This document shows, one piece after another, positions 1-64,000 of a DNA stretch of 64,000 bases (position 1 is its first letter; every line of letters starts with the position of its first letter). Origin of the DNA: Levilactobacillus brevis (GTDB taxonomy: Bacteria; Bacillota; Bacilli; Lactobacillales; Lactobacillaceae); contig CP032931.1 in the NCBI GenBank assembly GCA_003666485.1, forward strand, positions 1,054,001 to 1,118,000, written 5' to 3'. The translations under genes were made by a program, and so were the position numbers. Under the pieces are notes generated by a model. The model did not search any database and was not told the origin of the DNA. It worked only from the letters and a program-made list of their open reading frames with translations.

Positions 1-36
1 GCCAAGAAATTCGAAATGGACGGCTGGTTAAGCTAA
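1..36 (+). CDS. C-terminal end of an unknown gene (cut by window start)
   Basis: An open frame runs from the first base to a TAA at 34-36 and encodes only AKKFEMDGWLS. A strong terminator follows within 20 bases, which supports this being a true gene end. Eleven residues are too few to name the protein. Confidence 0.55.
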   Translation, partial: AKKFEMDGWLS

Positions 37-53
37 AACTCGGCTGTCAAGAA

Positions 54-89
54 AAGATTCTTCAATAAACTGTTGAAGAATCTTTTTTT
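54..89 (+). terminator. Rho-independent terminator of the leftmost gene
   Basis: A perfect 12-bp stem (54-65 with 73-84) and 7-nt loop is followed by a run of T to 89. It separates the partial gene from the transhydrogenase operon. Confidence 0.9.
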
Positions 90-244
90 AATGGACAAAT
101 GGTCTAAAAGATTGCTAGATTGCGACTTAACCGCATTGGTCGGTCACCTTACTAACGGATTAATTATGCCGGCTAGACTTGTTTTAGCCGCTTGGGGGAC
201 CTATGATGAAATTGTGAACTAATTCTCAAAAGGAGATGGGTGGC

Positions 245-1432
245 ATGTCATTAACGATTGCTGCTTTACGAGAGGCCCCCGGGGAAAACCGGGTCGCACT
301 CTCGCCAGAAGTCGTGCGTAAACTGGTAAAAGGTGAGTTTCAGGTCTTGATTGAAACGGGGGACGGTGACCGGTCGTTTTACCCGGACGCGGTCTTTGAA
401 GCCGCGGGTGCTAAGATTTGTGACCGGCAAGCCGCAATTCAAGGGGCCGACGTCTTGGCCACGATTGGCCAACCGGGTAAGGATGTCGTCGACCAACTGA
501 AGGCTGGTCAGACCCTATTAGGGTTGTTACAACCCCTGACGGATTTGGACTACGTGAAGGAATTGGCGGATAAGAAAATTAATGCGTTGGCATTTGAACT
601 CTTGCCGCGAACCGTTTCCCGGGCTCAGAGCATGGATGTCCTGAGCTCGCAAGCCAGTGTGGCCGGCTACAAGGCCGCCTTGTTGGCCGCGGACCGGTTC
701 TCCCGGTATTTACCAATGATGATTACGGCCGCTGGGACCGCTAAACCCACCAAGGTTCTGGTTCTAGGGACCGGGGTGGCGGGTCTGCAAGCCATCGGAA
801 CGGCCAAACGGCTAGGCGCGATGGTTTCTGGCTACGACATCCGGCCTGCTTCTCGCGGTGAAGTCGAATCGTTGGGGGCCACGTTTCTGACGACCTCTGT
901 TTCGGCAACTGGTGAAGGCGGGTACGCCCGGGCATTGACCCCGGAGGAAACCGCCCAGCAACAGGCCGAGTTGGCTGAATTCATTGCGCAAAATGACGTC
1001 ATCATTACCACGGCACAGGTTCCTGGACGGCGGCCACCATTGTTAGTCACCCAGAAATCCGTTGATGCGGCCAAGGCGGGTACGCTGTTCATTGACTTGG
1101 CGGCCAGCGACCTCGGCGGCAACGTGGCCGGTTCCCAGCCCGACAAGACCGTGACCACGGCCCAACAAGCCCAAATCATCGGCGCGGGTGATATGGCCAG
1201 CCAGTTGCCCGCTTCGGCTTCCGACATGTTTGCCAAAAACGTTCAGGCCGTCCTCAACGCCATTATCCAAGATGACCAATTGGTTTTGGATGTCGACGAT
1301 GAAGTGGTCGGTGAACTGCTGGCAACGACCAACGGCGAGATTATCAGTAGCCGGGTCCGGCAAGCCATGAAGTTGCCCGACCGGCACCCCGCCAAGCCAG
1401 CGGAATCAACTGATAGTAAAGGAGTTGATTAG
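245..1432 (+). CDS. pntAA: NAD(P) transhydrogenase subunit alpha part 1 (NAD(H)-binding domain I)
   Basis: This is the soluble NAD(H)-binding part of proton-translocating transhydrogenase, which exchanges hydride between NADH and NADP+ at the cytoplasmic face of the membrane. The N-terminus (LREAPGENRVALSPE) is the alanine dehydrogenase/PNT N-terminal signature. A Rossmann motif, VLVLGTGVAGLQAIGTAKRL, lies near residue 170. An upstream in-frame ATG at 236 directly abuts the AGGAG at 231-235, so the ATG at 245, spaced 9 nt from it, is the better start, giving 395 aa. The gene is followed 2 nt later by the alpha-2 subunit and forms a three-gene operon with it and pntB, the split arrangement found in many bacteria. 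In a fermentative lactobacillus its likely role is NADPH/NADH balance (inference). Confidence 0.95.
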   Translation: MSLTIAALREAPGENRVALSPEVVRKLVKGEFQVLIETGDGDRSFYPDAVFEAAGAKICDRQAAIQGADVLATIGQPGKDVVDQLKAGQTLLGLLQPLTDLDYVKELADKKINALAFELLPRTVSRAQSMDVLSSQASVAGYKAALLAADRFSRYLPMMITAAGTAKPTKVLVLGTGVAGLQAIGTAKRLGAMVSGYDIRPASRGEVESLGATFLTTSVSATGEGGYARALTPEETAQQQAELAEFIAQNDVIITTAQVPGRRPPLLVTQKSVDAAKAGTLFIDLAASDLGGNVAGSQPDKTVTTAQQAQIIGAGDMASQLPASASDMFAKNVQAVLNAIIQDDQLVLDVDDEVVGELLATTNGEIISSRVRQAMKLPDRHPAKPAESTDSKGVD

Positions 1433-1434
1433 CC

Positions 1435-1749
1435 ATGAGTCAGGAATTATTTACGAATTTAGCGATTTTTGTCTTAAGTCTGTTAGTGGGGTTTGAAGTC
1501 ATGAGTAAAATCCCCGCGACCCTACAGACGCCAATGATGTCCGGGGCAAACGCGATTCACGGAGTCGTTGTCGTCGGGGCGTTTGTTATCGCCGCGGAGG
1601 CCAACAGTGTGCTGTTTTACGTGTTGGCCTTTCTCGGGGCCTTCTTTGCCGCTGTCAACGTGGCTGGTGGTTACACCGTGACCGACCGGATGTTGGGCAT
1701 GTTTGACCGGAAACCGGCCGCGAAGAAGGGGGAGGCTGAGCAGAAATGA
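1435..1749 (+). CDS. pntAB: NAD(P) transhydrogenase subunit alpha part 2 (membrane domain)
   Basis: This small membrane subunit of 104 aa carries the first part of transhydrogenase domain II. Three or four hydrophobic segments are visible (around residues 5-22, 38-58 and 60-80), with a short charged C-terminal tail ending KKGEAEQK. Its length fits split PntA2 proteins. It has a ribosome-binding site (AAAGGAG) just inside the end of pntAA and overlaps the start of pntB by 4 nt, so the three genes are translationally coupled. Confidence 0.93.
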   Translation: MSQELFTNLAIFVLSLLVGFEVMSKIPATLQTPMMSGANAIHGVVVVGAFVIAAEANSVLFYVLAFLGAFFAAVNVAGGYTVTDRMLGMFDRKPAAKKGEAEQK

Positions 1750-3161
1750 GTGCGCTAGAAACAATTTCTTCGTTAATTTATTTAGTCTCGGCGGTCTGCT
1801 ACGTCCTGGGGGTCCACTTTATGCGGTCCCCGAAGACCGCGCGGCGGGGCAATGGCCTGTCTGCGGTCGGGATGTTTCTGGCCGTGATCACGATCATCGT
1901 GACGATTATTGTTGAAGGGAAAATCGATCCTATCGGCTGGGTCGTCCTGTTAGTGGGCCTGGCGCTGGGGATTCTCTACGGAGTTGTCAAGGCGCGCAAG
2001 GTGCCCATGACCGACGTGCCCCAACTGGTCAGCCTCTTTAACGCCGTGGGTGGCGGGGCCGCTGCCACGATTGGGATCTTCGATTACCTCTTGAAGGGCG
2101 ACGGGGCCACGCTCAGTGTGGCCTTCTCGCTGCCCGTCTTGCTGGACGTTATCATTGGGGGCATCACGTTCTCCGGCTCGTTGATTGCCACGGGGAAGCT
2201 GTCCGGTCACGTTTCTGGGAAGCCGATTAGTTTTCCGGGGGCGCGCCTGTTAAATATCATCGTCGTGCTGGCGATTTTGGTGTCAGCCTACCTGATGATC
2301 GGGCTGCCGACCAACGTTTGGTACGTGACCTTAGCGCTGGCCATGAGTCTGGTCTTTGGTCTGCTGATGACTTTGCCAATTGGTGGGGCCGACATGCCGG
2401 TGGTCGTGTCACTGTTAAACGCCTTCACTGGGTTGGCCGTTGCCTTTGCCGGCTTTGTCATTAACAATCAAGTCCTGATCATCGCCGGGGCCTTGGTCGG
2501 GGCCGCCGGAACCATTTTGACCTTACAAATGGCTGATGCCATGAACCGTTCCGTGGCCAATATCTTGGCGGGCGGCTTTGGAACCGGTGACAGTGACAGC
2601 GGTGCCGCGGCCAACGATGTGCCAGTCGACGTGAAGGAAACGTCCGCTGACGACATTGGGCTACAGCTGGCCTATGCCCACAGCGTCATGATCGTGCCAG
2701 GCTACGGGTTAGCCGCCGCGCAAGCACAACATGAAGTCGCCGAACTCGCCAAGGTCTTGACGGACCAAGGTATCGTGGTCAACTACGCGATTCACCCAGT
2801 TGCCGGGCGGATGCCGGGGCACATGAACGTGCTGCTGGCCGACGTCAACGTGCCTTACGAACAGATGAAGCAGTTGGATGATGCCAACCCAATGTTTGAA
2901 AGCACCGACGTTTCCCTGGTCATCGGGGCCAACGATGTCACGAACCCGCTGGCCAGAGAAAGTGGAAACGCCATTTCTGGGATGCCGATTTTGGACGTCG
3001 ATAAATCCAAGTCGGTCGTCGTCATCAAGCGTTCCATGAGTACCGGGTATGCGGGTGTGCAAAACCCACTGTTTGCGATGGACAACACGCAGATGTTCTT
3101 CTCCGATGCTAAGAAAGGCCTGCAAGAAATCGTTGCGGCGACGAAGCAGTACTTGGCTTAA
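1746..3161 (+). CDS. pntB: NAD(P) transhydrogenase subunit beta
   Basis: The beta subunit, 471 aa, combines the rest of the membrane channel (about nine hydrophobic segments in residues 1-270) with the NADP(H)-binding domain III at the C-terminus. The domain III fingerprint is visible as IVPGYGLAAAQAQHEVAEL near residue 320. The conserved stretches HPVAGRMPGHMNVLLADVNV and GANDVTNPLA follow, and the protein ends ...AATKQYLA. The start ATG overlaps the pntAB stop region. A strong terminator follows at 3237-3295, so this is the last gene of the operon. Confidence 0.96.
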   Translation: MSALETISSLIYLVSAVCYVLGVHFMRSPKTARRGNGLSAVGMFLAVITIIVTIIVEGKIDPIGWVVLLVGLALGILYGVVKARKVPMTDVPQLVSLFNAVGGGAAATIGIFDYLLKGDGATLSVAFSLPVLLDVIIGGITFSGSLIATGKLSGHVSGKPISFPGARLLNIIVVLAILVSAYLMIGLPTNVWYVTLALAMSLVFGLLMTLPIGGADMPVVVSLLNAFTGLAVAFAGFVINNQVLIIAGALVGAAGTILTLQMADAMNRSVANILAGGFGTGDSDSGAAANDVPVDVKETSADDIGLQLAYAHSVMIVPGYGLAAAQAQHEVAELAKVLTDQGIVVNYAIHPVAGRMPGHMNVLLADVNVPYEQMKQLDDANPMFESTDVSLVIGANDVTNPLARESGNAISGMPILDVDKSKSVVVIKRSMSTGYAGVQNPLFAMDNTQMFFSDAKKGLQEIVAATKQYLA

Positions 3162-3236
3162 CTTATGGATGGGACAGTGTCATGAGGGGTTCAATTGTTG
3201 CCAATCAAACACTATTTCAGAACAAATGAACGCAAG

Positions 3237-3295
3237 AAACGCGTCTCAATAACGCTTGTCGTGTAGTCGGCAAACGTTGCGGGGACGCGTTTTTT
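3237..3295 (+). terminator. Terminator of the pnt operon
   Basis: The stem AAACGCGTC (3237-3245) pairs with GACGCGTTT (3284 onward), and a T run extends to 3295. The loop is long, about 38 nt, and may fold further. Confidence 0.75.
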
Positions 3296-3327
3296 CTGTT
3301 GTGAAGATAAATTTTACGGCAACTGGC

Positions 3328-3375
3328 TTGTCAGATCTGTGTATTCATGTTATAGTGTACTAGTAAAATATAACA
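3328..3375 (+). promoter_or_regulatory. Promoter with overlapping inverted-repeat operator for the GntR-ABC operon
   Basis: TTGTCA (3328-3333), a 17-bp spacer and TATAGT (3351-3356) form a near-consensus sigma-A promoter. An inverted repeat TGTTATA (3348-3354) / TATAACA (3369-3375) with a central palindrome TACTAGTA (3358-3365) covers the -10 box and start site. This suits autorepression by the GntR-type regulator encoded just downstream (inference). Confidence 0.75.
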
Positions 3376-3392
3376 CTAGGGAGGCAGGACAG

Positions 3393-3797
3393 ATGAAATT
3401 TGATGATAAGGTACCAATTTACTATCAAATCAAGAATTATCTTTATCATGAAATGATGACTGGTCAGCTGAAACCCGGGGATAAGTTACCGGCCGTTCGC
3501 CAGTTAGCGGTGGACCTCACAGTCAACGTGAATACCGTCCAGCGGGCGCTCGGGGAAATGATTACGGAAGGCATTCTCGAATCCAAACGGGGAAAGGGGA
3601 ATTTCGTGACGATGGAAGAACAACGAATTACCCAATTAAAGGAGAAGTTGGTCATGGAGCAGTTGGAGCGGGTCTACGAACAATTACATGCGTTGAACCT
3701 AACCGATGAACAGATTATTGATAGTTTGAAACGATTCATTGCACAAAGGGGGCAGCAAGATGACGAACGTCTTAGCAATCAAGCAACTCACTTATAA
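3393..3797 (+). CDS. GntR family (YtrA subfamily) transcriptional regulator
   Basis: This short regulator (134 aa from the ATG at 3393) has an N-terminal winged helix-turn-helix of GntR type: PIYYQIKNYLYHEMMTGQL, then the recognition part LAVDLTVNVNTVQRALGEM and the wing ESKRGKGNFV. The short helical C-terminus has no ligand domain, which is the YtrA hallmark. YtrA-type genes usually sit before ABC transporter genes and repress them, as here. The ATG at 3393 has a ribosome-binding site (GGGAGGC); the longer frame from 3339 lies over the promoter and is rejected. The gene overlaps the next one by 38 nt. Confidence 0.9.
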   Translation: MKFDDKVPIYYQIKNYLYHEMMTGQLKPGDKLPAVRQLAVDLTVNVNTVQRALGEMITEGILESKRGKGNFVTMEEQRITQLKEKLVMEQLERVYEQLHALNLTDEQIIDSLKRFIAQRGQQDDERLSNQATHL

Positions 3798-4470
3798 ACA
3801 CAACCTGAAAACCATTTTAAATGACATTGATTTAACGCTGGAAACAGGCAAAATCATTGGCCTGCTCGGTGAAAACGGTGCGGGGAAGACGACCTTGATG
3901 CGGCTGATTACCGGTAGTGCCAAGGGTTCCGGGACCATTGCAGTGTGTGGGGATAGCGTCACGGCCCATCACAAGAGTCACGTCAGCTTTACGGAACAGC
4001 TCCGGGGATTCAAAAGCAACACGCGGGTGGACCGCGTCGCCAATTTTTACCGGCTGGTCTACCCGGACTTCGACGGCCAACGCTTTGAAGAGCTGGTTAC
4101 TTTCTTGCAGATTGATACCAGCCTGAAGCTGGGCGCGCTGTCCAAGGGGATGAAGGAAAAGGTAGTCATTGCTTTGACCCTGGCACGGCAAACACAACTA
4201 TACCTGCTGGACGAACCGTTTAGTGGGATTGACTCCATGAGTCGTAAGAAGATTATTAGCAGTATTATCAAATGGAAGCCGGCCGACGCCACCATGGTCA
4301 TTTCCGACCATTACGTGTCTGAGATTGCGCCAATTCTCGATGAGGTGGTCATCGTCAAGGACCAAACGATTTACGCACATAAGGCCAGTGATGCGATTCG
4401 AGAAGAATTTGGCATTGGCATCGAAGCTTATTATGAAAGTTTGTATGAAGGGGGCGTCAGCCATGACTAG
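3760..4470 (+). CDS. ABC transporter ATP-binding protein
   Basis: This is a cytoplasmic ATPase subunit of about 236 aa. The Walker A motif GENGAGKTT is near residue 39, an ABC signature-like stretch LSKGMKEKV follows in mid-protein, and the Walker B/D-loop region is LYLLDEPFSGID. The start ATG at 3760 follows GGGGGCAGC and lies inside the end of the GntR gene, and the stop overlaps the start of the permease. Both overlaps indicate translational coupling. YtrA-linked ABC systems are often induced by cell-wall-active peptides, but the substrate here cannot be read from sequence. Confidence 0.9.
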   Translation: MTNVLAIKQLTYKHNLKTILNDIDLTLETGKIIGLLGENGAGKTTLMRLITGSAKGSGTIAVCGDSVTAHHKSHVSFTEQLRGFKSNTRVDRVANFYRLVYPDFDGQRFEELVTFLQIDTSLKLGALSKGMKEKVVIALTLARQTQLYLLDEPFSGIDSMSRKKIISSIIKWKPADATMVISDHYVSEIAPILDEVVIVKDQTIYAHKASDAIREEFGIGIEAYYESLYEGGVSHD

Positions 4471-5227
4471 TTTTGGCAAAGTCTTTCAAGTGATGAGTCG
4501 TGAACGATTTCGGACCATCAATAAAATTATCTTGGCCGAACTGGCCGTGATTGCCGGGACGCTGCTGTGGAGCGTGGCCACACGGGGGATTCAAAGCGGC
4601 GAATTCTTCGGCGTGACCGCGGCCTGGTCGGGGCCAGCCTTGTTTGCGGCCTTTGTCTTCATGGCCGTGGCCAACGAACACGTGTATACCCGGGACACTT
4701 ACCGGCTAATTCCGATTGGCGAAACAAAATTATATACCACGAATTTGTTATCATCATTTCTTGTGTACGTCTACTTCGGCGTTGTGCAGGTCGTTCTCTA
4801 CGCGATTACCAGCACGATTGATGTGAAGTTCTTGGAAAGTCTGTTACGAGGGATGACGGGGCCAGATTACTCGACGGCCGAGTCCTTTGCAATCATGGTT
4901 GGCCTAGTACTGATGGGGCTAGCGCTGGTTATCCTCGGTTGGACCACGATTTCGCTGGTTCATCTGGTCGTCAGTGCCACGAACAACTTCCTGCCAAATG
5001 TCAGCCGGCGGGCCGTTGACACGGTGCTGTACATCATCGTCATTTACCTGGTCGTCCGGGTGGCGGCCTTCATTCTCCACGAGTTCAATAACTTGAGTGG
5101 TATGATGAGTGCCGGCGGGCAAATGCAGTTTACCCTGAACATTGTGGGTATCCTGGTGATTGCCGCAATTGAAGCCGTAATCAACGTGGTCCTGCTGAAG
5201 AAGTGGGTTGAGACGATTCCGAATTAA
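4463..5227 (+). CDS. ABC transporter permease (membrane subunit)
   Basis: This is a 254-aa integral membrane protein with about six hydrophobic segments, for example around residues 20-40, 60-75, 100-120, 145-165 and the last 30 residues. It starts MTSFGKVFQVMSRERFR at 4463, inside the last codons of the ATPase gene. It is the membrane partner of the upstream ABC ATPase in a GntR-ATPase-permease operon. I recognise no specific substrate family. A terminator follows at 5257-5285. Confidence 0.8.
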   Translation: MTSFGKVFQVMSRERFRTINKIILAELAVIAGTLLWSVATRGIQSGEFFGVTAAWSGPALFAAFVFMAVANEHVYTRDTYRLIPIGETKLYTTNLLSSFLVYVYFGVVQVVLYAITSTIDVKFLESLLRGMTGPDYSTAESFAIMVGLVLMGLALVILGWTTISLVHLVVSATNNFLPNVSRRAVDTVLYIIVIYLVVRVAAFILHEFNNLSGMMSAGGQMQFTLNIVGILVIAAIEAVINVVLLKKWVETIPN

Positions 5228-5256
5228 GTTTGACTTGATTAACTGAACAGCATGTG

Positions 5257-5285
5257 GCGGTCACCGGAACTTGGTGGCCGCTTTT
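5257..5285 (+). terminator. Terminator after the GntR-ABC operon
   Basis: The stem GCGGTCACC (5257-5265) pairs with GGTGGCCGC (5273-5281) with one mismatch, and TTTT follows. Confidence 0.75.
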
Positions 5286-5381
5286 CGCGTTGTCATGCGG
5301 GGTGATAGCCTTCAACTAAAACGGATGGTTGAACGAATTGATTCAGTGCAAACAACATTTAACCAGCAGTTACGTCTCTCA

Positions 5382-5410
5382 TTGACAAGCCCAAACATCG
5401 TTAGTATGCT
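5382..5410 (+). promoter_or_regulatory. Promoter of the MFS exporter gene
   Basis: TTGACA (5382-5387), a 17-bp spacer and TATGCT (5405-5410) make a near-consensus promoter. Its position places the transcript start near 5417 and rules out the longer open frame that begins at 5271. Confidence 0.8.
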
Positions 5411-5462
5411 GAATAGAGCACGCTTTTACAATTCTCAATTCTGGAAGGTCGTTTACCTACAT

Positions 5463-6851
5463 ATGCATAAGAACCGCTTCTCCTTTAGCTTGATCATGGT
5501 CGGTGCGTTCCTGAGCGTCTTGAACCAGACGCTGATGTCCACCGCCTTACCCGCCATCATGCGGGCGTTTCACATCACGACCGCCCAGGGACAGTGGCTC
5601 AACAATGGTTACTTATTGATCAACGCCTTGATGATTCCGACCACGGCGTATCTGATCAAACGCTACACGACGCGTCAACTGTATTTGACGGCGTCGCTGA
5701 TTTTTATCGTGGGGTCCGTGATTGGGGCCACCGCGGCCTATTACCCGATTCTCATCATTGGCCGGATGATCCAGGCGTTGGGTGCCGGTATCATTATTCC
5801 GTTAGTCAATGTCGTGGTCATGACCTCCACGAAGCCCAGCGAACGAGGCGCCGCCATGGGCATCGTCGGGTTGGCGTTGAACCTGGCGCCGGTCCTGGGA
5901 CCCACCGTGGCCGGGGGTATTTTGACGCATCTGAGTTGGCCATACTTATTCGGTTTGACGCTGCCACTGATGTTGGTGGACGTGGCGTTAGCACCGAAAT
6001 TCTTGAAAAATGTGGGTGAGTTGAACAAACAGCGACTGGACCGAACGGGGTTACTCCTGTCCGGTGTGGGCTTAACGCTGGCGCTGTACAGCTTTTCCAA
6101 CGTTGGTGAGACGGCGTTTTGGTCACTCAAGGGGGTCGTCCCGTTGGTGGCTGGGGCAATCTTGCTGGGGCTATTTGTGAAATGCCAATGGACCAAGCCG
6201 CAACCGCTGCTGAACCTCCACGTCTTTCGTTACCGGCAGTTCAATTTGCCGCTGATTATCAACATGTTGTTAATGGTGACGATGTACGGCAACGCCATCA
6301 TCATTCCGGTGCTGGTCCAAAATGTGTTCCACCAGAGTGCCTTTGTGTCAGGGCTGACGCTACTACCAGGCTCGGTCTGCACGGCCATCATTTCGCCGCT
6401 GAGTGGCCGCTTTTATGATAAATATAATTTCCGGCGGATGGTCATGGTCGGTCTGACGATTGATATGAGTGGGTCGTTATTGCTGAGCGCCACGGGCAGT
6501 CACTCGTCGATGGCCTACGTGGTCGCCGGCCAAACGATTCGTCAGTTGGGGCTGGTACTGGTGTTGATTCCCATCCAAACCCACGCGTGGTCGATGCTAC
6601 CGCTGGCCATGATTCCCGATGGTGTGGCCGTTTACAACACGCTACGGCAGGTGGCGGCCTCATTTGGAACGGCCCTGCTGGTGGCCATCATCAGTCTGAC
6701 CAGTACCAGTCACATCCACTGGTCGATGAACAGCCAACTGGTCGGCATTAAGTTCAGCTATCTGTTGTCGACCGTGATGGTGTTCGTGTGCTGGTTGCTG
6801 GCGCGACAATTGCGGAAGGCTGATGGGTTGGGAGAAGTGCCTGAGAAATGA
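5463..6851 (+). CDS. MFS multidrug efflux transporter, DHA2 (14-TM) type
   Basis: This inner-membrane drug:H+ antiporter is 462 aa from the ATG at 5463. Family marks are the start (GAFLSVLNQTLMSTALPAIM), the motif ITTAQGQWLNNGYLLINALM, and the motif C-like run NLAPVLGPTVAGGIL. Length and many hydrophobic helices fit the EmrB/LmrB-like DHA2 group. The start lies downstream of a strong promoter at 5382-5410, which makes the preceding in-frame codons 5' leader. The gene stands alone, ended by a terminator at 6861-6890. The substrate is unknown. Confidence 0.88.
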   Translation: MHKNRFSFSLIMVGAFLSVLNQTLMSTALPAIMRAFHITTAQGQWLNNGYLLINALMIPTTAYLIKRYTTRQLYLTASLIFIVGSVIGATAAYYPILIIGRMIQALGAGIIIPLVNVVVMTSTKPSERGAAMGIVGLALNLAPVLGPTVAGGILTHLSWPYLFGLTLPLMLVDVALAPKFLKNVGELNKQRLDRTGLLLSGVGLTLALYSFSNVGETAFWSLKGVVPLVAGAILLGLFVKCQWTKPQPLLNLHVFRYRQFNLPLIINMLLMVTMYGNAIIIPVLVQNVFHQSAFVSGLTLLPGSVCTAIISPLSGRFYDKYNFRRMVMVGLTIDMSGSLLLSATGSHSSMAYVVAGQTIRQLGLVLVLIPIQTHAWSMLPLAMIPDGVAVYNTLRQVAASFGTALLVAIISLTSTSHIHWSMNSQLVGIKFSYLLSTVMVFVCWLLARQLRKADGLGEVPEK

Positions 6852-6860
6852 ACAAGTAAA

Positions 6861-6890
6861 GACGCAACCATCGCCGGCTGCGTCTTTTTT
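6861..6890 (+). terminator. Terminator between convergent MFS and TauE/SafE genes
   Basis: The stem GACGCA (6861-6866) pairs with TGCGTC (6879-6884), with extra pairing inside, followed by six T. It probably stops the rightward transcript and may also help the leftward one, which ends at 6889. Confidence 0.8.
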
Positions 6891-7605
6891 AAATGAATAA
6901 ATAATAAAGACCACTGAGGCCGATGAAGACATAGATTACGCGCTTCATCGTGGCGACGTTGAGGCGGGTCAACAGGTGGGCCGCGATGGTGGTCCCGGTG
7001 ACGGCGCCCAGCATGCCAATGATGATGAAAGGAACCAAGTGCATGGTCACGATGCCGCTGGCGACCCGCAGCGTGGTGATGTAAAAGGTGTCAATCAAGA
7101 AGAACGTCTGCAGGTCGGCCAGGTATTGTGGCAACGAGCGGGCCTTCGACAGAAAGTACAGCGCCATGAGGGGGCCGCCAATCCCGAAGAGGCCATTGAA
7201 GAAGCCAGAGATGATCATGAAGGCACCGGCCACGTACCAGGGATAGGCGGTGTTTCCCGAATTTTTATTAAATGAAAAATATAATGACAACGCCACCAAT
7301 AGCCCGCCTAGCATCATCCGCAACAGGTGAACGTCCAACACGTGGCCCAGGTGCACGGACCAACTGGCCACGCTGGCGTAGATCAGAAAGGGGATGATGA
7401 TGCGTTTCAGCCGAATCTCGTGGCGGTTGCGGTACACCAGGGTGAGCACGCTACCCAGCATCATGAGCCCCGCGACCCCTGCGCTTTGGTCGATGGGTAA
7501 AATGTTGGGTAAAAATATCATCATAATGATAACAGCGCCGAACCCCGTCAGCCCCTGCACCAAGCCGCCCAGAAAGCCGGCAATGACGACCAGTAACCAA
7601 GTCAC
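6889..7605 (-). CDS. TauE/SafE family membrane permease (sulfite exporter-like)
   Basis: This is a 238-aa integral membrane protein with about eight hydrophobic helices arranged as two related halves (GFLGGLVQGLTGFGAVIIMM near the N-terminus, FNGLFGIGGPLMALYFL in the middle). This is typical of the TauE/SafE (DUF81) family, which exports sulfite or organosulfur anions, although most members have no proven substrate. The start is GTG at 7605, with AGGAGG 7 nt upstream; an overlapping out-of-frame ATG is not used. Two overlapping palindromes lie between the promoter -35 and the ribosome-binding site, so the gene is probably repressor-controlled. Confidence 0.87.
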   Translation of the reverse strand: MTWLLVVIAGFLGGLVQGLTGFGAVIIMMIFLPNILPIDQSAGVAGLMMLGSVLTLVYRNRHEIRLKRIIIPFLIYASVASWSVHLGHVLDVHLLRMMLGGLLVALSLYFSFNKNSGNTAYPWYVAGAFMIISGFFNGLFGIGGPLMALYFLSKARSLPQYLADLQTFFLIDTFYITTLRVASGIVTMHLVPFIIIGMLGAVTGTTIAAHLLTRLNVATMKRVIYVFIGLSGLYYLFI

Positions 7606-7621
7606 ATTGTTTCCTCCTTTA

Positions 7622-7667
7622 GTGAGACTCTCACACTAAGTGTGGCGGAAGTCCCCGGGGATGTCAA
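7622..7667 (-). promoter_or_regulatory. Promoter and double palindrome operator of the TauE/SafE gene
   Basis: Reading leftward, TTGACA (7667-7662) is followed 17 bp later by a poor -10 (CACACT). Two overlapping 13-bp palindromes, GTGAGA-C-TCTCAC (7622-7634) and CACACT-A-AGTGTG (7632-7644), cover the -10 and start region. This suggests a repressor site. Confidence 0.55.
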
Positions 7668-7680
7668 CCGGTCGCCTGGC

Positions 7681-7709
7681 TTGACAGGGGGCCGGTAAGC
7701 CTGTTTAAT
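7681..7709 (+). promoter_or_regulatory. Promoter of the first VOC protein gene
   Basis: TTGACA (7681-7686), 17 bp and TTTAAT (7704-7709), with the coding start 33 nt downstream at 7742. Confidence 0.7.
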
Positions 7710-7741
7710 GAGGTTAACAAAATGAAGAGGAGCTGTTTGAA

Positions 7742-8194
7742 ATGGATGCGCGGACGACGCCTTACTTTTCCTTTGCTGATGCCAAAACGGCGGTTGCTTA
7801 TTACCAAGAAGTTTTCGGGGCAACCGATGTGTACCGTCTCAGTCCTGATCGGAAACAAGCTGAAATTTTTGGGGTGCCAGCCGGCGTTGACCTGGCCGAC
7901 ATCACGATGTACGGTGGTTTTAAGATTTTAGGGTTGAACTTCAGTTTTTCTGATGCATTTGGCGGGCAAACGCAGCCGTCCAATCAGGTGTCGGTGATGT
8001 TGGATATCAATAGCGCCGACGCCACTGCGGTCCAGGCGTTGGATGACCTGTACGCCAAGTTGATGGCTTCCGGCAAGGTGACCGTGAAGATGCCGTACAC
8101 CCAGCAATTTTGGGGGAACAAAATGGGGACGATCGTGGATCAATACGGCATCACGTGGATGCTAAGCTGCTCGCCTTGGGCAGAACAGCGCTAA
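7742..8194 (+). CDS. VOC (glyoxalase/PhnB-like) family protein
   Basis: This 150-aa cytoplasmic protein has the vicinal oxygen chelate fold pattern of PhnB-like proteins: TPYFSFADAKTAVAYYQEVFG at the start, a mid-region LGLNFSFSDAF, and the end FWGNKMGTIVDQYGITWMLS, which is typical of this subfamily. Such proteins bind small molecules or metals; the function of this subgroup is not established. It has its own promoter and a GAGGAG ribosome-binding site. A leftward-facing structured RNA candidate lies immediately downstream. Confidence 0.85.
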   Translation: MDARTTPYFSFADAKTAVAYYQEVFGATDVYRLSPDRKQAEIFGVPAGVDLADITMYGGFKILGLNFSFSDAFGGQTQPSNQVSVMLDINSADATAVQALDDLYAKLMASGKVTVKMPYTQQFWGNKMGTIVDQYGITWMLSCSPWAEQR

Positions 8195-8206
8195 TTTTAG
8201 ACAAGC

Positions 8207-8330
8207 AAAAAGCCCTCATCAATCCGAGATGAGGGCACCAGTTGATCCATAGGTTGCATCTGGAATGTACAGAGCAACTGGGCAGGCGCAAACCCGCATG
8301 ACTAAGTGTACCTGTTTTCTCAGTGAATAG
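8207..8330 (-). ncRNA. Candidate small structured RNA with its own terminator
   Basis: Read leftward, three stem-loops follow each other. They are GCGGG/CCTGC (8297-8282), CCAGTTG/CAACTGG (8281-8238) enclosing about 30 nt, and a strong 9-bp GC-rich terminator stem GCCCTCATC/GATGAGGGC (8236-8212) followed by five U. No leftward gene lies to the right that this terminator could serve, since the adjacent gene at 8390 runs rightward. This points to an independent short transcript. The 5' end near 8330 is a guess, no clear promoter is seen, and I do not recognise a named RNA family. Confidence 0.45.
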
Positions 8331-8389
8331 CTAGGAAAATCTGAGGAGTTGGTGAATTTGTTACCAGAAGGGCAAGTGGAAGGACGACA

Positions 8390-8764
8390 ATGATGCAAAA
8401 AACGCGAATCATGCTGTACGTGCGAGACGTCGATTTGGTTGTGAAATTTTGGCAGGAAACTTTTGACCTCCCAGTAGTCGCGACGACACCGTTGCCGGAT
8501 GGCTCACGCAACGTGGTCTTGGCTCTGGATGCGGGAACAGAGCTATCGTTTTTCTCCCGCGCCTTTATTCAACAGGTGTCGCCGGAAGTCGCGGATAATG
8601 TCCCGTCGCTGCTATTGTTTAGCGACCACTTCGAAGCGTTGCACGCCAAAATCGCCGCCGCAACGCCTATTGATGAAAGCCAAGGCCAACCGACCTTTAG
8701 TTTTCCTGATCCGGAGGGCACTTACTTTGCGGTCGCTAAGGCGATGGATGCGGACAACAACTAA
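8390..8764 (+). CDS. VOC (glyoxalase) family protein
   Basis: A 124-aa protein of the glyoxalase/bleomycin-resistance superfamily: IMLYVRDVDLVVKFWQETFD at the N-terminus, VLALDAGTELSFF in the middle and TFSFPDPEGTYFAVAK at the C-terminus, a common pattern with the DPEG turn. It is a small soluble metal- or ligand-binding fold of unknown substrate. Two adjacent ATG codons (8390, 8393) follow GGAAGGAC. It shares family but little obvious sequence with the VOC gene at 7742, so recent duplication is unlikely. Confidence 0.82.
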   Translation: MMQKTRIMLYVRDVDLVVKFWQETFDLPVVATTPLPDGSRNVVLALDAGTELSFFSRAFIQQVSPEVADNVPSLLLFSDHFEALHAKIAAATPIDESQGQPTFSFPDPEGTYFAVAKAMDADNN

Positions 8765-8783
8765 TTTAACTGAAAATCTCTTG

Positions 8784-8817
8784 CGGATCGATCTGCTAAT
8801 GGGGTCGATCCGATTTT
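8784..8817 (+). terminator. Probable terminator after the second VOC gene
   Basis: An 8-bp stem CGGATCGA (8784-8791) / TCGATCCG (8805-8812) is followed by ATTTT. The T tract is short, so it is moderate in strength. Confidence 0.55.
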
Positions 8818-8839
8818 GCTATCTTTTGGGTAGCCGCCA

Positions 8840-8848
8840 TGCTATACT
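8840..8848 (+). promoter_or_regulatory. Extended -10 promoter of the secreted-protein gene
   Basis: TGC followed by TATACT (8843-8848) is an extended -10 element with no good -35. The start codon lies 31 nt downstream at 8879. Confidence 0.5.
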
Positions 8849-8878
8849 CCTCTCAAGTCAAATTTCGGGGAGAAAACG

Positions 8879-9744
8879 ATGAAAAAACAAGTTGCAGCAT
8901 TATTGACGCTTGGCGTGTTGGCTGGTATTGGTGGGAACATTACCGCACAAGCTGCCACGGAGTCAGCAGATCCGACACCTATTTCTAGTAGTGCCTGGTT
9001 GCATAGTGACGAAGCCCAACAGGGGGCGTTTAAAAACACCTACTATCGGCTCAAGGCCAAAACGCCTGCAAAGCTGGAAGCATACCGTGCCAAGGGGGGA
9101 GCAACGGTCCAGCGCAAGGTGACCTTGCCTAAGGGGACGATCATTAGTGCCACTAAGCAGGGCAAGTATTTGGTGAAGACGGGTAGCGCCACAACCGCTG
9201 ACGTGCGCTACGGTTTGAAGCAAGCAGTTCTGAAAAAGATGAAAACTGTCGGCCAGGGGACGTTGGTTTTGAAGATCAAGACGACTCAGGCGACTAAAAT
9301 CAAACGACCGGTCTACGCGCTACCATATGGGGGCGGCCAATTGTTGAGTGGCGGTCTGAAAGCTCTGAGCCAGGTGCCTAAGATTACCAGTAATCAAGTT
9401 AGAATCACGTCGGACGGTTATCTGGAATACTATCCCAACCATCCACATACGGTTACCGGATATGAAAACTATCAGTGGACGTATGCGTTTGATCAGCGAC
9501 CGACCAAGAGCGTGAAGATTACCAAGGCCACGGTCAAGGGGAGTCGCGTCCTGTTGTATACCAAGGCCAAGCCAGCAGTCGGGTAGCGAAGTCTGGTGCC
9601 CGGCAGTACCGGGTCAGCTTGACTAACTTGCACACACCGTACACCTATACGGACAATAGCTTAGGAGACGATACTGGTTTTGCAAGCCTGTACAAGATTG
9701 GGAAAACAGCGGCCTACACGGTTATTGGTGGCGGCTTCAACTAA
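8879..9744 (+). pseudogene. Secreted protein gene broken by a one-base frameshift
   Basis: The intact first part (8879-9586, 235 aa) starts with a signal peptide (MKKQVAALLTLGVLAGIGG...AQA) and is rich in Lys, Thr and Tyr, as in many lactobacillus surface proteins. A stop is reached at 9584-9586 inside GTCGGGTAGCGAAG. The next frame continues without interruption to 9744 and encodes about 50 plausible residues (...KSGARQYRVSLTNLHTPY...VIGGGFN). Adding one base in the G run at 9581-9583 would restore a single product of about 288 aa. A terminator follows at 9757, after the second frame, supporting one original gene. It could be a sequencing error, true decay or slip-based phase variation. Function is unknown. 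Confidence 0.75.
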
Positions 9745-9756
9745 AATGAGAGACTC

Positions 9757-9783
9757 AGCGGGTTTGCGAAAACTCGCTTTTTT
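9757..9783 (+). terminator. Terminator after the frameshifted secreted-protein gene
   Basis: A 9-bp stem AGCGGGTTT (9757-9765) / AAACTCGCT (9770-9778) with one G-U pair, then T5. Confidence 0.85.
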
Positions 9784-9834
9784 AATGGCCTAAATATCCG
9801 GTAGAATGCGGATTAGACATTTTATAGTTAGTAA

Positions 9835-9877
9835 TTAGTTAGTTTTAGTTTACAAAAGCTAACTATCATGCTAAGAT
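9835..9877 (+). promoter_or_regulatory. Promoter and inverted-repeat operator of the MarR-ABC operon
   Basis: TTTACA (9849-9854), 17 bp and TAAGAT (9872-9877) form the promoter. TTAGTTAG (9835-9842) and CTAACTA (9859-9865) form an inverted repeat around the -35, with a further TAGTTAG copy at 9825-9831. This is the expected layout for MarR autorepression. Confidence 0.7.
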
Positions 9878-9909
9878 AATGCCATTAAGAAATGAGGAGG
9901 CTATTTGCC

Positions 9910-10440
9910 ATGACGGAAAAAAGTCGGGATTTAATGAAAATCTTTGGTAAGTTACTACAGAATCGGGCGCTCATGATGACGGTGGGTCATCAACCGGGGT
10001 TAGGGGGTCACGGTGGCCCTGGTGGCCGCGGACAAATGGGTTTACTCCAGGTCCTTAGCCAATCGACTAACGGGTTGACCAATGCTGAAATCGCAGAAAT
10101 CTTGGATATTCGCCCCAGTTCTGTGAGTGCGTTGATCACCAAGCTGGTCGATGCGGAGCTGGTAGAGCGTGTCCCCAGTGAAACGGATAAGCGCGCGGTC
10201 ATCGTCAAGCTCAGTGCACAGGGGCGTGAGATGTTTGATCAATATGATGAGCGCATGGATGACTGGTCCACAAAATTATTCGCTGGCTTGACTGATGCAG
10301 AACAGACGCAATTGGCCGACTTGTTGACGAAGTTTAATCACCACGTTGATGACTTAGATTGGCACGAGATGATGGGGCATGGCCACCCACACTTTGGGAT
10401 GCGCGGCCGCGGTCCCATGGGCGGTTGGCCACGATTTTAG
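9910..10440 (+). CDS. MarR family transcriptional regulator with Gly/His-rich flanks
   Basis: A 176-aa winged-helix regulator. The MarR core is MGLLQVLSQSTNGLTNAEIAEIL (helix entry), then DIRPSSVSALITKLVDAELVERV and the wing SETDKRAVIVKLSAQGREMF. Unusual parts are an insert near residue 30 (GLGGHGGPGGRGQMG) and a tail (HEMMGHGHPHFGMRGRGPMGG) rich in Gly, His and Met, which could bind metal but is unproven. The start at 9910 is set by GAGGAGG at 9894-9900; the frame from 9892 includes the ribosome-binding site itself. It lies 27 nt before an ABC exporter gene, whose expression it probably controls together with its own. Confidence 0.9.
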   Translation: MTEKSRDLMKIFGKLLQNRALMMTVGHQPGLGGHGGPGGRGQMGLLQVLSQSTNGLTNAEIAEILDIRPSSVSALITKLVDAELVERVPSETDKRAVIVKLSAQGREMFDQYDERMDDWSTKLFAGLTDAEQTQLADLLTKFNHHVDDLDWHEMMGHGHPHFGMRGRGPMGGWPRF

Positions 10441-10467
10441 GAACAGATAAGCTGGAGGCAAAGAGAG

Positions 10468-12237
10468 ATGGCACAACGCGTAGCAGCACCAGCGACCGCC
10501 CGACAACGGCCAACTGGCAAGTTCGATAGCAAAGCATTTTTACGACTGATCCGCCAAACGCAGCCCAAGTACTGGCAGTTGTGGGTCGGCCTGATTCTCG
10601 GTATTGTGGCGACCGGCGCTCAGTTGGCGGTCCCGAAGCTGGCCCAGACTTTAATCAACGGCTTGGGCCACGCCATGAATCGACCGTTACTGATTGCGGT
10701 GATTGCGCTCTTCATTGTGAGCGCCGGCATTAGTGCCATTTCGGGTGCGTTATTGGGGTTCTTTGGCGAAAACGTGGTGGCCCGGTTGCGGGAGACCTTG
10801 TGGCAAAAGTTAGTCCGTCTACGGGTCAGCTACTTTGATAATGTTAAGGTCGGCGAGATGACTTCGCGATTGGTCAACGATACCATGCAGATCAAGAATC
10901 TGCTGGCCAATTCATTTCCACAGATGGTGACCTCGCTCCTGCAACTGGTCGGGGCGCTGGTTATCATGCTCCTGATGGATTGGCGAATGACCACTATTAT
11001 GTTTGTGGCGGTACCCGTGGTGATGGCCGTCATGTTTCCCATCATGCGGCAGTCCGGTAAAATCGGTCATCAGCGGCAAGACGCCATGGCGACCTTTAGT
11101 GGGGCCACCGACGAGACGCTTAGTGAGATTCGGTTGGTCAAATCCTCTAACGCGGAAACGTATGAAACGGCGAATGGTACCCGTCAGATCAATGATCTCT
11201 ACCGCATTGGGCTGAAAGAAGCCATTTACGATGCTATCGCGGGTCCCGCCATGACGGCGGCCATGTTAGCGGTCTTCGTGGGTGTCTTGGCTTACGCCGC
11301 AATGCGGGTATCCGCCGGGACCATGTCGATGGGGACGATGTTTTCCTTCCTAATGTATCTGTTCCAAATCATTGGGCCGGCCGGAACGTTGGCACGCTTC
11401 TTTACGGACCTCTCGAAGGCCAATGGGTCAACCGAACGGGTTCGTGACCTCCTGGCCGAACCGGAGGAGCAACTAGCAGTGGGTCCGGCGCAATCCGTGA
11501 CCAACCAAACTTTGGCCATGCAACACGTAGACTTCGCCTATGAAGACGATGGTCAGCCAGTTTTGCATGATGTGAATTTCGAGGCCGAGCCCAATACGGT
11601 CGTGGCGTTTGCCGGACCATCTGGCGGTGGAAAATCGACCATCTTTGGCATGATTGAGCGGTACTATCAGCCACAGCGCGGTCAGGTCACGATTGGTGGC
11701 GAGGACGTCACGCACTTTAACCTCAACGATTGGCGGTCACAGATCGGTTACGTTAGCCAGGATTCCGCCATTATGGCGGGTACGATTCGCCATAATCTGA
11801 CATACGGGTCCGACCAGTCTTACAGCGACGATGAGCTGTGGCACGTGTTGAAGTTGGCTTCTGCCGATGAGTTTGTCCGCAACATGACGGCGGGACTCGA
11901 TACGCAAGTCGGTGAACGCGGCGTCAAGGTCAGCGGGGGACAACGCCAACGATTGGCCATTGCCCGGGCCTTTCTGCGTGATCCTAAGATCTTGTTACTG
12001 GACGAGGCAACTGCTAGCTTGGATTCCGAATCAGAAGCGATGGTCCAACAGGCCTTAAGTGAGTTGATGAAGGGGCGTACGACGCTGATTATTGCGCATC
12101 GGCTTAGCACAATCGTGGATGCTGATGCCATCTACTTCATTGAGGACGGCCACGTTAGCGGTCACGGGACCCATCAGGAATTGATGGACAGTCTGCCTAT
12201 TTACCGCGATTATGTGCGGATTCAATTTAAAGCATAA
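10468..12237 (+). CDS. ABC multidrug exporter, half-transporter (permease plus ATPase)
   Basis: A 589-aa type IV ABC exporter subunit: six-helix membrane domain (residues about 35-320) followed by an ATPase domain. Visible motifs are Walker A GPSGGGKST, the Q-loop region SQIGYVSQDSAIM, signature VSGGQRQRLAIARA, Walker B KILLLDEATASLD and switch His in IIAHRLSTI. It presumably works as a homodimer, like BmrA or LmrA, because no partner half gene is adjacent. It is cotranscribed with the MarR regulator upstream and ended by a strong terminator. Drug export is inferred from family and context. Confidence 0.93.
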   Translation: MAQRVAAPATARQRPTGKFDSKAFLRLIRQTQPKYWQLWVGLILGIVATGAQLAVPKLAQTLINGLGHAMNRPLLIAVIALFIVSAGISAISGALLGFFGENVVARLRETLWQKLVRLRVSYFDNVKVGEMTSRLVNDTMQIKNLLANSFPQMVTSLLQLVGALVIMLLMDWRMTTIMFVAVPVVMAVMFPIMRQSGKIGHQRQDAMATFSGATDETLSEIRLVKSSNAETYETANGTRQINDLYRIGLKEAIYDAIAGPAMTAAMLAVFVGVLAYAAMRVSAGTMSMGTMFSFLMYLFQIIGPAGTLARFFTDLSKANGSTERVRDLLAEPEEQLAVGPAQSVTNQTLAMQHVDFAYEDDGQPVLHDVNFEAEPNTVVAFAGPSGGGKSTIFGMIERYYQPQRGQVTIGGEDVTHFNLNDWRSQIGYVSQDSAIMAGTIRHNLTYGSDQSYSDDELWHVLKLASADEFVRNMTAGLDTQVGERGVKVSGGQRQRLAIARAFLRDPKILLLDEATASLDSESEAMVQQALSELMKGRTTLIIAHRLSTIVDADAIYFIEDGHVSGHGTHQELMDSLPIYRDYVRIQFKA

Positions 12238-12240
12238 GTA

Positions 12241-12285
12241 AAAGGACCACAACTATTGGCGAGTGCCGGTAGTTGCGGTCCTTTT
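12241..12285 (+). terminator. Strong terminator after the ABC exporter
   Basis: A stem of about 15 bp (12241-12255 with 12270-12284, one mismatch) rich in AAAGGACC/GGTCCTTTT. It is symmetric enough to serve also the convergent gene that ends at 12299. Confidence 0.85.
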
Positions 12286-12298
12286 GGATCACGCAAGA

Positions 12299-14026
12299 TT
12301 ATTTAACAAGCTTCACGGCATGTTGGGTGTAGCTGAGGTGCCAGCCCTTAGGCAGTCCGGAAACGTGGCTGAACTTGCCCTTGTGGTTGTGGAATGTCAG
12401 CAGTTTCGTGCCGTTCTTCAAGGCCCCCTTGGTTAGGGTCAGCGTTCCCCCAAGCTTAGCCGTTTTCTTAATGGTTAAGTGGGCGTTGCGCGCCAACTTC
12501 AATTTACCGTGCTTTTGTTGGTAATTGCCAGTAACCGTGGCCTTGGCGGTGCTGAGTTGCAGGGTACCACCAGTCAGGCTAACGTTACCCTTGCCCGCAG
12601 CGTTGGTCGTGGTTAGTTGAAGTGTCCCGGCTTTGACGGTCGTGCCGCCGGTGAAGGCATTGTGGCCGCTAAGTGTTAGTTGGCCAGAGCCGGCCTTGGT
12701 CAGGCGTCCCTTACCGGCCAAGTTGTTGCGCCAGTTATCTTTGGCATTGAAGCCACCTTGTTTAGCATTCATAGTAACCGTCACGTTATCGTTCAAGGCG
12801 CCATAACCGTTAGCGGCGGAGAAGAGGTCTAAGCGACCCCACCCTTCGGCATCGTCCATGACTGGGTAACCAGAAGGCATCCCCGTCGTGTAAAGTACGT
12901 CGCGGCGTTGCGTGGCTGACAGGTAAGGCAAACGGGTTGCCAACAGAACCTCAGCGCCCTTTGGTACCCGCATGGCTTCGGTGGTATTGCCGGTTTGGTT
13001 GAAGCCGTAAGTCATCCGGAAACGGTAGGCGTCACGATTGGTTTGGTAGTCGCCAAAGTCATCCGTTGCTTTAGAAAGGGGACTCTTCAACAGGGCGTCA
13101 CTGTGGGCGACTTGGTAGGCCTGCTTCATCAAGTCTTGGTTATTGCTATCGCTGAGAGTTGCGGCCGTCATAGCGGTACCGACCATCCGGCCACCCATGA
13201 CAGCTAGTGGTGAGTGCCGTCCAGCTAATACCCGGTCGTAACCCACTTCAGAAGAACGGGTGATCAGTTCTTGGAAGCGTTCTGGGACAGCATAAGCCAG
13301 CGTTAAGCCGGTCTCAAAGGCCGCGGTCGTGTGACCACTAGGGAAGTCGTAGTCGTCCGGCTTGGCGTGAGCCATCACGTTGGCTAGGGCAGGAACGACC
13401 TTGACGTCTTTGCTTTGGCGGTAAGGCCGTTCGTATTTAACGACGTGCTTGACCACCCCGGTGCCAGAGAACGGTGAACGAGCGGTGGTGTTCACCAATT
13501 GTACTAAGGGGCCCAGCTTAGAAGAGGTGGTGGCCCAGTCAACCTTACTGTAAGGTGCATTGGCGGGAAGCGGCGTGCTAAGCATTGAGGTGAAATCAGT
13601 CTTGGCATCCGCATTTTGAATGAAGGCGTTGGCGTATGGCCCCAGGCCTGAGATCAGGTTGTAGCGGAGGTCACGCCGGTCCGTTAGGTAGGAACGTTCA
13701 GCCTCGCTGTCACTGCGTTGCTGGGTAATCGTAGCGGCCTTGGCAACGTTTTGGTCGAGTAGCGGGGCATTTAGCTTCTTGCCATCGGCCCAATATGTAG
13801 AGAACTCAGCCATTTCACCGACCACCGGATTGGTCTGCGGCGAGGTATTTTTAGCGACATTGGCTTGATAAGTATCAACGAAATAGCCGTATGGTGCGGC
13901 TTTCGGCGTAAGGTCATCTGTTGCGGCATTAGCTTGGACGGTTGTGGTGACGAGGGGCAAAGTGACAACGGCCAGGGAAAGTAACCCAGCGGCTTTACGG
14001 GTCCAGGAATGTTGACGTACTTTCAT
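12299..14026 (-). CDS. Secreted PAP2-family acid phosphatase with C-terminal beta-strand repeats
   Basis: A 575-aa exported protein. The start at 14026 (MKVRQHSWTRKAAGLLSLAV) has the ribosome-binding site AAAGGTGG and a clear signal peptide ending ...VQANA. The PAP2/class A acid phosphatase core has the three motif parts: KYERPYRQS, DYDFPSGHTTAAFE and GRHSPLAVMGGR. The last 140 residues are Gly/Thr/Leu repeats such as GGTTVKAGTLQLTTTNA and GNVSLTGGTLQLSTAKA, matching the autotransporter-associated beta-strand repeat normally described from Gram-negative passengers. No LPXTG or membrane anchor is seen at the end (...YTQHAVKLVK). It probably hydrolyses phosphate esters outside the cell. The gene stands alone, between two convergent or divergent neighbours. 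Confidence 0.88.
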   Translation of the reverse strand: MKVRQHSWTRKAAGLLSLAVVTLPLVTTTVQANAATDDLTPKAAPYGYFVDTYQANVAKNTSPQTNPVVGEMAEFSTYWADGKKLNAPLLDQNVAKAATITQQRSDSEAERSYLTDRRDLRYNLISGLGPYANAFIQNADAKTDFTSMLSTPLPANAPYSKVDWATTSSKLGPLVQLVNTTARSPFSGTGVVKHVVKYERPYRQSKDVKVVPALANVMAHAKPDDYDFPSGHTTAAFETGLTLAYAVPERFQELITRSSEVGYDRVLAGRHSPLAVMGGRMVGTAMTAATLSDSNNQDLMKQAYQVAHSDALLKSPLSKATDDFGDYQTNRDAYRFRMTYGFNQTGNTTEAMRVPKGAEVLLATRLPYLSATQRRDVLYTTGMPSGYPVMDDAEGWGRLDLFSAANGYGALNDNVTVTMNAKQGGFNAKDNWRNNLAGKGRLTKAGSGQLTLSGHNAFTGGTTVKAGTLQLTTTNAAGKGNVSLTGGTLQLSTAKATVTGNYQQKHGKLKLARNAHLTIKKTAKLGGTLTLTKGALKNGTKLLTFHNHKGKFSHVSGLPKGWHLSYTQHAVKLVK

Positions 14027-14327
14027 GAAAATTCCACCTTTCAAAATGAACGGGTCGACTAGTTTTTCTCTTTTCAGGTACATTTTCATCATAACCGAGT
14101 CTGTTTTCAAAGTCAGTAGGGTTAATGAAAATGATACAGAAAGCATACCAAATCAATACATAGCGTTCGCTTTAAGCCGGTAAAGCAAGTGATTTAACTA
14201 TTTGTTTAGGCTAATAGCTTAGTGGGTGATATGAAAGCGATTCATTTTGCTACCAATTTCAATTAGAGTTCGATATGATGTTGACGGAAGTTGGGTTTCA
14301 AATTCGGATTTGGAAAGGAATTTTGTG

Positions 14328-15887
14328 ATGATTACTGTCAACGAATTAACGACCAACCTAAAGCAACCACTTCAAATTGAGATTCTATCCGGCGAGGACT
14401 GGTATGGCGGTAGTATTGCGGATGGGTCGCAGTATCCGCTGACTCAGGGGAGTGCCTATACGTTAGATCTCATCCATCTGGTGAATGGGAACCAGGTCGC
14501 ACCGGCCTTTATTTCCTCAAAAGGTCGCGTCATTACCAGCCAATCGCCGTTTTCTCTGACGGTGGCTGATGATCGCCTCAGCGTTATTGCCCGTGACCAG
14601 ATTCGTCTGGTGGCTGGCGCTGAAGGCCTCAGGGGCGCGCAACAGTGGTTGGCCCAACATACCTTTGAATTGGGGAGTATGCCACCCGCAGACTTTTTTG
14701 AGTTACCGCAGTGGAATACCTGGATGGAGCTGCTTTATCAACAAAATCAAGCCGACGTATTGGCCTATGCACACAATATTATTGAACATGATTTTCCGGC
14801 CGGCATCATTATGATCGATGACCTGTGGGCCGATTACTACGGCCGCTGGGAGTTCTCCGCGCGGAAATTCCCAGATGCGCCAGCAATGATTCAGGAGTTA
14901 CATAAGTTAGGGTTCAAAGTAATGGTGTGGGCGTGCCCGTTCGTCAGTCCGGATTCGCAGGAGTACCGGGATCTATTGGCGAAGGGCATGCTGTTGATGC
15001 GCCCCGATGGCAAGCCCGTCGTGCGGGAGTGGTGGAATGGGTTCAGTGCCATTTTGGATTTGAGCAATCCAGCGACCTACCAATGGTTCAAGGAAACACT
15101 TCAGGACCTGCAAGCCACGACCGGTGTGGACGGGTTCAAATTAGATGCTGGTGATCCGCATTTCTACCAAGCCGATGACGTGTCGCAAATGGAACTGGCT
15201 CCCGAACAACAAACGGAATTGTGGGGCCACTTTGGCCAGGAGTTTGCCTACAATGAATTTCGGGCGATGTATAAAAATCAAGGGGCACCGCTGGTTAACC
15301 GGCTCCAAGACAAGCGATTTGAATGGGGTACCGATGGCCTGTCCGAATTGATTCCAGATACGATTATTCAGGGACTAATGGGATACTACTTCAGCTGTCC
15401 AGACATGATTGGCGGTGGGGAGATTCGCAGTCTCGTCAAACTAGATCATTTCGACCAAGAGCTGATTGTCCGCTCGGCGCAATGTTCCGCGTTGATGCCC
15501 ATGATGCAGTTCTCCCTGGCGCCGTGGCGGGTGCTTGACCAAGAGCACCTCGATCTCTGTCGGGAGGCCGCGGACCTGCATCAACGGTTTGCACCGACGA
15601 TTATTAAGTTAGCCGAAAATGCGGCGAAAACCGGGGAACCCATTGTCCAATCCATGGCCTATGACCATCCGGAAACGCCGCAAGATTATTTGAAGACGCA
15701 GTTCAAGCTGGGGCCATCTATTTTGGTTGCGCCCGTCATTACGCCGCATGCCACAACCAAGGCCGTCTACTTCCCTGAAGGCCAGTGGCAATCTGTGACC
15801 GATGAAGCGGCCAAGACGATTACTGGCCCGGCAACAGTCGACCTACCCGTTACCTTGGCCAGCTTGCCCGCGTACCGACGTGTCTAG
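14328..15887 (+). CDS. Glycoside hydrolase family 31 (alpha-glycosidase)
   Basis: A 519-aa cytoplasmic retaining alpha-glycosidase. The GH31 nucleophile is in GFKLDAGDPHF (Asp near 273) and the probable acid/base in WGTDGLSE (Asp near 336). The barrel start FPAGIIMIDDLWADYYGRW is typical. It is shorter than XylQ/YicI-type enzymes and resembles the compact GH31 branch related to MYORG, so alpha-galactosidase, alpha-glucosidase or alpha-xylosidase activity cannot be told apart. The start is ATG 14328 with AAAGGA; the open frame begins upstream at 14247. A degenerate cre-like TGAAAGCGATTCA (14232-14244) lies upstream. It is followed by a GPH sugar symporter, which probably imports its substrate. 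Confidence 0.87.
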   Translation: MITVNELTTNLKQPLQIEILSGEDWYGGSIADGSQYPLTQGSAYTLDLIHLVNGNQVAPAFISSKGRVITSQSPFSLTVADDRLSVIARDQIRLVAGAEGLRGAQQWLAQHTFELGSMPPADFFELPQWNTWMELLYQQNQADVLAYAHNIIEHDFPAGIIMIDDLWADYYGRWEFSARKFPDAPAMIQELHKLGFKVMVWACPFVSPDSQEYRDLLAKGMLLMRPDGKPVVREWWNGFSAILDLSNPATYQWFKETLQDLQATTGVDGFKLDAGDPHFYQADDVSQMELAPEQQTELWGHFGQEFAYNEFRAMYKNQGAPLVNRLQDKRFEWGTDGLSELIPDTIIQGLMGYYFSCPDMIGGGEIRSLVKLDHFDQELIVRSAQCSALMPMMQFSLAPWRVLDQEHLDLCREAADLHQRFAPTIIKLAENAAKTGEPIVQSMAYDHPETPQDYLKTQFKLGPSILVAPVITPHATTKAVYFPEGQWQSVTDEAAKTITGPATVDLPVTLASLPAYRRV

Positions 15888-15914
15888 GAATCTGACAGAA
15901 TCGAGGATGAAAGC

Positions 15915-17351
15915 ATGGAACTAGAACAACACGGCAATCAAAATAAAGTCTTAACGCGGACGACCTACGCCTTTGGGGCGTTTGGCCACGACCTCTTTAA
16001 CCAAGTCATGAACAGCTATTTCATCATGTTCGTGACCAACCATTTATTCAACGGTAGCGATACCGCGGCAAATAACCGGATGATTGGACTCATGACGACC
16101 ATCATTTTCGTACTGCGGATAGCGGAGCTTTTCATTGATCCCTTCATTGGCAATACGATCGACAAGACCAATACCAAATGGGGGAAGTTCAAGCCGTGGG
16201 TCATCATTGGGACGCTGATCTCCGGAATCTGTATGATGCTCTTATTTAGTAATCTATGGGGACTAACGGCCCGGCCGTTCCTATACTTGTTTGTGTTCAC
16301 GTTTATTTACATCGTGATGGATATTTTCTTTTCGTTTAAGGATATTGGGCTGTGGTCAATGTTGCCAGCGCTGTCGTTTGATTCGCTGGAACGGGAAAAG
16401 ACCGCAACTTTTGCCCGGATTGGGTCTACGTTGGGCGGAACGATTGTGACGGTGACCATCATCCCCGTCATTCTATTCTTCTCCAACACCAATACCGGTG
16501 GGACCGGGGATTCGCGGGGCTGGTTCATTTACGCCGCGATTGCTGCAATCATTGCAATTTTGGGAGCGCTTTCTATCGGCGTAGGGACCCGCGAAGTGGA
16601 TTCGCCATTGCGGGAAAATAAAGAAGAGACCGGGTTTAAACAGGTGCTGGGCGTCTTGGTCCACAACGACCAACTCATGTGGTTATCCTGTGCCTACCTG
16701 CTTTACGGCATGGGCGCCTACCTGACCAACTCGCTGATGCTGTATTACTTCACGTACGTGTTGGGTCACGCGGCCATGTTCTCTATTCTGGGGATGGCCA
16801 ACATGGTGATCGGCTTTCTGGCCGTTTCCATGTTCCCGGCATTGGCGAAGAAATTCAAACGTCGCAACGTGTTCGTGTCCTGTATCGTCATCTTGTTGGT
16901 GGCGCTGAGTCTCTTTGCCTTTGCGGACAAAAATGTTTGGCTCGTGATTGCTGCCGGGGCGTTGTTCAATTTGCCACAACCACTGATCTTCCTGGTCGTC
17001 TTGATGACCTTCACGGATATCGTGGAGTATGGGCAGTTGAAGCTGGGACACCGTGATGAATCGTTGGTCTTGTCCGTTCGGCCGCTGATTGATAAATGTG
17101 CTGGCGCCATCGTCACGGGAATTACCGGGATGACGGCGGTGTTAGCTGGCATGGCGGGGAACGCCAAAGTCGCTGATATCACGGATAGTAACGTGATGAC
17201 GTTTAAAATGATCATGGTTGTTGCACCGGCCATTACGGTGCTGATTGGGACTGTGATTTTCCTGAAGAAAGTGAAAATTACGGAAGCTAAGCACGCGGAA
17301 ATCGTGGCTGAGTTGGAAAAGACTTGGAATAAGACTGACGACAACGACTAA
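15915..17351 (+). CDS. GPH-family glycoside:cation symporter
   Basis: A 478-aa 12-helix membrane protein of the glycoside-pentoside-hexuronide family (MelB, XylP, YicJ). Family signs are the start RTTYAFGAFGHDLFNQ, LRIAELFIDPFIGNTIDKT with its acidic residues in helix 2 and the cytoplasmic loop KWGKFKPWVIIG. GPH proteins import oligosaccharides or glycosides with H+ or Na+. It lies 27 nt after the GH31 gene in the same operon, so both should act on the same alpha-linked sugar (inference). A terminator follows at 17368. Confidence 0.92.
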   Translation: MELEQHGNQNKVLTRTTYAFGAFGHDLFNQVMNSYFIMFVTNHLFNGSDTAANNRMIGLMTTIIFVLRIAELFIDPFIGNTIDKTNTKWGKFKPWVIIGTLISGICMMLLFSNLWGLTARPFLYLFVFTFIYIVMDIFFSFKDIGLWSMLPALSFDSLEREKTATFARIGSTLGGTIVTVTIIPVILFFSNTNTGGTGDSRGWFIYAAIAAIIAILGALSIGVGTREVDSPLRENKEETGFKQVLGVLVHNDQLMWLSCAYLLYGMGAYLTNSLMLYYFTYVLGHAAMFSILGMANMVIGFLAVSMFPALAKKFKRRNVFVSCIVILLVALSLFAFADKNVWLVIAAGALFNLPQPLIFLVVLMTFTDIVEYGQLKLGHRDESLVLSVRPLIDKCAGAIVTGITGMTAVLAGMAGNAKVADITDSNVMTFKMIMVVAPAITVLIGTVIFLKKVKITEAKHAEIVAELEKTWNKTDDND

Positions 17352-17367
17352 ATAGCGCAGTATCACA

Positions 17368-17402
17368 AAGACCCCGGGGCACGTGTACCCTGGGGCCTTT
17401 TG
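17368..17402 (+). terminator. Bidirectional terminator between the GPH symporter and HxlR genes
   Basis: The stem CCCCGGGG / CCCTGGGG (about 17372-17395) is flanked by A and T runs on the two sides, so it can stop transcription from both directions. Confidence 0.8.
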
Positions 17403-17404
17403 TT

Positions 17405-17719
17405 TTAATTTGAGAGTTCGTGAACCAATTGCTGATTGCCCCAATCTTCCAGTGAGGTCAAAATGTTGTGAAACATGACGCCGCTGGCGGTGAGGCGGTA
17501 GCTGTAATCATCTTCGGGAATGGTGGTGATGAGTCCCCAGTCCGTGAGGGTTTTCAGACGTAGCAAGAGATTGAAGGTGGAGATGCCCCGCACTGTGCGT
17601 CGTAATTCCATGAAGTCTGTGGGCGCGGTGTCCAGCTGATACAAGACCAGGGCGTACCAGCGTTGGTGCAAGACCTCGAGGCCGAGTTCACTGCCGAGAT
17701 TGAGTTGCGTTAATGCCAT
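17405..17719 (-). CDS. HxlR family transcriptional regulator
   Basis: A 104-aa winged-helix protein with the HxlR pattern: ELGLEVLHQRWYALVLYQLD, FMELRRTVRGISTFNLLLRL (recognition helix region), then the wing DDYSYRLTASGVMFHNILT. The canonical single Cys near the N-terminus is absent here. The ribosome-binding site GAAAGGAAG precedes ATG at 17719. It lies 20 nt downstream of the PucR-type regulator gene and may be cotranscribed with it. No clear target gene is adjacent on the same strand; the GH31-GPH operon is convergent. Confidence 0.85.
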   Translation of the reverse strand: MALTQLNLGSELGLEVLHQRWYALVLYQLDTAPTDFMELRRTVRGISTFNLLLRLKTLTDWGLITTIPEDDYSYRLTASGVMFHNILTSLEDWGNQQLVHELSN

Positions 17720-17739
17720 GATGGGGCTTCCTTTCAGAA

Positions 17740-18816
17740 TTAGATTTGGAGAAAATGAAAGAGACGGTAGCTGAGGCGCAGGCCAAATGTTTTGTCCGGA
17801 TTGGTGAAATCGACCGGAATCAGTTCTTGAATTTTAGCGAGACGTTTAGCCAGGCTGTTGCGGTGAAGATGCAGCTTTGTTGCTGTTTTACTGACATGAC
17901 AGTCGTTCTCCAGGTAGGCGAAGAGCGTGTGAAAGAGCTCGGCGTGATGACGGTCGTCGTAGTGCTTGAGCGTCAATAGCTGGGTGCACATGGTGTTGCG
18001 CAGTAAGGCACCGTTGTCGACGTGGTTCAAAATAACATAAATATTGTATTTTTGCGTGGTATTGACGATTGCCCGGGTGCCCAACTGTTGTGCAATCTCA
18101 CTGGCCTGACGACAGATGCTGAGAAAGGCCGGGGTCTGGGCGATGTCGGCATACGGCTCGGATGAAAAGAAGTAGTGATCGTACTGTTGTCCCAGCTGAG
18201 TCAACTGGGTTTGCGCTTGTGTTAACTGGGTCTCGGTGAGTAAAAAGACCAGGTCGGCTTGGTTTTCGGTGAGCGGTAGGGGCGCTGCCAGTTGGCGCAA
18301 GGCAGCGAGGAGGCCGGCCTGGTGGGGCGCTTGCTGGGTAGCCGTGGCGGTCACGCAGATCAATTTTTCTGTTGTGAGTGACCGCAGTAATTGCGTATCC
18401 GCCGTGTCAGGGTTCGTCAGTAGCTGATCCAGTGCGGCGTTGGCCGTATTTTGATTAGGGTTGAGCGCGTAACGGTCCGTGAAATGATTGATGACCTGCA
18501 GAACCAGTTGGACTTGCTGCTGGGTAAGGGGGTAGCTGGGGGACTGGGCCAAAAAGAGATACCAGGGATTGAGTGCCTGGGGATTTAGGACGTCACGAAT
18601 GAATTGCTGATTGCCGTGGGTGTAGCGATTATCAGTTGCCAAGGGATCCAACCAATCCGCGGGGATGGTGGTGAGTGGCGCGTGTTGCTGACTGATGATT
18701 TGGCCGGCTTGGTCAACGATTAAAATGGGTTGTTCCAGGTAGTCCGCCACCAGCGCTGTTAACTGGTCTAACGTCGCGGATTGAATGGCCCTTAACAAGA
18801 GTGTTTCAGTTTCCAA
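17740..18816 (-). CDS. PucR/CdaR-type transcriptional regulator
   Basis: A regulator of about 358 aa with an N-terminal sensory region (LYLFLAQ-like hydrophobic core around residues 90-120) and a C-terminal PucR-type helix-turn-helix: LFAYLENDCHVSKTATKLHL, HRNSLAKRLAKIQELIPVDF and the typical end FGLRLSYRLFHFLQI. The best start is TTG at 18816, since GGAGGG lies 6 nt upstream; an in-frame ATG at 18834 would lie over that site, and the full frame opens at 18876. The upstream region has an 8-bp inverted repeat. It is divergent from the nitroreductase-SDR pair, which it may control. Confidence 0.82.
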   Translation of the reverse strand: METETLLLRAIQSATLDQLTALVADYLEQPILIVDQAGQIISQQHAPLTTIPADWLDPLATDNRYTHGNQQFIRDVLNPQALNPWYLFLAQSPSYPLTQQQVQLVLQVINHFTDRYALNPNQNTANAALDQLLTNPDTADTQLLRSLTTEKLICVTATATQQAPHQAGLLAALRQLAAPLPLTENQADLVFLLTETQLTQAQTQLTQLGQQYDHYFFSSEPYADIAQTPAFLSICRQASEIAQQLGTRAIVNTTQKYNIYVILNHVDNGALLRNTMCTQLLTLKHYDDRHHAELFHTLFAYLENDCHVSKTATKLHLHRNSLAKRLAKIQELIPVDFTNPDKTFGLRLSYRLFHFLQI

Positions 18817-18838
18817 AATTATCCCTCCGGTGTGCATG

Positions 18839-18869
18839 ATGCCCACTATAAACTCGAATGTGTGGGCAT
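18839..18869. promoter_or_regulatory. Inverted repeat, probable operator of the PucR-type regulator
   Basis: ATGCCCAC (18839-18846) and GTGGGCAT (18862-18869) form an exact 8-bp inverted repeat with a 15-bp gap, between the regulator start and the divergent promoter. Confidence 0.5.
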
Positions 18870-18877
18870 TTATCATC

Positions 18878-18913
18878 TTGTGACTGCTTTGGTGCTGGTG
18901 TTATAGTAGCACC
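18878..18913 (+). promoter_or_regulatory. Promoter of the nitroreductase gene
   Basis: TTGTGA (18878-18883), 18 bp and TATAGT (18902-18907). GGTGCT (18891-18896) and AGCACC (18908-18913) form an inverted repeat that brackets the -10 box. Confidence 0.6.
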
Positions 18914-18969
18914 ACGTTGAAAGATAGCTTAGCATTTAGTGGGCAACTTGTCTACTGGGAGGTGTGAAA

Positions 18970-19617
18970 ATGGATTTTACTGAAGTTGTGAACCGGCGCC
19001 ATTCGACACGAGATTTTACGGACCAACCCGTAACGCCCACAATTTTGCGAGAAATTGTGCAGGAAGCGCAGCAATCTGCATCTTGGGCCAATGCGCAACC
19101 GTGGCAGGTCGTCATCGCGACTGGTGAGACCTTGAAGCGGATTCGTGAACACCATCGACAGATGAGTTGGCAAGGCATCGTAGGCAACGCAGACCTGACC
19201 GTTGCCCACCGAACGGAATGGCCACAAGGTGCGCAGCAAAATATTGCGACTTGGAATGCCGCATTTAGCCAACACCTGCGCCAGGTCGGTAACGGCGCGG
19301 GAAACTTTCAAGACAATCTCTTCAACGCAACAGCAGTGGCTTACCTGACGTTAAAGCGTCCTGTGAATGAATGGGAAGTCTTCGACCTGGGAGCCTTTGC
19401 CCAACTGCTAGCGTTGAGTGCCACCAATCGTGGAGTACAATCGATTCCGGCATATGAACTGATTAAATATCCAGACATGTTACGGCAGTTATTGGGATTG
19501 GATGCGTCCAACCGTTTCATCATGGGCATTGCGTTGGGGTATGAGAGTCAGCAGCCCATCAATCAATTTCGGTCATCACGTGTGCCAACGGCAGCGATGC
19601 TGACACTTAAGGATTAG
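18970..19617 (+). CDS. Nitroreductase family protein
   Basis: A 215-aa FMN-dependent oxidoreductase. The family start is FTEVVNRRHSTRDFTDQPVT; the flavin contacts are in QQSASWANAQPWQVVIATG. The later conserved segment FDLGAFAQLLALSATNRGVQSIP and end MGIALGYES are also typical. Such enzymes reduce nitro compounds or quinones with NAD(P)H. The ATG at 18970 lies 7 nt after GGGAGG; an in-frame GTG at 18964 is too close to that site. An NAD(P)-binding protein follows 11 nt downstream in the same operon. Confidence 0.9.
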   Translation: MDFTEVVNRRHSTRDFTDQPVTPTILREIVQEAQQSASWANAQPWQVVIATGETLKRIREHHRQMSWQGIVGNADLTVAHRTEWPQGAQQNIATWNAAFSQHLRQVGNGAGNFQDNLFNATAVAYLTLKRPVNEWEVFDLGAFAQLLALSATNRGVQSIPAYELIKYPDMLRQLLGLDASNRFIMGIALGYESQQPINQFRSSRVPTAAMLTLKD

Positions 19618-19628
19618 GAGGCTTACAC

Positions 19629-20252
19629 ATGAAAATTATGGTGATTGGCGGCTCCGGTCGTATCGGTAAATTAGTGGTTACGCAACTCCGCCAGCAAGGA
19701 CACACCGTCGTTGCGGCGGCACGTCACGCGCAAGATGGTCCGGATACGGCCTTCTTTGATCTCCACGAATCGCCCCGAGAAATGGCGGCACGGCTTGCGG
19801 GTCAAGACGCCGTATACTTTGTGGCGGGGTCACGGGGCAAGGATTTGTTGCAAACGGATCTGAATGGCGCAGTCAACGTCATGCGGGCCAGCGAAATGGC
19901 GGGCGTTCACCGGTTTATTCAGTTAAGCTCGGCGTTTGCGCTACAGCCAGAACGGTGGTCAGAAGGCTATCTTGCCAACCTGACCGATTACAACATTGCC
20001 AAATATTTTGCGGATGACTGGCTGATTCACCGGACACAGTTAGACTACACGATTCTTCAGCCAGGGGTGTTGACGGAAACGCCAGCGACTGGGAAAGTCA
20101 CGTTTAAGGTGACTGCGCCAGGAGAGAATGCCTTGGCCGACGTTGCCACCGTGCTAGCGGGCCTCATTTCACGGCCGGCCACCATTGGCAAGGTCATCAT
20201 GATGGGCAGTGGGGATGTTCCGATTGCCCAGGCGTTAGCTGCAGTGAAGTAA
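19629..20252 (+). CDS. NAD(P)-binding atypical SDR oxidoreductase
   Basis: A 207-aa NAD(P)-binding protein of the atypical short-chain dehydrogenase group (NmrA/YhfK-like). The Rossmann motif MVIGGSGRIGKLVVTQLR is at the very N-terminus, and DAVYFVAGSRGKDLLQTDLNG and FIQLSSAFALQPE follow. The active-site Tyr of classical SDRs is not clear; DYNIAKYFADDWL fits the YxxxK position as Y-N-I-A-K. It has an AGGAGG site and is cotranscribed with the nitroreductase, which suggests a joint redox or detoxification role (inference). A terminator follows at 20300. Confidence 0.87.
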   Translation: MKIMVIGGSGRIGKLVVTQLRQQGHTVVAAARHAQDGPDTAFFDLHESPREMAARLAGQDAVYFVAGSRGKDLLQTDLNGAVNVMRASEMAGVHRFIQLSSAFALQPERWSEGYLANLTDYNIAKYFADDWLIHRTQLDYTILQPGVLTETPATGKVTFKVTAPGENALADVATVLAGLISRPATIGKVIMMGSGDVPIAQALAAVK

Positions 20253-20299
20253 GTCACGGACTGATGTTGCGTCAAATAATCTTTGATAGAAATGACTAG

Positions 20300-20335
20300 C
20301 GGGTTCAACCAATGACGGGTTGGACCCGATTTTTG
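20300..20335 (+). terminator. Terminator after the nitroreductase-SDR operon
   Basis: The stem CGGGTTCAACC (20300-20310) pairs with GGGTTGGACCCG (about 20317-20328) with a bulge, then ATTTTTG. Confidence 0.7.
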
Positions 20336-20422
20336 TGGATTATTTGCGAAAAGGGGTGACAAAATCCCGTTGAATTTCGTTTGTATAAGTGAGGAGAGAT
20401 TTTCCCAAAGTCATCGGCCAAG

Positions 20423-20450
20423 TTAGCTGTCAGCGCTTACAAACTATGCT
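20423..20450 (+). promoter_or_regulatory. Promoter with CcpA (cre) site for the alpha-galactosidase gene
   Basis: A cre site TGTCAGCGCTTACA (20428-20441) matches the TGWAANCGNTNWCA consensus at all but one position. It lies between TTAGCT (20423-20428) and TATGCT (20445-20450), spaced 16 bp. Glucose repression of the downstream gene is expected. Confidence 0.75.
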
Positions 20451-20492
20451 ACGATTACGTTAGGCGTCATCAATTATGAAGGGAGTACGCAC

Positions 20493-22712
20493 ATGTCAAT
20501 CTTAGTCAAGGAACATCAATTTCACCTGCAGACGGACCACACCAGCTACATTTTTCACGTAATGGCAAATGGTGAGTTGGGCCAGCTTTACTACGGACAA
20601 CGCATCCACGACCAACCAGCTTTTCCTGAACTGACGGTTCGCGAGGAGCACGGGGCAATTCCGGCTTGGCGGTTGGACCAGCCGGACTTTCAACCGGAAA
20701 CGTTGAAGCAAGAATTTGCCAGCTTGGGCAAAGGGGATTACCGAGATCCAGCGTTTCAGATCACCGGACCCGATGGCAGTCGCATCAGTGAATTTCGGTA
20801 TCAGGATTATCGAATTATTCCTGGTAAGCAACGGCTAACTGAGTTGCCATCGACCTTTGATGATAGCGACGACGATGCCCAGACCTTGGTCATCACGCTG
20901 GTCGATGCCGTGACGAACCTGACGCTGACCTTGAACTATGCAGTCTTTCCTCATCAAGACGTCATCGTTCGCAGTGCCCAATTCACCAATCAGGGCCAAC
21001 AAACGGTCACGTTGAATCGGGCTTTGAGCCTGCAACTGGACCTGCCGGATGCCAACTACGATCTGCTGCAATTCTCCGGTAGCTGGGCGCGCGAACGGCA
21101 TTTGGTTCGCCAGCCGCTCCGAAGTGGCATTCAGAGCGTGGGCAGTTTACGCGGTGCTTCCAGTCACCAGCAGAATCCCTTTATCGCCTTAGCACGGCCG
21201 GACACCAACGAAGATCAGGGGGCAGCGTTTGGCTTTAACCTGGTGTATTCGGGCAACTTCCTGGATCAAGTCGAAGTCGACGCTTTTGACACGGCACGCG
21301 TTTTGACGGGCATCAATCCGACCGAGTTTGGCTGGCAATTAGCGGCTGGTCAGCATTTTCAAACGCCGGAAGCCGTACTGAGCTATACCAGTGCCGGTTT
21401 GAATCAATTGAGCCAGCAAATGGGCACGTTCTACCAGCATCATCTGGTCAATCCGCGATTTGCGCAACAGCCGCGGCCCGTTTTGATCAACAACTGGGAA
21501 GGGACGTACTTTGATTTTGACGAAGACAAGCTAACGGCGATTGCCCGCGAAGCCAAACAACTGGGCATCGAAATGTTCGTCCTGGACGACGGCTGGTTTG
21601 GCCATCGAGATGATGACACCACGTCGCTGGGGGACTGGGACGTTTACGCAGCCAAGCTACCCAACGGTATCGCGCACCTGGCCGACCGCATCCACGGCTT
21701 GGACCTGCAGTTTGGCTTGTGGTTTGAACCGGAAATGATTTCCATCGACAGCGACCTGTACCGTGCCCATCCCGACTGGACGGTCGTTGCCCCTCAACGG
21801 GAAATGACACCGGGCCGGAACCAATTTGTGCTCGACATGGCCAATCCGGCGGTCGTGGATTACTTATATGGCAAAATTAGCAAATTAATTAAAGAGGCCC
21901 ATCTGGATTACATCAAGTGGGACATGAACCGCAATATCACGGAATCGTTTAGCGATACGTTGCCAGCGGAACGCCAGGCCGAATTTGCGCATCGCTACAT
22001 GCTAGGGGTTTACCAGCTGTATGCGCGGCTGACGACGGATTATCCGCACGTGTTGTTTGAATCCTGTGCCTCTGGTGGCGGCCGGTTCGACCTGGGGATG
22101 ATGTACTACGCGCCGCAAGCCTGGACTAGTGATGATACCGATGCGGTGGAGCGGCTGCGGATCCAATACGGCACGTCGTATGGGTACCCGCTGGCGATGA
22201 TGGGCGCACACGTTTCCGCCGTGCCCAATGATCAAACGGGGCGGATCACGCCGCTGGAAACACGAGCGGCCGTGGCCTACTTCGGTGATCTGGGTTATGA
22301 GCTCGACGTGACGAAGTGTTCCGCGGAAGAAAAAGCCGCGATTAAGGCCCAGGTTGCCTTTTACAAGGCCCACCGTGAGCTGTTCCAGCAAGGGACGTTC
22401 TATCGTCTGGACAATCCATTTGCGGGGGATGGCAATGTCGGTAGCTGGCAGGTTGTCAGTGATGACGGGCGCCATGCGGTTGCTGCACGGTATCAAATTT
22501 TGAATCAACCGAATCCAGCATATCACCGGCTCTACCTGCGGGGCTTGCAACCGGATCAGCGCTATCAAGTTGCAGGGGATGACCACGTTTACTTTGGCGA
22601 CGAGCTGATGCACGCGGGTCTCTTCGTGCCGCATTTGTTGGGCACCACGCAAGGCGTCGAGGCCTCCACTGACTTCAGTGCACGGGTCTTCGTGATTGAC
22701 GCCATCGACTAA
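20493..22712 (+). CDS. melA: Alpha-galactosidase, glycoside hydrolase family 36
   Basis: A 739-aa cytoplasmic GH36 enzyme that removes terminal alpha-1,6-galactose from melibiose, raffinose and stachyose. Visible signatures are LDDGWFGHRDDD, FGLWFEPEMIS, the nucleophile in YIKWDMNRNITES (Asp477), CASGGGRFDLGMMYYAPQ and the acid/base region WTSDDTDAVERL (about residue 546). Length matches lactobacillus MelA/AgaA. The gene stands alone, with a promoter overlapped by a strong cre site, so it should be under CcpA control. No adjacent galactoside transporter is seen. The symbol follows lactobacillus usage. Confidence 0.95.
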   Translation: MSILVKEHQFHLQTDHTSYIFHVMANGELGQLYYGQRIHDQPAFPELTVREEHGAIPAWRLDQPDFQPETLKQEFASLGKGDYRDPAFQITGPDGSRISEFRYQDYRIIPGKQRLTELPSTFDDSDDDAQTLVITLVDAVTNLTLTLNYAVFPHQDVIVRSAQFTNQGQQTVTLNRALSLQLDLPDANYDLLQFSGSWARERHLVRQPLRSGIQSVGSLRGASSHQQNPFIALARPDTNEDQGAAFGFNLVYSGNFLDQVEVDAFDTARVLTGINPTEFGWQLAAGQHFQTPEAVLSYTSAGLNQLSQQMGTFYQHHLVNPRFAQQPRPVLINNWEGTYFDFDEDKLTAIAREAKQLGIEMFVLDDGWFGHRDDDTTSLGDWDVYAAKLPNGIAHLADRIHGLDLQFGLWFEPEMISIDSDLYRAHPDWTVVAPQREMTPGRNQFVLDMANPAVVDYLYGKISKLIKEAHLDYIKWDMNRNITESFSDTLPAERQAEFAHRYMLGVYQLYARLTTDYPHVLFESCASGGGRFDLGMMYYAPQAWTSDDTDAVERLRIQYGTSYGYPLAMMGAHVSAVPNDQTGRITPLETRAAVAYFGDLGYELDVTKCSAEEKAAIKAQVAFYKAHRELFQQGTFYRLDNPFAGDGNVGSWQVVSDDGRHAVAARYQILNQPNPAYHRLYLRGLQPDQRYQVAGDDHVYFGDELMHAGLFVPHLLGTTQGVEASTDFSARVFVIDAID

Positions 22713-22784
22713 CGAAAGTAAGTGGCACCATCGCTTGATTGGTGTATAATTCTCATCAAATACTCATAGAGAGGCGTGCTGCGT

Positions 22785-23393
22785 ATGAAAATTTTAGTCA
22801 CGGGTTTTGATCCCTTTGGCGGTGAAGCCACGAATCCGGCCATTGAGGCGGTCAAACGGTTACCCGCCACGATTGTGGGGGCGCAAATCGTGCCGCTGCT
22901 GGTGCCGACGGTCTTCGCGACAGCCGGAAAAGTCGTGCGGCAAGCCGTTTTGGCTGAGCAACCAGACGTCGTGTTGAGCATTGGCCAGGCGGGTGGCCGC
23001 GCGGCGTTAACGCCGGAACTAGTGGCCATTAATTTAGCCGACGGGCGCATTCCCGATAACGCCGGGGATCAGCCGGTCGACCGCCCACTCCAGGCCGAGG
23101 GGGCGACGGCGTATTTCACGCAGCTGCCAGTTAAGGCGATGGTGCAGGCGATTCGCGATGCAGGGTTGCCCAGCGCTGTGTCGACCACGGCCGGCACCTA
23201 CGTTTGCAACGCCCTGATGTATCAAGTACAGTACCTGCGGGCGACTGAATTTCCGACGTTGCGCGCTGGCTTCATGCACATCCCGTTTCTGCCCGACCAA
23301 GTGGTGACCAAGCCGGGCACGCCGTCGTTGGCATTGGCCGATGATGTGCGGGGAATCACGGCGGCCATTACCGCAATTGTCCAAACGCAATGA
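22785..23393 (+). CDS. pcp: Pyroglutamyl-peptidase I
   Basis: A cysteine peptidase (family C15) of 202 aa that removes N-terminal pyroglutamate from peptides. It begins [20 protein letters not shown]; further marks are the Glu-containing region [20 protein letters not shown], the catalytic Cys in [13 protein letters not shown] and the catalytic His in [15 protein letters not shown] 22785 follows GAGAGG; an in-frame codon at 22776 is less well placed. A TATAAT box at 22745-22750 is the probable -10, with a poor -35. The gene is single, ended by a shared terminator. Confidence 0.93.
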
Positions 23394-23401
23394 ACACAAA
23401 A

Positions 23402-23437
23402 AACGAGGCCGGACGTGTTGTCGTCTGACCCCGTTTT
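23402..23437. terminator. Bidirectional terminator between pcp and the DUF4867 gene
   Basis: An imperfect long stem (AACGAGG...GACG with CGTC...CCCCGTT) is bounded by an A run on the left and TTTTC on the right, between convergent genes. Confidence 0.75.
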
Positions 23438-23446
23438 CATTTATCG

Positions 23447-24070
23447 TTAAACGCGTAAATTCTCGCCGACTAAGCCCACGAAAGCCCCTTCTTTATGGGC
23501 GTCTGGGTGCGCAATCAGCCATTTATTCGTCTTGAATAATAACCGGTTCATCGGGTCTTGCTTATCGACGCTGAATTCGAGGTCGAGGTTTGTGCCAGCG
23601 GGCAACATGACTAGGCACCGGAAGCCGTCTTGACCAGGGGCCTCACAGGGCGCGAAATGCAGCGTGGTGGCATAGACTTCGATGGCCGTCCCCTTGGGAA
23701 TCAGGAAGGCTTCCAGTTGGTCGGTGTCGTAGGTCAGGTCGTCGTGGATGTCTTGGCGCTTGCCCAGCAGTAAGACGAAATCCGTGGCGGCCACGTTGAT
23801 TTCGGAGCTACTGTGAAATTCCAAACAGTTCAGCAGATGATTGTGTCCGATGCAATAGCCAGTTTCGGTCGGCACGCCACCGTACAAGGTTTGTTCCAGC
23901 CGGTGAGCCGCGGTCGTGTTGGCCAGAGATTCCGTGTTCGCCACGTACTGGGTCTTCTCAGCCGGATAGGGCACGGCTTCTAGGTTCGTGATCAGTTCAT
24001 CTAAATCACCAGCGGAAACAATGCGACCATAAGGCCGAAAGCGCTCGTCGGTTACGTCAAAAATTTGCAT
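23447..24070 (-). CDS. DUF4867 family protein
   Basis: A soluble protein of about 207 aa that I recognise as DUF4867, a cupin-like family often near sugar-metabolism genes in Firmicutes. Marks are IFDVTDERFRPYGRIVSAGD, TGYCIGHNHLLNCLEFHSSS with its His/Glu cluster, and TTLHFAPCEAPGQDGFRC. The His/Glu cluster fits a metal-binding cupin site, possibly a sugar isomerase or epimerase-like role, but this is not proven. ATG 24070 lies 9 nt after GGAAGG; the ATG at 24079 abuts that site. Confidence 0.75.
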   Translation of the reverse strand: MQIFDVTDERFRPYGRIVSAGDLDELITNLEAVPYPAEKTQYVANTESLANTTAAHRLEQTLYGGVPTETGYCIGHNHLLNCLEFHSSSEINVAATDFVLLLGKRQDIHDDLTYDTDQLEAFLIPKGTAIEVYATTLHFAPCEAPGQDGFRCLVMLPAGTNLDLEFSVDKQDPMNRLLFKTNKWLIAHPDAHKEGAFVGLVGENLRV

Positions 24071-24079
24071 CAGAATCAT

Positions 24080-24449
24080 CCTTCCAATTGTAAGTTGACC
24101 TAAGTATGCGCGCGATTTGTGAACATTGTTTGATTTGGGGGTTAAGAAATTGCGGATTTATCACGATGGTTGGTGTCGGTAAGTTTGTCTGTGCGGTGAG
24201 GCCAGGTCAATTTTATGAGGGGATGAGTTGGGCATTAAAGCGGGCGGAAGTGGCTGGTTATAACAGATGTTACAGGGTGAAAAAATCATTATTTTTGTAT
24301 TATGTTTAAAGGGATCTAAAGATGATTCCCGTTTTGCCGTTATATGTTTCCTTGGGGGTGACAGATCGGGTATAATAAATAGCCGTGGCAGATGATACAT
24401 AGCTGATTATAGACAAGACAAAAAATTAAAAATATGAGGTAAAATTAAA
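24080..24449. other. Intergenic region, AT-rich on its right side
   Basis: No convincing gene is seen. Short frames on both strands lack a ribosome-binding site and family resemblance. TATAAT at 24371-24376, with a weak -35 (TTCCTT) 17 bp upstream, is the likely promoter of the DUF262 gene. Base composition shifts to AT from about 24260, which may mark the left edge of acquired DNA. Confidence 0.5.
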
Positions 24450-26189
24450 ATGGATTCATTTGTAGATATTCCACAACCATCCCGTTTCAGAATTGGTGGC
24501 TTATTCAGTGATAATAACTTTGTAGTTCCTGTGTATCAGCGAAATTATGCTTGGGGACAAAATGAAGTTGAAGATTTTTGGGAAGATTTGAAAGACTTAA
24601 TTGATGGTGAACGTAGTAGCCACTTTTTCGGTCAAATTGTTACCTATAAGAATGATCGCGAAGAGCAAGAAATCATTGATGGTCAGCAACGTTTGACAAC
24701 TAGCACGATTTTTCTAGCAGTCATTCGGGATATTGCGATGGCAATGTACAAAGAACACTTTCGGGGTAGCGTTGACGAAGTGAACTTGGATAGTGGTGAT
24801 GATTTGCGTCTGATTAGTCGTCAGGTTGATAAAATCATTCGGGGAGAAAAGGGTGCACAAGCATCTCTGATGGTACAACAAGGCGAAGATGCTAGTCTCC
24901 AAGAGTATTTCTTTAGTTTAACGCATGGCAGTGTGGCTGCGCGTGAAGATCGGGTTACATCCGATCCGATGAAGAATATGCAGACAGCTTATCACGATAT
25001 GGCGCGAAAAATTCAGGAAACTCTGAAACAAGAAACGAATATTGGTGCGCAAATTGAAAAGTTACAGAGTATTTATGAACTATTTGTAAATAACTTTTAT
25101 TTGGTAATGATTTCGGCGCCTAGCTTACAGGATGCATTTACAATCTTTGAGACACTAAACAGTCGTGGGAAAGACCTCAAAGCCTCTGATATCATTAAGA
25201 ATCATCTGATGTCTCTGATGGGCAATGATCGCATTCACGAGGCCAATGAGTTATGGCGGAACATCACTGCTAAGCTTGATACAAGCAGTAAGCGAATTAC
25301 CCGATTCATTCGAACCTACTGGGCTGCACAATATCGAATTGTTTCAGAAGCAAAGTTGTATCGGGCTGTTAGTGATAAGGTCAAGGATGGAAATCAGGCA
25401 CAGGCCTTTTTGAAAAATTTAGACCATTCAGTTGATTTATATACAGTCTTAGAAAGTCCGGTGGCTCCTAAAGCACACGCTGAGTTTTTTGATAATGCCG
25501 GGATTACACAGCGATTGGACATACTTTCACGAATGAATGTGAAGCTTTATTATCCGATCGTGATGGCGATGAACCATTGTGATTACTCAGAAAAGGATAT
25601 TTTGAAAGTTGTTAATAAAATCATGTCAGTTTTTATTCGGCATCGAACGATTATTAATGATGGAACAAATAAGCTGGAAACTGGTTTTTCTGAAATTGCT
25701 AAAAATATTTGGTCTTTGGAATACGCAGGTGTTGACGCAATTATTGATGGCATGAATCAGCGCCTGTTAAAGTCTGATGAAGCGACTGAAACGGCTTTTA
25801 GCGTTTTAAACAAAGACGGTGGTTTACGTGGTGCTAAGAAATGGACGCTAGTTTACCTGCTTTCCGAGTTATACGCTGTGCACTTTGATGACTTTGTGGA
25901 TGGCATGTACAACAAAGTCTTTGATGATGATAACTATCAGTTGGTTCAGATTAGTACAGCAGAAGAAGTTGGCGAGTATCAGACTTACATTGGCAACTGG
26001 ACAATTCTTGAAAAGAACCTAGTTCCTTCAAAATCCGCGGATAGTTTGCAAATGGCTAGTCAATTAAATAAATCTGATTTAAAGGGCAATCAAGCGTTAG
26101 CTAAACAGTTACAAACTGAAGCATGGACGATTGATGCGATCAAACAACGACAAAATATATTTGTAAATGATGTAACGTTAATTTGGTAA
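24450..26189 (+). CDS. DUF262 domain protein (GmrSD-like), possible defence gene
   Basis: A 579-aa protein. The N-terminal DUF262 (ParB/Srx-like NTPase-nuclease) motifs are clear: VPVYQRNYAW (26-35), then FFGQIVTY and IIDGQQRLTTS (about 75-85), and later DAFTIFETLNSRGKDLKASD. The C-terminus resembles the end of DUF1524 (IGNWTILEKNL ... IDAIKQRQNIFVNDVTLIW). The His-x-x-Pro of the HNH nuclease normally found before the IGN motif is not visible; LVQISTAEEVGEYQTY stands there. Related two-domain proteins (GmrSD) cut modified phage DNA. Codon use is more AT-rich than its neighbours and it stands alone with its own promoter and terminator, so acquisition is likely. Confidence 0.85.
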   Translation: MDSFVDIPQPSRFRIGGLFSDNNFVVPVYQRNYAWGQNEVEDFWEDLKDLIDGERSSHFFGQIVTYKNDREEQEIIDGQQRLTTSTIFLAVIRDIAMAMYKEHFRGSVDEVNLDSGDDLRLISRQVDKIIRGEKGAQASLMVQQGEDASLQEYFFSLTHGSVAAREDRVTSDPMKNMQTAYHDMARKIQETLKQETNIGAQIEKLQSIYELFVNNFYLVMISAPSLQDAFTIFETLNSRGKDLKASDIIKNHLMSLMGNDRIHEANELWRNITAKLDTSSKRITRFIRTYWAAQYRIVSEAKLYRAVSDKVKDGNQAQAFLKNLDHSVDLYTVLESPVAPKAHAEFFDNAGITQRLDILSRMNVKLYYPIVMAMNHCDYSEKDILKVVNKIMSVFIRHRTIINDGTNKLETGFSEIAKNIWSLEYAGVDAIIDGMNQRLLKSDEATETAFSVLNKDGGLRGAKKWTLVYLLSELYAVHFDDFVDGMYNKVFDDDNYQLVQISTAEEVGEYQTYIGNWTILEKNLVPSKSADSLQMASQLNKSDLKGNQALAKQLQTEAWTIDAIKQRQNIFVNDVTLIW

Positions 26190-26220
26190 ACGAGAATTTA
26201 TTAAGAGCGTCAGCTTAAGT

Positions 26221-26263
26221 AAGCAACAACTTTTGTTATTGGCAAAGGTTGTTGCTTTTTTTT
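26221..26263 (+). terminator. Terminator after the DUF262 gene
   Basis: The stem AGCAACAAC (26222-26230) / GTTGTTGCT (26248-26256) is followed by a long T run. Confidence 0.9.
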
Positions 26264-26335
26264 AATATTTGGTACACTAGTCCGTAGAGAGAATAAGTTA
26301 ATTGATGATCAAGGTAAACTTGGAGGCGTCTCAAA

Positions 26336-27277
26336 ATGAACCTAAATACCATCAAAACCATCACCAACCTGGGTGCCGGGACCATGGGGCACGCCACGGC
26401 GTTGCAATTTGCCATGAACGGCTATCCCGTGCGGTTGCTGGATACCAGCGACACTGCGTTGCAGCGGGGGATGACCGCCATTCAACATGACCTGGCGACC
26501 TTTCGCGAGGCCGGCTTGCTGCACGAAACGGACGCGGCCATTCTCGCGCGCATCACGCCGACGACGGACTACGCGGTTGCGTTAGCCGACACGGATTTCG
26601 TAATTGAATCGATCATTGAGGACCTGGACGTTAAGAAGCAGGTCTGGCAGCGGGTCGAATCGCTCGTGAGTGACGAGACTATTTTGGCCACCAACACGTC
26701 TGGCCTCAGTCCGACTGCCATTCAGTCCGTGCTCACCAAGCCTGACCGGTTCGTCGTTGCCCATTTCTGGAACCCGGCACAACTGATGCCGCTGGTAGAG
26801 GTCGTTCCCGGCAAACAAACCACGCCTGCCACGGTTGATGTGACCGTGGCCTTGATGAACCACATCGGCAAGCACGCCGTTGGCCTCAAGCAGGAGTCGC
26901 TGGGCTTCGTCGGCAATCGGATTCAGCTGGCCGTCTTGCGTGAAGCTCTGCACATCGTGGACGAGGGCATCGCGACACCAGAAGCCGTCGATGATATCAT
27001 CAAGTACAGCCTGGGCCGGCGGTGGAGTCTGGTTGAGCCCATCGCCAGCGCTGACCTCGGGGGCCTCGACGTCTTCGATAACATCAGTAAGTATCTCTAC
27101 GCCGATTTGGGCGCCACGCAGGGGGAAGACCCCGCGCTGGCCAAGAAGGTGGCGGACCACGAGCTGGGGCTCAAGACCGGTCGCGGCTTTTACAAGTGGG
27201 ACGGTGACGCAGGTGCTGAAATCGTGGCCCAGCGAGACCGTGACTTACTCAATTTGCTAAAACAAGATCACGAATAA
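26336..27277 (+). CDS. 3-hydroxyacyl-CoA dehydrogenase family protein
   Basis: A 313-aa NAD-dependent dehydrogenase with a Rossmann motif at the N-terminus (TITNLGAGTMGHATALQFAM), the family patterns VIESIIEDLDVKKQVW and TILATNTSGLSPT, and the catalytic His region RFVVAHFWNPAQLMPLVEVV. The C-terminal helical domain includes SLGFVGNRIQLAVLREALH and ends ...LGLKTGRGFYKWDGD. Members include 3-hydroxybutyryl-CoA dehydrogenase and several 3-hydroxy acid dehydrogenases. There are no neighbouring beta-oxidation genes, so the substrate may be a free hydroxy acid. The start has GGAGGCG. Confidence 0.87.
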   Translation: MNLNTIKTITNLGAGTMGHATALQFAMNGYPVRLLDTSDTALQRGMTAIQHDLATFREAGLLHETDAAILARITPTTDYAVALADTDFVIESIIEDLDVKKQVWQRVESLVSDETILATNTSGLSPTAIQSVLTKPDRFVVAHFWNPAQLMPLVEVVPGKQTTPATVDVTVALMNHIGKHAVGLKQESLGFVGNRIQLAVLREALHIVDEGIATPEAVDDIIKYSLGRRWSLVEPIASADLGGLDVFDNISKYLYADLGATQGEDPALAKKVADHELGLKTGRGFYKWDGDAGAEIVAQRDRDLLNLLKQDHE

Positions 27278-27281
27278 GACT

Positions 27282-27310
27282 AAAAAAGCTGGGCTAGTCC
27301 CAGCTTTTTT
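27282..27310. terminator. Bidirectional terminator
   Basis: A run AAAAAAGCTGGG pairs exactly with CCCAGCTTTTTT around a 5-nt loop, between convergent genes. Confidence 0.9.
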
Positions 27311-27323
27311 GCGGACAAATTTC

Positions 27324-28766
27324 CTAGTCACCCTTATCCTGGCGCTGTTTGACAGCGGTCAGCCGCGTGAACTCCTGCTCGCCCAGCAAATGGTGCAATG
27401 CCACGTCTTGCGGCTGGTGTTCGCGACGACCCAACCAGTAGAACAGCAGGCCCAATCCCAGCCAGACCGCCAACATGATGTATTCCGTCGGCCAAGCTAA
27501 GGCGACCGGCGACTTGGGATACAGCGTCGCGCCCGCAATCAAAATGGCCAGTAGACCGCCCAACAGGCTTGGCCACAGGTGTTTCAGCCGAAAGCCACCA
27601 TTCAACGTGGGGTAAGTCCGGCGAATCCGCCACAGGGCTGCGGCCGTGATTGCCCAGGCCATGGCCACGAAGAAGCCGCCGAGGTCCAAAAAGTAAGTCA
27701 TGGCGCCTTTGCCCAGCCAGCCGAAGCCGACCGCAAAGACCAAGACCAGCACCGTCGCGTTGACCGGCGTATTGTGTTTTTCATTGATTTTTGCAAATTG
27801 TGGTGGCAATAACCCGGCTCGTGCCAGCGATAGAATCAACCGGGGCGCCGCCGTGAACAGGCCAATGAAGCTGGTCAACAGGCCCAGAAAGGCAATCAGG
27901 TAGGCCGCCGTACCAAGCAACGGAAAGCCCGCGGCGGTGAAGGCCGTGATGGACCCCATGCTGAAGGTGGCCGTCTTTTCCCACGGGTAGACCCAGGCGC
28001 TGGCTAACAACACAACGATGTAGTAGCTGGCCGCTAGCAAAATGGCACCGACCACGGCCTTCCCAATCTTTCGCGGTGGCATGGCGGCTTCTTCGGCCAA
28101 AATCGTGACGACTTCCCACCCAGTCAAAAAGGTCATGGCCGGCAACACGAAGCGGACCACGTTGGCCCATGGGTCACTTCCCGCAGCGAAGGCGGGCCAG
28201 AAATTGTGCACGCTGCCTTGGGTAAAGCCGGTCACAATCAGCAGTGCGCCTAAAATAATCAGGCCGATAAACAGTACGGCCTGCACGCCCGCGGTCAACT
28301 TGGTGCCCCGGACATTTAGCGCAAAGATGAAGAGGGTGAAGGCCACGCCAATCGCCAGCTCCAGCAAGGAGACGTGGGCGCCCGCAATCGTGTAGCCTGG
28401 GCCGGCAGAAATCTGCGGAATCAGCGTCGCCAGCAACATACTCGACGCCGTCACATAAAAGGACAGCGCACTCAAATACGCCCCCAGGATCGCCCAACCG
28501 GTCGCAAAGCCCCAGCGTTTACCAAAAGCCAGGTAACTATAGACCACGGGACCGCCACTTCGCGGAAAGATGGAGGAGAGTTCCGCGAAGGACAATGAGG
28601 CCAGCACCGTGATGAAGGTGGCCAGCATGAAGCCAAAAATCTCGCCGCCCGCGCCGTACTTATCGAAGAAGATGCCATTGGTGTAGATCCAGCTACTCCC
28701 AATCACGCTGGATGCCCCCAAAATCAAGAGGCGGGGAAACGAAATGTGCCGAGACAGGTTCTGCAT
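27324..28766 (-). CDS. APC family amino acid permease
   Basis: A 480-aa membrane protein with about twelve hydrophobic helices. The start FPRLLILGASSVIGSSWIY carries the unwound helix 1 Gly pattern of amino acid-polyamine-organocation transporters, and FAELSSIFPRSGGPVVYSYL is the helix 2-3 signature. The specific amino acid cannot be read. Translation starts at ATG 28766, with a weak ribosome-binding site. Its leftward promoter carries a cre site between -35 and -10, so it should be repressed by CcpA in sugar excess. Confidence 0.88.
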   Translation of the reverse strand: MQNLSRHISFPRLLILGASSVIGSSWIYTNGIFFDKYGAGGEIFGFMLATFITVLASLSFAELSSIFPRSGGPVVYSYLAFGKRWGFATGWAILGAYLSALSFYVTASSMLLATLIPQISAGPGYTIAGAHVSLLELAIGVAFTLFIFALNVRGTKLTAGVQAVLFIGLIILGALLIVTGFTQGSVHNFWPAFAAGSDPWANVVRFVLPAMTFLTGWEVVTILAEEAAMPPRKIGKAVVGAILLAASYYIVVLLASAWVYPWEKTATFSMGSITAFTAAGFPLLGTAAYLIAFLGLLTSFIGLFTAAPRLILSLARAGLLPPQFAKINEKHNTPVNATVLVLVFAVGFGWLGKGAMTYFLDLGGFFVAMAWAITAAALWRIRRTYPTLNGGFRLKHLWPSLLGGLLAILIAGATLYPKSPVALAWPTEYIMLAVWLGLGLLFYWLGRREHQPQDVALHHLLGEQEFTRLTAVKQRQDKGD

Positions 28767-28837
28767 AATAATCGCTCGCTTTCATTGATTTAACGAAAAG
28801 AATAAGGGCCACAAATACTTGTGAAATTACTGAATTT

Positions 28838-28866
28838 ATTCTACCTGATGGTAGCGCTTACAACAA
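28838..28866 (-). promoter_or_regulatory. Promoter of the amino acid permease with embedded cre site
   Basis: Reading leftward, TTGTTG (28866-28861), a 17-bp spacer and TAGAAT (28843-28838). The cre TGTAAGCGCTACCA (28862-28849) matches consensus at 13 of 14 positions and fills the spacer, so CcpA binding would block RNA polymerase. Confidence 0.75.
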
Positions 28867-28966
28867 CTGAAACGGCTCGTGAGTTTCACAAATGGCAATT
28901 AAATTACCTTGACGAAAAATATTTGGCCGGCGATTACGGAGTTGACCTGTAAAGGGGGCAACAACG

Positions 28967-29377
28967 ATGAACGCACGTAAACATTTGGCCCGATTGGGCA
29001 GCGACGACCGCCACCGGTTTCAGGGGACTTTTGAGCGCTACGGCCTTAAATCCGGATACCGTGGCCAGGAGGTAACGCTTCTGTTACGAGAGGTCCGCCT
29101 ATTGCGGGACAATCGGCTGATGACCGACCACCTGTGGTTTAATCTGACGAAAGGGTTTCGCCAATTGGGCCAACTCAAGCGCGGGGATGTGATCCAATTT
29201 GATGGTCGGGTGAATAGTTATTTAAAAGGCTACCAAACGGAACTCCTGGCCGAAGCGACCATCGACTATCAGGTCAGCTGGCCGACCAAGATCACCCGCG
29301 TTTCCGGTGGGGTGCGGGCGCCGTTGCCGGATTGGTGGGAGCTGATCAGTATTATCCATCGAGGTAACCACGGGTAG
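28967..29377 (+). CDS. Conserved-type hypothetical protein
   Basis: A 136-aa soluble basic protein I do not recognise. It has no signal peptide or membrane segment. The alternation of beta-type segments (REVTLLLREVRLLRDN region, GDVIQFDGRVNSYLKGY, ELLAEATIDYQV) suggests an OB-fold-like barrel such as found in nucleic-acid-binding proteins, but this is only a shape guess. The ribosome-binding site AAAGGGGG precedes ATG 28967. It is divergent from the permease and 85 nt before the tannase gene. Confidence 0.65.
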   Translation: MNARKHLARLGSDDRHRFQGTFERYGLKSGYRGQEVTLLLREVRLLRDNRLMTDHLWFNLTKGFRQLGQLKRGDVIQFDGRVNSYLKGYQTELLAEATIDYQVSWPTKITRVSGGVRAPLPDWWELISIIHRGNHG

Positions 29378-29394
29378 GCAACCTGGCAAATGAA

Positions 29395-29423
29395 TTGCGT
29401 CGGCGGCCAATTTCCACTACAGT
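29395..29423 (+). promoter_or_regulatory. Promoter of the tannase gene
   Basis: TTGCGT (29395-29400), 17 bp and TACAGT (29418-29423), 40 nt before the start codon. Confidence 0.6.
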
Positions 29424-29462
29424 AGATGCAATAACACTGGACTGGAAATGGAGGAATTTCGC

Positions 29463-30863
29463 ATGTCAACGCCCTTACGATTCGATGAAACTCAGGGACA
29501 AGAACACACAGTACCGCTCGACGGGCAACCAGTCACCTACCGGGCGTTTATGGACCTCAACTACGTAACGATGCCCGTGGACCCAATCCAACGTCTCAAT
29601 GTCTTCGTTCCCGCGCCGTACTTTAGCGGCGGAACAGTCAACGGTTATCAACGGGTGACCGCGCCGATCTTCATGCCGAACACGGTGGGCGGCTATCTGC
29701 CGGGTCCCCGCGACTTTCCGGATAATCCGGCGGTCTATAGCCGTGGTGAAACCATCTTACGGGCACTGCAACGTGGCTACGTCGTGGTTTCGGCGGGTCT
29801 GCGGGGCCGTAGTCAAACGGATGGTCAGGGCCAAAATATTGGGAAGGCCCCGGCCTTTATCGTAGACATGAAGGCGGCCGTACGCTACGTCAAGTTCAAC
29901 GCCGGTCGTCTTCCGGGTAATCCCGAACGCATCATTACCAACGGAACTAGTGCCGGGGGCGCCACGTCAGCGCTGATGGGTGCCAGTGGCAACACCGATT
30001 TCTTTGAAAGCCGCCTGCAAGATTTGGGTGCGGCACCGGCCACGGACGATATTTTTGCCGTATCTGCTTACTGTCCGATTCACAACCTGGAGCACGCTGA
30101 TGCCGCCTACGAATGGGAATTTGACGGCATCAAGCAGTGGCACCGCCAACGGATTCGGGTTGAAAATAATCGACAAATTTGTACCCCGATTCACGGCTAC
30201 CTCAGCGAACGGGAACTGGCGCTGTCACCGCAACTCAAGGCAGCCTTCATCACGTACTTAAATGGCCTCGAACTCAAGGACCGCGCTGGCAATCCGCTGG
30301 CACTGGACCACACGGGTGAGGGGAGTTTTAAGGCCTTGATCTTGCGTGACCTGAAGGAGTCGGCACAAACTGCCCTGTCTGCTGGCCAAGACGTGACCAA
30401 GTATGCCGGCGTCATCGTCAACGGTACGACTGTGATCCGCATCGACTGGCCACAATATCTACGGGCGATTACGCGGATGAAATCAGTGCCGGCCTTTGAT
30501 GCGCTGGATTTAAGCAATCCTGAAAACGACCTGTTTGGTAGCCGCTTAACGCCGGCCCGTCATTTCACGCCATTTGCGCAGGCTCAGAGCACCGTGACCG
30601 CTAGTTTGGCCGACGCTGACTTGGTGGCGGCAATCAATCCGTTGACGTACTTACTGAAAAAACAGAGTCACGTGGCGCCACACTGGCGGATTCGCCACGG
30701 GGCCGCCGACCGCGACACATCCTTTGCCATCCCCGTGATTCTGGCGACCAAGCTGGCTAATCGCGGCTATGACGTGGACTTTGCTTTGCCTTGGGCGACA
30801 CCGCACAGTGGTGATTATGATCTGCCCGAACTCTTTGACTGGATCGATGGCTTGTGCCGTTAA
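29463..30863 (+). CDS. tanB: Tannase (tannin acyl hydrolase), intracellular TanB type
   Basis: A 466-aa serine esterase that hydrolyses galloyl esters of hydrolysable tannins to gallic acid. Sequence closely follows the Lactiplantibacillus plantarum enzyme as I recall it: APIFMPNTVGGYLPGP, FIVDMKAAVRYVKFNAGRLP, the nucleophile elbow NGTSAGGATSAL (Ser163, same number as the known enzyme) and AVSAYCPIHNLEHAD. The rest of the triad is in HGAADRDTSF (Asp416) and TPHSGDYDL (His448). No signal peptide is seen, as expected for the intracellular type. ATG 29463 follows GGAGGA; the frame from 29448 covers that site. Gallate decarboxylase genes follow 3 kb downstream. Confidence 0.95.
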   Translation: MSTPLRFDETQGQEHTVPLDGQPVTYRAFMDLNYVTMPVDPIQRLNVFVPAPYFSGGTVNGYQRVTAPIFMPNTVGGYLPGPRDFPDNPAVYSRGETILRALQRGYVVVSAGLRGRSQTDGQGQNIGKAPAFIVDMKAAVRYVKFNAGRLPGNPERIITNGTSAGGATSALMGASGNTDFFESRLQDLGAAPATDDIFAVSAYCPIHNLEHADAAYEWEFDGIKQWHRQRIRVENNRQICTPIHGYLSERELALSPQLKAAFITYLNGLELKDRAGNPLALDHTGEGSFKALILRDLKESAQTALSAGQDVTKYAGVIVNGTTVIRIDWPQYLRAITRMKSVPAFDALDLSNPENDLFGSRLTPARHFTPFAQAQSTVTASLADADLVAAINPLTYLLKKQSHVAPHWRIRHGAADRDTSFAIPVILATKLANRGYDVDFALPWATPHSGDYDLPELFDWIDGLCR

Positions 30864-30927
30864 CGACTAAGACGATTACTGGTGTCGGTAGTTTGTCATG
30901 CAACACAACTTTACCCCAGCGTTTTGG

Positions 30928-30956
30928 TTTACTTTCGTGTGCAAAATCCCTATCAT
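30928..30956 (+). promoter_or_regulatory. Promoter of the small membrane protein gene
   Basis: TTTACT (30928-30933), 17 bp and TATCAT (30951-30956), 27 nt before the start codon. Confidence 0.65.
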
Positions 30957-30982
30957 GAAGGGAACACAAAGGGGTGACGAAA

Positions 30983-31351
30983 ATGCAGAGACTGTATGGT
31001 TGTGTGCCCTTACTCAATGTGGTCGGGAGTCTGATGTTCCTGCTGATCGTGTCGCTGCAACCGGCGACCACCAGCTTGGGCGTTGACTTTTACTGGCAAG
31101 GGACCAATCTTTTGGCGACGGCTGCCATGATCATCATCACCATCGCGACGGCCTTCGCGCACCAGCGTCGGACCAAACAATGGGGACTACTGATCAACGG
31201 CATCATCGTCGTGGCCATGGCATTAGGCCTGTGGCACGCGCAAGTCCCGGACGCCATCAGCGACTACCTGTGGCTCTGGGCGTTACTGATGATTTTTAAC
31301 CTCGCCCTGATTGGTTGGGGATGGGGCAAATTACGACCGAAAACCAAATAA
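30983..31351 (+). CDS. Small four-helix membrane protein of unknown function
   Basis: A protein of about 122 aa with four hydrophobic segments (around residues 8-26, 38-56, 66-84 and 95-114), short loops and a basic end (GKLRPKTK). I recognise no family. ATG 30983 lies 6 nt after GGGGTG; an in-frame GTG at 30974 overlaps that site. It has its own promoter and its stop codon lies inside the terminator stem. It sits between tannase and the TanR-type regulator but has no evident link to either. Confidence 0.65.
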   Translation: MQRLYGCVPLLNVVGSLMFLLIVSLQPATTSLGVDFYWQGTNLLATAAMIIITIATAFAHQRRTKQWGLLINGIIVVAMALGLWHAQVPDAISDYLWLWALLMIFNLALIGWGWGKLRPKTK

Positions 31352-31391
31352 CCACCGAAATCAGCAAAATGGTTTCGGTGGTTATTTTTTT
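31346..31391. terminator. Strong terminator, likely bidirectional
   Basis: A 15-bp stem AAATAACCACCGAAA (31346-31360) / TTTCGGTGGTTATTT, then more T. The A-rich left arm could serve the leftward operon that ends at 31422. Confidence 0.85.
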
Positions 31392-31421
31392 GCGAGACGA
31401 TGGGGCGTTTAGGGCCATGAC

Positions 31422-31832
31422 CTAAATCAAAATCCCATTGCAGTGGTCCACTTCATGTTGGATGATTTGGGCCACAAAGCCAGTGAATGTCTGGTGCTGC
31501 GGCTGAAAGGCGGCGTTTAAAAAGTCGACGTCGATCGCTTTGTACCGTTGTGTTGGTCGCTCGCCAGTGAGTGACAGGCAGCCTTCGCTGGTCTGATACG
31601 GGCCGGCGTGTTTGGTGATGACCGGGTTTAACATGGCAATCGGCAGCATGCCCAGGTCGACCACGATAATGCGCCGGTTGACGCCAATCATGTTGGCGGC
31701 CATGCCCACACAATTTTCGCTATTGGCTTTCAAGGTGTCGAGTAGGTCGGTAACAATAGCCGCGTCCGCTGCCGTTGCCGGCGAGGATGGCTGTGACAGG
31801 CGCGTTTGGTCGTGAATAACAGGTTTGATCAT
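31422..31832 (-). CDS. Peptide deformylase-like protein (short type)
   Basis: A 136-aa metallohydrolase of the peptide deformylase family. The three motif positions are visible: GMAANMIG (43-50) in place of the usual G-x-A-A-x-Q, then SEGCLSL with the metal-binding Cys and IIQHEVDHCNGILI with the HExxH metal site. The Gln that normally assists catalysis is Met here. Short paralogues of this kind occur beside the main deformylase in lactobacilli. It is the last gene of a leftward set with the LysR and DUF1697 genes. True deformylase activity is uncertain. Confidence 0.85.
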   Translation of the reverse strand: MIKPVIHDQTRLSQPSSPATAADAAIVTDLLDTLKANSENCVGMAANMIGVNRRIIVVDLGMLPIAMLNPVITKHAGPYQTSEGCLSLTGERPTQRYKAIDVDFLNAAFQPQHQTFTGFVAQIIQHEVDHCNGILI

Positions 31833-31858
31833 GAATAGGGTCCTCCCAAAATAAGCAT

Positions 31859-32419
31859 TTACTTAGTATAGCACGCCGCCGCGCCACGTTGGGTCAATCG
31901 TGTTTGTAGACGCATCGCGGTCCGGTAACTGCGGGTGCTGGTTTGCTGATAAAATGGCGAGCCGTTCAGCTGACCGTAAGCGGAACGACGGAAGTCCTGG
32001 CCGGTGACCGTCCAAAAGATCAGATGGGGTGTGATGGCCACGCGGTCGTTAACAGTGAGCCGGCTGGTCAGCCAGGTGTCCTGGTCAGCGGTATAGGTCG
32101 TCAACTTAACCAGTAACATGTGCTGATTTGTCGGGCCAGACCCCCACCAATTCGGGGCCTGTGCCATGTCGTGAAGATAAGCAGCGCCCGTCAGTAGACC
32201 AAAGGGTTGGGCAAAGTCGACGTGGGTGGCCAACAAGTTGGCCATGTGTGCTTGGCAAACGGCCGACGTTTCAGAGCAGTCGAACAAGCAGTTACCGGTG
32301 TTGCCGACGGTTTGGACGGCCGTGGCCCCGGCGGCCTGTAACCAGTCGCGCAGGTCGGCCATTTTGAGTTGGTGCGGGGTACCGGCGTTGATGGCCCGCA
32401 GAATCAGTAGGTTGGTCAT
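31859..32419 (-). CDS. DUF1697 family protein
   Basis: A 186-aa soluble protein with the DUF1697 pattern: LLILRAINAGTPHQLKMADLRDWLQAAGA at the start, followed by the segment NTGNCLFDCSET that replaces the family's usual sNvlF. The function of the family is unknown. It starts 2 nt after the stop of the LysR gene, so the two are cotranscribed and coupled. Its presence downstream of a TanR-like regulator may be incidental. Confidence 0.8.
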   Translation of the reverse strand: MTNLLILRAINAGTPHQLKMADLRDWLQAAGATAVQTVGNTGNCLFDCSETSAVCQAHMANLLATHVDFAQPFGLLTGAAYLHDMAQAPNWWGSGPTNQHMLLVKLTTYTADQDTWLTSRLTVNDRVAITPHLIFWTVTGQDFRRSAYGQLNGSPFYQQTSTRSYRTAMRLQTRLTQRGAAACYTK

Positions 32420-32421
32420 GG

Positions 32422-33309
32422 TCAGTCCTCCTGGGTCAGCGTCTGGATAAAACGTTGTGTTGCCGCCGACAGCGTGCCGCGGGGGTAGACCAGTTGGAGG
32501 TGACTAATAAGCGGGTGAGCAAAGGGCCGCGTCACGAAGTCTGTCGTCAAAAAGGGCGCCGCTGATTTGGCGAATAAAGAAGTCACCCGCGTGGTTCCTT
32601 TGATCATCGCCAGCAGCGTCTCGATGTGTGGCGTGGTGAAACGGATATTGGGGGTGAAGCCGGCCTGTTGGTAGCGGTCACCCATTTTTTCGTACACGCC
32701 GGAGCCGGGGTTCAGGCTGACCACCTCGTAAGGACGCAGGTCGGCGATGGTCAATTGGGGTTTAGCAGCGAGGGGATGATCCGCCGCCAGGACCGTGATG
32801 AGCGTATCGTCAGCTAAGTTGACGGTGGCAAATTGGGAGGCGTTGAGCTGTTGGCTTTGGACGTCGCGAAGAATGCCGAGGTCGAGTTCCTGATTTTGTA
32901 ATTTTTTCAGTAACGTGGCCCCTTCTAATTCTTCCAAGCGAATATTGAGTTGCGGGTACCGTTGCATGAACTGGCTCATCTGCGTGGCCAAACCGTATTG
33001 TGCCATGACTGGGACCGTGCCAACGTGAATGGTGCCGCGCTTGAGGTCACGGTATTCGGCCAGTTCGGTGGTCATCAATTGGTATTGCGCGGTGATGGTC
33101 TGGGCGTAACGGAAGAAGACTTCGCCGCTTTCGGTAATGGTCAGTCGGCGCTTGTTGCGCGTGGAAATTAGCGTGCTACCCAGCTCAGTCTGTAGCGTCT
33201 TCAACCGTTTAGATAGCGCCGATTGTGTGAGGTTCAGCTCAACGGCGGCGTCTGAGATATTACGAACTTGATAGAGAGTTATGAAGTTATAGAGATCATC
33301 AATCGTCAT
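32422..33309 (-). CDS. LysR family regulator, probably of tannin/gallate genes (TanR-like)
   Basis: A 295-aa LysR-type regulator: N-terminal winged helix (DLYNFITLYQVRNISDAAVEL, then NLTQSALSKRLKTLQTELG) and a C-terminal effector domain from about residue 90 (GTIHVGTVPVMAQYGLATQM). It is divergent from lpdC with a 459-bp gap, the standard position for a LysR activator of that operon, and tannase lies just behind it. L. plantarum carries a LysR regulator, TanR, next to lpdC. ATG 33309 follows AAAGGA; an in-frame TTG two codons earlier is less likely. Confidence 0.85.
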   Translation of the reverse strand: MTIDDLYNFITLYQVRNISDAAVELNLTQSALSKRLKTLQTELGSTLISTRNKRRLTITESGEVFFRYAQTITAQYQLMTTELAEYRDLKRGTIHVGTVPVMAQYGLATQMSQFMQRYPQLNIRLEELEGATLLKKLQNQELDLGILRDVQSQQLNASQFATVNLADDTLITVLAADHPLAAKPQLTIADLRPYEVVSLNPGSGVYEKMGDRYQQAGFTPNIRFTTPHIETLLAMIKGTTRVTSLFAKSAAPFLTTDFVTRPFAHPLISHLQLVYPRGTLSAATQRFIQTLTQED

Positions 33310-33768
33310 GGGCAAGTCCTTTCTAAAGTGCGTGATCGTTCGGAAGTGTGAAAACGGGGGTTACTAGCTAGCGTTTCTGCTTGCTTGAGAAGTACCCCGG
33401 ATTAGAAAGCGGTCTTCCGACTCGTCTGCAGGATTGGCAAGAAAAAACAGCCAACCGAGTGCCACTGGGTTCGGTCAGATATGATCTTAGCCCAACTGTT
33501 GCCGATAGTTAAACGAAATTGTTGGTAAATCACTACTGTAGCCGGAAGTCCGTCAAATATGAGCTCAGCCGAGGCGGCGAGACCGCTCTGTGGCTCGTCC
33601 CGCCGCCCACCGCGTCCCGGCTCATATTTGGCGGACAGGAGGCGGCCAGCGCGTACCATTCGTTAGCTATTATTCCTGTTAGGCATAACGTTAGTCGAAA
33701 CGTGAGTTGTTTGCAACTGTTTTCCCCCGTAAGCTAGTAATTGTAGATGAAATCAAGGAGGTCAGCAC
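33310..33768. other. Divergent regulatory region of lysR and lpdC, with repeat element
   Basis: No gene is credible in this 459-bp gap. GCTAGTAA occurs in opposite orientation near both gene starts (complement at 33361-33368, direct at 33732-33739), as expected for a regulator acting on both sides. AGTTGTTTGCAACT, near 33705, is an imperfect palindrome of LysR type close to lpdC. The middle is filled by a palindromic repeat element (separate entry). Confidence 0.5.
33473..33636. repeat. Palindromic dispersed repeat, copy A
   Basis: The core TGTAGCCGGAAGTCCGTCA (33537-33555) belongs to a repeat also seen at 37208, 46587 and 46899. Here the 17-nt arm 33548-33564 has an inverted partner at 33620-33636, differing at one base, with a GC-rich nested stem between. 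A weaker direct copy of the arm (33473-33492, 16 of 20 identical to 33551-33570) lies upstream. Confidence 0.7.
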
Positions 33769-35235
33769 ATGACAAAAGAACCGTATGACTTACGTAAAGT
33801 ATTAGCAGAACTCAAGACGCATCCCGGGCAATACCACGCAACGGATGTGGCTGTAGATCCCAACGCCGAGCTTTCCGGTGTGTACCGCTACATCGGGGCT
33901 GGGGGAACCGTCGCCCGGCCAACTCAGGAGGGGCCAGCCATGATGTTCAACAACGTCAAGGGCTTTGCCGGCACCCGGGTCCTGACCGGTTTGATGGCCA
34001 GTCGACAACGCGTTGGGTTGATGTTTCACCATGATGCCCACACACTGGGACAATTTTTAAATGATGCGGTGGAAAATCCCGTGCCGCCAGTCATGGTCGA
34101 TGACGCCCCGGCCCACGAAGTCGTGCATCGGGCGACCGACCCAGACTTTGATATTCGTAAATTGGTGGCGGCCCCGACCAACACCCCTGAGGATGCCGGT
34201 CCCTATATCACGGTGGGGGTGGTCCTGGGGTCAAACAAGGCCAAGACCATGAGCGACGTGACGATTCACCGGATGGTGCTAGAGGATAAGGACAAGCTGG
34301 GCATTTATATCATGCCGGGTGGCCGCCATATCGGTGCATTTGCCAAGGAATATGAGGCTGCCAACGAACCGATGCCGGTGACCATCAACATCGGGTTGGA
34401 CCCCGCCATTACTATTGGGTGCACGTTCGAGCCACCAACCACGCCACTGGGTTACAACGAACTGGGCGTTGCTGGGGCGATTCGCCAAGAGGCGGTCGGC
34501 TTGACGCCCGCGTTAACAGTTGACGAGAACGCCATTGCCCGTTCCGAATTTACCCTGGAAGGCTACATCATGCCGAACGAACGCATCCAAGAAGATATCA
34601 ACACCCACACGGGCAAGGCGATGCCTGAATTTCCTGGTTACGATGGCGACGCCAATCCCGCGCTTCAGGTGATCAAGGTCACGGCGGTCACGCACCGCAA
34701 GGACCCCATCATGCAAAGTGTTATCGGGCCTTCCGAAGAGCACGTCAGCATGGCCGGTATTCCCACCGAGGCCAGCATTTTAGAGCTGACTAACCGGGCG
34801 ATTCCGGGTAAGGTGTTGAACGTTTACAATCCGCCAGCTGGTGGGGGCAAATTGATGACCATCATGCAAATTCACAAGGAAGACGAGGCCGATGAAGGGA
34901 TTCAGCGGCAAGCGGCGCTCCTGGCATTTTCGGCGTTCAAGGAATTAAAGACGGTCATCTTGGTGGATGAAGACGTCGATATTTTTGATATGAACGATGT
35001 GATGTGGACCGTGAACACGCGGTTCCAGGCGGATCAGGACTTACTGGTCTTGCCGGGGATGCGCAACCACCCGTTGGACCCTTCCGAACGGCCGGCGTAC
35101 GACCCTAAGTCGATTCGGACCCGGGGGATGTCGTCAAAATTGGTGATCGACGGCACCGTGCCATTTGATATGCGTGATCAGTTCGTCCGGGCCAAGTTCA
35201 TGGACGTGCCGGATTGGCAGAAGTACTTGAAGTAA
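33769..35235 (+). CDS. lpdC: Gallate decarboxylase catalytic subunit (UbiD family)
   Basis: A 488-aa decarboxylase of the UbiD family that uses prenylated FMN to turn gallate (and protocatechuate) into pyrogallol (catechol). Marks include GTVARPTQEGPAMMFNNVKG at the N-terminus, HHDAHTLGQFLNDAVENP, FTLEGYIMPNERI with the catalytic Glu region, and ILVDEDVDIFDMNDVMWTVN at the C-terminus. The length matches L. plantarum LpdC. It has a strong AAGGAGG site and heads an operon with the flavin prenyltransferase lpdB and lpdD. Regulation by the divergent LysR gene is likely. Confidence 0.95.
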   Translation: MTKEPYDLRKVLAELKTHPGQYHATDVAVDPNAELSGVYRYIGAGGTVARPTQEGPAMMFNNVKGFAGTRVLTGLMASRQRVGLMFHHDAHTLGQFLNDAVENPVPPVMVDDAPAHEVVHRATDPDFDIRKLVAAPTNTPEDAGPYITVGVVLGSNKAKTMSDVTIHRMVLEDKDKLGIYIMPGGRHIGAFAKEYEAANEPMPVTINIGLDPAITIGCTFEPPTTPLGYNELGVAGAIRQEAVGLTPALTVDENAIARSEFTLEGYIMPNERIQEDINTHTGKAMPEFPGYDGDANPALQVIKVTAVTHRKDPIMQSVIGPSEEHVSMAGIPTEASILELTNRAIPGKVLNVYNPPAGGGKLMTIMQIHKEDEADEGIQRQAALLAFSAFKELKTVILVDEDVDIFDMNDVMWTVNTRFQADQDLLVLPGMRNHPLDPSERPAYDPKSIRTRGMSSKLVIDGTVPFDMRDQFVRAKFMDVPDWQKYLK

Positions 35236-35249
35236 AGGACTGGTAAAAA

Positions 35250-35813
35250 ATGAAGAAGATTGTAATTGGCGTGACCGGTGCTTCCGGGACGATTTATGCG
35301 ATCGACCTGTTGCAAAAACTGCAAGCCGTGCCTGACGTGGAGACCCATTTGGTCATGAGCGCTTGGGCTAAGAAAAACTTGGCGTTAGAGACCGACTATA
35401 CGTTGGCAGACATCAAGGCACTGGCCGACGTGGTCTACAGTGACCGGGACCAGGGCGCGGCGATTGCCAGCGGATCCTTTCTCAATGACGGCATGGTCAT
35501 CGTGCCCGCCAGCATGAAGACGGTCGCCAGCATTGCGTATGGCTTTGGCGATAACCTGGTGGCGCGGGCGGCCGACGTGACCATCAAGGAGCAGCGTAAA
35601 CTGGTCATCGTTCCCCGGGAGACGCCGTTAAGCGTGATTCATTTGGAAAATCTGACCAAATTAGCCCGGTTGGGGGCCCAGATCATTCCGCCGATTCCCG
35701 CCTTTTACAATCATCCGCAAACCATTCAAGACCTGGTCGATCACCAAACGATGAAGGTGCTGGACGCATTCGGAATCGCGGCACCCCAAGCAAAACGTTG
35801 GGAGGGCGATTAG
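35250..35813 (+). CDS. lpdB: Flavin prenyltransferase (UbiX family) of gallate decarboxylase
   Basis: A 187-aa UbiX/Pad1-type enzyme that makes prenylated FMN, the cofactor LpdC needs. The FMN-binding start KIVIGVTGASGTIYAIDLLQ and the later IASGSFLNDGMVIVPASMKTVA and LVIVPRETPLSVIHLENL are diagnostic. It lies 14 nt after lpdC in the same operon. In L. plantarum lpdB is described as separated from lpdC on the chromosome; here they are adjacent, which may be a more ancestral or a rebuilt order. Confidence 0.95.
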   Translation: MKKIVIGVTGASGTIYAIDLLQKLQAVPDVETHLVMSAWAKKNLALETDYTLADIKALADVVYSDRDQGAAIASGSFLNDGMVIVPASMKTVASIAYGFGDNLVARAADVTIKEQRKLVIVPRETPLSVIHLENLTKLARLGAQIIPPIPAFYNHPQTIQDLVDHQTMKVLDAFGIAAPQAKRWEGD

Positions 35814-35815
35814 AC

Positions 35816-36226
35816 ATGCCACAATTTAGCGTGACGCAAAAAGACTATACGATTACCGCAGACCTAACCGTGATTGGCAAGGACCTGCTGATTGTGGTGA
35901 CCGGTGGCAGTAATCCGCATATCGGCGACGTGACCACGCTGACCAAGGACACGCCGCTACAGACGACGAAGTTTCCCAGCCACGATGGCCGTTTTCACAA
36001 GGATAACTTTGTGGGTGAGCGTGTGGCGAAGGTGGTGCAACCGGTCTTGCCGGGCAGTTGTACCATTACGGCCGGTATTCACGTGAACCAGATCACCAAG
36101 GCTCAGATTGCGGCCTCGGCGCCGATGGGTGAGGCACTGGGCCGGCAAATCGTGGCATGGCTGCGGCAACATCCCGTGGTGGCGCCAACGCCAGAGTATT
36201 ACAGCGATACGGAACAGCCGCAGTAG
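35816..36226 (+). CDS. lpdD: Gallate decarboxylase small subunit LpdD
   Basis: A 136-aa soluble protein matching the LpdD/prenylated-flavin accessory family: DLTVIGKDLLIVVTGGSNPHIGDVTT, FHKDNFVGERVAKVV and HVNQITKAQIAASAPMGEAL. The exact role of LpdD in activity is not settled. ATG 35816 follows GGAGGG, which lies inside the last codons of lpdB; the frame from 35798 is not used. It closes the lpdC-B-D operon. No clear terminator is visible after it. Confidence 0.9.
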   Translation: MPQFSVTQKDYTITADLTVIGKDLLIVVTGGSNPHIGDVTTLTKDTPLQTTKFPSHDGRFHKDNFVGERVAKVVQPVLPGSCTITAGIHVNQITKAQIAASAPMGEALGRQIVAWLRQHPVVAPTPEYYSDTEQPQ

Positions 36227-36342
36227 CCCGCCGGATCTTTCAGTAACCGTTGCCAATCTGTAACACGATTCCCGGACTTCCGAGCGTATAATTGGGAGTA
36301 ACAAATGGGCTGGACTCGTTTGGAATCGGGGAGGATTCATTT

Positions 36343-36885
36343 ATGAAAAAAATGTTAATCGGACTGGCCGTGCTGGCCACCGTAGCCACGGTCGGCGGCA
36401 GTCAACTGACGACACCGACCACGGCGCAGGCCAAGGCCAAAACCACGCTGAAGACACTGCCCAAGCGCTACCGGCACACGTGGTATCACTACGCCAACGG
36501 GAAGCTGTCGACGCTGACCTTTAGCAAGCGGACGATTGCCGGACGGACCTACTACGCTGGCGACCAGCAGGCGACAAAATACTTGGCCCACATCCATGCG
36601 CACAAATTGACGGCGACGAAATTTCACCGCCACATCTCTTGGAGCTCGGTCGTACCAGTTAACGCCCACCACAGCCAATGGCTCAATGTGCGCGGCTGGA
36701 ATCAGGTCATGGGCGACGGTGATTTTTACCGGGTCATGACCAAAACGGTGCGGGGCAAACGGGTCCAAGTTTTAAGCCAAGCCGGCGGGGCCGGCGTCTG
36801 GACCGCAGCACACTATTACCAGAGCAAGCAAGTCGCCAAACAGCGCGGCAACAAACACTTCAGCGGGGAAGTTTACTACAAGTGA
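36343..36885 (+). CDS. Secreted hypothetical protein
   Basis: A 180-aa exported protein with a signal peptide (MKKMLIGLAVLATVATVGGS...TTAQAKA) and a mature part rich in His, Lys and Tyr (YRHTWYHYANGKLSTLTFSK). This resembles the many small lactobacillus surface proteins whose function is unknown. ATG 36343 follows GGGGAGG. A TATAAT box at 36287-36292 with no good -35 is the likely promoter. The catalytic-type motifs of known enzymes are absent. Confidence 0.8.
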   Translation: MKKMLIGLAVLATVATVGGSQLTTPTTAQAKAKTTLKTLPKRYRHTWYHYANGKLSTLTFSKRTIAGRTYYAGDQQATKYLAHIHAHKLTATKFHRHISWSSVVPVNAHHSQWLNVRGWNQVMGDGDFYRVMTKTVRGKRVQVLSQAGGAGVWTAAHYYQSKQVAKQRGNKHFSGEVYYK

Positions 36886-37299
36886 TCTGGCTGTAGTCCG
36901 CCTACCGTTACGTGAAACTCTAGGCTGGAACGCTGGGGAAGGACGGTCCGAGCCAAGGCCCGGTCTCGAACCTTGCTTTGAGCCGAAAGTCACGTCTCAA
37001 AGTCACCAATTTAGTAGCCAAAGACGCTACTAAATTCCCCGGCTGAGCCTAGATTTCACTTCACTTCCGGCTCAGATTGAAAGTCTGGCAGTATTCCCCA
37101 CGATAACTTGGTAAAAACGCCTAATGGAGGAACGCTGCTGACTGACTCCGGCGAGTGGGTGCTTATCAGTGGCACTGAAAGAAGTCAAGTTTAATTGTAA
37201 GCATCTCTGTAGCCGAGAGTCCGCCAGATTGGACCGTGTGGCCGCAGGCATGATTTCAATGATTTGTATGAAAACTATCATAACAAGGAGGAAGCAAAT
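36886..37299. other. Intergenic region with hairpins and repeat copy B
   Basis: No gene is seen in this 414-bp stretch. It holds an exact 11-bp hairpin AATTTAGTAGC (37008-37018) / GCTACTAAATT (37026-37036) not followed by T, several GC-rich partial palindromes, and a copy of the dispersed repeat at 37208-37226. The composition resembles the 46.2-46.9 kb gap. Confidence 0.55.
37208..37226 (+). repeat. Dispersed intergenic repeat, copy B
   Basis: TGTAGCCGAGAGTCCGCCA, identical over 19 bases to copy C at 46587-46605 and close to copies A and D. About 45 bases upstream both B and C contain, or approach, a TTATCAGT element after GTG. Confidence 0.7.
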
Positions 37300-37998
37300 G
37301 TGCGGGTGAACGTGTTACAACAGACGCCTGACGAAGGTCCCGGTGCGATTCAGAGCTGGGCCAACGCCAATCGTCACGAACTTTACATTTACCATCCAGC
37401 CGAATTCGGTCAGCTACCGACCGCCGACCAGACGGATATGTTGGTAATCTTGGGTGGACCGATGAGTCCCAACGACGATTTGCCGTGGATCAAGGCGGAA
37501 CGGCAGTTGATTCAGCAATTATTGACGGCGCACAAGCCCATCTTTGGCGTCTGCTTTGGGGCGCAGCAAATCGTCAAGCAACTGGGTGGGGCCGTTCATG
37601 CGGCGCCGGTCAAGGAAGTGGGCTGGGCCCCGGTCACCCGGCAAAGCGCCGTGATTCCAGGTGTACCGGCCGAAGTGACCGTGTTGCACTGGCACGAGGA
37701 AATGTTTGACCTACCGCCGCAAGCCCAGCTACTCTTTTCTAGCGCTCACCTGCGCAACCAAGGCTTCTTACTCGGTGACAACGTGATTGGCCTGCAATTT
37801 CACCTGGAACCTTTGCCCAATAACGTTCGCGAAATGGTGGTCAACGACGGCGACTACGCGACGGGTTCCGTCCTGGCCCAAACGCCCCAGCAGATTCTCG
37901 ATTATCCCGAATCCGTTGAAACGGAATCCTTAACGTTTCGGTTGCTGGATTACATCACCAAGCATCAATCAGCAACGGGTAATGGCCAATTGAGCTAA
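37300..37998 (+). CDS. Class I glutamine amidotransferase-like protein
   Basis: A 232-aa protein with the triad glutamine amidotransferase fold: VILGGPMSPNDDLPW, the nucleophile elbow FGVCFGAQQIVKQLGGAV and the His-Glu pair QFHLEPLPNNV. Stand-alone members are often annotated as GMP synthase-like or glutaminase-like; the acceptor is unknown. The start is GTG 37300, with AGGAGG 8 nt upstream; the frame that opens at 37264 lacks a site. A strong terminator follows at 38023. It has no evident link to the neighbouring operons. Confidence 0.87.
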   Translation: MRVNVLQQTPDEGPGAIQSWANANRHELYIYHPAEFGQLPTADQTDMLVILGGPMSPNDDLPWIKAERQLIQQLLTAHKPIFGVCFGAQQIVKQLGGAVHAAPVKEVGWAPVTRQSAVIPGVPAEVTVLHWHEEMFDLPPQAQLLFSSAHLRNQGFLLGDNVIGLQFHLEPLPNNVREMVVNDGDYATGSVLAQTPQQILDYPESVETESLTFRLLDYITKHQSATGNGQLS

Positions 37999-38022
37999 CT
38001 CACATGCATACGAAACAGCGTT

Positions 38023-38053
38023 GACAGTCCTTTCACGAGGGCTGTCTTTTTTT
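38023..38053 (+). terminator. Terminator after the amidotransferase-like gene
   Basis: The stem GACAGTCCT / AGGGCTGTC with a 6-nt loop, then seven T. Confidence 0.88.
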
Positions 38054-38082
38054 GGCAACAGTGAAAAATTTTAAAAATGAGC

Positions 38083-38149
38083 TTGCATTCACTTTTAAAT
38101 GTGCTATATTGGTGGTGTGGTAATTGAGCACTCACTTAATTTTGTGAGT
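38083..38149 (+). promoter_or_regulatory. Promoter and operator of the acyltransferase-GT8 operon
   Basis: TTGCAT (38083-38088), 16 bp and TATATT (38105-38110). Downstream, ACTCAC (38130-38135) and GTGAGT (38144-38149) form an inverted repeat just before the ribosome-binding site. The operon ends with a TetR gene that may bind here. Confidence 0.65.
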
Positions 38150-38164
38150 TAGGAGATGAGACCA

Positions 38165-38905
38165 TTGCGGCAAAAGACTTATCGAACGTTTCAAGAGGAT
38201 TTGGTCACTAGTCGGCATCAGCATTGGCGTTTGCCTAGCGATTACGATTGGCGGTTGCCGGGACGGGCCTGGCAACGTCGGTGGGTGCGACGTTTGGCCA
38301 AGGGCATTAGCATCCTGTATGTCCACACTCACGGGATGACGATTAAAAATGGCTGGCGGTTAGCAACGGCCGGACCGTGTGTGGTCTACGGCAATCACAC
38401 CCAACCTACGGGCGACGTACTGTTACCCCTGTACTTGGGCGCGGCCCAGCGATTTAACGTCTTAGCTAGTCCTGCGAACCTGGGGATTCCGGTGATCGGC
38501 CCACTGACGCTTTTCGGTGGGGCGGTGCCGACACCACAGACGCTCTCGCAGATGCGGGCGTTTCGCCGTGCGGTTCATACCAAGTTGGCGGCGGGAGAAT
38601 GGCTGATGGTTTACCCCGAGGAACACGTGTGGCCGTATTATCCGGGACTGCGGCCGTTTAATCCGGGGGCCTTCCACTTTCCGGTGAGCGAACGGGTGCC
38701 TGCCTACGCGATTACCGTGACCTATCGCCATCGGTGGTTGCGACGTCCACGCCGGGTCATTTACGTCGATGGCCCGTTTCGCCCCGACCCGCAGTTATCG
38801 GCTAAGCAACAGCAGCGGCAGTTAGAGCAGCAGGTGAACGCCTGCATGGCCAAACGGGTCGCAACGACCAATATCAGTTATGTTCACTATCGGGAGGTGC
38901 AATGA
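38165..38905 (+). CDS. Acyltransferase-like protein (PlsC/LPLAT family)
   Basis: A membrane-associated protein of about 246 aa resembling 1-acyl-glycerol-3-phosphate acyltransferases: ATAGPCVVYGNHTQPTGDVL carries the NH block, and GEWLMVYPEEHVWPYYPGLRPF carries the second block (PEEH-W). The His-to-Asp distance in block I is five residues (HTQPTGD) instead of the usual four, so activity is uncertain. The best start is TTG 38165, 9 nt after AGGAG; the ATG at 38156 abuts that site. It heads an operon with two GT8 glycosyltransferases, a second acyltransferase and a TetR regulator. Confidence 0.8.
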   Translation: MRQKTYRTFQEDLVTSRHQHWRLPSDYDWRLPGRAWQRRWVRRLAKGISILYVHTHGMTIKNGWRLATAGPCVVYGNHTQPTGDVLLPLYLGAAQRFNVLASPANLGIPVIGPLTLFGGAVPTPQTLSQMRAFRRAVHTKLAAGEWLMVYPEEHVWPYYPGLRPFNPGAFHFPVSERVPAYAITVTYRHRWLRRPRRVIYVDGPFRPDPQLSAKQQQRQLEQQVNACMAKRVATTNISYVHYREVQ

Positions 38906-39726
38906 TGAATATTTTATATTGTGGGGATGCCAATATGAAACGCGGCTTGTTGATCTCGATTCTGTCCCTGGTGAAATGGGTCCCAGAACCGCTCAACATT
39001 ACCATCTTAACGGCTCGGATGGCCAGTGATGCGCGGCAGTTCTTTCCCTTGACGGCGACCACCGCGCAGGCCTTGGATCACCTGGTCAAACAACGTAATC
39101 CGGCTAGTCAGGTCACTCGAGTAGATGTGAGCGCGCTGGTGCGGCAGACGCCGCCAACTGCCAATCGCAATACGATCTTTACGCCGTGTTGCGTGTTGCG
39201 GCTGTACGCGGATCAGGTGCCGGGATTACCGGATCGGCTGTTGTACTTGGACACGGACGTCATTTGTCGGCGCGACCCGTCACCCATGTATCGGCAAGAA
39301 CTGACTGGCAGCGAGTACGCCGGTGTTTTGGACCACTACGGCCGCTGGTTCTTTCATCAGCATTGGCCGCGTTGGGATTACGTGAATTCTGGTGTTCTGT
39401 TGTTGAATTTGGCAGAGATACGGCGCACGGGGTTATTTGCCCGAAGTCGGCAGTTGTGCCAAGTCCAAGAGATGTTTATGCCAGACCAATCGGCGCTCCA
39501 TCAACTGGTCACGCACCAGCGACTCTTGCCACGGCGGTACAACGAACAGCGTCGCCTCCACACCGACACCGTTTTTCAGCACTTTACGACCAGCTTTCGG
39601 TTCTTCCCGTGGGTCCACACCCTCACCGTCAAGCCGTGGGAGGTCACGGCCATGCACCAGCGATTGAAGCTTCATGAATATGATGATATTTTAGCGGATT
39701 ATCAAAAATTGATTCCAAACTTATAA
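38905..39726 (+). CDS. Glycosyltransferase family 8
   Basis: A protein of about 273 aa with the GT8 pattern: NILYCGDANMKRGLLISILS at the start, the metal-binding DxD in RLLYLDTDVICRRDP and the acceptor region WDYVNSGVLLLNLAEIR, followed by MFMPDQSALHQL. Such retaining enzymes add glucose or galactose from UDP-sugar. Two adjacent ATG codons follow GGGAGG; the second (38905) has the better spacing. The start overlaps the stop of the acyltransferase gene, so translation is coupled. The neighbours suggest a lipid acceptor (inference). Confidence 0.87.
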   Translation: MNILYCGDANMKRGLLISILSLVKWVPEPLNITILTARMASDARQFFPLTATTAQALDHLVKQRNPASQVTRVDVSALVRQTPPTANRNTIFTPCCVLRLYADQVPGLPDRLLYLDTDVICRRDPSPMYRQELTGSEYAGVLDHYGRWFFHQHWPRWDYVNSGVLLLNLAEIRRTGLFARSRQLCQVQEMFMPDQSALHQLVTHQRLLPRRYNEQRRLHTDTVFQHFTTSFRFFPWVHTLTVKPWEVTAMHQRLKLHEYDDILADYQKLIPNL

Positions 39727-39740
39727 AAGGAGTCCTCACC

Positions 39741-40685
39741 ATGACAAACACAACGATTCCAGTTTTCTTCTCCATCAACGACGCCTACGCGCCATATCTG
39801 TCCGTCGCGCTGACGTCAATCATTGCTCACGCCGATTCTGCCCAGCAGTACGAGATCATCGTGCTGTGCGATGAGTTGTCTACCGCCAATCAAGCCAAGC
39901 TAGGCCAACAGGCGACCGCCAATGTGACGATTCGCTTCGTGCCCATGCAAGACAGCTTAAAGGCTCAGTTGGGTGGCGAGCATATGAAATTACGCGGGGA
40001 CACCTTCACCCTGACGATTTATTTCCGCTTGTTCATTGCCGCCATGTTTCCCCAGTATGACCGCGGCATTTACTTGGACGCCGACGTGGTAACGATCACG
40101 GATCTGGCCGAACTATTTGCCCAGCCGCTAGGGGACAATCTGGTGGGTGCCGTAGCGGATACCTTCGCCGCGGATAATGCGCAGAGTGTGGCCTACGTGG
40201 AACAACACCTCCGGCTGCCCATTGCCGATTACTTCAATTCCGGGGTGATGTTGCTGAATCTCAAGCAGATGCGGGCAGAACAGTTTAACGAAAAATTCAT
40301 TCACTGTCTTACCGACTACCGGGTCGACTTTATTGCCCCCGACCAGGATTACCTGAACCTGCTGTGCCGCAACCGGGTGTTGCACTTGGACCGGGCTTGG
40401 AACGTGATGCCGACGACCCAGACCCGCGTCACGGCACCTAAGTTGCTACACTACAGTCTGTTCGGCAAGCCGTGGTACTACGCTGACGCACAAAACGGCG
40501 ATTATTTCTGGGCCATCGCACCGCAATCACCGTACTATCCGGAAATTCAGGCCATCCAGCAGGCCTACACTGACGCCGACCGCGCCAAGGACCGGGAAAC
40601 AGAACAGGGGTTGTTGGGTCAGTTGAACGTATTTGCCAGTCAGAGTCGGGCCAGTTTGGACCAAATGGAAAAGGAGCTGAGCTAA
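39741..40685 (+). CDS. Glycosyltransferase family 8
   Basis: A 314-aa GT8 enzyme with a full-length family pattern: PVFFSINDAYAPYLSVALTS at the start, the DxD in RGIYLDADVVTITDLAELF, ADYFNSGVMLLNLKQMR and the later PDQDYLNLLC. The C-terminal KPWYYADAQNGDYFWAIA is the usual HxxGxxKPW-like end (here HYSLFGKPW). It is more canonical than its upstream GT8 neighbour. The gene has AAAAGGAG and sits 14 nt after the first GT8 gene; its stop abuts the second acyltransferase gene. Confidence 0.92.
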   Translation: MTNTTIPVFFSINDAYAPYLSVALTSIIAHADSAQQYEIIVLCDELSTANQAKLGQQATANVTIRFVPMQDSLKAQLGGEHMKLRGDTFTLTIYFRLFIAAMFPQYDRGIYLDADVVTITDLAELFAQPLGDNLVGAVADTFAADNAQSVAYVEQHLRLPIADYFNSGVMLLNLKQMRAEQFNEKFIHCLTDYRVDFIAPDQDYLNLLCRNRVLHLDRAWNVMPTTQTRVTAPKLLHYSLFGKPWYYADAQNGDYFWAIAPQSPYYPEIQAIQQAYTDADRAKDRETEQGLLGQLNVFASQSRASLDQMEKELS

Positions 40686-41579
40686 ATGATTATTGGTGGG
40701 ATGAAGCAACAAGTCGTGGCCAACATTGAACGCGATGCCGCGGCGGGACAATTCAACGCCAAAGTGGAGGTGGCTGATCCCACTTTGACCAAGCCCCAAC
40801 AACAAGACCTGTTGCGCCAGTACTTGGCACGACGGGACACACTTACGTATCGGGTGAATAACCACGTGTCGCGGCGCGTCGCCAACTTGGCCACGCGCTA
40901 CTTCAACCGCCGCACGGAGATTCACGGCTTGGCCAACTTGCAAGGCGTAACGGGTGGTGCCATTGTCACCAGCAACCACTTCAACCCGCTGGACAACACG
41001 GTCGTGCGCAAGACGATGCGGGCCGCGGGACGCAAGCGACTATTCATCGTTAGTCGTGACACGAACTTGGAAATGGGTGGGCTGATCGGCTATTTGATGA
41101 CTTACTACGACACCATCCCCATCAGCGATGACAAGGAGTACGCCGGCCGGGTATTTCCCCAATTGGTCGAACAGGTGCTAGCCAACCAGCAATTGTTACT
41201 GATCTATCCGGAACAAGAAATGTGGTTCAACTACCGCAAGCCGCGGCCGGTCAAGCGTGGCGCGTACTACTACGCCGCCAAGTTCGGCGTGCCGGTCGTG
41301 TCGTGCTTCGTGGAGATTCGTGACCTGCCGCGGGTGGACAACGCCGAATTCGACCAAACCCGCTACGTGATGCACGTCTTGCCAACGATTTATCCGGACC
41401 CGCAGTTATCGGTCAGGGAGAATAGTCGCCGTATGATGGCCACGGATTACCAGCAAAAGAAGGCCGCCTACGAAACGGCGTACGGCAAGCCGCTGACCTA
41501 CCGCGCGGAACCCGACGACATTGCCGGTTGGCGCGGTGATCAACAGTCGCTAGCCATTGGTCCGTCAAAAACGGTATAA
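40686..41579 (+). CDS. 1-acyl-sn-glycerol-3-phosphate acyltransferase family protein
   Basis: A 297-aa PlsC-type acyltransferase. Block I is intact (GGAIVTSNHFNPLDNTVV, His-x4-Asp), block III is LLLIYPEQEMWFNYRKPRPV and block IV includes KFGVPVVSCFVEI. It has a longer N-terminal extension (about 75 residues before block I) than housekeeping PlsC. The start codon immediately follows the stop of the second GT8 gene. Together with the upstream genes it suggests synthesis of an acylated glycolipid or similar envelope lipid. Confidence 0.88.
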   Translation: MIIGGMKQQVVANIERDAAAGQFNAKVEVADPTLTKPQQQDLLRQYLARRDTLTYRVNNHVSRRVANLATRYFNRRTEIHGLANLQGVTGGAIVTSNHFNPLDNTVVRKTMRAAGRKRLFIVSRDTNLEMGGLIGYLMTYYDTIPISDDKEYAGRVFPQLVEQVLANQQLLLIYPEQEMWFNYRKPRPVKRGAYYYAAKFGVPVVSCFVEIRDLPRVDNAEFDQTRYVMHVLPTIYPDPQLSVRENSRRMMATDYQQKKAAYETAYGKPLTYRAEPDDIAGWRGDQQSLAIGPSKTV

Positions 41580-41630
41580 TTAAACGTAAATAACCTCGCT
41601 GCCAGGGCGGCGAAAGATGGAGCGACAGTC

Positions 41631-42224
41631 ATGAAGAAAAGTGCACAACAGCGACAAAATATCATCGACGTTGGCCGACAGCTCTTTGCCCAAAAGGGGT
41701 ACGCCGGTACCTCGACCCGCCAGATCAATGAACAGGCGGGCATTGCGGAAGGGCTACTTTACTATTACTTTCCCCAGGGAAAACACCAATTACTCGACGT
41801 TATCGTACGCGAGGGCGTCGATAGCCGCATGCGAGTGGCACATGAGCTATTAGATAATTGGGACGGTTCGGACGTCGAGACCCACGTAATGGCGCTGTTT
41901 GATGGAATTGCGACGGTCATTCAAGATGAGGTGGGCTACCAGTCCTTTCTTATCACGGTCCGTGAACGCGAAATGTTGTCAGACGACCAATCAGCCTGGT
42001 TGATTCAGTCATTTGACGGCGTGCAGGCGAGCCTGGTGAAGTCGTTTTTGAACCTGCAGACCCGCCGAACGCCTGCAGAGTTACAGACGTTGGCACATAC
42101 GCTGATGTCGATCTTTATTCGGACGTTGTTTGACGAACTCCTATTACGCAATCATCGCCACCTGGCACCCGGAACCCGTGAAAAAGTCGACCAACAAGTG
42201 CGCTTGGTCTTGCAAGTCCTGTAG
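41631..42224 (+). CDS. TetR family transcriptional regulator
   Basis: A 197-aa regulator with the TetR N-terminal helix-turn-helix: QQRQNIIDVGRQLFAQKGY, then TSTRQINEQAGIAEGLLYYY and FPQGKHQLLDVIV. The C-terminal ligand domain is helical and not diagnostic. It closes the acyltransferase-GT8 operon and probably controls it through the ACTCAC/GTGAGT repeat at 38130-38149. The gene starts at ATG 41631 after GGAGCGA. Confidence 0.9.
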   Translation: MKKSAQQRQNIIDVGRQLFAQKGYAGTSTRQINEQAGIAEGLLYYYFPQGKHQLLDVIVREGVDSRMRVAHELLDNWDGSDVETHVMALFDGIATVIQDEVGYQSFLITVREREMLSDDQSAWLIQSFDGVQASLVKSFLNLQTRRTPAELQTLAHTLMSIFIRTLFDELLLRNHRHLAPGTREKVDQQVRLVLQVL

Positions 42225-42333
42225 CACTAGAAAACGGTTGTCTTACCTTTACAAACGAAATTCACCAGGTATTTGTGACCCGTTTAGCGTGGGCTTAAGA
42301 AATTCTTACGATTCGTTGCGCGCAAGTAGACAG

Positions 42334-42382
42334 AAAAATGCATCAGTAACTGTGGTTAAGTCGCAGCTACTGATGCATTTTT
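42334..42382. terminator. Bidirectional terminator
   Basis: A 15-bp exact stem AAAAATGCATCAGTA (42334-42348) / TACTGATGCATTTTT (42368-42382). The bases between may add a second short stem. It lies between the TetR gene and the leftward hydrolase remnant. Confidence 0.88.
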
Positions 42383-42982
42383 GAGTTGGTAGCTGGTTCT
42401 GGCTGGCCGCCTTACCGTTCGCCAAACTTGGACCGTGACGCTGTGGGAAGGACCGGTCGAAGCCAAAGGGCGCTCCGCATACCCCGGTGTCTGGGTGTAG
42501 GCGATGTCCAGCGTGTAGCCGTCGGGACTGACCATGTGCGGCGCGGTCCCAGTGAGGTATTGGCCCCGAATCGTGGCTGGGGCAAAGGCCGTCCGGTAAC
42601 TGTCGCGTTTGGCCGGCGTCGGGTGGTCCCAGAAGTCCTGACGTTCCGCCCACTTGGGTCCCAGACCGGCCTGATAGACGTTGCCATTTTGACTGACGAT
42701 GCCCCGGATCCAGTCGGGGTGAGCCGCGGCGATTCGGAAGCCAATTGGAGCGCCGTAGTCAAAGACGTAAATGTAGGCGGGGCCCAGGTCGAGCGTTTGC
42801 CAAAGGGCCGTCATGATGGCGCTCAGGTGGTCAAAGGTGTAGGCAAATTGGGTGTGGTCGGGGGCGCTGGATTGGCCGAAACCAGGGTAGTCCGGCGCAA
42901 TCACGTGGAAGTGGTCGGCTAGGGTCGCCGGCCTCACGGTAGAAGATGTCTAAATCGTTAACGGTAACAGTGTGATAGCTAA
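42356..42982 (-). pseudogene. Decayed alpha/beta hydrolase gene
   Basis: The open part encodes the core of an epoxide hydrolase/haloalkane dehalogenase-like protein: FHVIAPDYPGFGQSSAPDH and the nucleophile-elbow region YIYVFDYGAPIGFRIAAAHP. The true N-terminus lies in another frame just upstream (TVTVNDLDIFYREAGDP, about 42970-42910 leftward). The segment that should hold the HG-x-P oxyanion loop is missing, so there is an internal deletion and frameshift. The codon at the expected start is ATT, not ATG. The C-terminus with the catalytic His is also lost in the terminator region. It follows the MarR gene directly, and was probably its target. Confidence 0.8.
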
Positions 42983-43411
42983 TTATTGTAAACCCTCCCG
43001 TAATTTTTGATTATTTTCGGTCAGTAGCGCCGTCATCGGCGCCTTGGTGTCACCCAGCAGGTCGTCAGTCGCGTCGCTAAAGGCGGTTAAGCAGTCGTTT
43101 GCGGTGCGCAGAAAGTCGGCACTGGCGGCGGTTAGATCGATACTGGTGGCCCGCCCCTGGGCCGTGAGCGTGACCAACTGCCGATTGGCCAGCGTCTTGA
43201 CCATGCGCGAAATGCTGGAGCGTTCGTAGCCCAGGTGTGTGCTCAGCGCCTTGATGGTCTGAGGATGCTGGTCCTCCAAGGCTAACATGATGTAGGCGTA
43301 GGCGGGTTTCATCCCAGTCGGCGCGTAGATCCGGTCGGCCAACTGCTCGACGCTGCGCATGTAGCGTGCGGCCGTGAAATAAGCACAGGTGGAGGTAAAG
43401 TGATGTGCCAT
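42983..43411 (-). CDS. MarR family transcriptional regulator
   Basis: A 142-aa winged-helix protein: PAYAYIMLALEDQHPQTIKALSTHLG (helix entry), YERSSISRMVKTLANRQLVT (recognition helix and wing entry), then the helical C-terminus. ATG 43411 follows AAAGGA; the longer frame from 43444 covers the operator. An exact palindrome GTGTACATACAC lies upstream. The gene it precedes is a broken hydrolase, so the regulator may now have lost its target. Confidence 0.87.
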   Translation of the reverse strand: MAHHFTSTCAYFTAARYMRSVEQLADRIYAPTGMKPAYAYIMLALEDQHPQTIKALSTHLGYERSSISRMVKTLANRQLVTLTAQGRATSIDLTAASADFLRTANDCLTAFSDATDDLLGDTKAPMTALLTENNQKLREGLQ

Positions 43412-43432
43412 ACGTATCGTCCTTTCTTTATC

Positions 43433-43444
43433 GTGTACATACAC
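43433..43444. promoter_or_regulatory. MarR-type operator palindrome
   Basis: GTGTACATACAC is a perfect 12-bp palindrome (GTGTA-CA-TACAC) 22 bp upstream of the MarR start, where its own repressor would act. Confidence 0.5.
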
Positions 43445-43478
43445 AGTACGCCGATTCTAAAAGTTTTGCAAGGGCCTG

Positions 43479-43535
43479 TTGACAAAACTTCTAGGTGAGT
43501 ATATACTCATTTTATCAGGTAAGTAAGTGATCACT
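43479..43535 (+). promoter_or_regulatory. Promoter and two palindromic operators of the ABC-2 operon
   Basis: TTGACA (43479-43484), 17 bp and TATACT (43502-43507) is a near-perfect promoter. The 14-bp palindrome TGAGTATATACTCA (43496-43509) covers the -10 and AGTGATCACT (43526-43535) lies just downstream, followed by CACC. These fit repression by a TetR protein, presumably the one encoded at 45582. Confidence 0.8.
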
Positions 43536-43570
43536 CACCTACACACATGAACATTTAGGAGGTCATCACT

Positions 43571-44293
43571 ATGGCAAAACCAATTATTGCCTTAAATCAT
43601 TTAGCCAAAAAATTTGGCGATCAAATCGTCCTCAAGGACATCAATCTCACATTGAATCGGGGTGAGATCATTGGGTTGATCGGGCCATCCGGTGCCGGGA
43701 AGTCGACCGTTATCAGAGTGACACTGGGCATGGAAGTTGCTAGCGGCGGGTCCGCCAAAGTCTTCGATACCCAAATGCCTAACCGCGAGTTGCTGGGCCG
43801 AATCGGCTACATGGCGCAAACGGATGCGTTGTACGAATCCCTGTCAGGTCGGGAAAATTTAAAATTTTACGGGTTGATGAAGGGCATCGCCAAGGCGGAT
43901 ATGGCTAAGGAAGTCGCACACGCTGCGCAGGTCGTGGATTTAACGGCTGACTTGGACAAGCGTGTTTCCGGATATTCCGGTGGGATGATGCGGCGGTTGT
44001 CGCTGGCAATTGCGCTGCTAGGAAATCCGGAGTTGTTGATTTTAGATGAGCCGACGGTCGGCATCGACCCAGCGTTGCGGCGGCAAATCTGGGCTGAACT
44101 GGGTAGCATTCGTGATGAGGGTCGCAGCATTTTGATCACGACGCACGTGATGGATGAAGCAGAGTTGGTCGATCGGGTGGCCTTGTTGCTGGGCGGCGAA
44201 GTGATGGCGTTTGATAAGCCAAGCGTCTTGAAACAGCAGTACGGTGTTGCGACGGTCGAGGATGTCTTCTTAAAGGCGGAGGGTGTTGAATAA
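43571..44293 (+). CDS. ABC transporter ATP-binding protein (ABC-2 export type)
   Basis: A 240-aa ATPase: Walker A GPSGAGKST, signature YSGGMMRRLSLAIALLG, Walker B LLILDEPTVGIDP and switch His in ILITTHVMDEAELVDRV. The type drives drug or polymer export with an ABC-2 permease, whose gene starts at the last base of this one. It has an AGGAGG site and a strong regulated promoter. Confidence 0.93.
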   Translation: MAKPIIALNHLAKKFGDQIVLKDINLTLNRGEIIGLIGPSGAGKSTVIRVTLGMEVASGGSAKVFDTQMPNRELLGRIGYMAQTDALYESLSGRENLKFYGLMKGIAKADMAKEVAHAAQVVDLTADLDKRVSGYSGGMMRRLSLAIALLGNPELLILDEPTVGIDPALRRQIWAELGSIRDEGRSILITTHVMDEAELVDRVALLLGGEVMAFDKPSVLKQQYGVATVEDVFLKAEGVE

Positions 44294-45513
44294 TGAGAAC
44301 GATTGGGATTATGAACCGGGTACTCAAGGAGTTATTCCGGGATAAGCGGACACTGGCGTTGATGTTTATTGCGCCAATCCTAGTGATGCTACTGATGAGC
44401 GTGATTTTTAACACGAACTCGACGACCAACGTCAATGTTGGAACCGTCGCCGTGACCCAGAAATTAAACAAAGAAATGGGCGACATCAAGCACGTGGACG
44501 TCAAGACGTATGATACGCAAACGGCGGCCAAGCGCGCATTGCACGACGAAAAAATTGATGCCATCATTAAGAAAAATGGCCACAATTACAGCCTGACCTA
44601 CGCCAACACGGATTCCAGTAAGACGGCGACCGTGAAACTAGCCTTCAAGAACGCCCTGACGGCGACGAGTATTAGACAGTTGAAGACGGCGTTGAAGAAG
44701 AGTACGACCGGGATGGCTAAACTGCAAGCTGAGCTTTTAGCCATGCAAAAGCAACAGGCAGCTAGCGCCACGGCGGGGGCCACAACGGCCACGACTGCGG
44801 CAGCGAAACAAGCGGCGGCCACTAAGGCCAAGTCGACAACGACCAGTACCAAGAGTACGAGTCAACAGACACCGAAAATCACCAACCATTACGTTTACGG
44901 CGACAAGAATACCGGCTACTTTGCGAAAATGCTGCCGATTCTGATGGGCTTCTTCGTCTTCTTCTTTGTCTTCCTGATTTCTGGGATGGCGCTGTTAAAG
45001 GAACGGACGACGGGGACCTTGGACCGGTTGCTGGCAACACCAGTGAAGCGGTCGTCCATCGTCTTCGGGTACATGTTGAGTTACGGCATCTTAGCCGTGA
45101 TCCAAACCATCGTCATCGTGCTGGTTACGGTGTGGTTGCTAGGAATCGAGGTCGTCGGCAATATGGCCAGCGTGGTCGTGATCAATCTCTTGTTGGCGTT
45201 AGTCGCCTTGGCTTTTGGGATTCTGCTATCCACGTTTGCCAACTCCGAGTTCCAGATGATGCAGTTCATTCCGTTGGTCGTAATTCCTCAGGTCTTCTTC
45301 TCTGGAATCATTCCGTTGGATTCTATGGCCAAATGGGTCAGCGACATTTCCTACGTGATTCCGTTGAAATACTCCGGGGATGCCGTCAACGCTATCATCA
45401 TGCGCGGGGCGTCACTCTTTGACGAGGGCTGGAACATCTTGGTCCTGCTGGTCTTTCTGGTTGCCTTGACGATTTTAAACGTCGTCGGCTTACGGCGTTA
45501 CCGGAAAGTCTAG
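44293..45513 (+). CDS. ABC-2 type permease
   Basis: A 406-aa membrane protein with one N-terminal helix (LALMFIAPILVMLLMSVIF), a large outside domain and five or six C-terminal helices from about residue 215. The outside domain contains a low-complexity Ala/Thr/Ser/Lys stretch (about residues 155-195) just before the C-terminal membrane block. The conserved loop GMALLKERTTGTLDRLLATPVKR is diagnostic of YhgE/LinL-like ABC-2 exporters. It overlaps the ATPase gene by one base and forms the exporter with it; substrate unknown. Confidence 0.92.
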   Translation: MRTIGIMNRVLKELFRDKRTLALMFIAPILVMLLMSVIFNTNSTTNVNVGTVAVTQKLNKEMGDIKHVDVKTYDTQTAAKRALHDEKIDAIIKKNGHNYSLTYANTDSSKTATVKLAFKNALTATSIRQLKTALKKSTTGMAKLQAELLAMQKQQAASATAGATTATTAAAKQAAATKAKSTTTSTKSTSQQTPKITNHYVYGDKNTGYFAKMLPILMGFFVFFFVFLISGMALLKERTTGTLDRLLATPVKRSSIVFGYMLSYGILAVIQTIVIVLVTVWLLGIEVVGNMASVVVINLLLALVALAFGILLSTFANSEFQMMQFIPLVVIPQVFFSGIIPLDSMAKWVSDISYVIPLKYSGDAVNAIIMRGASLFDEGWNILVLLVFLVALTILNVVGLRRYRKV

Positions 45514-45581
45514 AAAATACATGAGATTGTGAACGAAGTCGCGTATAATGGCTAGGAAGACTGTTAGAAAGGGTGAGTGGC

Positions 45582-46220
45582 GTGGAGCCAAACATTTTCA
45601 AAAGCTATCGTGACTGGCTGGAACATGAACAGATGCCTAAAGGGAAGAAAGCGGCGTTGACGGCCGCCATGGCGCTGTTCTCAGAGAACGGTTTCGATGG
45701 GACCTCGACTGTCCAGGTGGCAGAAGAGGCCGGGGTGAGTCAGGCCACCATCTTTAAATACTTTCATACCAAGCAAGATCTCCTGTTGGCCATTGTTCGC
45801 CCGGTAATGGAACATTTCTTTCCGGCTTACCGTGATGAATTCTTCCAAGGTATCACGGCTTGTGAAACGTTACCGGAAATGGTGAAGTTTATCGTGACCG
45901 ACCGGTATCACTTCATCAAGGAAAACCAAGAAGCCGTGAAAATCATCGTCATGGAAATGATGACGAGCGAAGAGATGCGGCAGTTATTTGTAAAGTTGAT
46001 TTCAAACAAGGATTTTGATTTTCTTAGTGAATTGATGAAGAATTTTGCCCGGACTGGTGAATTACGTAAAGACATCGACGCTGCGGGCATCGTCCGTATT
46101 CTAGCGGGCCAGTTGATGGTGTACGTGATTCAGAGTAGTTACGCACCAGTGCTGGTGCACGGCGAGGCGCAGGACCTGCAGATAATCACGGAACAGATCG
46201 TGCGGACGATTAAAAAATAG
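45582..46220 (+). CDS. TetR family transcriptional regulator
   Basis: A 212-aa regulator with helix-turn-helix KKAALTAAMALFSENGFDGT, STVQVAEEAGVSQATIFKYF and HTKQDLLLAIV. The start is GTG 45582, 8 nt after AAAGGG; an in-frame GTG at 45573 overlaps that site. It lies 68 nt after the permease gene with a possible own -10 (TATAAT, 45544-45549). The palindromes at the ABC operon promoter are its likely target. It is unlike the TetR at 41631 in sequence length and C-terminus. Confidence 0.9.
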   Translation: MEPNIFKSYRDWLEHEQMPKGKKAALTAAMALFSENGFDGTSTVQVAEEAGVSQATIFKYFHTKQDLLLAIVRPVMEHFFPAYRDEFFQGITACETLPEMVKFIVTDRYHFIKENQEAVKIIVMEMMTSEEMRQLFVKLISNKDFDFLSELMKNFARTGELRKDIDAAGIVRILAGQLMVYVIQSSYAPVLVHGEAQDLQIITEQIVRTIKK

Positions 46221-46417
46221 GCTAGTTATGGATTGAAAGATTAAAATTAGCGCGTTGATTTCCAGAGTGACAGTGTTCTGTCCACTAAGATTGGCGAAAC
46301 CAGGAGCCTGCGTCAGCCAGGGTTCCGCCTGCTCTGGGGAACACCGCCAGCCTGAGAAGCGGTCTGCCGGTCCGCTTGAAAGCCAGGCTAAACCCGCCAG
46401 GCTCTCAAGTTGTCCCA

Positions 46418-46452
46418 CGGTGTAGGCTGAGACAAAACCTCAGCCTACACCG
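46418..46452. repeat. Perfect 14-bp hairpin
   Basis: CGGTGTAGGCTGAG and its exact complement flank a 7-nt loop. There is no T run on either side, so it is not a simple terminator. A similar but weaker hairpin sits at the same relative place before repeat copy B (37008-37036). Confidence 0.7.
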
Positions 46453-46586
46453 TCGACACAGCTGGCTCCACCCTGGCTGCCTCCGGCAAGTTAGTGTTTA
46501 TCAGTAACCCTGTGTTGGACCTAGTAGAGTCAGGTGGTAAAGCAGCGGCTACCTGGGCTAAATCAATCGCTACTGGCAAGTACGCT

Positions 46587-46605
46587 TGTAGCCGAGAGTC
46601 CGCCA
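46587..46605 (+). repeat. Dispersed intergenic repeat, copy C
   Basis: TGTAGCCGAGAGTCCGCCA, identical to copy B at 37208-37226. Confidence 0.7.
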
Positions 46606-46710
46606 GTTCTCACCGGGAAACGGTAGATAGCTAATTTTATCGCTATGAATCTTGGGGGGCGCAAATGATATTTAGCTACTTTCAACCTTTAATTAGTCGT
46701 GGATATTGAT

Positions 46711-46755
46711 AAGGGATGTACCTGGGCCAGGTGGCCGGGGGACATCCCTTTTTGC
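46711..46755 (+). terminator. Orphan rho-independent terminator
   Basis: AAGGGATGT (46711-46719) pairs with ACATCCCTT (46742-46750), enclosing the palindrome ACCTGG-G-CCAGGT, and is followed by T. It is about 490 nt after the TetR stop, so it either ends a long 3' untranslated region or a separate short transcript from this gap. Confidence 0.75.
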
Positions 46756-46898
46756 TTGACGCCTTTGAGGTGGTGGGACGGGTCTACAACTCCCCTGTCA
46801 GTCGGTACACCGGTCGGTTACGCTAGAAATCGGCCACAAATTCAGCAGGAATATTGCTGGAATCGTAACGTTCAGCTACATGAGTGGTTGATCTGCTA

Positions 46899-46917
46899 CG
46901 TAGCCGTGAGTCCGCCA
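46899..46917 (+). repeat. Dispersed intergenic repeat, copy D
   Basis: CGTAGCCGTGAGTCCGCCA, then AAATATGGGTTCAGCC, which matches the extended arm of copy A (AAATATGAGCTCAGCC) at 14 of 16 positions. Confidence 0.7.
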
Positions 46918-47063
46918 AATATGGGTTCAGCCGTGGGAGTCATTTAATTTTCAAAAACATGTGAAAAGAAGTGAAAACTAGCTAAATCCGTGCGCAACTG
47001 GTGGTGAACCTAAGTCAAGGCCCCATCTTTTTAATTGTGGGTTAGCAAAATGGACTAGGTTAC

Positions 47064-47072
47064 TGGTATAAT
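47064..47072 (+). promoter_or_regulatory. Extended -10 promoter of the ECF transporter operon
   Basis: TGG followed by TATAAT (47067-47072) is a strong extended -10 element; no good -35 is seen. It implies a leader of about 150 nt before the ATG at 47232. Confidence 0.6.
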
Positions 47073-47195
47073 TTCTACCCGTACGGACAAGAATAACTTA
47101 AAATCACAAAAAAGCGCTATTGGTAGTACAAAAAAGGATAATCTTAACAAGATATTGTGGACCCAGCGCGGAAAAAAATGATAAGATGGAAACCT

Positions 47196-47209
47196 GGAAA
47201 ACGGTTTCA
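47196..47209. promoter_or_regulatory. Possible cre site in the ECF operon leader
   Basis: GGAAAACGGTTTCA matches the loose cre consensus except at the first base, and GAAACC/GGTTTC around it can form a hairpin. It lies downstream of the promoter, where CcpA can act as a roadblock. Confidence 0.35.
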
Positions 47210-47231
47210 AGAAAGCGGGTGGCAAGAGACT

Positions 47232-48128
47232 ATGCAGGTTGGTATCTTTGATGAAATGACTTTTTTCAGCCGGTTACACCCGTTGGTGGCGGCTGGTTAC
47301 TTCGTTGAACTCTTCACATTACTGCTGATCTTTAACCACTTACTGCTGACACTGGTCCTTTTCGCCAGCCTGTGTGGGTTGTGTGGCTGGTATTTTAACC
47401 GACAAAAGGTTTGGGGCACGCTCAAAGGGGTCGGGTCACTGATGGCGCTGATCTGGGCGTTCAACGTGGTGTTGAATCAGACCGGGACCCATGCTTTGTG
47501 GGTGGGTCATTTGGGTGGCTTGACATTTCGCGTGACCCAGACCGCCGTCTTGTATGGGCTGACCATGGCGCTGTCACTGGGTGGTATGATTCTGGCATTC
47601 GTCCTGTTCAATGGGGTGATCACCACGCCTAAGCTCAGCTATCTCTTGTTTCCGGTGGTGCCACGGCTGGCAATGCTCCTGACGATTTCACTGCGGATGG
47701 TCAATCTCTTCACGCAAAAGTTTCGGCGGCTGGTCATGCTGCAAAAGACCCGTGGCGTCGTGGTCGGCGAGGGTTCCTGGCGACTGCGATTGCAGAAGAC
47801 CGGGCAGCTTTTGCGCGTCCTGTTGATCGATTCGGTCTCTTCAGCCATGGAGACGGCCGTGTTGATGGAAGCGCGCGGCTTTGGCAACAAGAAACGTAGC
47901 CATTACCAAACATATCGTTGGCAGGCGATGGACGGCGCCTTTGGTCTGGTGACCCTGGTCATGTTTGTGCTGGTGATTGGCCTGCGCACGTTGGGCTGGG
48001 GCTGGACCGGTGACATCACACAGTTCACGACGCTAAATGGCGGTGACTGGTGGTTGGCCGGCAGTGTCTTGATTTTTGCAAGTTTACCGTTGATGGGTGA
48101 GGTGGGATACCGCGTATGCGAGAATTGA
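47232..48128 (+). CDS. ECF transporter T component (EcfT-like membrane subunit)
   Basis: A membrane protein of about 298 aa with five or six helices and the two coupling motifs of ECF T subunits in the cytoplasmic region: QKTRGVVVGEG and the well-kept MEARGFGNKK. It transmits ATP hydrolysis from the A subunits to the S component. Start choice is uncertain: ATG 47232, GTG 47157 and ATG 47178 are all in frame, and none has a good ribosome-binding site. The gene overlaps the ATPase gene by 13 nt. Order T-AA-S in one operon makes this a dedicated (group I) importer. Confidence 0.87.
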   Translation: MQVGIFDEMTFFSRLHPLVAAGYFVELFTLLLIFNHLLLTLVLFASLCGLCGWYFNRQKVWGTLKGVGSLMALIWAFNVVLNQTGTHALWVGHLGGLTFRVTQTAVLYGLTMALSLGGMILAFVLFNGVITTPKLSYLLFPVVPRLAMLLTISLRMVNLFTQKFRRLVMLQKTRGVVVGEGSWRLRLQKTGQLLRVLLIDSVSSAMETAVLMEARGFGNKKRSHYQTYRWQAMDGAFGLVTLVMFVLVIGLRTLGWGWTGDITQFTTLNGGDWWLAGSVLIFASLPLMGEVGYRVCEN

Positions 48129-49771
48129 TCAAAAGTGAGCATCTGACCTTTACCTATGCCGGGCAGACGACCCCGACCTTGACGGACGTTTCCCTGCAGA
48201 TCCATGCGGGGGATTTCGTCACGGTCGTGGGGGCGACTGGTAGTGGTAAGACCACGTTGCTCAAGCAATTGAAAAAAGAACTCAAGCCGGCGGGCATCCA
48301 GCAAGGACGAGTGACCTATCAAGGAACACCGGTTGCGGATTTGACCAGCGACGTGAGTGCCCAGCAGTTGGGCTACGTGGCACAGGACCCGCAAGTCCAA
48401 CCCATCATGGCGACGGTGATTGAGGAATTGGCGTTTCCTTTAGAAAATTTAGGGTACTCAACGGCGGCCATGAACGGTCGCATCGCCGAAGTCGCCAATT
48501 TCTTGGGATTAAACCAACTGTTGCATTTGCCAATCGACGACCTGTCTGGCGGCCAATTGCAGCTGGTCAATCTGGCGTCGGTGCTCGCGCTCAAACCACA
48601 GGTCATTCTGTTGGACGAGCCGACCGCACAGTTGGACCCGACCACCGCGCAAAATTTTCTCAATATTTTACAACAGGTGCACGACGAGTTGGCAATTACT
48701 ATCGTGTTGACGGAGCACCGGCTGAACCGGGTGCTGGCGCTGGCCAACCGGATGGTGTTGTTGGAACACGGCCGGTTGACCTACGATGGTCCCGTGTCGG
48801 CGGGACTGGTGCGGATGCAAGCGGACCCGGCGTTGCGGCCATTTGTGCCGGCAGTACCCGCGTTCTTCTTGGATCAGCGGTTGCCGGTCGACGACTTGCC
48901 GCTAACGGTGACGACCGGCCGCCGGATGATTGCCCAGCAGGGTTGGCGGTTTACGGCGGTACCGCCGCAAGCGCCGCGGCCCAACACACCGCCCAGTGAT
49001 TTCAGCTTGACGGCAAGTGGCGTCTCTCTCCGCTACCCAACGACTGGCGACATCCTGCATCAGGTCGACCTAGATGTTAAACCGGGCAGTTGGCTGGCCA
49101 TCATCGGCAAAAATGGGTCTGGCAAATCCACACTACTCAGCGTATTGGCGGGCCTGCGCAAGCCGCAACACGGTAAGGTCAAGCTCGACCAGCACGTGGT
49201 GTGGAAGATGAAAAATGCCGACCGTCTGCAACGACTGAGTTTTCTGTCGCAAAATCCGACGGAACAATTCAGCGGCGACACGGTGACCGAGGAACTGACG
49301 GCGCAGGCCAAGCTTACCGGTGGTGACGGGGCTACGGTGGCCGAACGGGTGACAGCTATGTTGAAGACTTTCCAGCTAACGAAGGTGGCCACACAAAACG
49401 CGTTTGACCTCAGTGGTGGGCAACAGCAGCTGCTGGGGATGGCGTTGGCACTGATCACGAAGCCAGAAGTCCTGTTGCTAGACGAACCGACCAAGGGCCT
49501 GGATCCAGCAACCAAATTGCTGGTGGGCCACGTCTTGCAACAAGCTCACGCGGCTGGGTTGACCCTCATCATGGCGAGTCACGACATGGACTTTTGTGCC
49601 GAGTTTGCCGACGCTTGTACCTTCATGTTTGATGGCCGACTCAATCAACCGCAGCCGACGCGTCAATTCTTCACGGAGAACTTCTTGTCGACGACTGCAG
49701 TCAATCGGCTGGTCCGCCAGCAGGTGCCGAGTGCCTTGTTTAGCCAAGATGTGACCCACGAAACCATTTAA
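48116..49771 (+). CDS. ECF transporter A component, two fused ATPase domains
   Basis: A 551-aa protein with two complete ABC ATPase domains in tandem. Domain 1 has Walker A GATGSGKTT, signature LSGGQLQLVNLASVLAL and Walker B VILLDEPTAQLDP. Domain 2 has Walker A GKNGSGKST, signature LSGGQQQLLGMALALI and Walker B VLLLDEPTKGLDP. This replaces the separate EcfA1/EcfA2 pair and fits YkoD-type dedicated ECF importers. It overlaps the T gene and lies 10 nt before the S gene. Confidence 0.93.
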   Translation: MRELIKSEHLTFTYAGQTTPTLTDVSLQIHAGDFVTVVGATGSGKTTLLKQLKKELKPAGIQQGRVTYQGTPVADLTSDVSAQQLGYVAQDPQVQPIMATVIEELAFPLENLGYSTAAMNGRIAEVANFLGLNQLLHLPIDDLSGGQLQLVNLASVLALKPQVILLDEPTAQLDPTTAQNFLNILQQVHDELAITIVLTEHRLNRVLALANRMVLLEHGRLTYDGPVSAGLVRMQADPALRPFVPAVPAFFLDQRLPVDDLPLTVTTGRRMIAQQGWRFTAVPPQAPRPNTPPSDFSLTASGVSLRYPTTGDILHQVDLDVKPGSWLAIIGKNGSGKSTLLSVLAGLRKPQHGKVKLDQHVVWKMKNADRLQRLSFLSQNPTEQFSGDTVTEELTAQAKLTGGDGATVAERVTAMLKTFQLTKVATQNAFDLSGGQQQLLGMALALITKPEVLLLDEPTKGLDPATKLLVGHVLQQAHAAGLTLIMASHDMDFCAEFADACTFMFDGRLNQPQPTRQFFTENFLSTTAVNRLVRQQVPSALFSQDVTHETI

Positions 49772-49781
49772 GGAGGTGAGA

Positions 49782-50480
49782 ATTATCGAACAGCGTGGCT
49801 GGTGGAAGAGTAGTTGGAATTTAATCGTCCCGGTGGTCTTGATACTGGTATTGCTCGGCGGCATGTTGTTGGTGAAGGGGCATCACTTTATTATCTTTAG
49901 CTTTGCCTGCTTGGCTTGCAGCTTGTTGCCAGCCTACTGGCATTTTGAAAAGCGGCAAATGGGCACGCGACTGCTGGTTTTCTTGGCGGTCATCGTGGCG
50001 TTAGGCGTCATTGGCCGGGTGCCGTTGGCGGCGATTCCCAACGTGCAGTTGACCAGCTTTGTGGTGATCGTCAGTGCCGTCAGCCTGGGACCGGAATTGG
50101 GCTTCGTCTCCGGTTCCATGATGGCGTTGGTCTCGAACCTGTTTTTGGGGCAAGGACCGTGGACGCCGTGGCAAATGTTGGCCTGGGGCCTGATGGGCCT
50201 GACGACTGGATTGCTAGGCCGGACGCAATTGAAGAATAACGTCTGGGTCATGGTCGTCTGGGGAGCCCTGTGGGGATTTTGGTTCGGTTGGATCCTGGAT
50301 CTCTGGTACGCCTTGGCGTATGTACGTCCCTTGCGGCCAGCCAGTTTCTTCCTGTCATTTGCGGCCAGTTTGATGTTTGACGCGATGCACGCCGCAACGA
50401 ATGCAATTAGTTTGTTACTCCTGTACCACCCGTGGCGTAAGCTCATGGACCGTTTAATCACGAAGTACAATATATTATAA
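49782..50480 (+). CDS. ECF transporter S component, predicted corrinoid-specific
   Basis: A membrane protein of about 232 aa with six helices that binds the substrate in an ECF importer. Typical S-component features are the helix start LVFLAVIVALGVIGRVPLAA, SLGPELGFVSGSMMALVSN and FLGQGPWTPWQMLAWGLMGL. I judge it closest to the Cbr-type group predicted for cobalamin, but this is uncertain. The strong AGGAGGTGA site at 49771-49779 is followed at 5 nt by ATT (49782) and at 8 nt by ATC; the only in-frame GTG (49776) lies inside the site. A non-AUG start is therefore likely. Exported proteins and pdu genes follow. Confidence 0.82.
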   Translation: MIEQRGWWKSSWNLIVPVVLILVLLGGMLLVKGHHFIIFSFACLACSLLPAYWHFEKRQMGTRLLVFLAVIVALGVIGRVPLAAIPNVQLTSFVVIVSAVSLGPELGFVSGSMMALVSNLFLGQGPWTPWQMLAWGLMGLTTGLLGRTQLKNNVWVMVVWGALWGFWFGWILDLWYALAYVRPLRPASFFLSFAASLMFDAMHAATNAISLLLLYHPWRKLMDRLITKYNIL

Positions 50481-50495
50481 AAGGGGATATTTTTC

Positions 50496-51545
50496 ATGTT
50501 GAACAATAAGTTAATCGCTGCTTCATTAACCGCCGTTATGGCTTTAGGGGCCGTTGTACCAGTCATGGATGTCAACGCCGCTAGTGTTAAGGTCGCTTCC
50601 AAGAAATCACAAAAGAGTAAGCAAAAGGCGCTCTATACATACGCTAAAAAGATGATGAAACAAAATAAGGATGGGGTCAACGGCAAAGCCAAGATCTTCA
50701 GTAAGTCCGCTTACCCAACCACTGGGGCCGCTGCCGGTTACTCTGATTTCCTGTTAGGCTTGAAGAAGCAAGGCTACAAGTTTACTAAGGCAAACAAAAA
50801 GTTGATCAAGAAGAACTTGGTTATCAACAGCAAGAGTGACCCAGCAACTTTGGCAACGGCAATCATTGGCTTACAAGCAGTTGGTTTGAACCCAACGAAG
50901 TACAAGCCAGCTGGTGCCAAGAAGAACATGAACTTGGTTAATAAGTTATACAAGGAATCCATGACCAAACAAACGGTTAACGTTCAAAGTCAAGCATTGG
51001 TTGCCGTTTCATCTAACAAGACATTCAAGAAGCCTAGCAAGGCGAAATTCTCTAAGAATTCTTTGAGCTTGAAGATTGCTAAGAACAAGCAATCCAACAA
51101 TGGCTGGTCTTACAACAACACGGTTGCCAGTGTCGATAGTGATACGACGGCCGCTGCAGTTAACGCCATGATGTTGGGTAAGAGCAAGAACAAGACGGTC
51201 AAGAAGGCAGAAGTTGCTGGCCGGAACTACTTGAAGAAGAACATCTACAAGAGTGGTGCCTTTGGGTTCACTTACGCTGGTAAGGAAAATCCTAACGCGA
51301 ACTCCACTGCTGAAGGCATCTTGGCATTATCGACGACTAAGACGTCCTTTAAGTTTGTGAACAAGAAGGCTATCAAGAAGGGCCAAACGGCAACGCCTTT
51401 GAAGGCAATGTTCAGCTACGTTAAGGCCGATGGCTCCATCAAGGATGCTTACAGCATGGTCTTGGCTTACGGTCAAGTGAGTGTTGCTGCTAGTGCTGCC
51501 CACAACGGTGTTTACACGAAGAAGTTAGTTTATTCCTTCAAGTAA
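50496..51545 (+). CDS. Secreted alpha/alpha-toroid-like protein, transcobalamin alpha-domain-like
   Basis: A 349-aa exported protein: signal peptide MLNNKLIAASLTAVMALGAV...DVNA, then about 320 residues rich in Lys, Ala, Asn. Repeated helical segments of prenyltransferase/squalene-cyclase type are visible: DPATLATAIIGLQAVGLNP, GWSYNNTVASVDSDTTAAAV, GAFGFTYAGKENPNANSTAE and DAYSMVLAYGQVSVAASA. Animal intrinsic factor and transcobalamin use such an alpha6/alpha6 barrel as their large domain. The gene lies 15 nt after the ECF S gene and before the DUF4430 gene, so a role in surface capture of the imported ligand is likely (inference). No cell-wall anchor is seen. Confidence 0.75.
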   Translation: MLNNKLIAASLTAVMALGAVVPVMDVNAASVKVASKKSQKSKQKALYTYAKKMMKQNKDGVNGKAKIFSKSAYPTTGAAAGYSDFLLGLKKQGYKFTKANKKLIKKNLVINSKSDPATLATAIIGLQAVGLNPTKYKPAGAKKNMNLVNKLYKESMTKQTVNVQSQALVAVSSNKTFKKPSKAKFSKNSLSLKIAKNKQSNNGWSYNNTVASVDSDTTAAAVNAMMLGKSKNKTVKKAEVAGRNYLKKNIYKSGAFGFTYAGKENPNANSTAEGILALSTTKTSFKFVNKKAIKKGQTATPLKAMFSYVKADGSIKDAYSMVLAYGQVSVAASAAHNGVYTKKLVYSFK

Positions 51546-51573
51546 TTCAGTTCAGAGTTAAGGAGATTTTTGC

Positions 51574-52278
51574 ATGAAAAGGACTAGATGGATTATCGCA
51601 GCAGTAGTCGTCACAATATTGGTCATTGGTGGCGCGCTGGCCTTCCAGCAGAGCCGTCAGAGTCAAGCGGCCGAGCCAGATACGGCTGCGGTCGCCACTA
51701 GCTCGTCGGCGTCAACGTCGACCTCATCATCGGCTGCGACTAGTAGTTCCGTTGCCAAGAAGAAGCATCAACGGTCATCTTCATCTAAGAAAACAACGAC
51801 GAAAACGACCTCAGCCTCGTCAGCCACAAAGCCGTCAGCGCAGCGTCAGTCATCGACAGCGAGCTCGGTAGCAGCGAGTTCGTCAGCTGCCAAGTCGGTG
51901 ACGAAGCGGTCGAAAAAGGCGAAGACGACCAAGCACCAGGCGGCGAAAACCAAGCCGGCTGTCAAAAAGACGCGGTCTGCAGCGGAAGCGCATTTGGTCG
52001 TGAGTGGGTACAAGAAGACCTTCTTCGATGGGCAAGTGAAGCTGACGAGTAAGTCGAACGCCTTCACCGTGCTCCAGTCGTCCAAACTGAAGCTCGTTGC
52101 TCAACAGGGTGCGGCCGTGTACGTTAGCAGCATCAACGGCCTTGCCCAAAACGACATCAAGGCAGGGAGCGGCTGGAAGTACCGGGTCAACGGCAAATTC
52201 ATTGACAAGGCCGCTAACCTGAAGTCGGTTAAGAACGGTGATAAGGTGCATTGGTACTTTACGACTAAGGGGTATTGA
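51574..52278 (+). CDS. Membrane-anchored DUF4430 protein, transcobalamin beta-domain-like
   Basis: A 234-aa protein with one N-terminal membrane helix (WIIAAVVVTILVIGGALAF), a long Ser/Thr/Lys/Ala-rich linker (about residues 28-135) suited to spanning the cell wall, and a C-terminal DUF4430 domain. The domain is recognised from AAVYVSSINGLAQND and GSGWKYRVNGKFIDKAANL followed by VKNGDKVHWYFTTKGY. This small beta domain is, as far as I recall, the same fold as the C-terminal domain of intrinsic factor and transcobalamin. It follows the toroid-like protein gene by 28 nt, so the two may form a split binding protein. A terminator follows. Confidence 0.82.
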   Translation: MKRTRWIIAAVVVTILVIGGALAFQQSRQSQAAEPDTAAVATSSSASTSTSSSAATSSSVAKKKHQRSSSSKKTTTKTTSASSATKPSAQRQSSTASSVAASSSAAKSVTKRSKKAKTTKHQAAKTKPAVKKTRSAAEAHLVVSGYKKTFFDGQVKLTSKSNAFTVLQSSKLKLVAQQGAAVYVSSINGLAQNDIKAGSGWKYRVNGKFIDKAANLKSVKNGDKVHWYFTTKGY

Positions 52279-52290
52279 TGTGGTGATTTA

Positions 52291-52329
52291 ACAGGTATGC
52301 AGTGCGATATGCTGTGTACCTGTTTTTTT
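52291..52329 (+). terminator. Terminator of the ECF/DUF4430 operon
   Basis: ACAGGTA pairs with TACCTGT (about 52291-52323), with CAG/CTG continuing inside, then seven T. Confidence 0.85.
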
Positions 52330-52535
52330 GTTATAAAAATTAATAAAATACTAATTTTTGGAGTAGTTGGTGGTCAGGATAGTTTTATTAACATTAAATT
52401 GAACTAGTAAATGCGATTATAAGTGTGTTAGAGAAGTTAAAGGACAAAATAGTTATTCGGATTGTAAAAAATGGATAGGGGGGTGTGTGGTAAACTACGC
52501 TTGTTCAATTAATAATTTAAGGGCAGGTGTTTTAT

Positions 52536-53243
52536 ATGAGTGGCTTTATTGGCGAGTTTTTTGGGACAATGATTTTAATCGTACTAGGTGCAGGCACAGG
52601 TGCGAGTATTAATTTGAAACAGACGTATGCAAAGGGTTCGAATTGGACCTATGTCAGTCTTGCCTGGGGTTTGGCAGTTACGATGGGTGTTTACGTTGGT
52701 GGTGCGTTGGGATCAGACGGTCATTTGAATCCGGCAGTTACGATTGGATTCGCTTTATTTGGTTTCTTCCCCTGGGGTGAAGTTGTTCCCTATCTATTAG
52801 GACAGTTTCTAGGTGCGTTTGTTGGTGCGGTAATTGTTATCATTCAATTTTATCCACATTTTAAAGAGACACCTGATGATGCATCTGGCAATACTGTTGG
52901 TATATTTGCAACTCGTCCAGCAATCAATAATCCAGTATTTAATTTTCTATCTGAAACCATTGCTACTTGGGCGTTTGTCTTCATCTTATTAAACTTAGGT
53001 GACTTTTCACAAGGGCTTAAGCCGTTTATCGTAGGCTTATTAATTGCTGTAGTTGGGATGGGACTAGGTACAACGACTGGATTTGCGTTGAATCCAGCAC
53101 GTGACTGGGGACCTCGGCTTGCTCATACGCTAATGCCAATTCCACACAAGTCATCTAGCGAATGGTCATATGCTTGGGTACCGATGTGTGGCCCTATCGT
53201 TGGTGGTATCTTAGCAGCTGGCTTACAAGCACTGATTAAATGA
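52536..53243 (+). CDS. pduF: Propanediol/glycerol diffusion facilitator (MIP family)
   Basis: A 235-aa aquaglyceroporin with six helices. Both NPA signatures are intact: HLNPAVTIGFALFG and FALNPARDWGPRLAH, the Asp after the second NPAR being typical of glycerol facilitators. It lets 1,2-propanediol or glycerol enter the cell for the dehydratase. ATG 52536 follows GGGCAGG; an in-frame GTG at 52527 is rejected. It stands between the ECF operon and the PocR-like gene, with its own upstream AT-rich region. A perfect cre site and a bidirectional terminator follow. Confidence 0.92.
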   Translation: MSGFIGEFFGTMILIVLGAGTGASINLKQTYAKGSNWTYVSLAWGLAVTMGVYVGGALGSDGHLNPAVTIGFALFGFFPWGEVVPYLLGQFLGAFVGAVIVIIQFYPHFKETPDDASGNTVGIFATRPAINNPVFNFLSETIATWAFVFILLNLGDFSQGLKPFIVGLLIAVVGMGLGTTTGFALNPARDWGPRLAHTLMPIPHKSSSEWSYAWVPMCGPIVGGILAAGLQALIK

Positions 53244-53258
53244 TTTTTAGTTATTGAA

Positions 53259-53273
53259 ATGTAAGCGGATACA
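53259..53273. promoter_or_regulatory. Perfect-consensus cre site in the pduF/pocR convergent gap
   Basis: ATGTAAGCGGATACA fits WTGNAANCGNWNNCA at every fixed position. It lies 16 nt after the pduF stop and before the terminator, an unusual place for a CcpA site. Confidence 0.6.
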
Positions 53274-53289
53274 GAAGGCTGAATAATAA

Positions 53290-53346
53290 AATACCCATAT
53301 GGTGCTGCCCCCTGAAAAGGAGAAACAGCCCATATGGGTATTCTTT
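53290..53346. terminator. Bidirectional terminator between pduF and the PocR-like gene
   Basis: A 13-bp stem AATACCCATATGG / CCATATGGGTATT, with a further short stem in the loop (GCTG/CAGC), flanked by A-rich and T-rich runs. Confidence 0.85.
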
Positions 53347-53365
53347 TATTTTCGACGAATTAGGT

Positions 53366-54463
53366 TCAATTATCGTTTCCAGTGTAGACCCATTGAATAA
53401 CTGACTTGTTTTCAACTGAAATTTCATCCGCAGGTTGAGTGGGTTGCTGACCGTCTACGGTATAGATCCAGCCACGATCGCCGCCTGCGTCATTGAGCTC
53501 ACCAATGCTGTTGACATAGATGGCGCCTTCTGACGATTCAGTTTTCCAACCGATATGATTATTTTCAAAGTAGTTCTTAGAAGCGTCAATGATGCTTCCT
53601 TGCTCGTTCCAATTTAAGTCACGAGGAATCGTGTAAATCTTTTTAATTGTATGGTTACGTTGTCGATACTCAGAGGGCGTCATACCAGTTTTTTTCTTGA
53701 AAATTTTGGTGAAATAGCTGGTTTGTGCAAAGCCGATTTGGGTAGAGATTTGACTAATTGGAGTCAAGGTAAGTAATAGTTTTTCTTGAGCCAGAGCTAT
53801 TTTTTGATTATTAACGTATTCCACAAAATTAACGTGTAGATATTTTTTAAATAAACGACTGAGATATGAAGGAGATAGAAAAGCATGCTGAGCGACCTCA
53901 TTTAATGAAATGGGGTGTTGAATATTCTTTCGAATGTAATCAATTGCAGAGGTCACGCTGTGAAAGACCTCATCATTATCAATGGGGTGTTCTTTTGCTG
54001 TCGTTGATATCGTAGAGTTCGCAAATTTTGAGAGCTCATTGGTAGAGTTCTTTCCCATAGTGATGAAGGCATTTAGAGCACCAATCTGGCTGGCTTGATC
54101 AGAAGTCAATGGTTCCCAGACACTGATTCTCCCCAAGGCCTTTTCAGTAAAAATTTGACGCATGGCATCTTCTAAGTAAGCACGTGAGAGAAACAATCGT
54201 TTCTTTGAAACGGTAGAACTATCACACATGATAGCTCCCCAGAGCTGGATATTTCGACTCACAGGTAATAGCGCGTATTCATCAAATCCTTGGTGAGCTA
54301 AATTGTCTTCAATGACAGATTGATTAACGTAAACAAAATCGTCCTTTAAAAGGATGCCAGTGAAATCAAAAAAGATGGTATTAATTTGAGTTAGACTGGT
54401 GAACTTCGCTAATGAGTGTGCAAGTTTCCGATAATCTTCCTGACTTGGTGAATAAGTGGGCAT
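53366..54463 (-). CDS. pocR: PocR-like AraC family activator with C-terminal DUF4430-like domain
   Basis: A 365-aa regulator. Residues 1-150 form a PocR-type sensory domain (FTSLTQINTIFFDFTGILL, VSRNIQLWGAIMC). An AraC double helix-turn-helix follows (IDYIRKNIQHPISLNEVAQH, FLSPSYLSRLFKKY and IGFAQTSYFTKIFKKKTGM). After it, about 85 extra residues end in a DUF4430-like segment: GAIYVNSIGELNDAGGDRGW, IYTVDGQQPTQPADEIS and KSVIQWVYTG. This lines up with the exported DUF4430 protein at 51574. PocR activates pdu (and B12) genes in enteric bacteria; here it is divergent from pduA. ATG 54463 follows GGGGGA. The symbol is by position and domain. Confidence 0.88.
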   Translation of the reverse strand: MPTYSPSQEDYRKLAHSLAKFTSLTQINTIFFDFTGILLKDDFVYVNQSVIEDNLAHQGFDEYALLPVSRNIQLWGAIMCDSSTVSKKRLFLSRAYLEDAMRQIFTEKALGRISVWEPLTSDQASQIGALNAFITMGKNSTNELSKFANSTISTTAKEHPIDNDEVFHSVTSAIDYIRKNIQHPISLNEVAQHAFLSPSYLSRLFKKYLHVNFVEYVNNQKIALAQEKLLLTLTPISQISTQIGFAQTSYFTKIFKKKTGMTPSEYRQRNHTIKKIYTIPRDLNWNEQGSIIDASKNYFENNHIGWKTESSEGAIYVNSIGELNDAGGDRGWIYTVDGQQPTQPADEISVENKSVIQWVYTGNDN

Positions 54464-54663
54464 GTTTATTTCCCCCAATAATTGAATTTTCCGAAAGAAG
54501 TTATTTACCAAAACATATTGTCAAAATAGTAATGAATACGCTACCACAGAATTATTGTAGGGGAAATTTAGCATAACTGCAAGTGGAAATTTACAGTTTC
54601 TTTGTAATATTTTGAGCTTTTTATGACTTAACCACCGATTCCCACTTTTTTGTCACAAAAAGT
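54464..54663. other. Left part of the pocR-pduA intergenic region
   Basis: AT-rich divergent control region, no gene. It likely holds the leftward pocR promoter; no element in it is clear enough to mark. Confidence 0.4.
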
Positions 54664-54717
54664 ACTATTTTGCGATAAATAGTATTAGTGAGGCTTTGTA
54701 CAATGTAAGCGTTTTAA
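54664..54717 (+). promoter_or_regulatory. pdu operon promoter with activator-type palindrome and cre site
   Basis: ACTATTT (54664-54670) and AAATAGT (54677-54683) form a palindrome just upstream of a -10 TACAAT (54699-54704) that lacks a good -35, as expected for an activator-dependent promoter. The cre site TGTAAGCGTTTTAA (54704-54717) matches 13 of 14 positions and covers the start site, so sugar should repress pdu. Confidence 0.65.
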
Positions 54718-54764
54718 GAGAACGGGCGGTAATTACTGTCCAGCCAAAAATTGGAGGTTCTATC

Positions 54765-55043
54765 ATGGAACAAGAAGCACTTGGTTTAATCGAAACAAAA
54801 GGTTTAGTTGCTGCTATTGAAGCAGCTGATGCAATGGTTAAGGCTGCTAACGTTGACTTAGTTGGTCAAGAAAAGATTGGCCACGGGTTAGTTACTACCA
54901 TGGTTCGTGGCGACGTTGGTGCCGTCAAAGCCGCTGTTGATGCTGGAGTTTCTGCCGCAGAAAATATTGGTGAGGTTCTTTCCAATTACGTTATTCCACG
55001 TCCACATACAGATGTTGAAAAAATTCTGCCAACCAAAAAATAA
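54765..55043 (+). CDS. pduA: Microcompartment hexamer shell protein PduA
   Basis: A 92-aa BMC-domain protein forming hexameric facets of the propanediol microcompartment: [35 protein letters not shown] and [14 protein letters not shown]. The pore residue normally Ser40 (KIGSGL) is His40 here (KIGHGL), while PduJ keeps Ser. The ATG at 54765 follows TTGGAGG; the frame from 54696 runs over the promoter and is rejected. It is the first gene of the operon. Confidence 0.95.
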
Positions 55044-55061
55044 GTAAGCAGGTAATTTCAG

Positions 55062-55874
55062 ATGGCGAATCAGCAGTTAATGGATCAAATCGTCAAAGAA
55101 CTTCTGCGTCACGGGGTAACGGTTAAGTCGGCCTCGCAGTCATCGGGAGGAAAAACAATGGATAACTTTTTGAATTCAACTAGTGTTGTCCCAGAATTTG
55201 TTGGGGCTTCTGAGACTGGGGACACAATTGGTATGTGTATTCCCAGTGTGGATAAATTATTACTTGATAATTTACACGTAAACAAACGTTTTACAGTTAT
55301 TGGTGTACTTAGTTCACGGACCGGTGCTGGTCCACAAATCATGGCTATGGATGAAGCGGTTAAGGCAACTAATACAGAAGTTATTGATGTCGAAATGCCA
55401 CGGGATACAAAGGGTGGCGCCGGACATGGTGTCTTACTTCTGATTGGTGGGTATGATCCATCTGATGTTCGCTCAGCCATTCAAGTCGCACTTGATAATC
55501 TTAGCCGGACATTCGGCGATGTTTATAACTCTGCAGCAGGGCATCTAGAATTACAATTTACTGCCCGTGCAGCTGGTGCTTGCCACCTTGCCTTTGGCGC
55601 TCCAGAAGGAAAAGCTTACGGATTAATTTGTGGTGCTCCTTCAGGAATTGGTGTCGTTATGGCAGATACGGCTATTAAGACAGCTGGTGTCGATGTCTTG
55701 TCCTTTGCTTCACCTGGCCACGGTACAAGTTTTTCCAATGAAGGTATCGTTCACATCAGCGGAGATTCCGGAGCTGTTCGCCAAGCAGTTATCGCTGGTC
55801 GTGAGGTTGGCTTAAAACTTTTAGCTCAATTAGGCGAAAAGCCAGTAAACGATTTTCCATCGTACATTCACTAA
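55062..55874 (+). CDS. pduB: Microcompartment trimer shell protein PduB (and internal start PduB')
   Basis: A 270-aa protein with two BMC domains that forms pseudo-hexameric trimers of the shell: EFVGASETGDTIGMCIPSVD, LSSRTGAGPQIMAMDEAVKA and AAGHLELQFTARAAGACHLA. A second ribosome-binding site GGGAGG at 55145-55150 precedes ATG 55158 (residue 33). A shorter PduB' would start there, as known in Salmonella where both forms exist. The N-terminal extension links shell and cargo in that system. Confidence 0.94.
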   Translation: MANQQLMDQIVKELLRHGVTVKSASQSSGGKTMDNFLNSTSVVPEFVGASETGDTIGMCIPSVDKLLLDNLHVNKRFTVIGVLSSRTGAGPQIMAMDEAVKATNTEVIDVEMPRDTKGGAGHGVLLLIGGYDPSDVRSAIQVALDNLSRTFGDVYNSAAGHLELQFTARAAGACHLAFGAPEGKAYGLICGAPSGIGVVMADTAIKTAGVDVLSFASPGHGTSFSNEGIVHISGDSGAVRQAVIAGREVGLKLLAQLGEKPVNDFPSYIH

Positions 55875-55890
55875 AAAGGGGGATATTTAA

Positions 55891-57567
55891 TTGAAACGTC
55901 AAAAAAGATTTGAAGAACTTGAAAAGCGACCAATCCATTTAGATGGTTTCGTTAAAGAATGGCCTGAAGAAGGATTCGTCGCTATGATGGGTCCTAATGA
56001 TCCCAAGCCTAGCATCAAGATTGAAAATGGCATCGTCACGGAATTAGATGAAAAGAAGCGTGACGACTTTGACCTGATTGATCTGTACATTGCTAATTAC
56101 GGAATTAAGTTAGAGAATGCAGAAAAAGTTATGGCAATGGATTCAACTAAGATTGCTAATATGCTGTGTGACCCCAACGTTTCCCGTAAGGATATTATCG
56201 AGATCACGACCGCTATGACGCCTGCAAAAGCCGAAGAAGTAATTAGCAAGTTAAACTTTGCTGAAATGATTATGGCTACGCAAAAGATGCGTCCACGTCG
56301 GACTCCTGCTACGCAATGCCACGTTACTAACATTCGTGACAATCCTGTTCAAATTGCTGCTGATGCCGCTGATGCTGCATTGCGTGGATTCCCTGAACAA
56401 GAAACGACGACTGCCGTTGCACGTTACGCTCCGCTGAATGCGATTGCCTTAATGGTCGGTGCACAGACTGGTCGTCCAGGTGTTATCACGCAATGCTCTG
56501 TTGAAGAAGCGCTTGAATTAAGCTTAGGGATGCGTGGATTTACCGGATATGCTGAAACTATTTCCGTTTATGGTACAGATAAGGTCTTCACTGATGGTGA
56601 TGATACGCCTTGGTCCAAAGGTTTCTTGGCTTCCTGCTATGCTTCTCGTGGACTTAAGATGCGGTTTACATCAGGTTCTGGTTCCGAAGTAATGATGGGA
56701 TATACCGAAGGCAAATCAATGCTTTACCTGGAATCACGTTGTATCTTCATTACCAAGGCTTCTGGTGTACAAGGCCTTCAAAACGGTGGTGTAAGTTGTA
56801 TCGGAATTCCTGGATCAGTACCAGCTGGTATTCGTTCTGTTTTAGGCGAAAACCTCTTGTGCATGATGCTTGATTTGGAATGTGCTTCAGCTAACGACCA
56901 AGCATTCTCTCATTCAGATATGCGTCGTACTGAACGTTTGATGGGGCAATTTATTGCTGGGACGGATTACATTTCTTCTGGTTACTCATCAACGCCAAAC
57001 TATGATAACACCTTTGCTGGTTCAAACACTGATGCAATGGATTATGATGATTACTATGTCATGGAACGTGATTTAGGTGTTAATGGTGGGATTCACCCTG
57101 TAGATGAAGAAACCATCATCAAATCACGGAACAAGGCTGCTAAGTCCTTGCAAGCTGTCTTTGACGATCTTGGACTACCAAAGATTACTGATGAAGAAGT
57201 AGAGGCGGCTACATACGCTAATACTTCAGCTGACATGCCAGACCGTAACATGGTTGAAGATATGAAGGCTGCTCAAGAGTTAATGGATCGTGGTACGACT
57301 GGTGTCGATATTGTTAAGGCACTTTACAACCATGGTTACAAAGATACTGCTCAGGCCGTCTTAGATCTGCAGAAGCAAAAGGTCTGTGGTGACTTCTTAC
57401 AAACATCAGCTATTTTTGATGAAAAGTGGAATGTTATTTCTGCAGTCAATGATGCTAACGATTACCAAGGTCCTGGTACCGGTTACCGCTTGGAAGAAGA
57501 CAAGGACGAATGGGAACGGATCAAGAACTTGCCGTTTGCTATCGATCCACAGAATATGCAGCTTTAG
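55891..57567 (+). CDS. pduC: B12-dependent propanediol/glycerol dehydratase large subunit
   Basis: The 558-aa alpha subunit holds the active site where adenosylcobalamin turns 1,2-propanediol into propionaldehyde or glycerol into 3-hydroxypropionaldehyde. It is near identical in pattern to known PduC/GldA proteins: KRFEELEKRPIHLDGFVKEW, RRTPATQCHVTNIRDNPVQI, SGSGSEVMMGYTEGKSMLY and FSHSDMRRTERLMGQF. The start codon is TTG 55891 after AAAGGGGG. Diol and glycerol dehydratase types cannot be distinguished from this reading. Confidence 0.97.
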   Translation: MKRQKRFEELEKRPIHLDGFVKEWPEEGFVAMMGPNDPKPSIKIENGIVTELDEKKRDDFDLIDLYIANYGIKLENAEKVMAMDSTKIANMLCDPNVSRKDIIEITTAMTPAKAEEVISKLNFAEMIMATQKMRPRRTPATQCHVTNIRDNPVQIAADAADAALRGFPEQETTTAVARYAPLNAIALMVGAQTGRPGVITQCSVEEALELSLGMRGFTGYAETISVYGTDKVFTDGDDTPWSKGFLASCYASRGLKMRFTSGSGSEVMMGYTEGKSMLYLESRCIFITKASGVQGLQNGGVSCIGIPGSVPAGIRSVLGENLLCMMLDLECASANDQAFSHSDMRRTERLMGQFIAGTDYISSGYSSTPNYDNTFAGSNTDAMDYDDYYVMERDLGVNGGIHPVDEETIIKSRNKAAKSLQAVFDDLGLPKITDEEVEAATYANTSADMPDRNMVEDMKAAQELMDRGTTGVDIVKALYNHGYKDTAQAVLDLQKQKVCGDFLQTSAIFDEKWNVISAVNDANDYQGPGTGYRLEEDKDEWERIKNLPFAIDPQNMQL

Positions 57568-57588
57568 GCCGAAAAGGGGGTTAACACT

Positions 57589-58281
57589 GTGGCTCAAGAA
57601 ATTGATGAAAGTTTATTACGCGATATTATTAGAAACGTTATTGCTGAAACAAAGAATGTTGACACACCAATCTCGTTCAAAGATGATTCAACTCAATCAT
57701 CGAGCAGTCAAGCACAGCCTGACGAAGCTAAATCAGTAGATTGGTTTAAGCATGTCGGTGTTGCTAAGCCAGGTTATTCTCGCGACGAAGTAGTTATTGC
57801 CGTAGCACCTGCGTTTGCAGAAGTTTTGGATCATAACTTAACTGGGATTAGCCATAAGGAAATCTTACGTCAAGTCATTGCTGGGATTGAAGAAGAAGGA
57901 TTGAAAGCACGGGTTGTCAAGATTTACCGGACATCTGATGTATCATTCTGTGGTGCTGAAGGTGACCACTTATCTGGCTCAGGTATTGCCATTGCTATTC
58001 AATCCAAGGGTACGACGATCATCCATCAAAAGGATCAAGAACCTTTGTCCAACTTGGAACTCTTCCCACAAGCACCAGTGATTGATGGAGATACGTACCG
58101 AGCAATTGGTAAGAACGCTGCTGAATATGCTAAGGGCATGTCACCAAGTCCTGTTCCAACGGTTAATGATCAAATGGCACGTGTTCAGTATCAAGCCCTG
58201 TCAGCTTTGATGCATATCAAAGAAACTAAGCAAGTTGTCATGGGAAAACCTGCAGAACAGATTGAAGTTAACTTTAACTAG
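57589..58281 (+). CDS. pduD: Propanediol/glycerol dehydratase medium subunit
   Basis: The 230-aa beta subunit of the dehydratase. The N-terminus ([17 protein letters not shown]) is an amphipathic helix of the kind that targets cargo into the shell, joined by a Ser/Gln/Asp-rich linker to the core, which begins near [20 protein letters not shown]. The start is GTG 57589 after AAAGGGGG. It lies 21 nt after pduC. Confidence 0.95.
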
Positions 58282-58293
58282 GAGGAACCGGTA

Positions 58294-58812
58294 ATGAGCG
58301 AAATTGATGATTTAGTAGCAAAAATCGTTCAACAAATCGGTGACACAGGTGCAACTGCGACAACGACTGCACCAAAGTCATCTGTGAAGAACGAAAAGGA
58401 ATTGACTAAACAAGATTATCCACTTTACAGCAAGCACCCAGAACTTGTTCATTCACCTTCTGGTAAAGGGCTAAAGGATATCACATTGGATAATATCTTA
58501 AGCGATAAGATTAAGTCTAATGATCTTCGTATCACGCCTGATACGCTGCGTCTTCAAGGCGAAGTTGCTAAGGATGCTGGCCGAGACGCTATTCAGCGTA
58601 ACTTTCAGCGAGCTGCCGAATTAACGGCAATTCCAGATGATCGGTTATTGGAAATGTACAATGCTTTACGGCCATACCGTTCATCAAAGGCTGAATTGTT
58701 AGCGATTTCAGCAGAACTGAAAGATAAGTACAATGCACCAGTTAATGCAGGTTGGTTTGAACAAGCTGCGGACTTCTATGAATCCCGTAAGAAACTTAAG
58801 GGCGATAACTAG
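58294..58812 (+). CDS. pduE: Propanediol/glycerol dehydratase small subunit
   Basis: The 172-aa gamma subunit. The N-terminus (SEIDDLVAKIVQQIGDTG) also resembles an encapsulation helix; the core has DYPLYSKHPELVHSPSGKGL and FQRAAELTAIPDDRLLEMYN, typical of PduE. AGGAGG precedes ATG 58294. A 187-bp gap separates it from pduG, although the other early genes are tightly packed. Confidence 0.95.
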   Translation: MSEIDDLVAKIVQQIGDTGATATTTAPKSSVKNEKELTKQDYPLYSKHPELVHSPSGKGLKDITLDNILSDKIKSNDLRITPDTLRLQGEVAKDAGRDAIQRNFQRAAELTAIPDDRLLEMYNALRPYRSSKAELLAISAELKDKYNAPVNAGWFEQAADFYESRKKLKGDN

Positions 58813-58999
58813 AAGATTAATTGGTTTTCGGAATAATGAGTGGTTCCAGAATTAGCCAGGAATTAGTTGCGCACTTTGCCTAGTAGTATGGTGCCATAGG
58901 GAATTTGATGTTAGCTAAGCTGGTATCCCGCAGATTTAGTTGGTCTACAACTAACTGTGGCCAGATGGTACCACAATACTGAACGTTAGGAGTCTTCAT
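58813..58999 (+). other. Gap between pduE and pduG with hairpins
   Basis: No gene. An exact hairpin TTAGTTG (58936-58942) / CAACTAA (58948-58954) and a second stem TGTGG/CCACA just after it lie upstream of pduG. There is no T run, so it is not an ordinary terminator. It may set mRNA processing or stability. Confidence 0.45.
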
Positions 59000-60838
59000 A
59001 TGCAAAAGGTGATAGGTGTCGACATTGGAAATTCGTCGACAGAAGTGGCCTTAGCGGATATTTCGGACCAAGGTGACGTGAATTTTATCAATTCGGATAT
59101 TGCGGAAACGACCGGTATCAAAGGGACAACGCAAAACCTAATTGGTATAAAAAAAGCAGTGACACAAGTTCTGAACAAGAGCAATTTATCATTGTCTGAC
59201 GTCGATTTGATTCGAATCAATGAGGCGACACCAGTTATTGGTGATGTAGCGATGGAGACAATCACGGAGACGGTTATTACAGAGTCTACGATGATCGGTC
59301 ACAATCCAAACACACCAGGTGGAGTCGGAACTGGGTCTGGTTATACCGTAGGCCTCCTAAGCTTATTAAACGAAACTGATAAAGAACGACCGTACATTGT
59401 CTTAGTGCCCGCAAAGATTGATTTTGAGGATGCCGCACGATTGATTAATTTATACCATGATAATGGATATAAAATTACAGCGGCAATTCTTCAAAATGAT
59501 GATGGCGTGTTAGTAGATAATCGATTGAAGAACAAGATACCGATTGTTGATGAAGTAGCGTTGCTAGACAAAGTGCCGTTGGGGATGATGGCCGGTGTTG
59601 AAGTAGCTGGCAAAGGGCAAGTTATTTCTCAGCTATCTAATCCGTATGGGATTGCAACACTATTTGATTTGACTGCTGAGGAGACGAAGAACATTGTGCC
59701 AGTTTCTCGGGCATTGATTGGGAACCGTTCAGCAGTTGTAATCAAAACGCCACAAGGTGATGTCAAAGCCAGAGTTATTCCGGCTGGTAGTATTCAGATT
59801 GAAGGTCGAAAGGATTCTGACAAAGTTAACGTTGCCGCTGGTGCGGACGCTATTATGTCAAAGATCAATCAATTTGACCGTATCCAAAATATTACTGGTG
59901 AGTCAGGAACTAATGTTGGTGGGATGTTGGAAAAAGTACGTCAGACGATGGCGGACTTAACTAATAAACAAAACCATGACATTGCTATTCAAGATTTGCT
60001 GGCTGTAGATACTGCTGTTCCAGTGAAGGTTCAAGGTGGTTTAGCTGGTGAGTTCTCAACCGAACAAGCCGTCGGAATTGCTGCCATGGTTAAGTCAGAT
60101 CACTTACAAATGCAACAAATTGCTGATGCGATTCAAGATGAAATCAACATTCCTGTTGAAATTGGTGGGGCCGAAGCTGAGGCAGCTATTCTTGGAGCGT
60201 TGACTACACCAGGAACAACTAAGCCTATTGCTATCTTAGACTTGGGTGCTGGGTCCACGGATGCTTCGATTATCAATAAACAGAACGATATTGTTGCTAT
60301 TCATCTGGCCGGAGCCGGTGATATGGTCACGATGATTATTAACTCAGAGTTAGGTTTGGATGATGTTTACTTAGCTGAGGATATTAAAAAGTATCCGCTA
60401 GCACGGGTTGAAAACTTATTCCAGATTCGACACGAAGATGGCGCCGTTGAATTCTTTGAAGAGCCATTACCATCTGAAATTTTTGCTCGGACGGTTGTTA
60501 TTAAACCGGATGGGTATGTGCCAATTCCAGGTAATATGGCGATTGAAAAGGTAAAACAAGTGCGACAGAGTGCTAAAAAACGGGTATTTGTTGAAAATGC
60601 GCGTCGAGCACTGCAACACGTTAGTCCTACTGGAAATATTCGTGATATTCCGTTTGTTGTTATCGTTGGGGGATCGGCTTTGGATTTTGAAATTCCACAA
60701 TTAGTAACGGACGAACTTTCTCACTACAGCTTGGTTGCCGGAAGAGGGAATATTCGAACTACCGAAGGGCCTCGAAACGCCGTTGCTACTGGGTTAATCC
60801 TAGCTTACGCTCGAGAGAGAAGGGAAGCTAATGGCTAG
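59000..60838 (+). CDS. pduG: Dehydratase reactivase large subunit
   Basis: A 612-aa chaperone-like ATPase that releases damaged cobalamin from inactivated dehydratase so fresh cofactor can bind. The actin/Hsp70-like phosphate motifs are visible in VIGVDIGNSSTEVALADI at the start and ILDLGAGSTDASIINKQND in the second half; PIVDEVALLDKVPLGMMAG is family-typical. TAGGAG precedes ATG 59000. Its last codons overlap the pduH start. Confidence 0.96.
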   Translation: MQKVIGVDIGNSSTEVALADISDQGDVNFINSDIAETTGIKGTTQNLIGIKKAVTQVLNKSNLSLSDVDLIRINEATPVIGDVAMETITETVITESTMIGHNPNTPGGVGTGSGYTVGLLSLLNETDKERPYIVLVPAKIDFEDAARLINLYHDNGYKITAAILQNDDGVLVDNRLKNKIPIVDEVALLDKVPLGMMAGVEVAGKGQVISQLSNPYGIATLFDLTAEETKNIVPVSRALIGNRSAVVIKTPQGDVKARVIPAGSIQIEGRKDSDKVNVAAGADAIMSKINQFDRIQNITGESGTNVGGMLEKVRQTMADLTNKQNHDIAIQDLLAVDTAVPVKVQGGLAGEFSTEQAVGIAAMVKSDHLQMQQIADAIQDEINIPVEIGGAEAEAAILGALTTPGTTKPIAILDLGAGSTDASIINKQNDIVAIHLAGAGDMVTMIINSELGLDDVYLAEDIKKYPLARVENLFQIRHEDGAVEFFEEPLPSEIFARTVVIKPDGYVPIPGNMAIEKVKQVRQSAKKRVFVENARRALQHVSPTGNIRDIPFVVIVGGSALDFEIPQLVTDELSHYSLVAGRGNIRTTEGPRNAVATGLILAYARERREANG

Positions 60839-61184
60839 CATGACAGACAGGCCGGCAATACTTATTGCTCTGCCTACGGAAAATGATGTTATCCCTACAG
60901 TCTTACAACCGCTTTTTAACGGCATTGAAGAGGAAGCAATTCCTATTGATTCTAAAGTGATTGATGAAGGAGACATCACAGCCCGAGCCTATCAAGCCGC
61001 TCTAGCTTCTCGGTTATCAGTAGGAATTGGGTATGACGACCAGCAAGTCGTGGTGCATTACAAGAATCTGAAACCTGATCAACCGCTATTTGTGGTCTCG
61101 ATTGATTCTGCTGAAAGGTTACGTCGATTGGGTGCCAATGCTGCTCGATTAGTAAAGGGAGTACCCTTTAAGAAATTAGTGTGA
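60831..61184 (+). CDS. pduH: Dehydratase reactivase small subunit
   Basis: A 117-aa subunit with the PduH pattern: ILIALPTENDVIPTVLQPLF, GIGYDDQQVVVHYKNL and RRLGANAARLVKGVPFKKL. It resembles the dehydratase beta subunit fold and swaps with it during reactivation. It starts inside the end of pduG (8-nt overlap). ATG 60840 (MTDRPAILIAL) is an alternative start three codons later. Confidence 0.95.
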   Translation: MASMTDRPAILIALPTENDVIPTVLQPLFNGIEEEAIPIDSKVIDEGDITARAYQAALASRLSVGIGYDDQQVVVHYKNLKPDQPLFVVSIDSAERLRRLGANAARLVKGVPFKKLV

Positions 61185-61200
61185 TAGGTGGTTAAGTAAG

Positions 61201-61722
61201 ATGGATGCAATTGGATATCTGGAAACTACTGGGCTACCTAGCGCCATTGTTGCAGCAGATAAAATGCTGAAAACTGCAGCAATTGGACTAATTGGTTTAG
61301 AAAATACTAAAGGTGGCGGTTGGATTACCGTTGGAATTCATGGCGATGTTGCTGCGGTTTCAGTAGCAATTGAAACAGGACGTCTGATGGTTGGAGATGC
61401 ATACGTTGGATCAACGGTCTTGGCAAATCCATCTATGGGGGTTGCTGATCGGCAACCTAAGCTGATGTTTACCGAGGAGACAAACCCGACTGTTGTTGAG
61501 ACAACGCCGACTGAATCCCAAACAGATAATTCAGCACCAGTTGAAGTATTTAAGCCAACCCCAAGTAAAACGACTAGTGAAAAACAGACTTCGCAAGCAG
61601 TTACGCAACCGAAGAAGGCAAAGGTAACTTGTAACCTTTGTGGTGATCCAGATTGTCCTCGCAAGCTTGGTGAGCCTCGGAAGAAATGTATTCACTACTC
61701 AGAGTTATTTGGGAAAAAGTAA
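61201..61722 (+). CDS. pduK: Microcompartment shell protein PduK (BMC domain plus Cys-rich tail)
   Basis: A 173-aa protein: an N-terminal BMC domain (AIGYLETTGLPSAIVAADKM, ITVGIHGDVAAVSVAIETG), a Thr/Pro/Gln-rich linker (about residues 95-135), and a C-terminal Cys cluster CNLCGDPDCPRKLGEPRKKC likely to bind Zn or an Fe-S centre. This domain order is that of PduK, a minor shell protein. Unlike the Salmonella order, K precedes J here. Confidence 0.92.
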   Translation: MDAIGYLETTGLPSAIVAADKMLKTAAIGLIGLENTKGGGWITVGIHGDVAAVSVAIETGRLMVGDAYVGSTVLANPSMGVADRQPKLMFTEETNPTVVETTPTESQTDNSAPVEVFKPTPSKTTSEKQTSQAVTQPKKAKVTCNLCGDPDCPRKLGEPRKKCIHYSELFGKK

Positions 61723-61751
61723 CCCGAATTTAAATTTAGGAGGAAATTATT

Positions 61752-62042
61752 ATGAATAACGCTTTAGGAATGATTGAAACTAAGGGACTTGTTGCTTCGA
61801 TTGAAGCTGCCGATGCTATGGTTAAGGCTGCTAACGTTGAAATGATGGGTCAAGAAAAAATTGGTAGTGGACTGGTAACTGTTATGGTTCGCGGCGATGT
61901 TGGCGCTGTTAAGGCTGCTGTCGATGCAGGTGTTGCTGCTGCTGAAAACATTGGCGAAGTTATGAGTTCATACGTTATTCCTCGTCCACACTCTGAAGTG
62001 GAAAACATTTTACCAAAGACTAACAAGCCAGCTGCTAAATAG
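61752..62042 (+). CDS. pduJ: Microcompartment hexamer shell protein PduJ
   Basis: A 96-aa BMC protein very similar to Pdu[41 protein letters not shown] and [18 protein letters not shown]. The pore Ser is kept (Ser39). AGGAGG precedes ATG 61752. The name is by similarity and position, since PduA and PduJ differ little. A 292-bp gap follows. Confidence 0.92.
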
Positions 62043-62334
62043 TTTTAATAGTATCTGTGCTTAAACTGGTAGTATTAATCGTCTTGCCGAGTGTTTGATT
62101 GACTTTACACGCGGTAAGTACGACTTTGAGTCGAAGAGTCTCAGACCTCTTTAAATATTTATGATTGACATCAAGGATTGTTTAAATGACTTGCAGGATG
62201 ATATGACAGTCGTAAGGTCGAGATTTTAAGGCTTAAAGTCGTGCCTATCGCGTTCTAATCTATCAGTGATTGGTAAGTGTCAGGTTACCTACTAATTTTA
62301 AGTGTGATTCTAAATAGTGAGGAAGGTATAACTG
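62043..62334 (+). other. Gap between pduJ and pduL, no gene
   Basis: This 292-bp AT-rich stretch has no credible gene and no T-run terminator. A short hairpin CGACT-TTG-AGTCG (62121-62133) is visible. TTGACA at 62165-62170 has no well-spaced -10. It may hold an internal promoter or a processing site. Confidence 0.4.
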
Positions 62335-62961
62335 ATGGACGAAACAGCATTGCGTGAGATTATTCACCGAATTATTAAAGAAGAGATGGATCCCAATCGT
62401 ATTCCGATTGGTGTGTCTAATCACCATATTCATTTAACTGAAGAGGATTATAACATTCTCTTTCCAAATCAGAAAATGACTGTGTTTAAGCCCCTGAAAC
62501 AACCTAATGAGTTTGCTTCAAAACAAGTTGTTGATATTGTTGGGCCAAAAGGAAAAATTGAACATGTACGTGTGTTAGGCCCTTGCCGTTCACATTCACA
62601 AGTTGAAATTGCCCGCTCTGAAGCTTTGAGAATTGGTGTTGATGCGCCTATCAGATTGTCAGGACATTTAGATGGTGCACCTTCAGTTAAGCTGGTAACG
62701 CCAGATGGTGAGGTAAATGTTCAAGGTGTCATCATTGCTAAGCGTCATATTCATATGAGTGATCAGGATGCACAGCGTTTTGGTGTAAAACTGGGTGATA
62801 CGGTATCCGTTGAAATCGAATCTGATAATCGGCGGACAGTATATGATGACGTCATTTGCCGGCCACGAAAAGATTTCGTGTTGGAAATGCATATTGATAC
62901 TGACGAAGCTAATGCTGCTAATGTCGGTGCCAATACTTTCGGTAAAATTGTTAAAAAGTAG
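62335..62961 (+). CDS. pduL: Phosphate propanoyltransferase PduL
   Basis: A 208-aa phosphotransacylase that turns propionyl-CoA and phosphate into propionyl-phosphate inside the microcompartment. The two metal-site His motifs are present: IGVSNHHIHLTEEDYNILF and KRHIHMSDQDAQRFGVKLGD. The N-terminal helix (ETALREIIHRIIKEEMD) is an encapsulation signal of the type known for PduL. GAGGAAGG precedes ATG 62335. Confidence 0.95.
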   Translation: MDETALREIIHRIIKEEMDPNRIPIGVSNHHIHLTEEDYNILFPNQKMTVFKPLKQPNEFASKQVVDIVGPKGKIEHVRVLGPCRSHSQVEIARSEALRIGVDAPIRLSGHLDGAPSVKLVTPDGEVNVQGVIIAKRHIHMSDQDAQRFGVKLGDTVSVEIESDNRRTVYDDVICRPRKDFVLEMHIDTDEANAANVGANTFGKIVKK

Positions 62962-62979
62962 TGTAAAAGAGATAGGTTG

Positions 62980-63492
62980 GTGATTGATTTGGAACAGTTA
63001 GTGGCTCAGGTTCTGAACAGACTCAAGCAGCGTGAAGAACATAGTTATAACTGTACTTACGAACCAGAGGCCGCCATCCCTGCGTCACAAGTGTTTTTGG
63101 ACAATGCTAGTGTGACGGTAGATAATGTCTCAATTGAACTTATTGTGAGTTTATACAGGTTGGATTTTAACAATCCTTGGGTTAAGTGGTTATTACAAGG
63201 AATTGACTATCAAGTGCACATTCATTTGGTAGTTAACGAGTTAACCGTTAACTTCATTCCGCGAAAAATGTTGTTGGATTGGCCAGTCCAAATTATGACG
63301 ACACAACAACAGCCAATTTTAGCGCTGTATGAACAACACCTTTCACGAGCAACACTGGCGGCATTACCAGATAAAACGATTCTGGTAGTTACACCGCAGC
63401 AACGACTAACGGCAGAAGCAACTGACGTGTTATCTGTCAAAAAGATGAAAATGCAAATGAGGACTGATGAAGATTGTATATGGCAAAAGTAG
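62980..63492 (+). CDS. pduM: Microcompartment assembly protein PduM
   Basis: A protein of about 170 aa matching PduM, which is needed for proper microcompartment assembly but has no known enzymatic role. It starts IDLEQLVAQVLNRLKQREE, an amphipathic helix; the middle VSIELIVSLYRLDFNNPWVK and RKMLLDWPVQIMTTQQQPIL are family-typical. Start choice is open: GTG 62980 is preferred over TTG 62977 and TTG 62989. The end overlaps pduN by 13 nt. Confidence 0.85.
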   Translation: MIDLEQLVAQVLNRLKQREEHSYNCTYEPEAAIPASQVFLDNASVTVDNVSIELIVSLYRLDFNNPWVKWLLQGIDYQVHIHLVVNELTVNFIPRKMLLDWPVQIMTTQQQPILALYEQHLSRATLAALPDKTILVVTPQQRLTAEATDVLSVKKMKMQMRTDEDCIWQK

Positions 63493-63746
63493 TTGGAAGT
63501 GTCGTTTCGACACAGAAAGATCCATCGCTGGTTGGGCGTAAACTGATGATTGTCCAACCGGTTAACTCCGACGGTCGGGCCGTTCGTCATCAAGAAGTTG
63601 CTGCTGATTCAGTTGGTGCTGGAGTTGGCGAATATGTTTTACTAGTTCGTGGTGCAGGTGCACGGAGAGCCAATCGTGGAGATGGAGCCGCTCGTGATGT
63701 GAATGACTGTTCAATTGTCGGGATTATCGATCGATTCGACCAGTAG
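63480..63746 (+). CDS. pduN: Microcompartment vertex protein PduN (EutN/CcmL family)
   Basis: An 88-aa pentameric shell protein that closes the vertices: AKVVGSVVSTQKDPSLVGRK, LMIVQPVNSDGRAV and the C-terminal VSIGEYVLLVRG-type stretch (GVGEYVLLVRGAGAR). ATG 63480 is inside the end of pduM; the two codons before it in the open frame are not needed. Confidence 0.94.
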   Translation: MAKVVGSVVSTQKDPSLVGRKLMIVQPVNSDGRAVRHQEVAADSVGAGVGEYVLLVRGAGARRANRGDGAARDVNDCSIVGIIDRFDQ

Positions 63747-63761
63747 GAGGTAGATGGCGAC

Positions 63762-64000
63762 ATGCCAATTTATACTAAAGGTGGCGACAAAGGATCAACT
63801 AGCCTTTATGACGGCACCCGGGTCAAAAAAGACTCGCTCCGTGTAGAAACTTACGGCACATTCGATGAATTGAATGCCAACGTTAGTTTAGCCGACAAGT
63901 TCTGCGTTAAGCCAGAAAACCAAGAGATTTTAAAAAAAATCGAGTATAAGATGTTTTTCCTTCAGGGAGAGATTGCAACGCAAGAGGCTCCCAAGTTTAA
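63762..64000 (+). CDS. pduO: Cob(I)alamin adenosyltransferase PduO (cut by window end)
   Basis: The first 79 residues of a PduO-type ATP:corrinoid adenosyltransferase, which makes adenosylcobalamin for the dehydratase. The N-terminal signature PIYTKGGDKGSTSLYDGTRV is the ATP-binding motif, followed by SLRVETYGTFDELNANVSLA. ATG 63762 is in the correct frame, 11 nt after AGGAGG; the nearer ATG at 63754 is out of frame. Whether a C-terminal second domain exists cannot be seen. Confidence 0.94.
   Translation, partial: MPIYTKGGDKGSTSLYDGTRVKKDSLRVETYGTFDELNANVSLADKFCVKPENQEILKKIEYKMFFLQGEIATQEAPKF

Follow-up and report, generated by a model that had tools for sequence, protein, structure and literature searches.

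In ECF importers, to our knowledge, the substrate is taken to be bound by the membrane S component only, with no soluble binding protein. The closest described importer of this type is ECF-CbrT of Lactobacillus delbrueckii (PDB entry 6FNP), for which transport of both cobalamin and cobinamide and a gene cluster nrdJ-cbrS-cbrT-pduO are given in the excerpted part of the source (PMC5997447). In excerpts of another report, a DUF4430 protein adjoins rtpR, and a database label reads "Additional lipoprotein component of putative cobalamin ECF transporter" (PMC9963975); the B12 link of such neighbourhoods has thus already been made by that label.

The locus described here lies in a 64,000-nucleotide stretch of the Levilactobacillus brevis genome (contig CP032931.1, positions 1,054,001 to 1,118,000; the window), where an ECF importer is accompanied by dedicated extracellular proteins resembling a capture pair. 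With a probability of roughly 0.8, the operon is read as an import system for corrinoids (vitamin B12/cobinamide) that includes a split counterpart of transcobalamin and intrinsic factor; corrinoid binding, its sharing by two proteins and the hand-over to the S component are what we infer. A dedicated ECF module, made of the T component and a fused A-A protein, would drive an S component of the CbrT type. In the split carrier, the alpha domain would be represented by the alpha/alpha-toroid protein and the beta domain by its tethered DUF4430 partner. The pair would form a clamp that takes up the corrinoid at the surface and delivers it to the S component, through which it would be imported at the expense of ATP. 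Corrinoid obtained in this way would add to the B12 that the cell makes itself, its users being diol dehydratase and RTPR.

Organization of the operon and its ECF module

Five genes form one operon at 47157-52278, encoding the ECF T, A-A and S components, an exported alpha/alpha-toroid protein and a tethered DUF4430 protein, with intergenic gaps of -13, 4, 15 and 28 nt in that order (Table 1). The preliminary description of an ECF T-AA-S operon continuing into the toroid and DUF4430 genes was accurate, all ORF positions being as given there. The hairpin at the operon end resembles an intrinsic terminator, a kind of match no commoner in the region than in shuffled sequence (8 versus 9.2). An identical gene order (T, A-A, S, toroid, DUF4430) is kept in 35 of the 53 relatives, and the arrangement is therefore not a product of chance. 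ECF T and S were absent from the covered stretch around 12 of the 53 toroid loci. Copies of the toroid/DUF4430 import system are also present on plasmids.

Table 1. Features of the import operon and the neighbouring pdu region (window positions).
Feature	Position	Strand	Evidence
ECF transporter T component	47157..48128	+	PF02361 CbiQ 1.4e-9
Fused ECF A-A' ATPase	48116..49771	+	two ABC_tran domains; TIGR04520 323.4 bits, cut-off 315
ECF S component, CbrT type, predicted corrinoid-specific	49776..50480	+	6fnp_A match; PF07155/PF12822
Exported alpha/alpha-toroid protein, putative counterpart of transcobalamin/intrinsic factor alpha domain	50496..51545	+	AF2 model, VIA-align
Tethered protein: hydrophobic N-terminus, Ser-rich linker, DUF4430	51574..52278	+	PF14478 1.8e-17, residues 162-230
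Intrinsic-terminator-like hairpin, operon end	52290..52324	+	15 pairs, T run/tail
MIP channel, PduF/glycerol-facilitator type	52527..53243	+	PF00230 3.5e-40
AraC/PocR-like regulator, C-terminal DUF4430 (residues 307-377), beside pdu	53366..54511	-	PF12833 5.4e-21, PF14478 7e-10
pdu operon: BMC shell proteins, PduC, PduG, PduO, others	54696..64000, past window end	+	names mostly by eye
Diol dehydratase PduC	55891-57567	+	PF02286 over cut-off, genome 1109894-1111552 = window 55894-57552

The ECF module is dedicated to this operon and comprises the T component and two ATPase domains, fused in a single A-A protein. The S component is homologous to CbrT, its top match among PDB sequences being 6fnp_A (E 7e-11, residues 64-227) and the next standing at 0.52. 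Position 49782, where the earlier description of the region began, falls just inside the S gene (49776-50480). The Pfam name on this protein is ECF-ribofla_trS, and NCBIfam matches it best to a folate S family, with 29.6 bits where the cut-off is 60. Both labels would fit import of another cofactor (heme, folate, riboflavin), the B12 context being coincidental. Such a substrate is very improbable, however, given that CbrT is by far the best PDB match, that cobalamin riboswitches accompany most of the selected relatives (see below) and that DUF4430 has the fold of the transcobalamin beta domain.

Predicted folds of the two surface proteins

The DUF4430 domain was modelled over residues 140-234 with a pLDDT of 93.1. 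A Foldseek search with this model placed the beta domain of human transcobalamin on its own (5no0; E 3e-4, TM 0.75) first, and the same domain with cyanocobalamin bound (5np4) sixth. With VIA-align, transcobalamin, haptocorrin or intrinsic factor made up 14 of the best 15 entries, at Z values of 11.9-14.2 over 89-92 of the 95 residues, with the top unrelated row reaching 7.2. A profile built from 25 DUF4430 domains also matched human Transcobalamin-1 at residues 350-433 (E 0.0011), sharing first place among the 24 matches listed. The window protein is thus predicted to have the C-terminal beta domain of the carriers (PF14478 fold), preceded by a hydrophobic N-terminus and a Ser-rich linker, both judged by eye.

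The toroid protein, whose signal peptide was likewise judged by eye, has no match of its own in Pfam, NCBIfam or PDB sequences, and family searches are therefore blind to its fold. Its AF2 model (pLDDT 84.3, pTM 0.85) aligns in VIA-align with intrinsic factor (2pmv_B; Z 19.1, 238 aligned, rmsd 3.3) and transcobalamin (8ixt; Z 19.1, 245 aligned, rmsd 3.4), but terpene cyclases outscore the carriers, with Z up to 22.9. The predicted fold is that of the alpha domain of the transcobalamin/intrinsic factor family, an alpha6/alpha6 barrel, yet it is common to terpene cyclases and is not specific to carriers. Foldseek with the toroid model listed neither intrinsic factor nor transcobalamin among its best 50 rows, whereas VIA-align showed both. 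At the level of sequence profiles, PF01122 gave no match to the window protein at E 1, and a search of the phylum with it matched 3 of 269 genomes, none above cut-off. The profile of the lactobacillus toroids matched squalene-cyclase-like chains only among PDB sequences (best 0.0049), and a broader toroid profile retrieved squalene-hopene cyclase (3.4e-32) far ahead of intrinsic factor (0.028). Relatives do show alpha/alpha-toroid Pfam matches, some just under cut-off and four proteins above it; together with the AF2 model, these bear out the toroid fold first proposed from the sequence. Modelled separately, the two proteins correspond to the helical barrel and to the transcobalamin beta domain, with terpene cyclases scoring higher on the barrel.

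A plasmid label, "fucose-binding lectin II", was also considered and dismissed, as a scan of the window protein matches no lectin family.

Single-chain relatives and cobalamin riboswitches

In the window, the two domains are encoded by separate ORFs (50496-51545 and 51574-52278). In other Bacillota, toroid and DUF4430 are joined in single S-layer proteins, such as those of loci L163-L167 and L170. DUF4430 was present in six of the seven SLH-anchored relatives tested, and the seventh (L176) combines toroid and SLH without it. An iterated profile detected the toroid in 19 of 20 selected non-lactobacillus loci; in L163 and L164, weak matches to PF01122, the eukaryotic cobalamin-binding family, were found under cut-off (4.4e-4 and 4.6e-4). 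A cobalamin riboswitch (RF00174) lies on the same strand, at most 1 kb upstream, in 17 of these 20 loci. In another relative (L171), a CbrT-like S component, toroid and SLH are fused in one ORF. No RF00174 match at gathering score was found in the window or in any Lactobacillaceae stretch scanned.

Co-occurrence with B12-dependent enzymes

DUF4430 was found in 53 of 201 Lactobacillaceae genomes. RTPR, PduC or QueG occurs in 51 of these 53, compared with 10 of the 148 others; Fisher p-values on this table treat genomes as independent, though they are not. Each of the remaining two DUF4430 genomes has an NrdJ-type match, at distances of 529 and 575 nt from a DUF4430. The profile used (TIGR02504) was applied to these two genomes only, outside the 2x2 table, and is not fully specific, since it matches 11 of 14 control genomes, seven of them over cut-off. 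Among the 11 DUF4430 genomes without RTPR or PduC, QueG accounts for nine and the NrdJ-type match for the last two, with EutB in none. No PF02310 B12-binding protein was found in the 201 genomes, while 12 of 14 control genomes matched. A B12-dependent enzyme was thus matched in every DUF4430 genome of the survey, in agreement with the function first suggested. Speaking against it, DUF4430 was absent from ten genomes having PduC or QueG.

The toroid was detected in 14 of the 201 genomes, eight of which have PduC and 13 RTPR or PduC. Five have RTPR without PduC and one (G027) has the NrdJ-type match alone; a role restricted to pdu was therefore dismissed. Toroid and QueG showed no association (3 of 14 toroid genomes versus 29 of 187).

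DUF4430 can apparently work without the toroid, because 39 of the 53 DUF4430 genomes have none detected. Of 30 DUF4430 loci (L027-L056), 17 have a CbrT-like S component no more than 1.5 kb away, the title of 5np4 records the isolated human beta domain with cyanocobalamin, and terpene cyclases are nearest to the toroid in sequence. These observations would suit a DUF4430 protein that binds the corrinoid alone, the toroid being a separate surface protein (a wall scaffold, or one for another isoprenoid-like or sugar ligand) that shares the operon by chance. This is improbable, however, as all 14 toroid genomes have DUF4430, single chains containing both domains occur under cobalamin riboswitches, and one toroid shares its chain with a CbrT-like S component. 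The split, bacterial transcobalamin-type binder initially put forward is favored instead by the predicted folds, the CbrT-type S component, the riboswitches on single-chain relatives and the co-occurrence with B12 enzymes.

Instead of B12 itself, the substrate might be a cobamide other than B12 or a corrinoid precursor such as cobinamide or cobyrate, feeding CobU/CobS and alpha-ribazole salvage, which is a narrower form of the same explanation and compatible with it. Plasmid and chromosomal relatives adjoin cobS, a CobC-like phosphatase, another ECF S component and an AIRS-like protein, and cobinamide is among the CbrT substrates in the excerpted source (PMC5997447). This narrower form is nevertheless unlikely, since CobS or CobC is near only 8 of 53 loci, most relatives having no such neighbours, and CobS occurs in 4 of the 14 toroid genomes.

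The pdu neighbourhood and B12 supply

The import system had been proposed to supply the B12-dependent pdu enzymes encoded next to it. The pdu operon does adjoin it here, but the host genome has its own cluster of B12 biosynthesis genes (CbiA, B, D, F, H, L, M and P, and a CobU-like gene) and also RTPR. Import is therefore not obviously needed, the system is better seen as one of scavenging than as the sole supply, and supplying pdu can be at most part of its role. The two are not always adjacent either, the toroid operon and pdu lying about 370 kb apart in another genome (G084).

A broader reading joins these data with the DUF4430 domain of the AraC/PocR-like regulator (Table 1). It is possible, at somewhat less than even odds, that Bacillota, too, have the two-domain B12 clamp known from animals, serving ECF importers as a capture device on the surface, and that lactobacilli, which have no recognisable cobalamin riboswitch at the scanned loci, have divided this clamp between two genes and given its beta domain a second, intracellular use, as a candidate corrinoid-sensing domain of the pdu AraC activator.

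The proposed system suggests that the type of clamp used for B12 by animals also serves some bacteria, for capture outside the cell. Mammalian B12 carriers would thereby be tied to a bacterial system, making their origin testable, and the DUF4430 family (PF14478) gains a concrete candidate function. A possible route of B12 sensing is also offered for lactobacilli showing no cobalamin riboswitch at these loci. B12 capture matters in the competition among fermenting and gut bacteria. Neither a bacterial transcobalamin-type surface binder, nor a split clamp, nor DUF4430 regulators were found in the open-licence papers searched.

Comparison with known systems

Like the system proposed here, BtuFCD combines extracytoplasmic capture with ATP-driven B12 import; the window operon uses an ECF importer instead, and the binding protein BtuF, which is periplasmic, has an unrelated fold. 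A solved bacterial domain, 3u7z (RUMGNA_00854, Ruminococcus gnavus), has the same fold as the DUF4430 model (Z 12.8) and differs from the corrinoid reading in its annotation as a "putative metal binding protein".

ECF-CbrT of L. delbrueckii shares a homologous S component (E 7e-11), whereas T and A-A genes of its own and the additional toroid protein set the window operon apart. The excerpted cluster nrdJ-cbrS-cbrT-pduO (PMC5997447) resembles loci among the relatives in which RTPR, DUF4430, a CbrT-like S component and PduO are close together, and cbrS therefore probably encodes a DUF4430 protein, judging from its position. The database label places some protein of such a neighbourhood, possibly the DUF4430 protein, in a putative cobalamin ECF system; the excerpts of that source give no toroid, transcobalamin link or mechanism (PMC9963975).

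Mammalian transcobalamin, intrinsic factor and haptocorrin resemble the window proteins in the predicted fold of both domains, and the DUF4430 profile reaches Transcobalamin-1. In contrast to these carriers, the toroid sequence of the window protein is not recognisable as PF01122, and the domains are two separate products at the bacterial surface, with no receptor-mediated endocytosis.

Organization of the operon and type of importer

The preliminary description had an ECF T-AA-S operon running on into an exported protein and a DUF4430 protein, and this was borne out by the ORF listing and family matches (see table). The five ORFs lie on one strand, separated by gaps of -13, 4, 15 and 28 nt, and the 3.1-Mb genome continues beyond them with the pdu operon, preceded by a MIP channel and, on the opposite strand, an AraC-type regulator. 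The S component found its top match among PDB sequences in 6fnp_A (7e-11, residues 64-227; runner-up 0.52), deposited as ECF-CbrT, which is reported to transport cobalamin and cobinamide (PMC5997447); on this match the importer is assigned, by sequence, to the B12 kind. The exported alpha/alpha-toroid protein (toroid) had no match in Pfam, NCBIfam or PDB sequences, and scored 93% to homologues of L. angrenensis and L. suantsaiihabitans, a closeness by which the genome is taken to be a Levilactobacillus.

Coordinates of features in the window (positions without prefix), in the cob cluster of the same genome and on plasmids
Feature	Location	Strand	Evidence or remark
ECF-T	47157-48128	+	CbiQ family match
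Fused A-A ATPase	48116-49771	+	two ABC_tran domains
S component	49776-50480	+	ECF S families
Exported protein (toroid), 349 aa	50496-51545	+	ORF and sequence
234-aa protein	51574-52278	+	DUF4430 (PF14478, 1.8e-17)
Terminator-like hairpin	52290-52324		3' of operon
AraC/PocR-like regulator beside pdu	53366-54511	-	C-terminal DUF4430, 7e-10
Second AraC-DUF4430 regulator	L076 11637-12731	-	end of cob cluster
Plasmid loci L004, L005, L006	NZ_CP140263, NZ_CP145112, NZ_CP013155		toroid and DUF4430 genes

Predicted folds

The toroid model, built with 33 sequences, is mainly a helical ring (pLDDT 84.3, pTM 0.85; low confidence at residues 1-28). Terpene cyclases ranked first in Foldseek and reached Z 22.9 in VIA-align (985 chains), where human intrinsic factor (2pmv_B; Z 19.1, 238/267 residues, rmsd 3.3, 15% identity) and rat transcobalamin (8ixt; Z 19.1, 245 residues, rmsd 3.4, 15%) occupied ranks 45 and 48; given these higher cyclase scores, the predicted toroid fold fits the carrier alpha domain but is non-specific. 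The DUF4430 model (44 sequences; pLDDT 93.1, pTM 0.84) had the isolated human transcobalamin beta domain as first Foldseek hit, and 14 of its 15 best VIA-align entries were transcobalamin, haptocorrin or intrinsic factor (Z 11.9-14.2, against 7.2 for the best unrelated row), the remaining one being 3u7z, which is bacterial and has this fold too. The modelled match to a transcobalamin-type beta domain is thus specific. As independent sequence evidence, a profile from 25 DUF4430 domains picked out human Transcobalamin-1 with an E value of 0.0011, the same as for 3u7z.

Co-occurrence with B12-dependent enzymes

Every family search used the same 201 Lactobacillaceae genomes, with matches to toroid in 14, DUF4430 in 53, PduC in 18, RTPR in 34, CobS in 12, QueG in 32 and PF02310 in none. 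DUF4430 co-occurs with B12-dependent enzymes: RTPR, PduC or QueG accompany it in 51 of 53 genomes, against 10 of the 148 others, and in the other two (G027 and G064) an NrdJ-type match lies near a DUF4430, at distances of 529 and 575 nt. Two of the ten enzyme-bearing genomes lacking DUF4430 have PduC and CobS, and eight have QueG only (G014, G018, G052, G083, G110, G134, G181 and G200). DUF4430 is present in all 14 toroid genomes, PduC in 8, CobS in 4, and RTPR or PduC in 13, the exception being G027. No toroid-QueG association was found (3/14 toroid genomes, 29/187 others). Of 36 RTPR or NrdJ cases, 16 have a DUF4430 no more than 2 kb away, and of 18 PduC cases, 12 have one within 20 kb, the nearby DUF4430 being in several of the latter an AraC regulator's domain; the toroid operon can be distant from pdu, as in G084, where some 370 kb separate them. 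Among eight genomes of the window's genus, DUF4430 occurs in three, all with PduC; in the other five, toroid, DUF4430, PduC and RTPR all went unmatched, and QueG matched in none of the eight.

About 45-75 kb downstream of the window, the same genome encodes a cluster for B12 biosynthesis, in which CbiA, B, D, F, H, L, M, P and a PduO-type adenosyltransferase exceeded curated cut-offs, CobU fell just under (154 vs 161 bits) and further genes were named by eye; CobS and, farther along, RTPR are also encoded. In this genome the importer would therefore scavenge B12 in addition to its synthesis, and the proposed supply to pdu would be at most part of its role. Relatives with PduC and toroid in which the CobS search found nothing, G084 and G111 among them, may have it as their sole B12 source. 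The cob cluster stretch (C1:1164000-1192000) also includes ECF S-like and AIRS-like genes, which we take to resemble alpha-ribazole salvage genes.

AraC regulators with DUF4430

AraC and DUF4430 domains were found in all nine regulators scanned, which were preselected by DUF4430-like tails (DUF4430 over cut-off in 8/9). Further AraC-type ORFs in the loci have no DUF4430, such as a 312-aa ORF adjoining the L. brevis ATCC 14869 operon, which had not matched the tail pattern. In the 201 genomes, regulators, taken as DUF4430 matches in 365-392-aa ORFs, occur in nine (G000, the window's own genome, with two; G084, G088, G103, G105, G111, G153, G162 and G199), all among the 18 with PduC. A cobalamin riboswitch was sought in the window, the cob cluster and the lactobacillus loci scanned, and none reached the gathering score there. 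The DUF4430 of these AraC/PocR-like regulators of pdu/cob, including those of loci L189-L197, is a candidate cytoplasmic corrinoid sensor.

Conservation and plasmid copies

Two short conserved patterns were run against named genome contigs, a search that reaches only close relatives. It yielded 53 loci whose titles all name lactobacilli, mostly Levilactobacillus, Lentilactobacillus and Secundilactobacillus. In 35 of them the five genes stand in exactly the order T, A-A, S, toroid and DUF4430; ECF T and S occur somewhere in the stretch in 41, and pdu, PduO, EutP, CobS or CobC in 31, being absent from 22. In loci L067, L069, L070, L072, L120-L122, L124, L125 and L129, the toroid gene follows a large protein related to DUF5776 surface proteins, and ECF T and S genes were not recognised in the stretch; Pfam scans of two such proteins, from L005 and L067, gave DUF5776 together with DUF4430 at the C-terminus.

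Toroid genes also occur on plasmids of Levilactobacillus brevis, Lactiplantibacillus plantarum, Lentilactobacillus kefiri and Lactobacillus kefiranofaciens (7 records), with DUF4430 in all three plasmids opened, cobS on those of L. brevis and L. plantarum, and eutP and a BMC gene on that of L. kefiranofaciens. Plasmids L005 and L006 carry cobS plus an extra ECF S gene, and six of the seven records annotate toroid homologues as 'fucose-binding lectin II'.

Relatives in other Bacillota

PF14478 matched in 91 of 299 Bacillota genomes, from which 20 loci were chosen, three by weak PF01122 matches and the rest by a large DUF4430 ORF or a pair; riboswitch presence was a selection ground for none. 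In 17 of these selected loci the toroid/DUF4430 gene has an RF00174 cobalamin riboswitch on its own strand, no more than 1 kb upstream (distances derived by hand). Of the other three, L176 and L179 are truncated by a contig end close by and L163 has none in about 800 nt upstream. Altogether, 24 such riboswitches were counted over the 343,798 bases of the 20 loci. ECF T is within the stretch in 16 loci, and toroid domains are in 19 by iterated profiles seeded with the lactobacillus toroid, for which drift is a risk with such repeats; L171, L173, L178 and L167 passed curated Pfam alpha/alpha-toroid cut-offs. All seven proteins tested have an SLH anchor and six have DUF4430. In L163, a toroid region (710-946) overlapping a weak PF01122 match (736-910; 4.4e-4, under cut-off) precedes DUF4430 in one chain, which is the transcobalamin layout, and in L171 (3613-5826, - strand) a CbrT-like S component, toroid and SLH (S-layer) repeats form a single ORF. 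L178 (3803-9112, + strand) encodes, ahead of an ECF operon, an S-layer protein of 1769 aa that contains two toroids along with four stretches of DUF4430.

Comparison with known systems

On computational evidence, the operon encodes a CbrT-type ECF importer together with two surface proteins, one an exported toroid and the other a tethered beta domain of transcobalamin type. Corrinoid would be bound between the toroid and the DUF4430 protein, whose tether would hold the complex at the membrane until the S component takes the corrinoid over for import by the ECF module. Where the toroid is lacking, DUF4430 alone may be enough, since the PDB has an isolated human beta domain with cyanocobalamin (5np4, by title). 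No paper on a bacterial clamp of this kind was found in the literature searched; PMC9963975 contains the database label 'Additional lipoprotein component of putative cobalamin ECF transporter'. In vertebrate transcobalamins DUF4430 is at the C-terminus, as stated in PMC4350170. The window's toroid and DUF4430 are separate chains and the toroid has no PF01122 match, so that the pair does not strictly belong to the transcobalamin family. CbrT-mediated B12 transport is already known; the system in the window is a CbrT-type importer plus a putative transcobalamin-like capture pair, and this pairing would be the new element.
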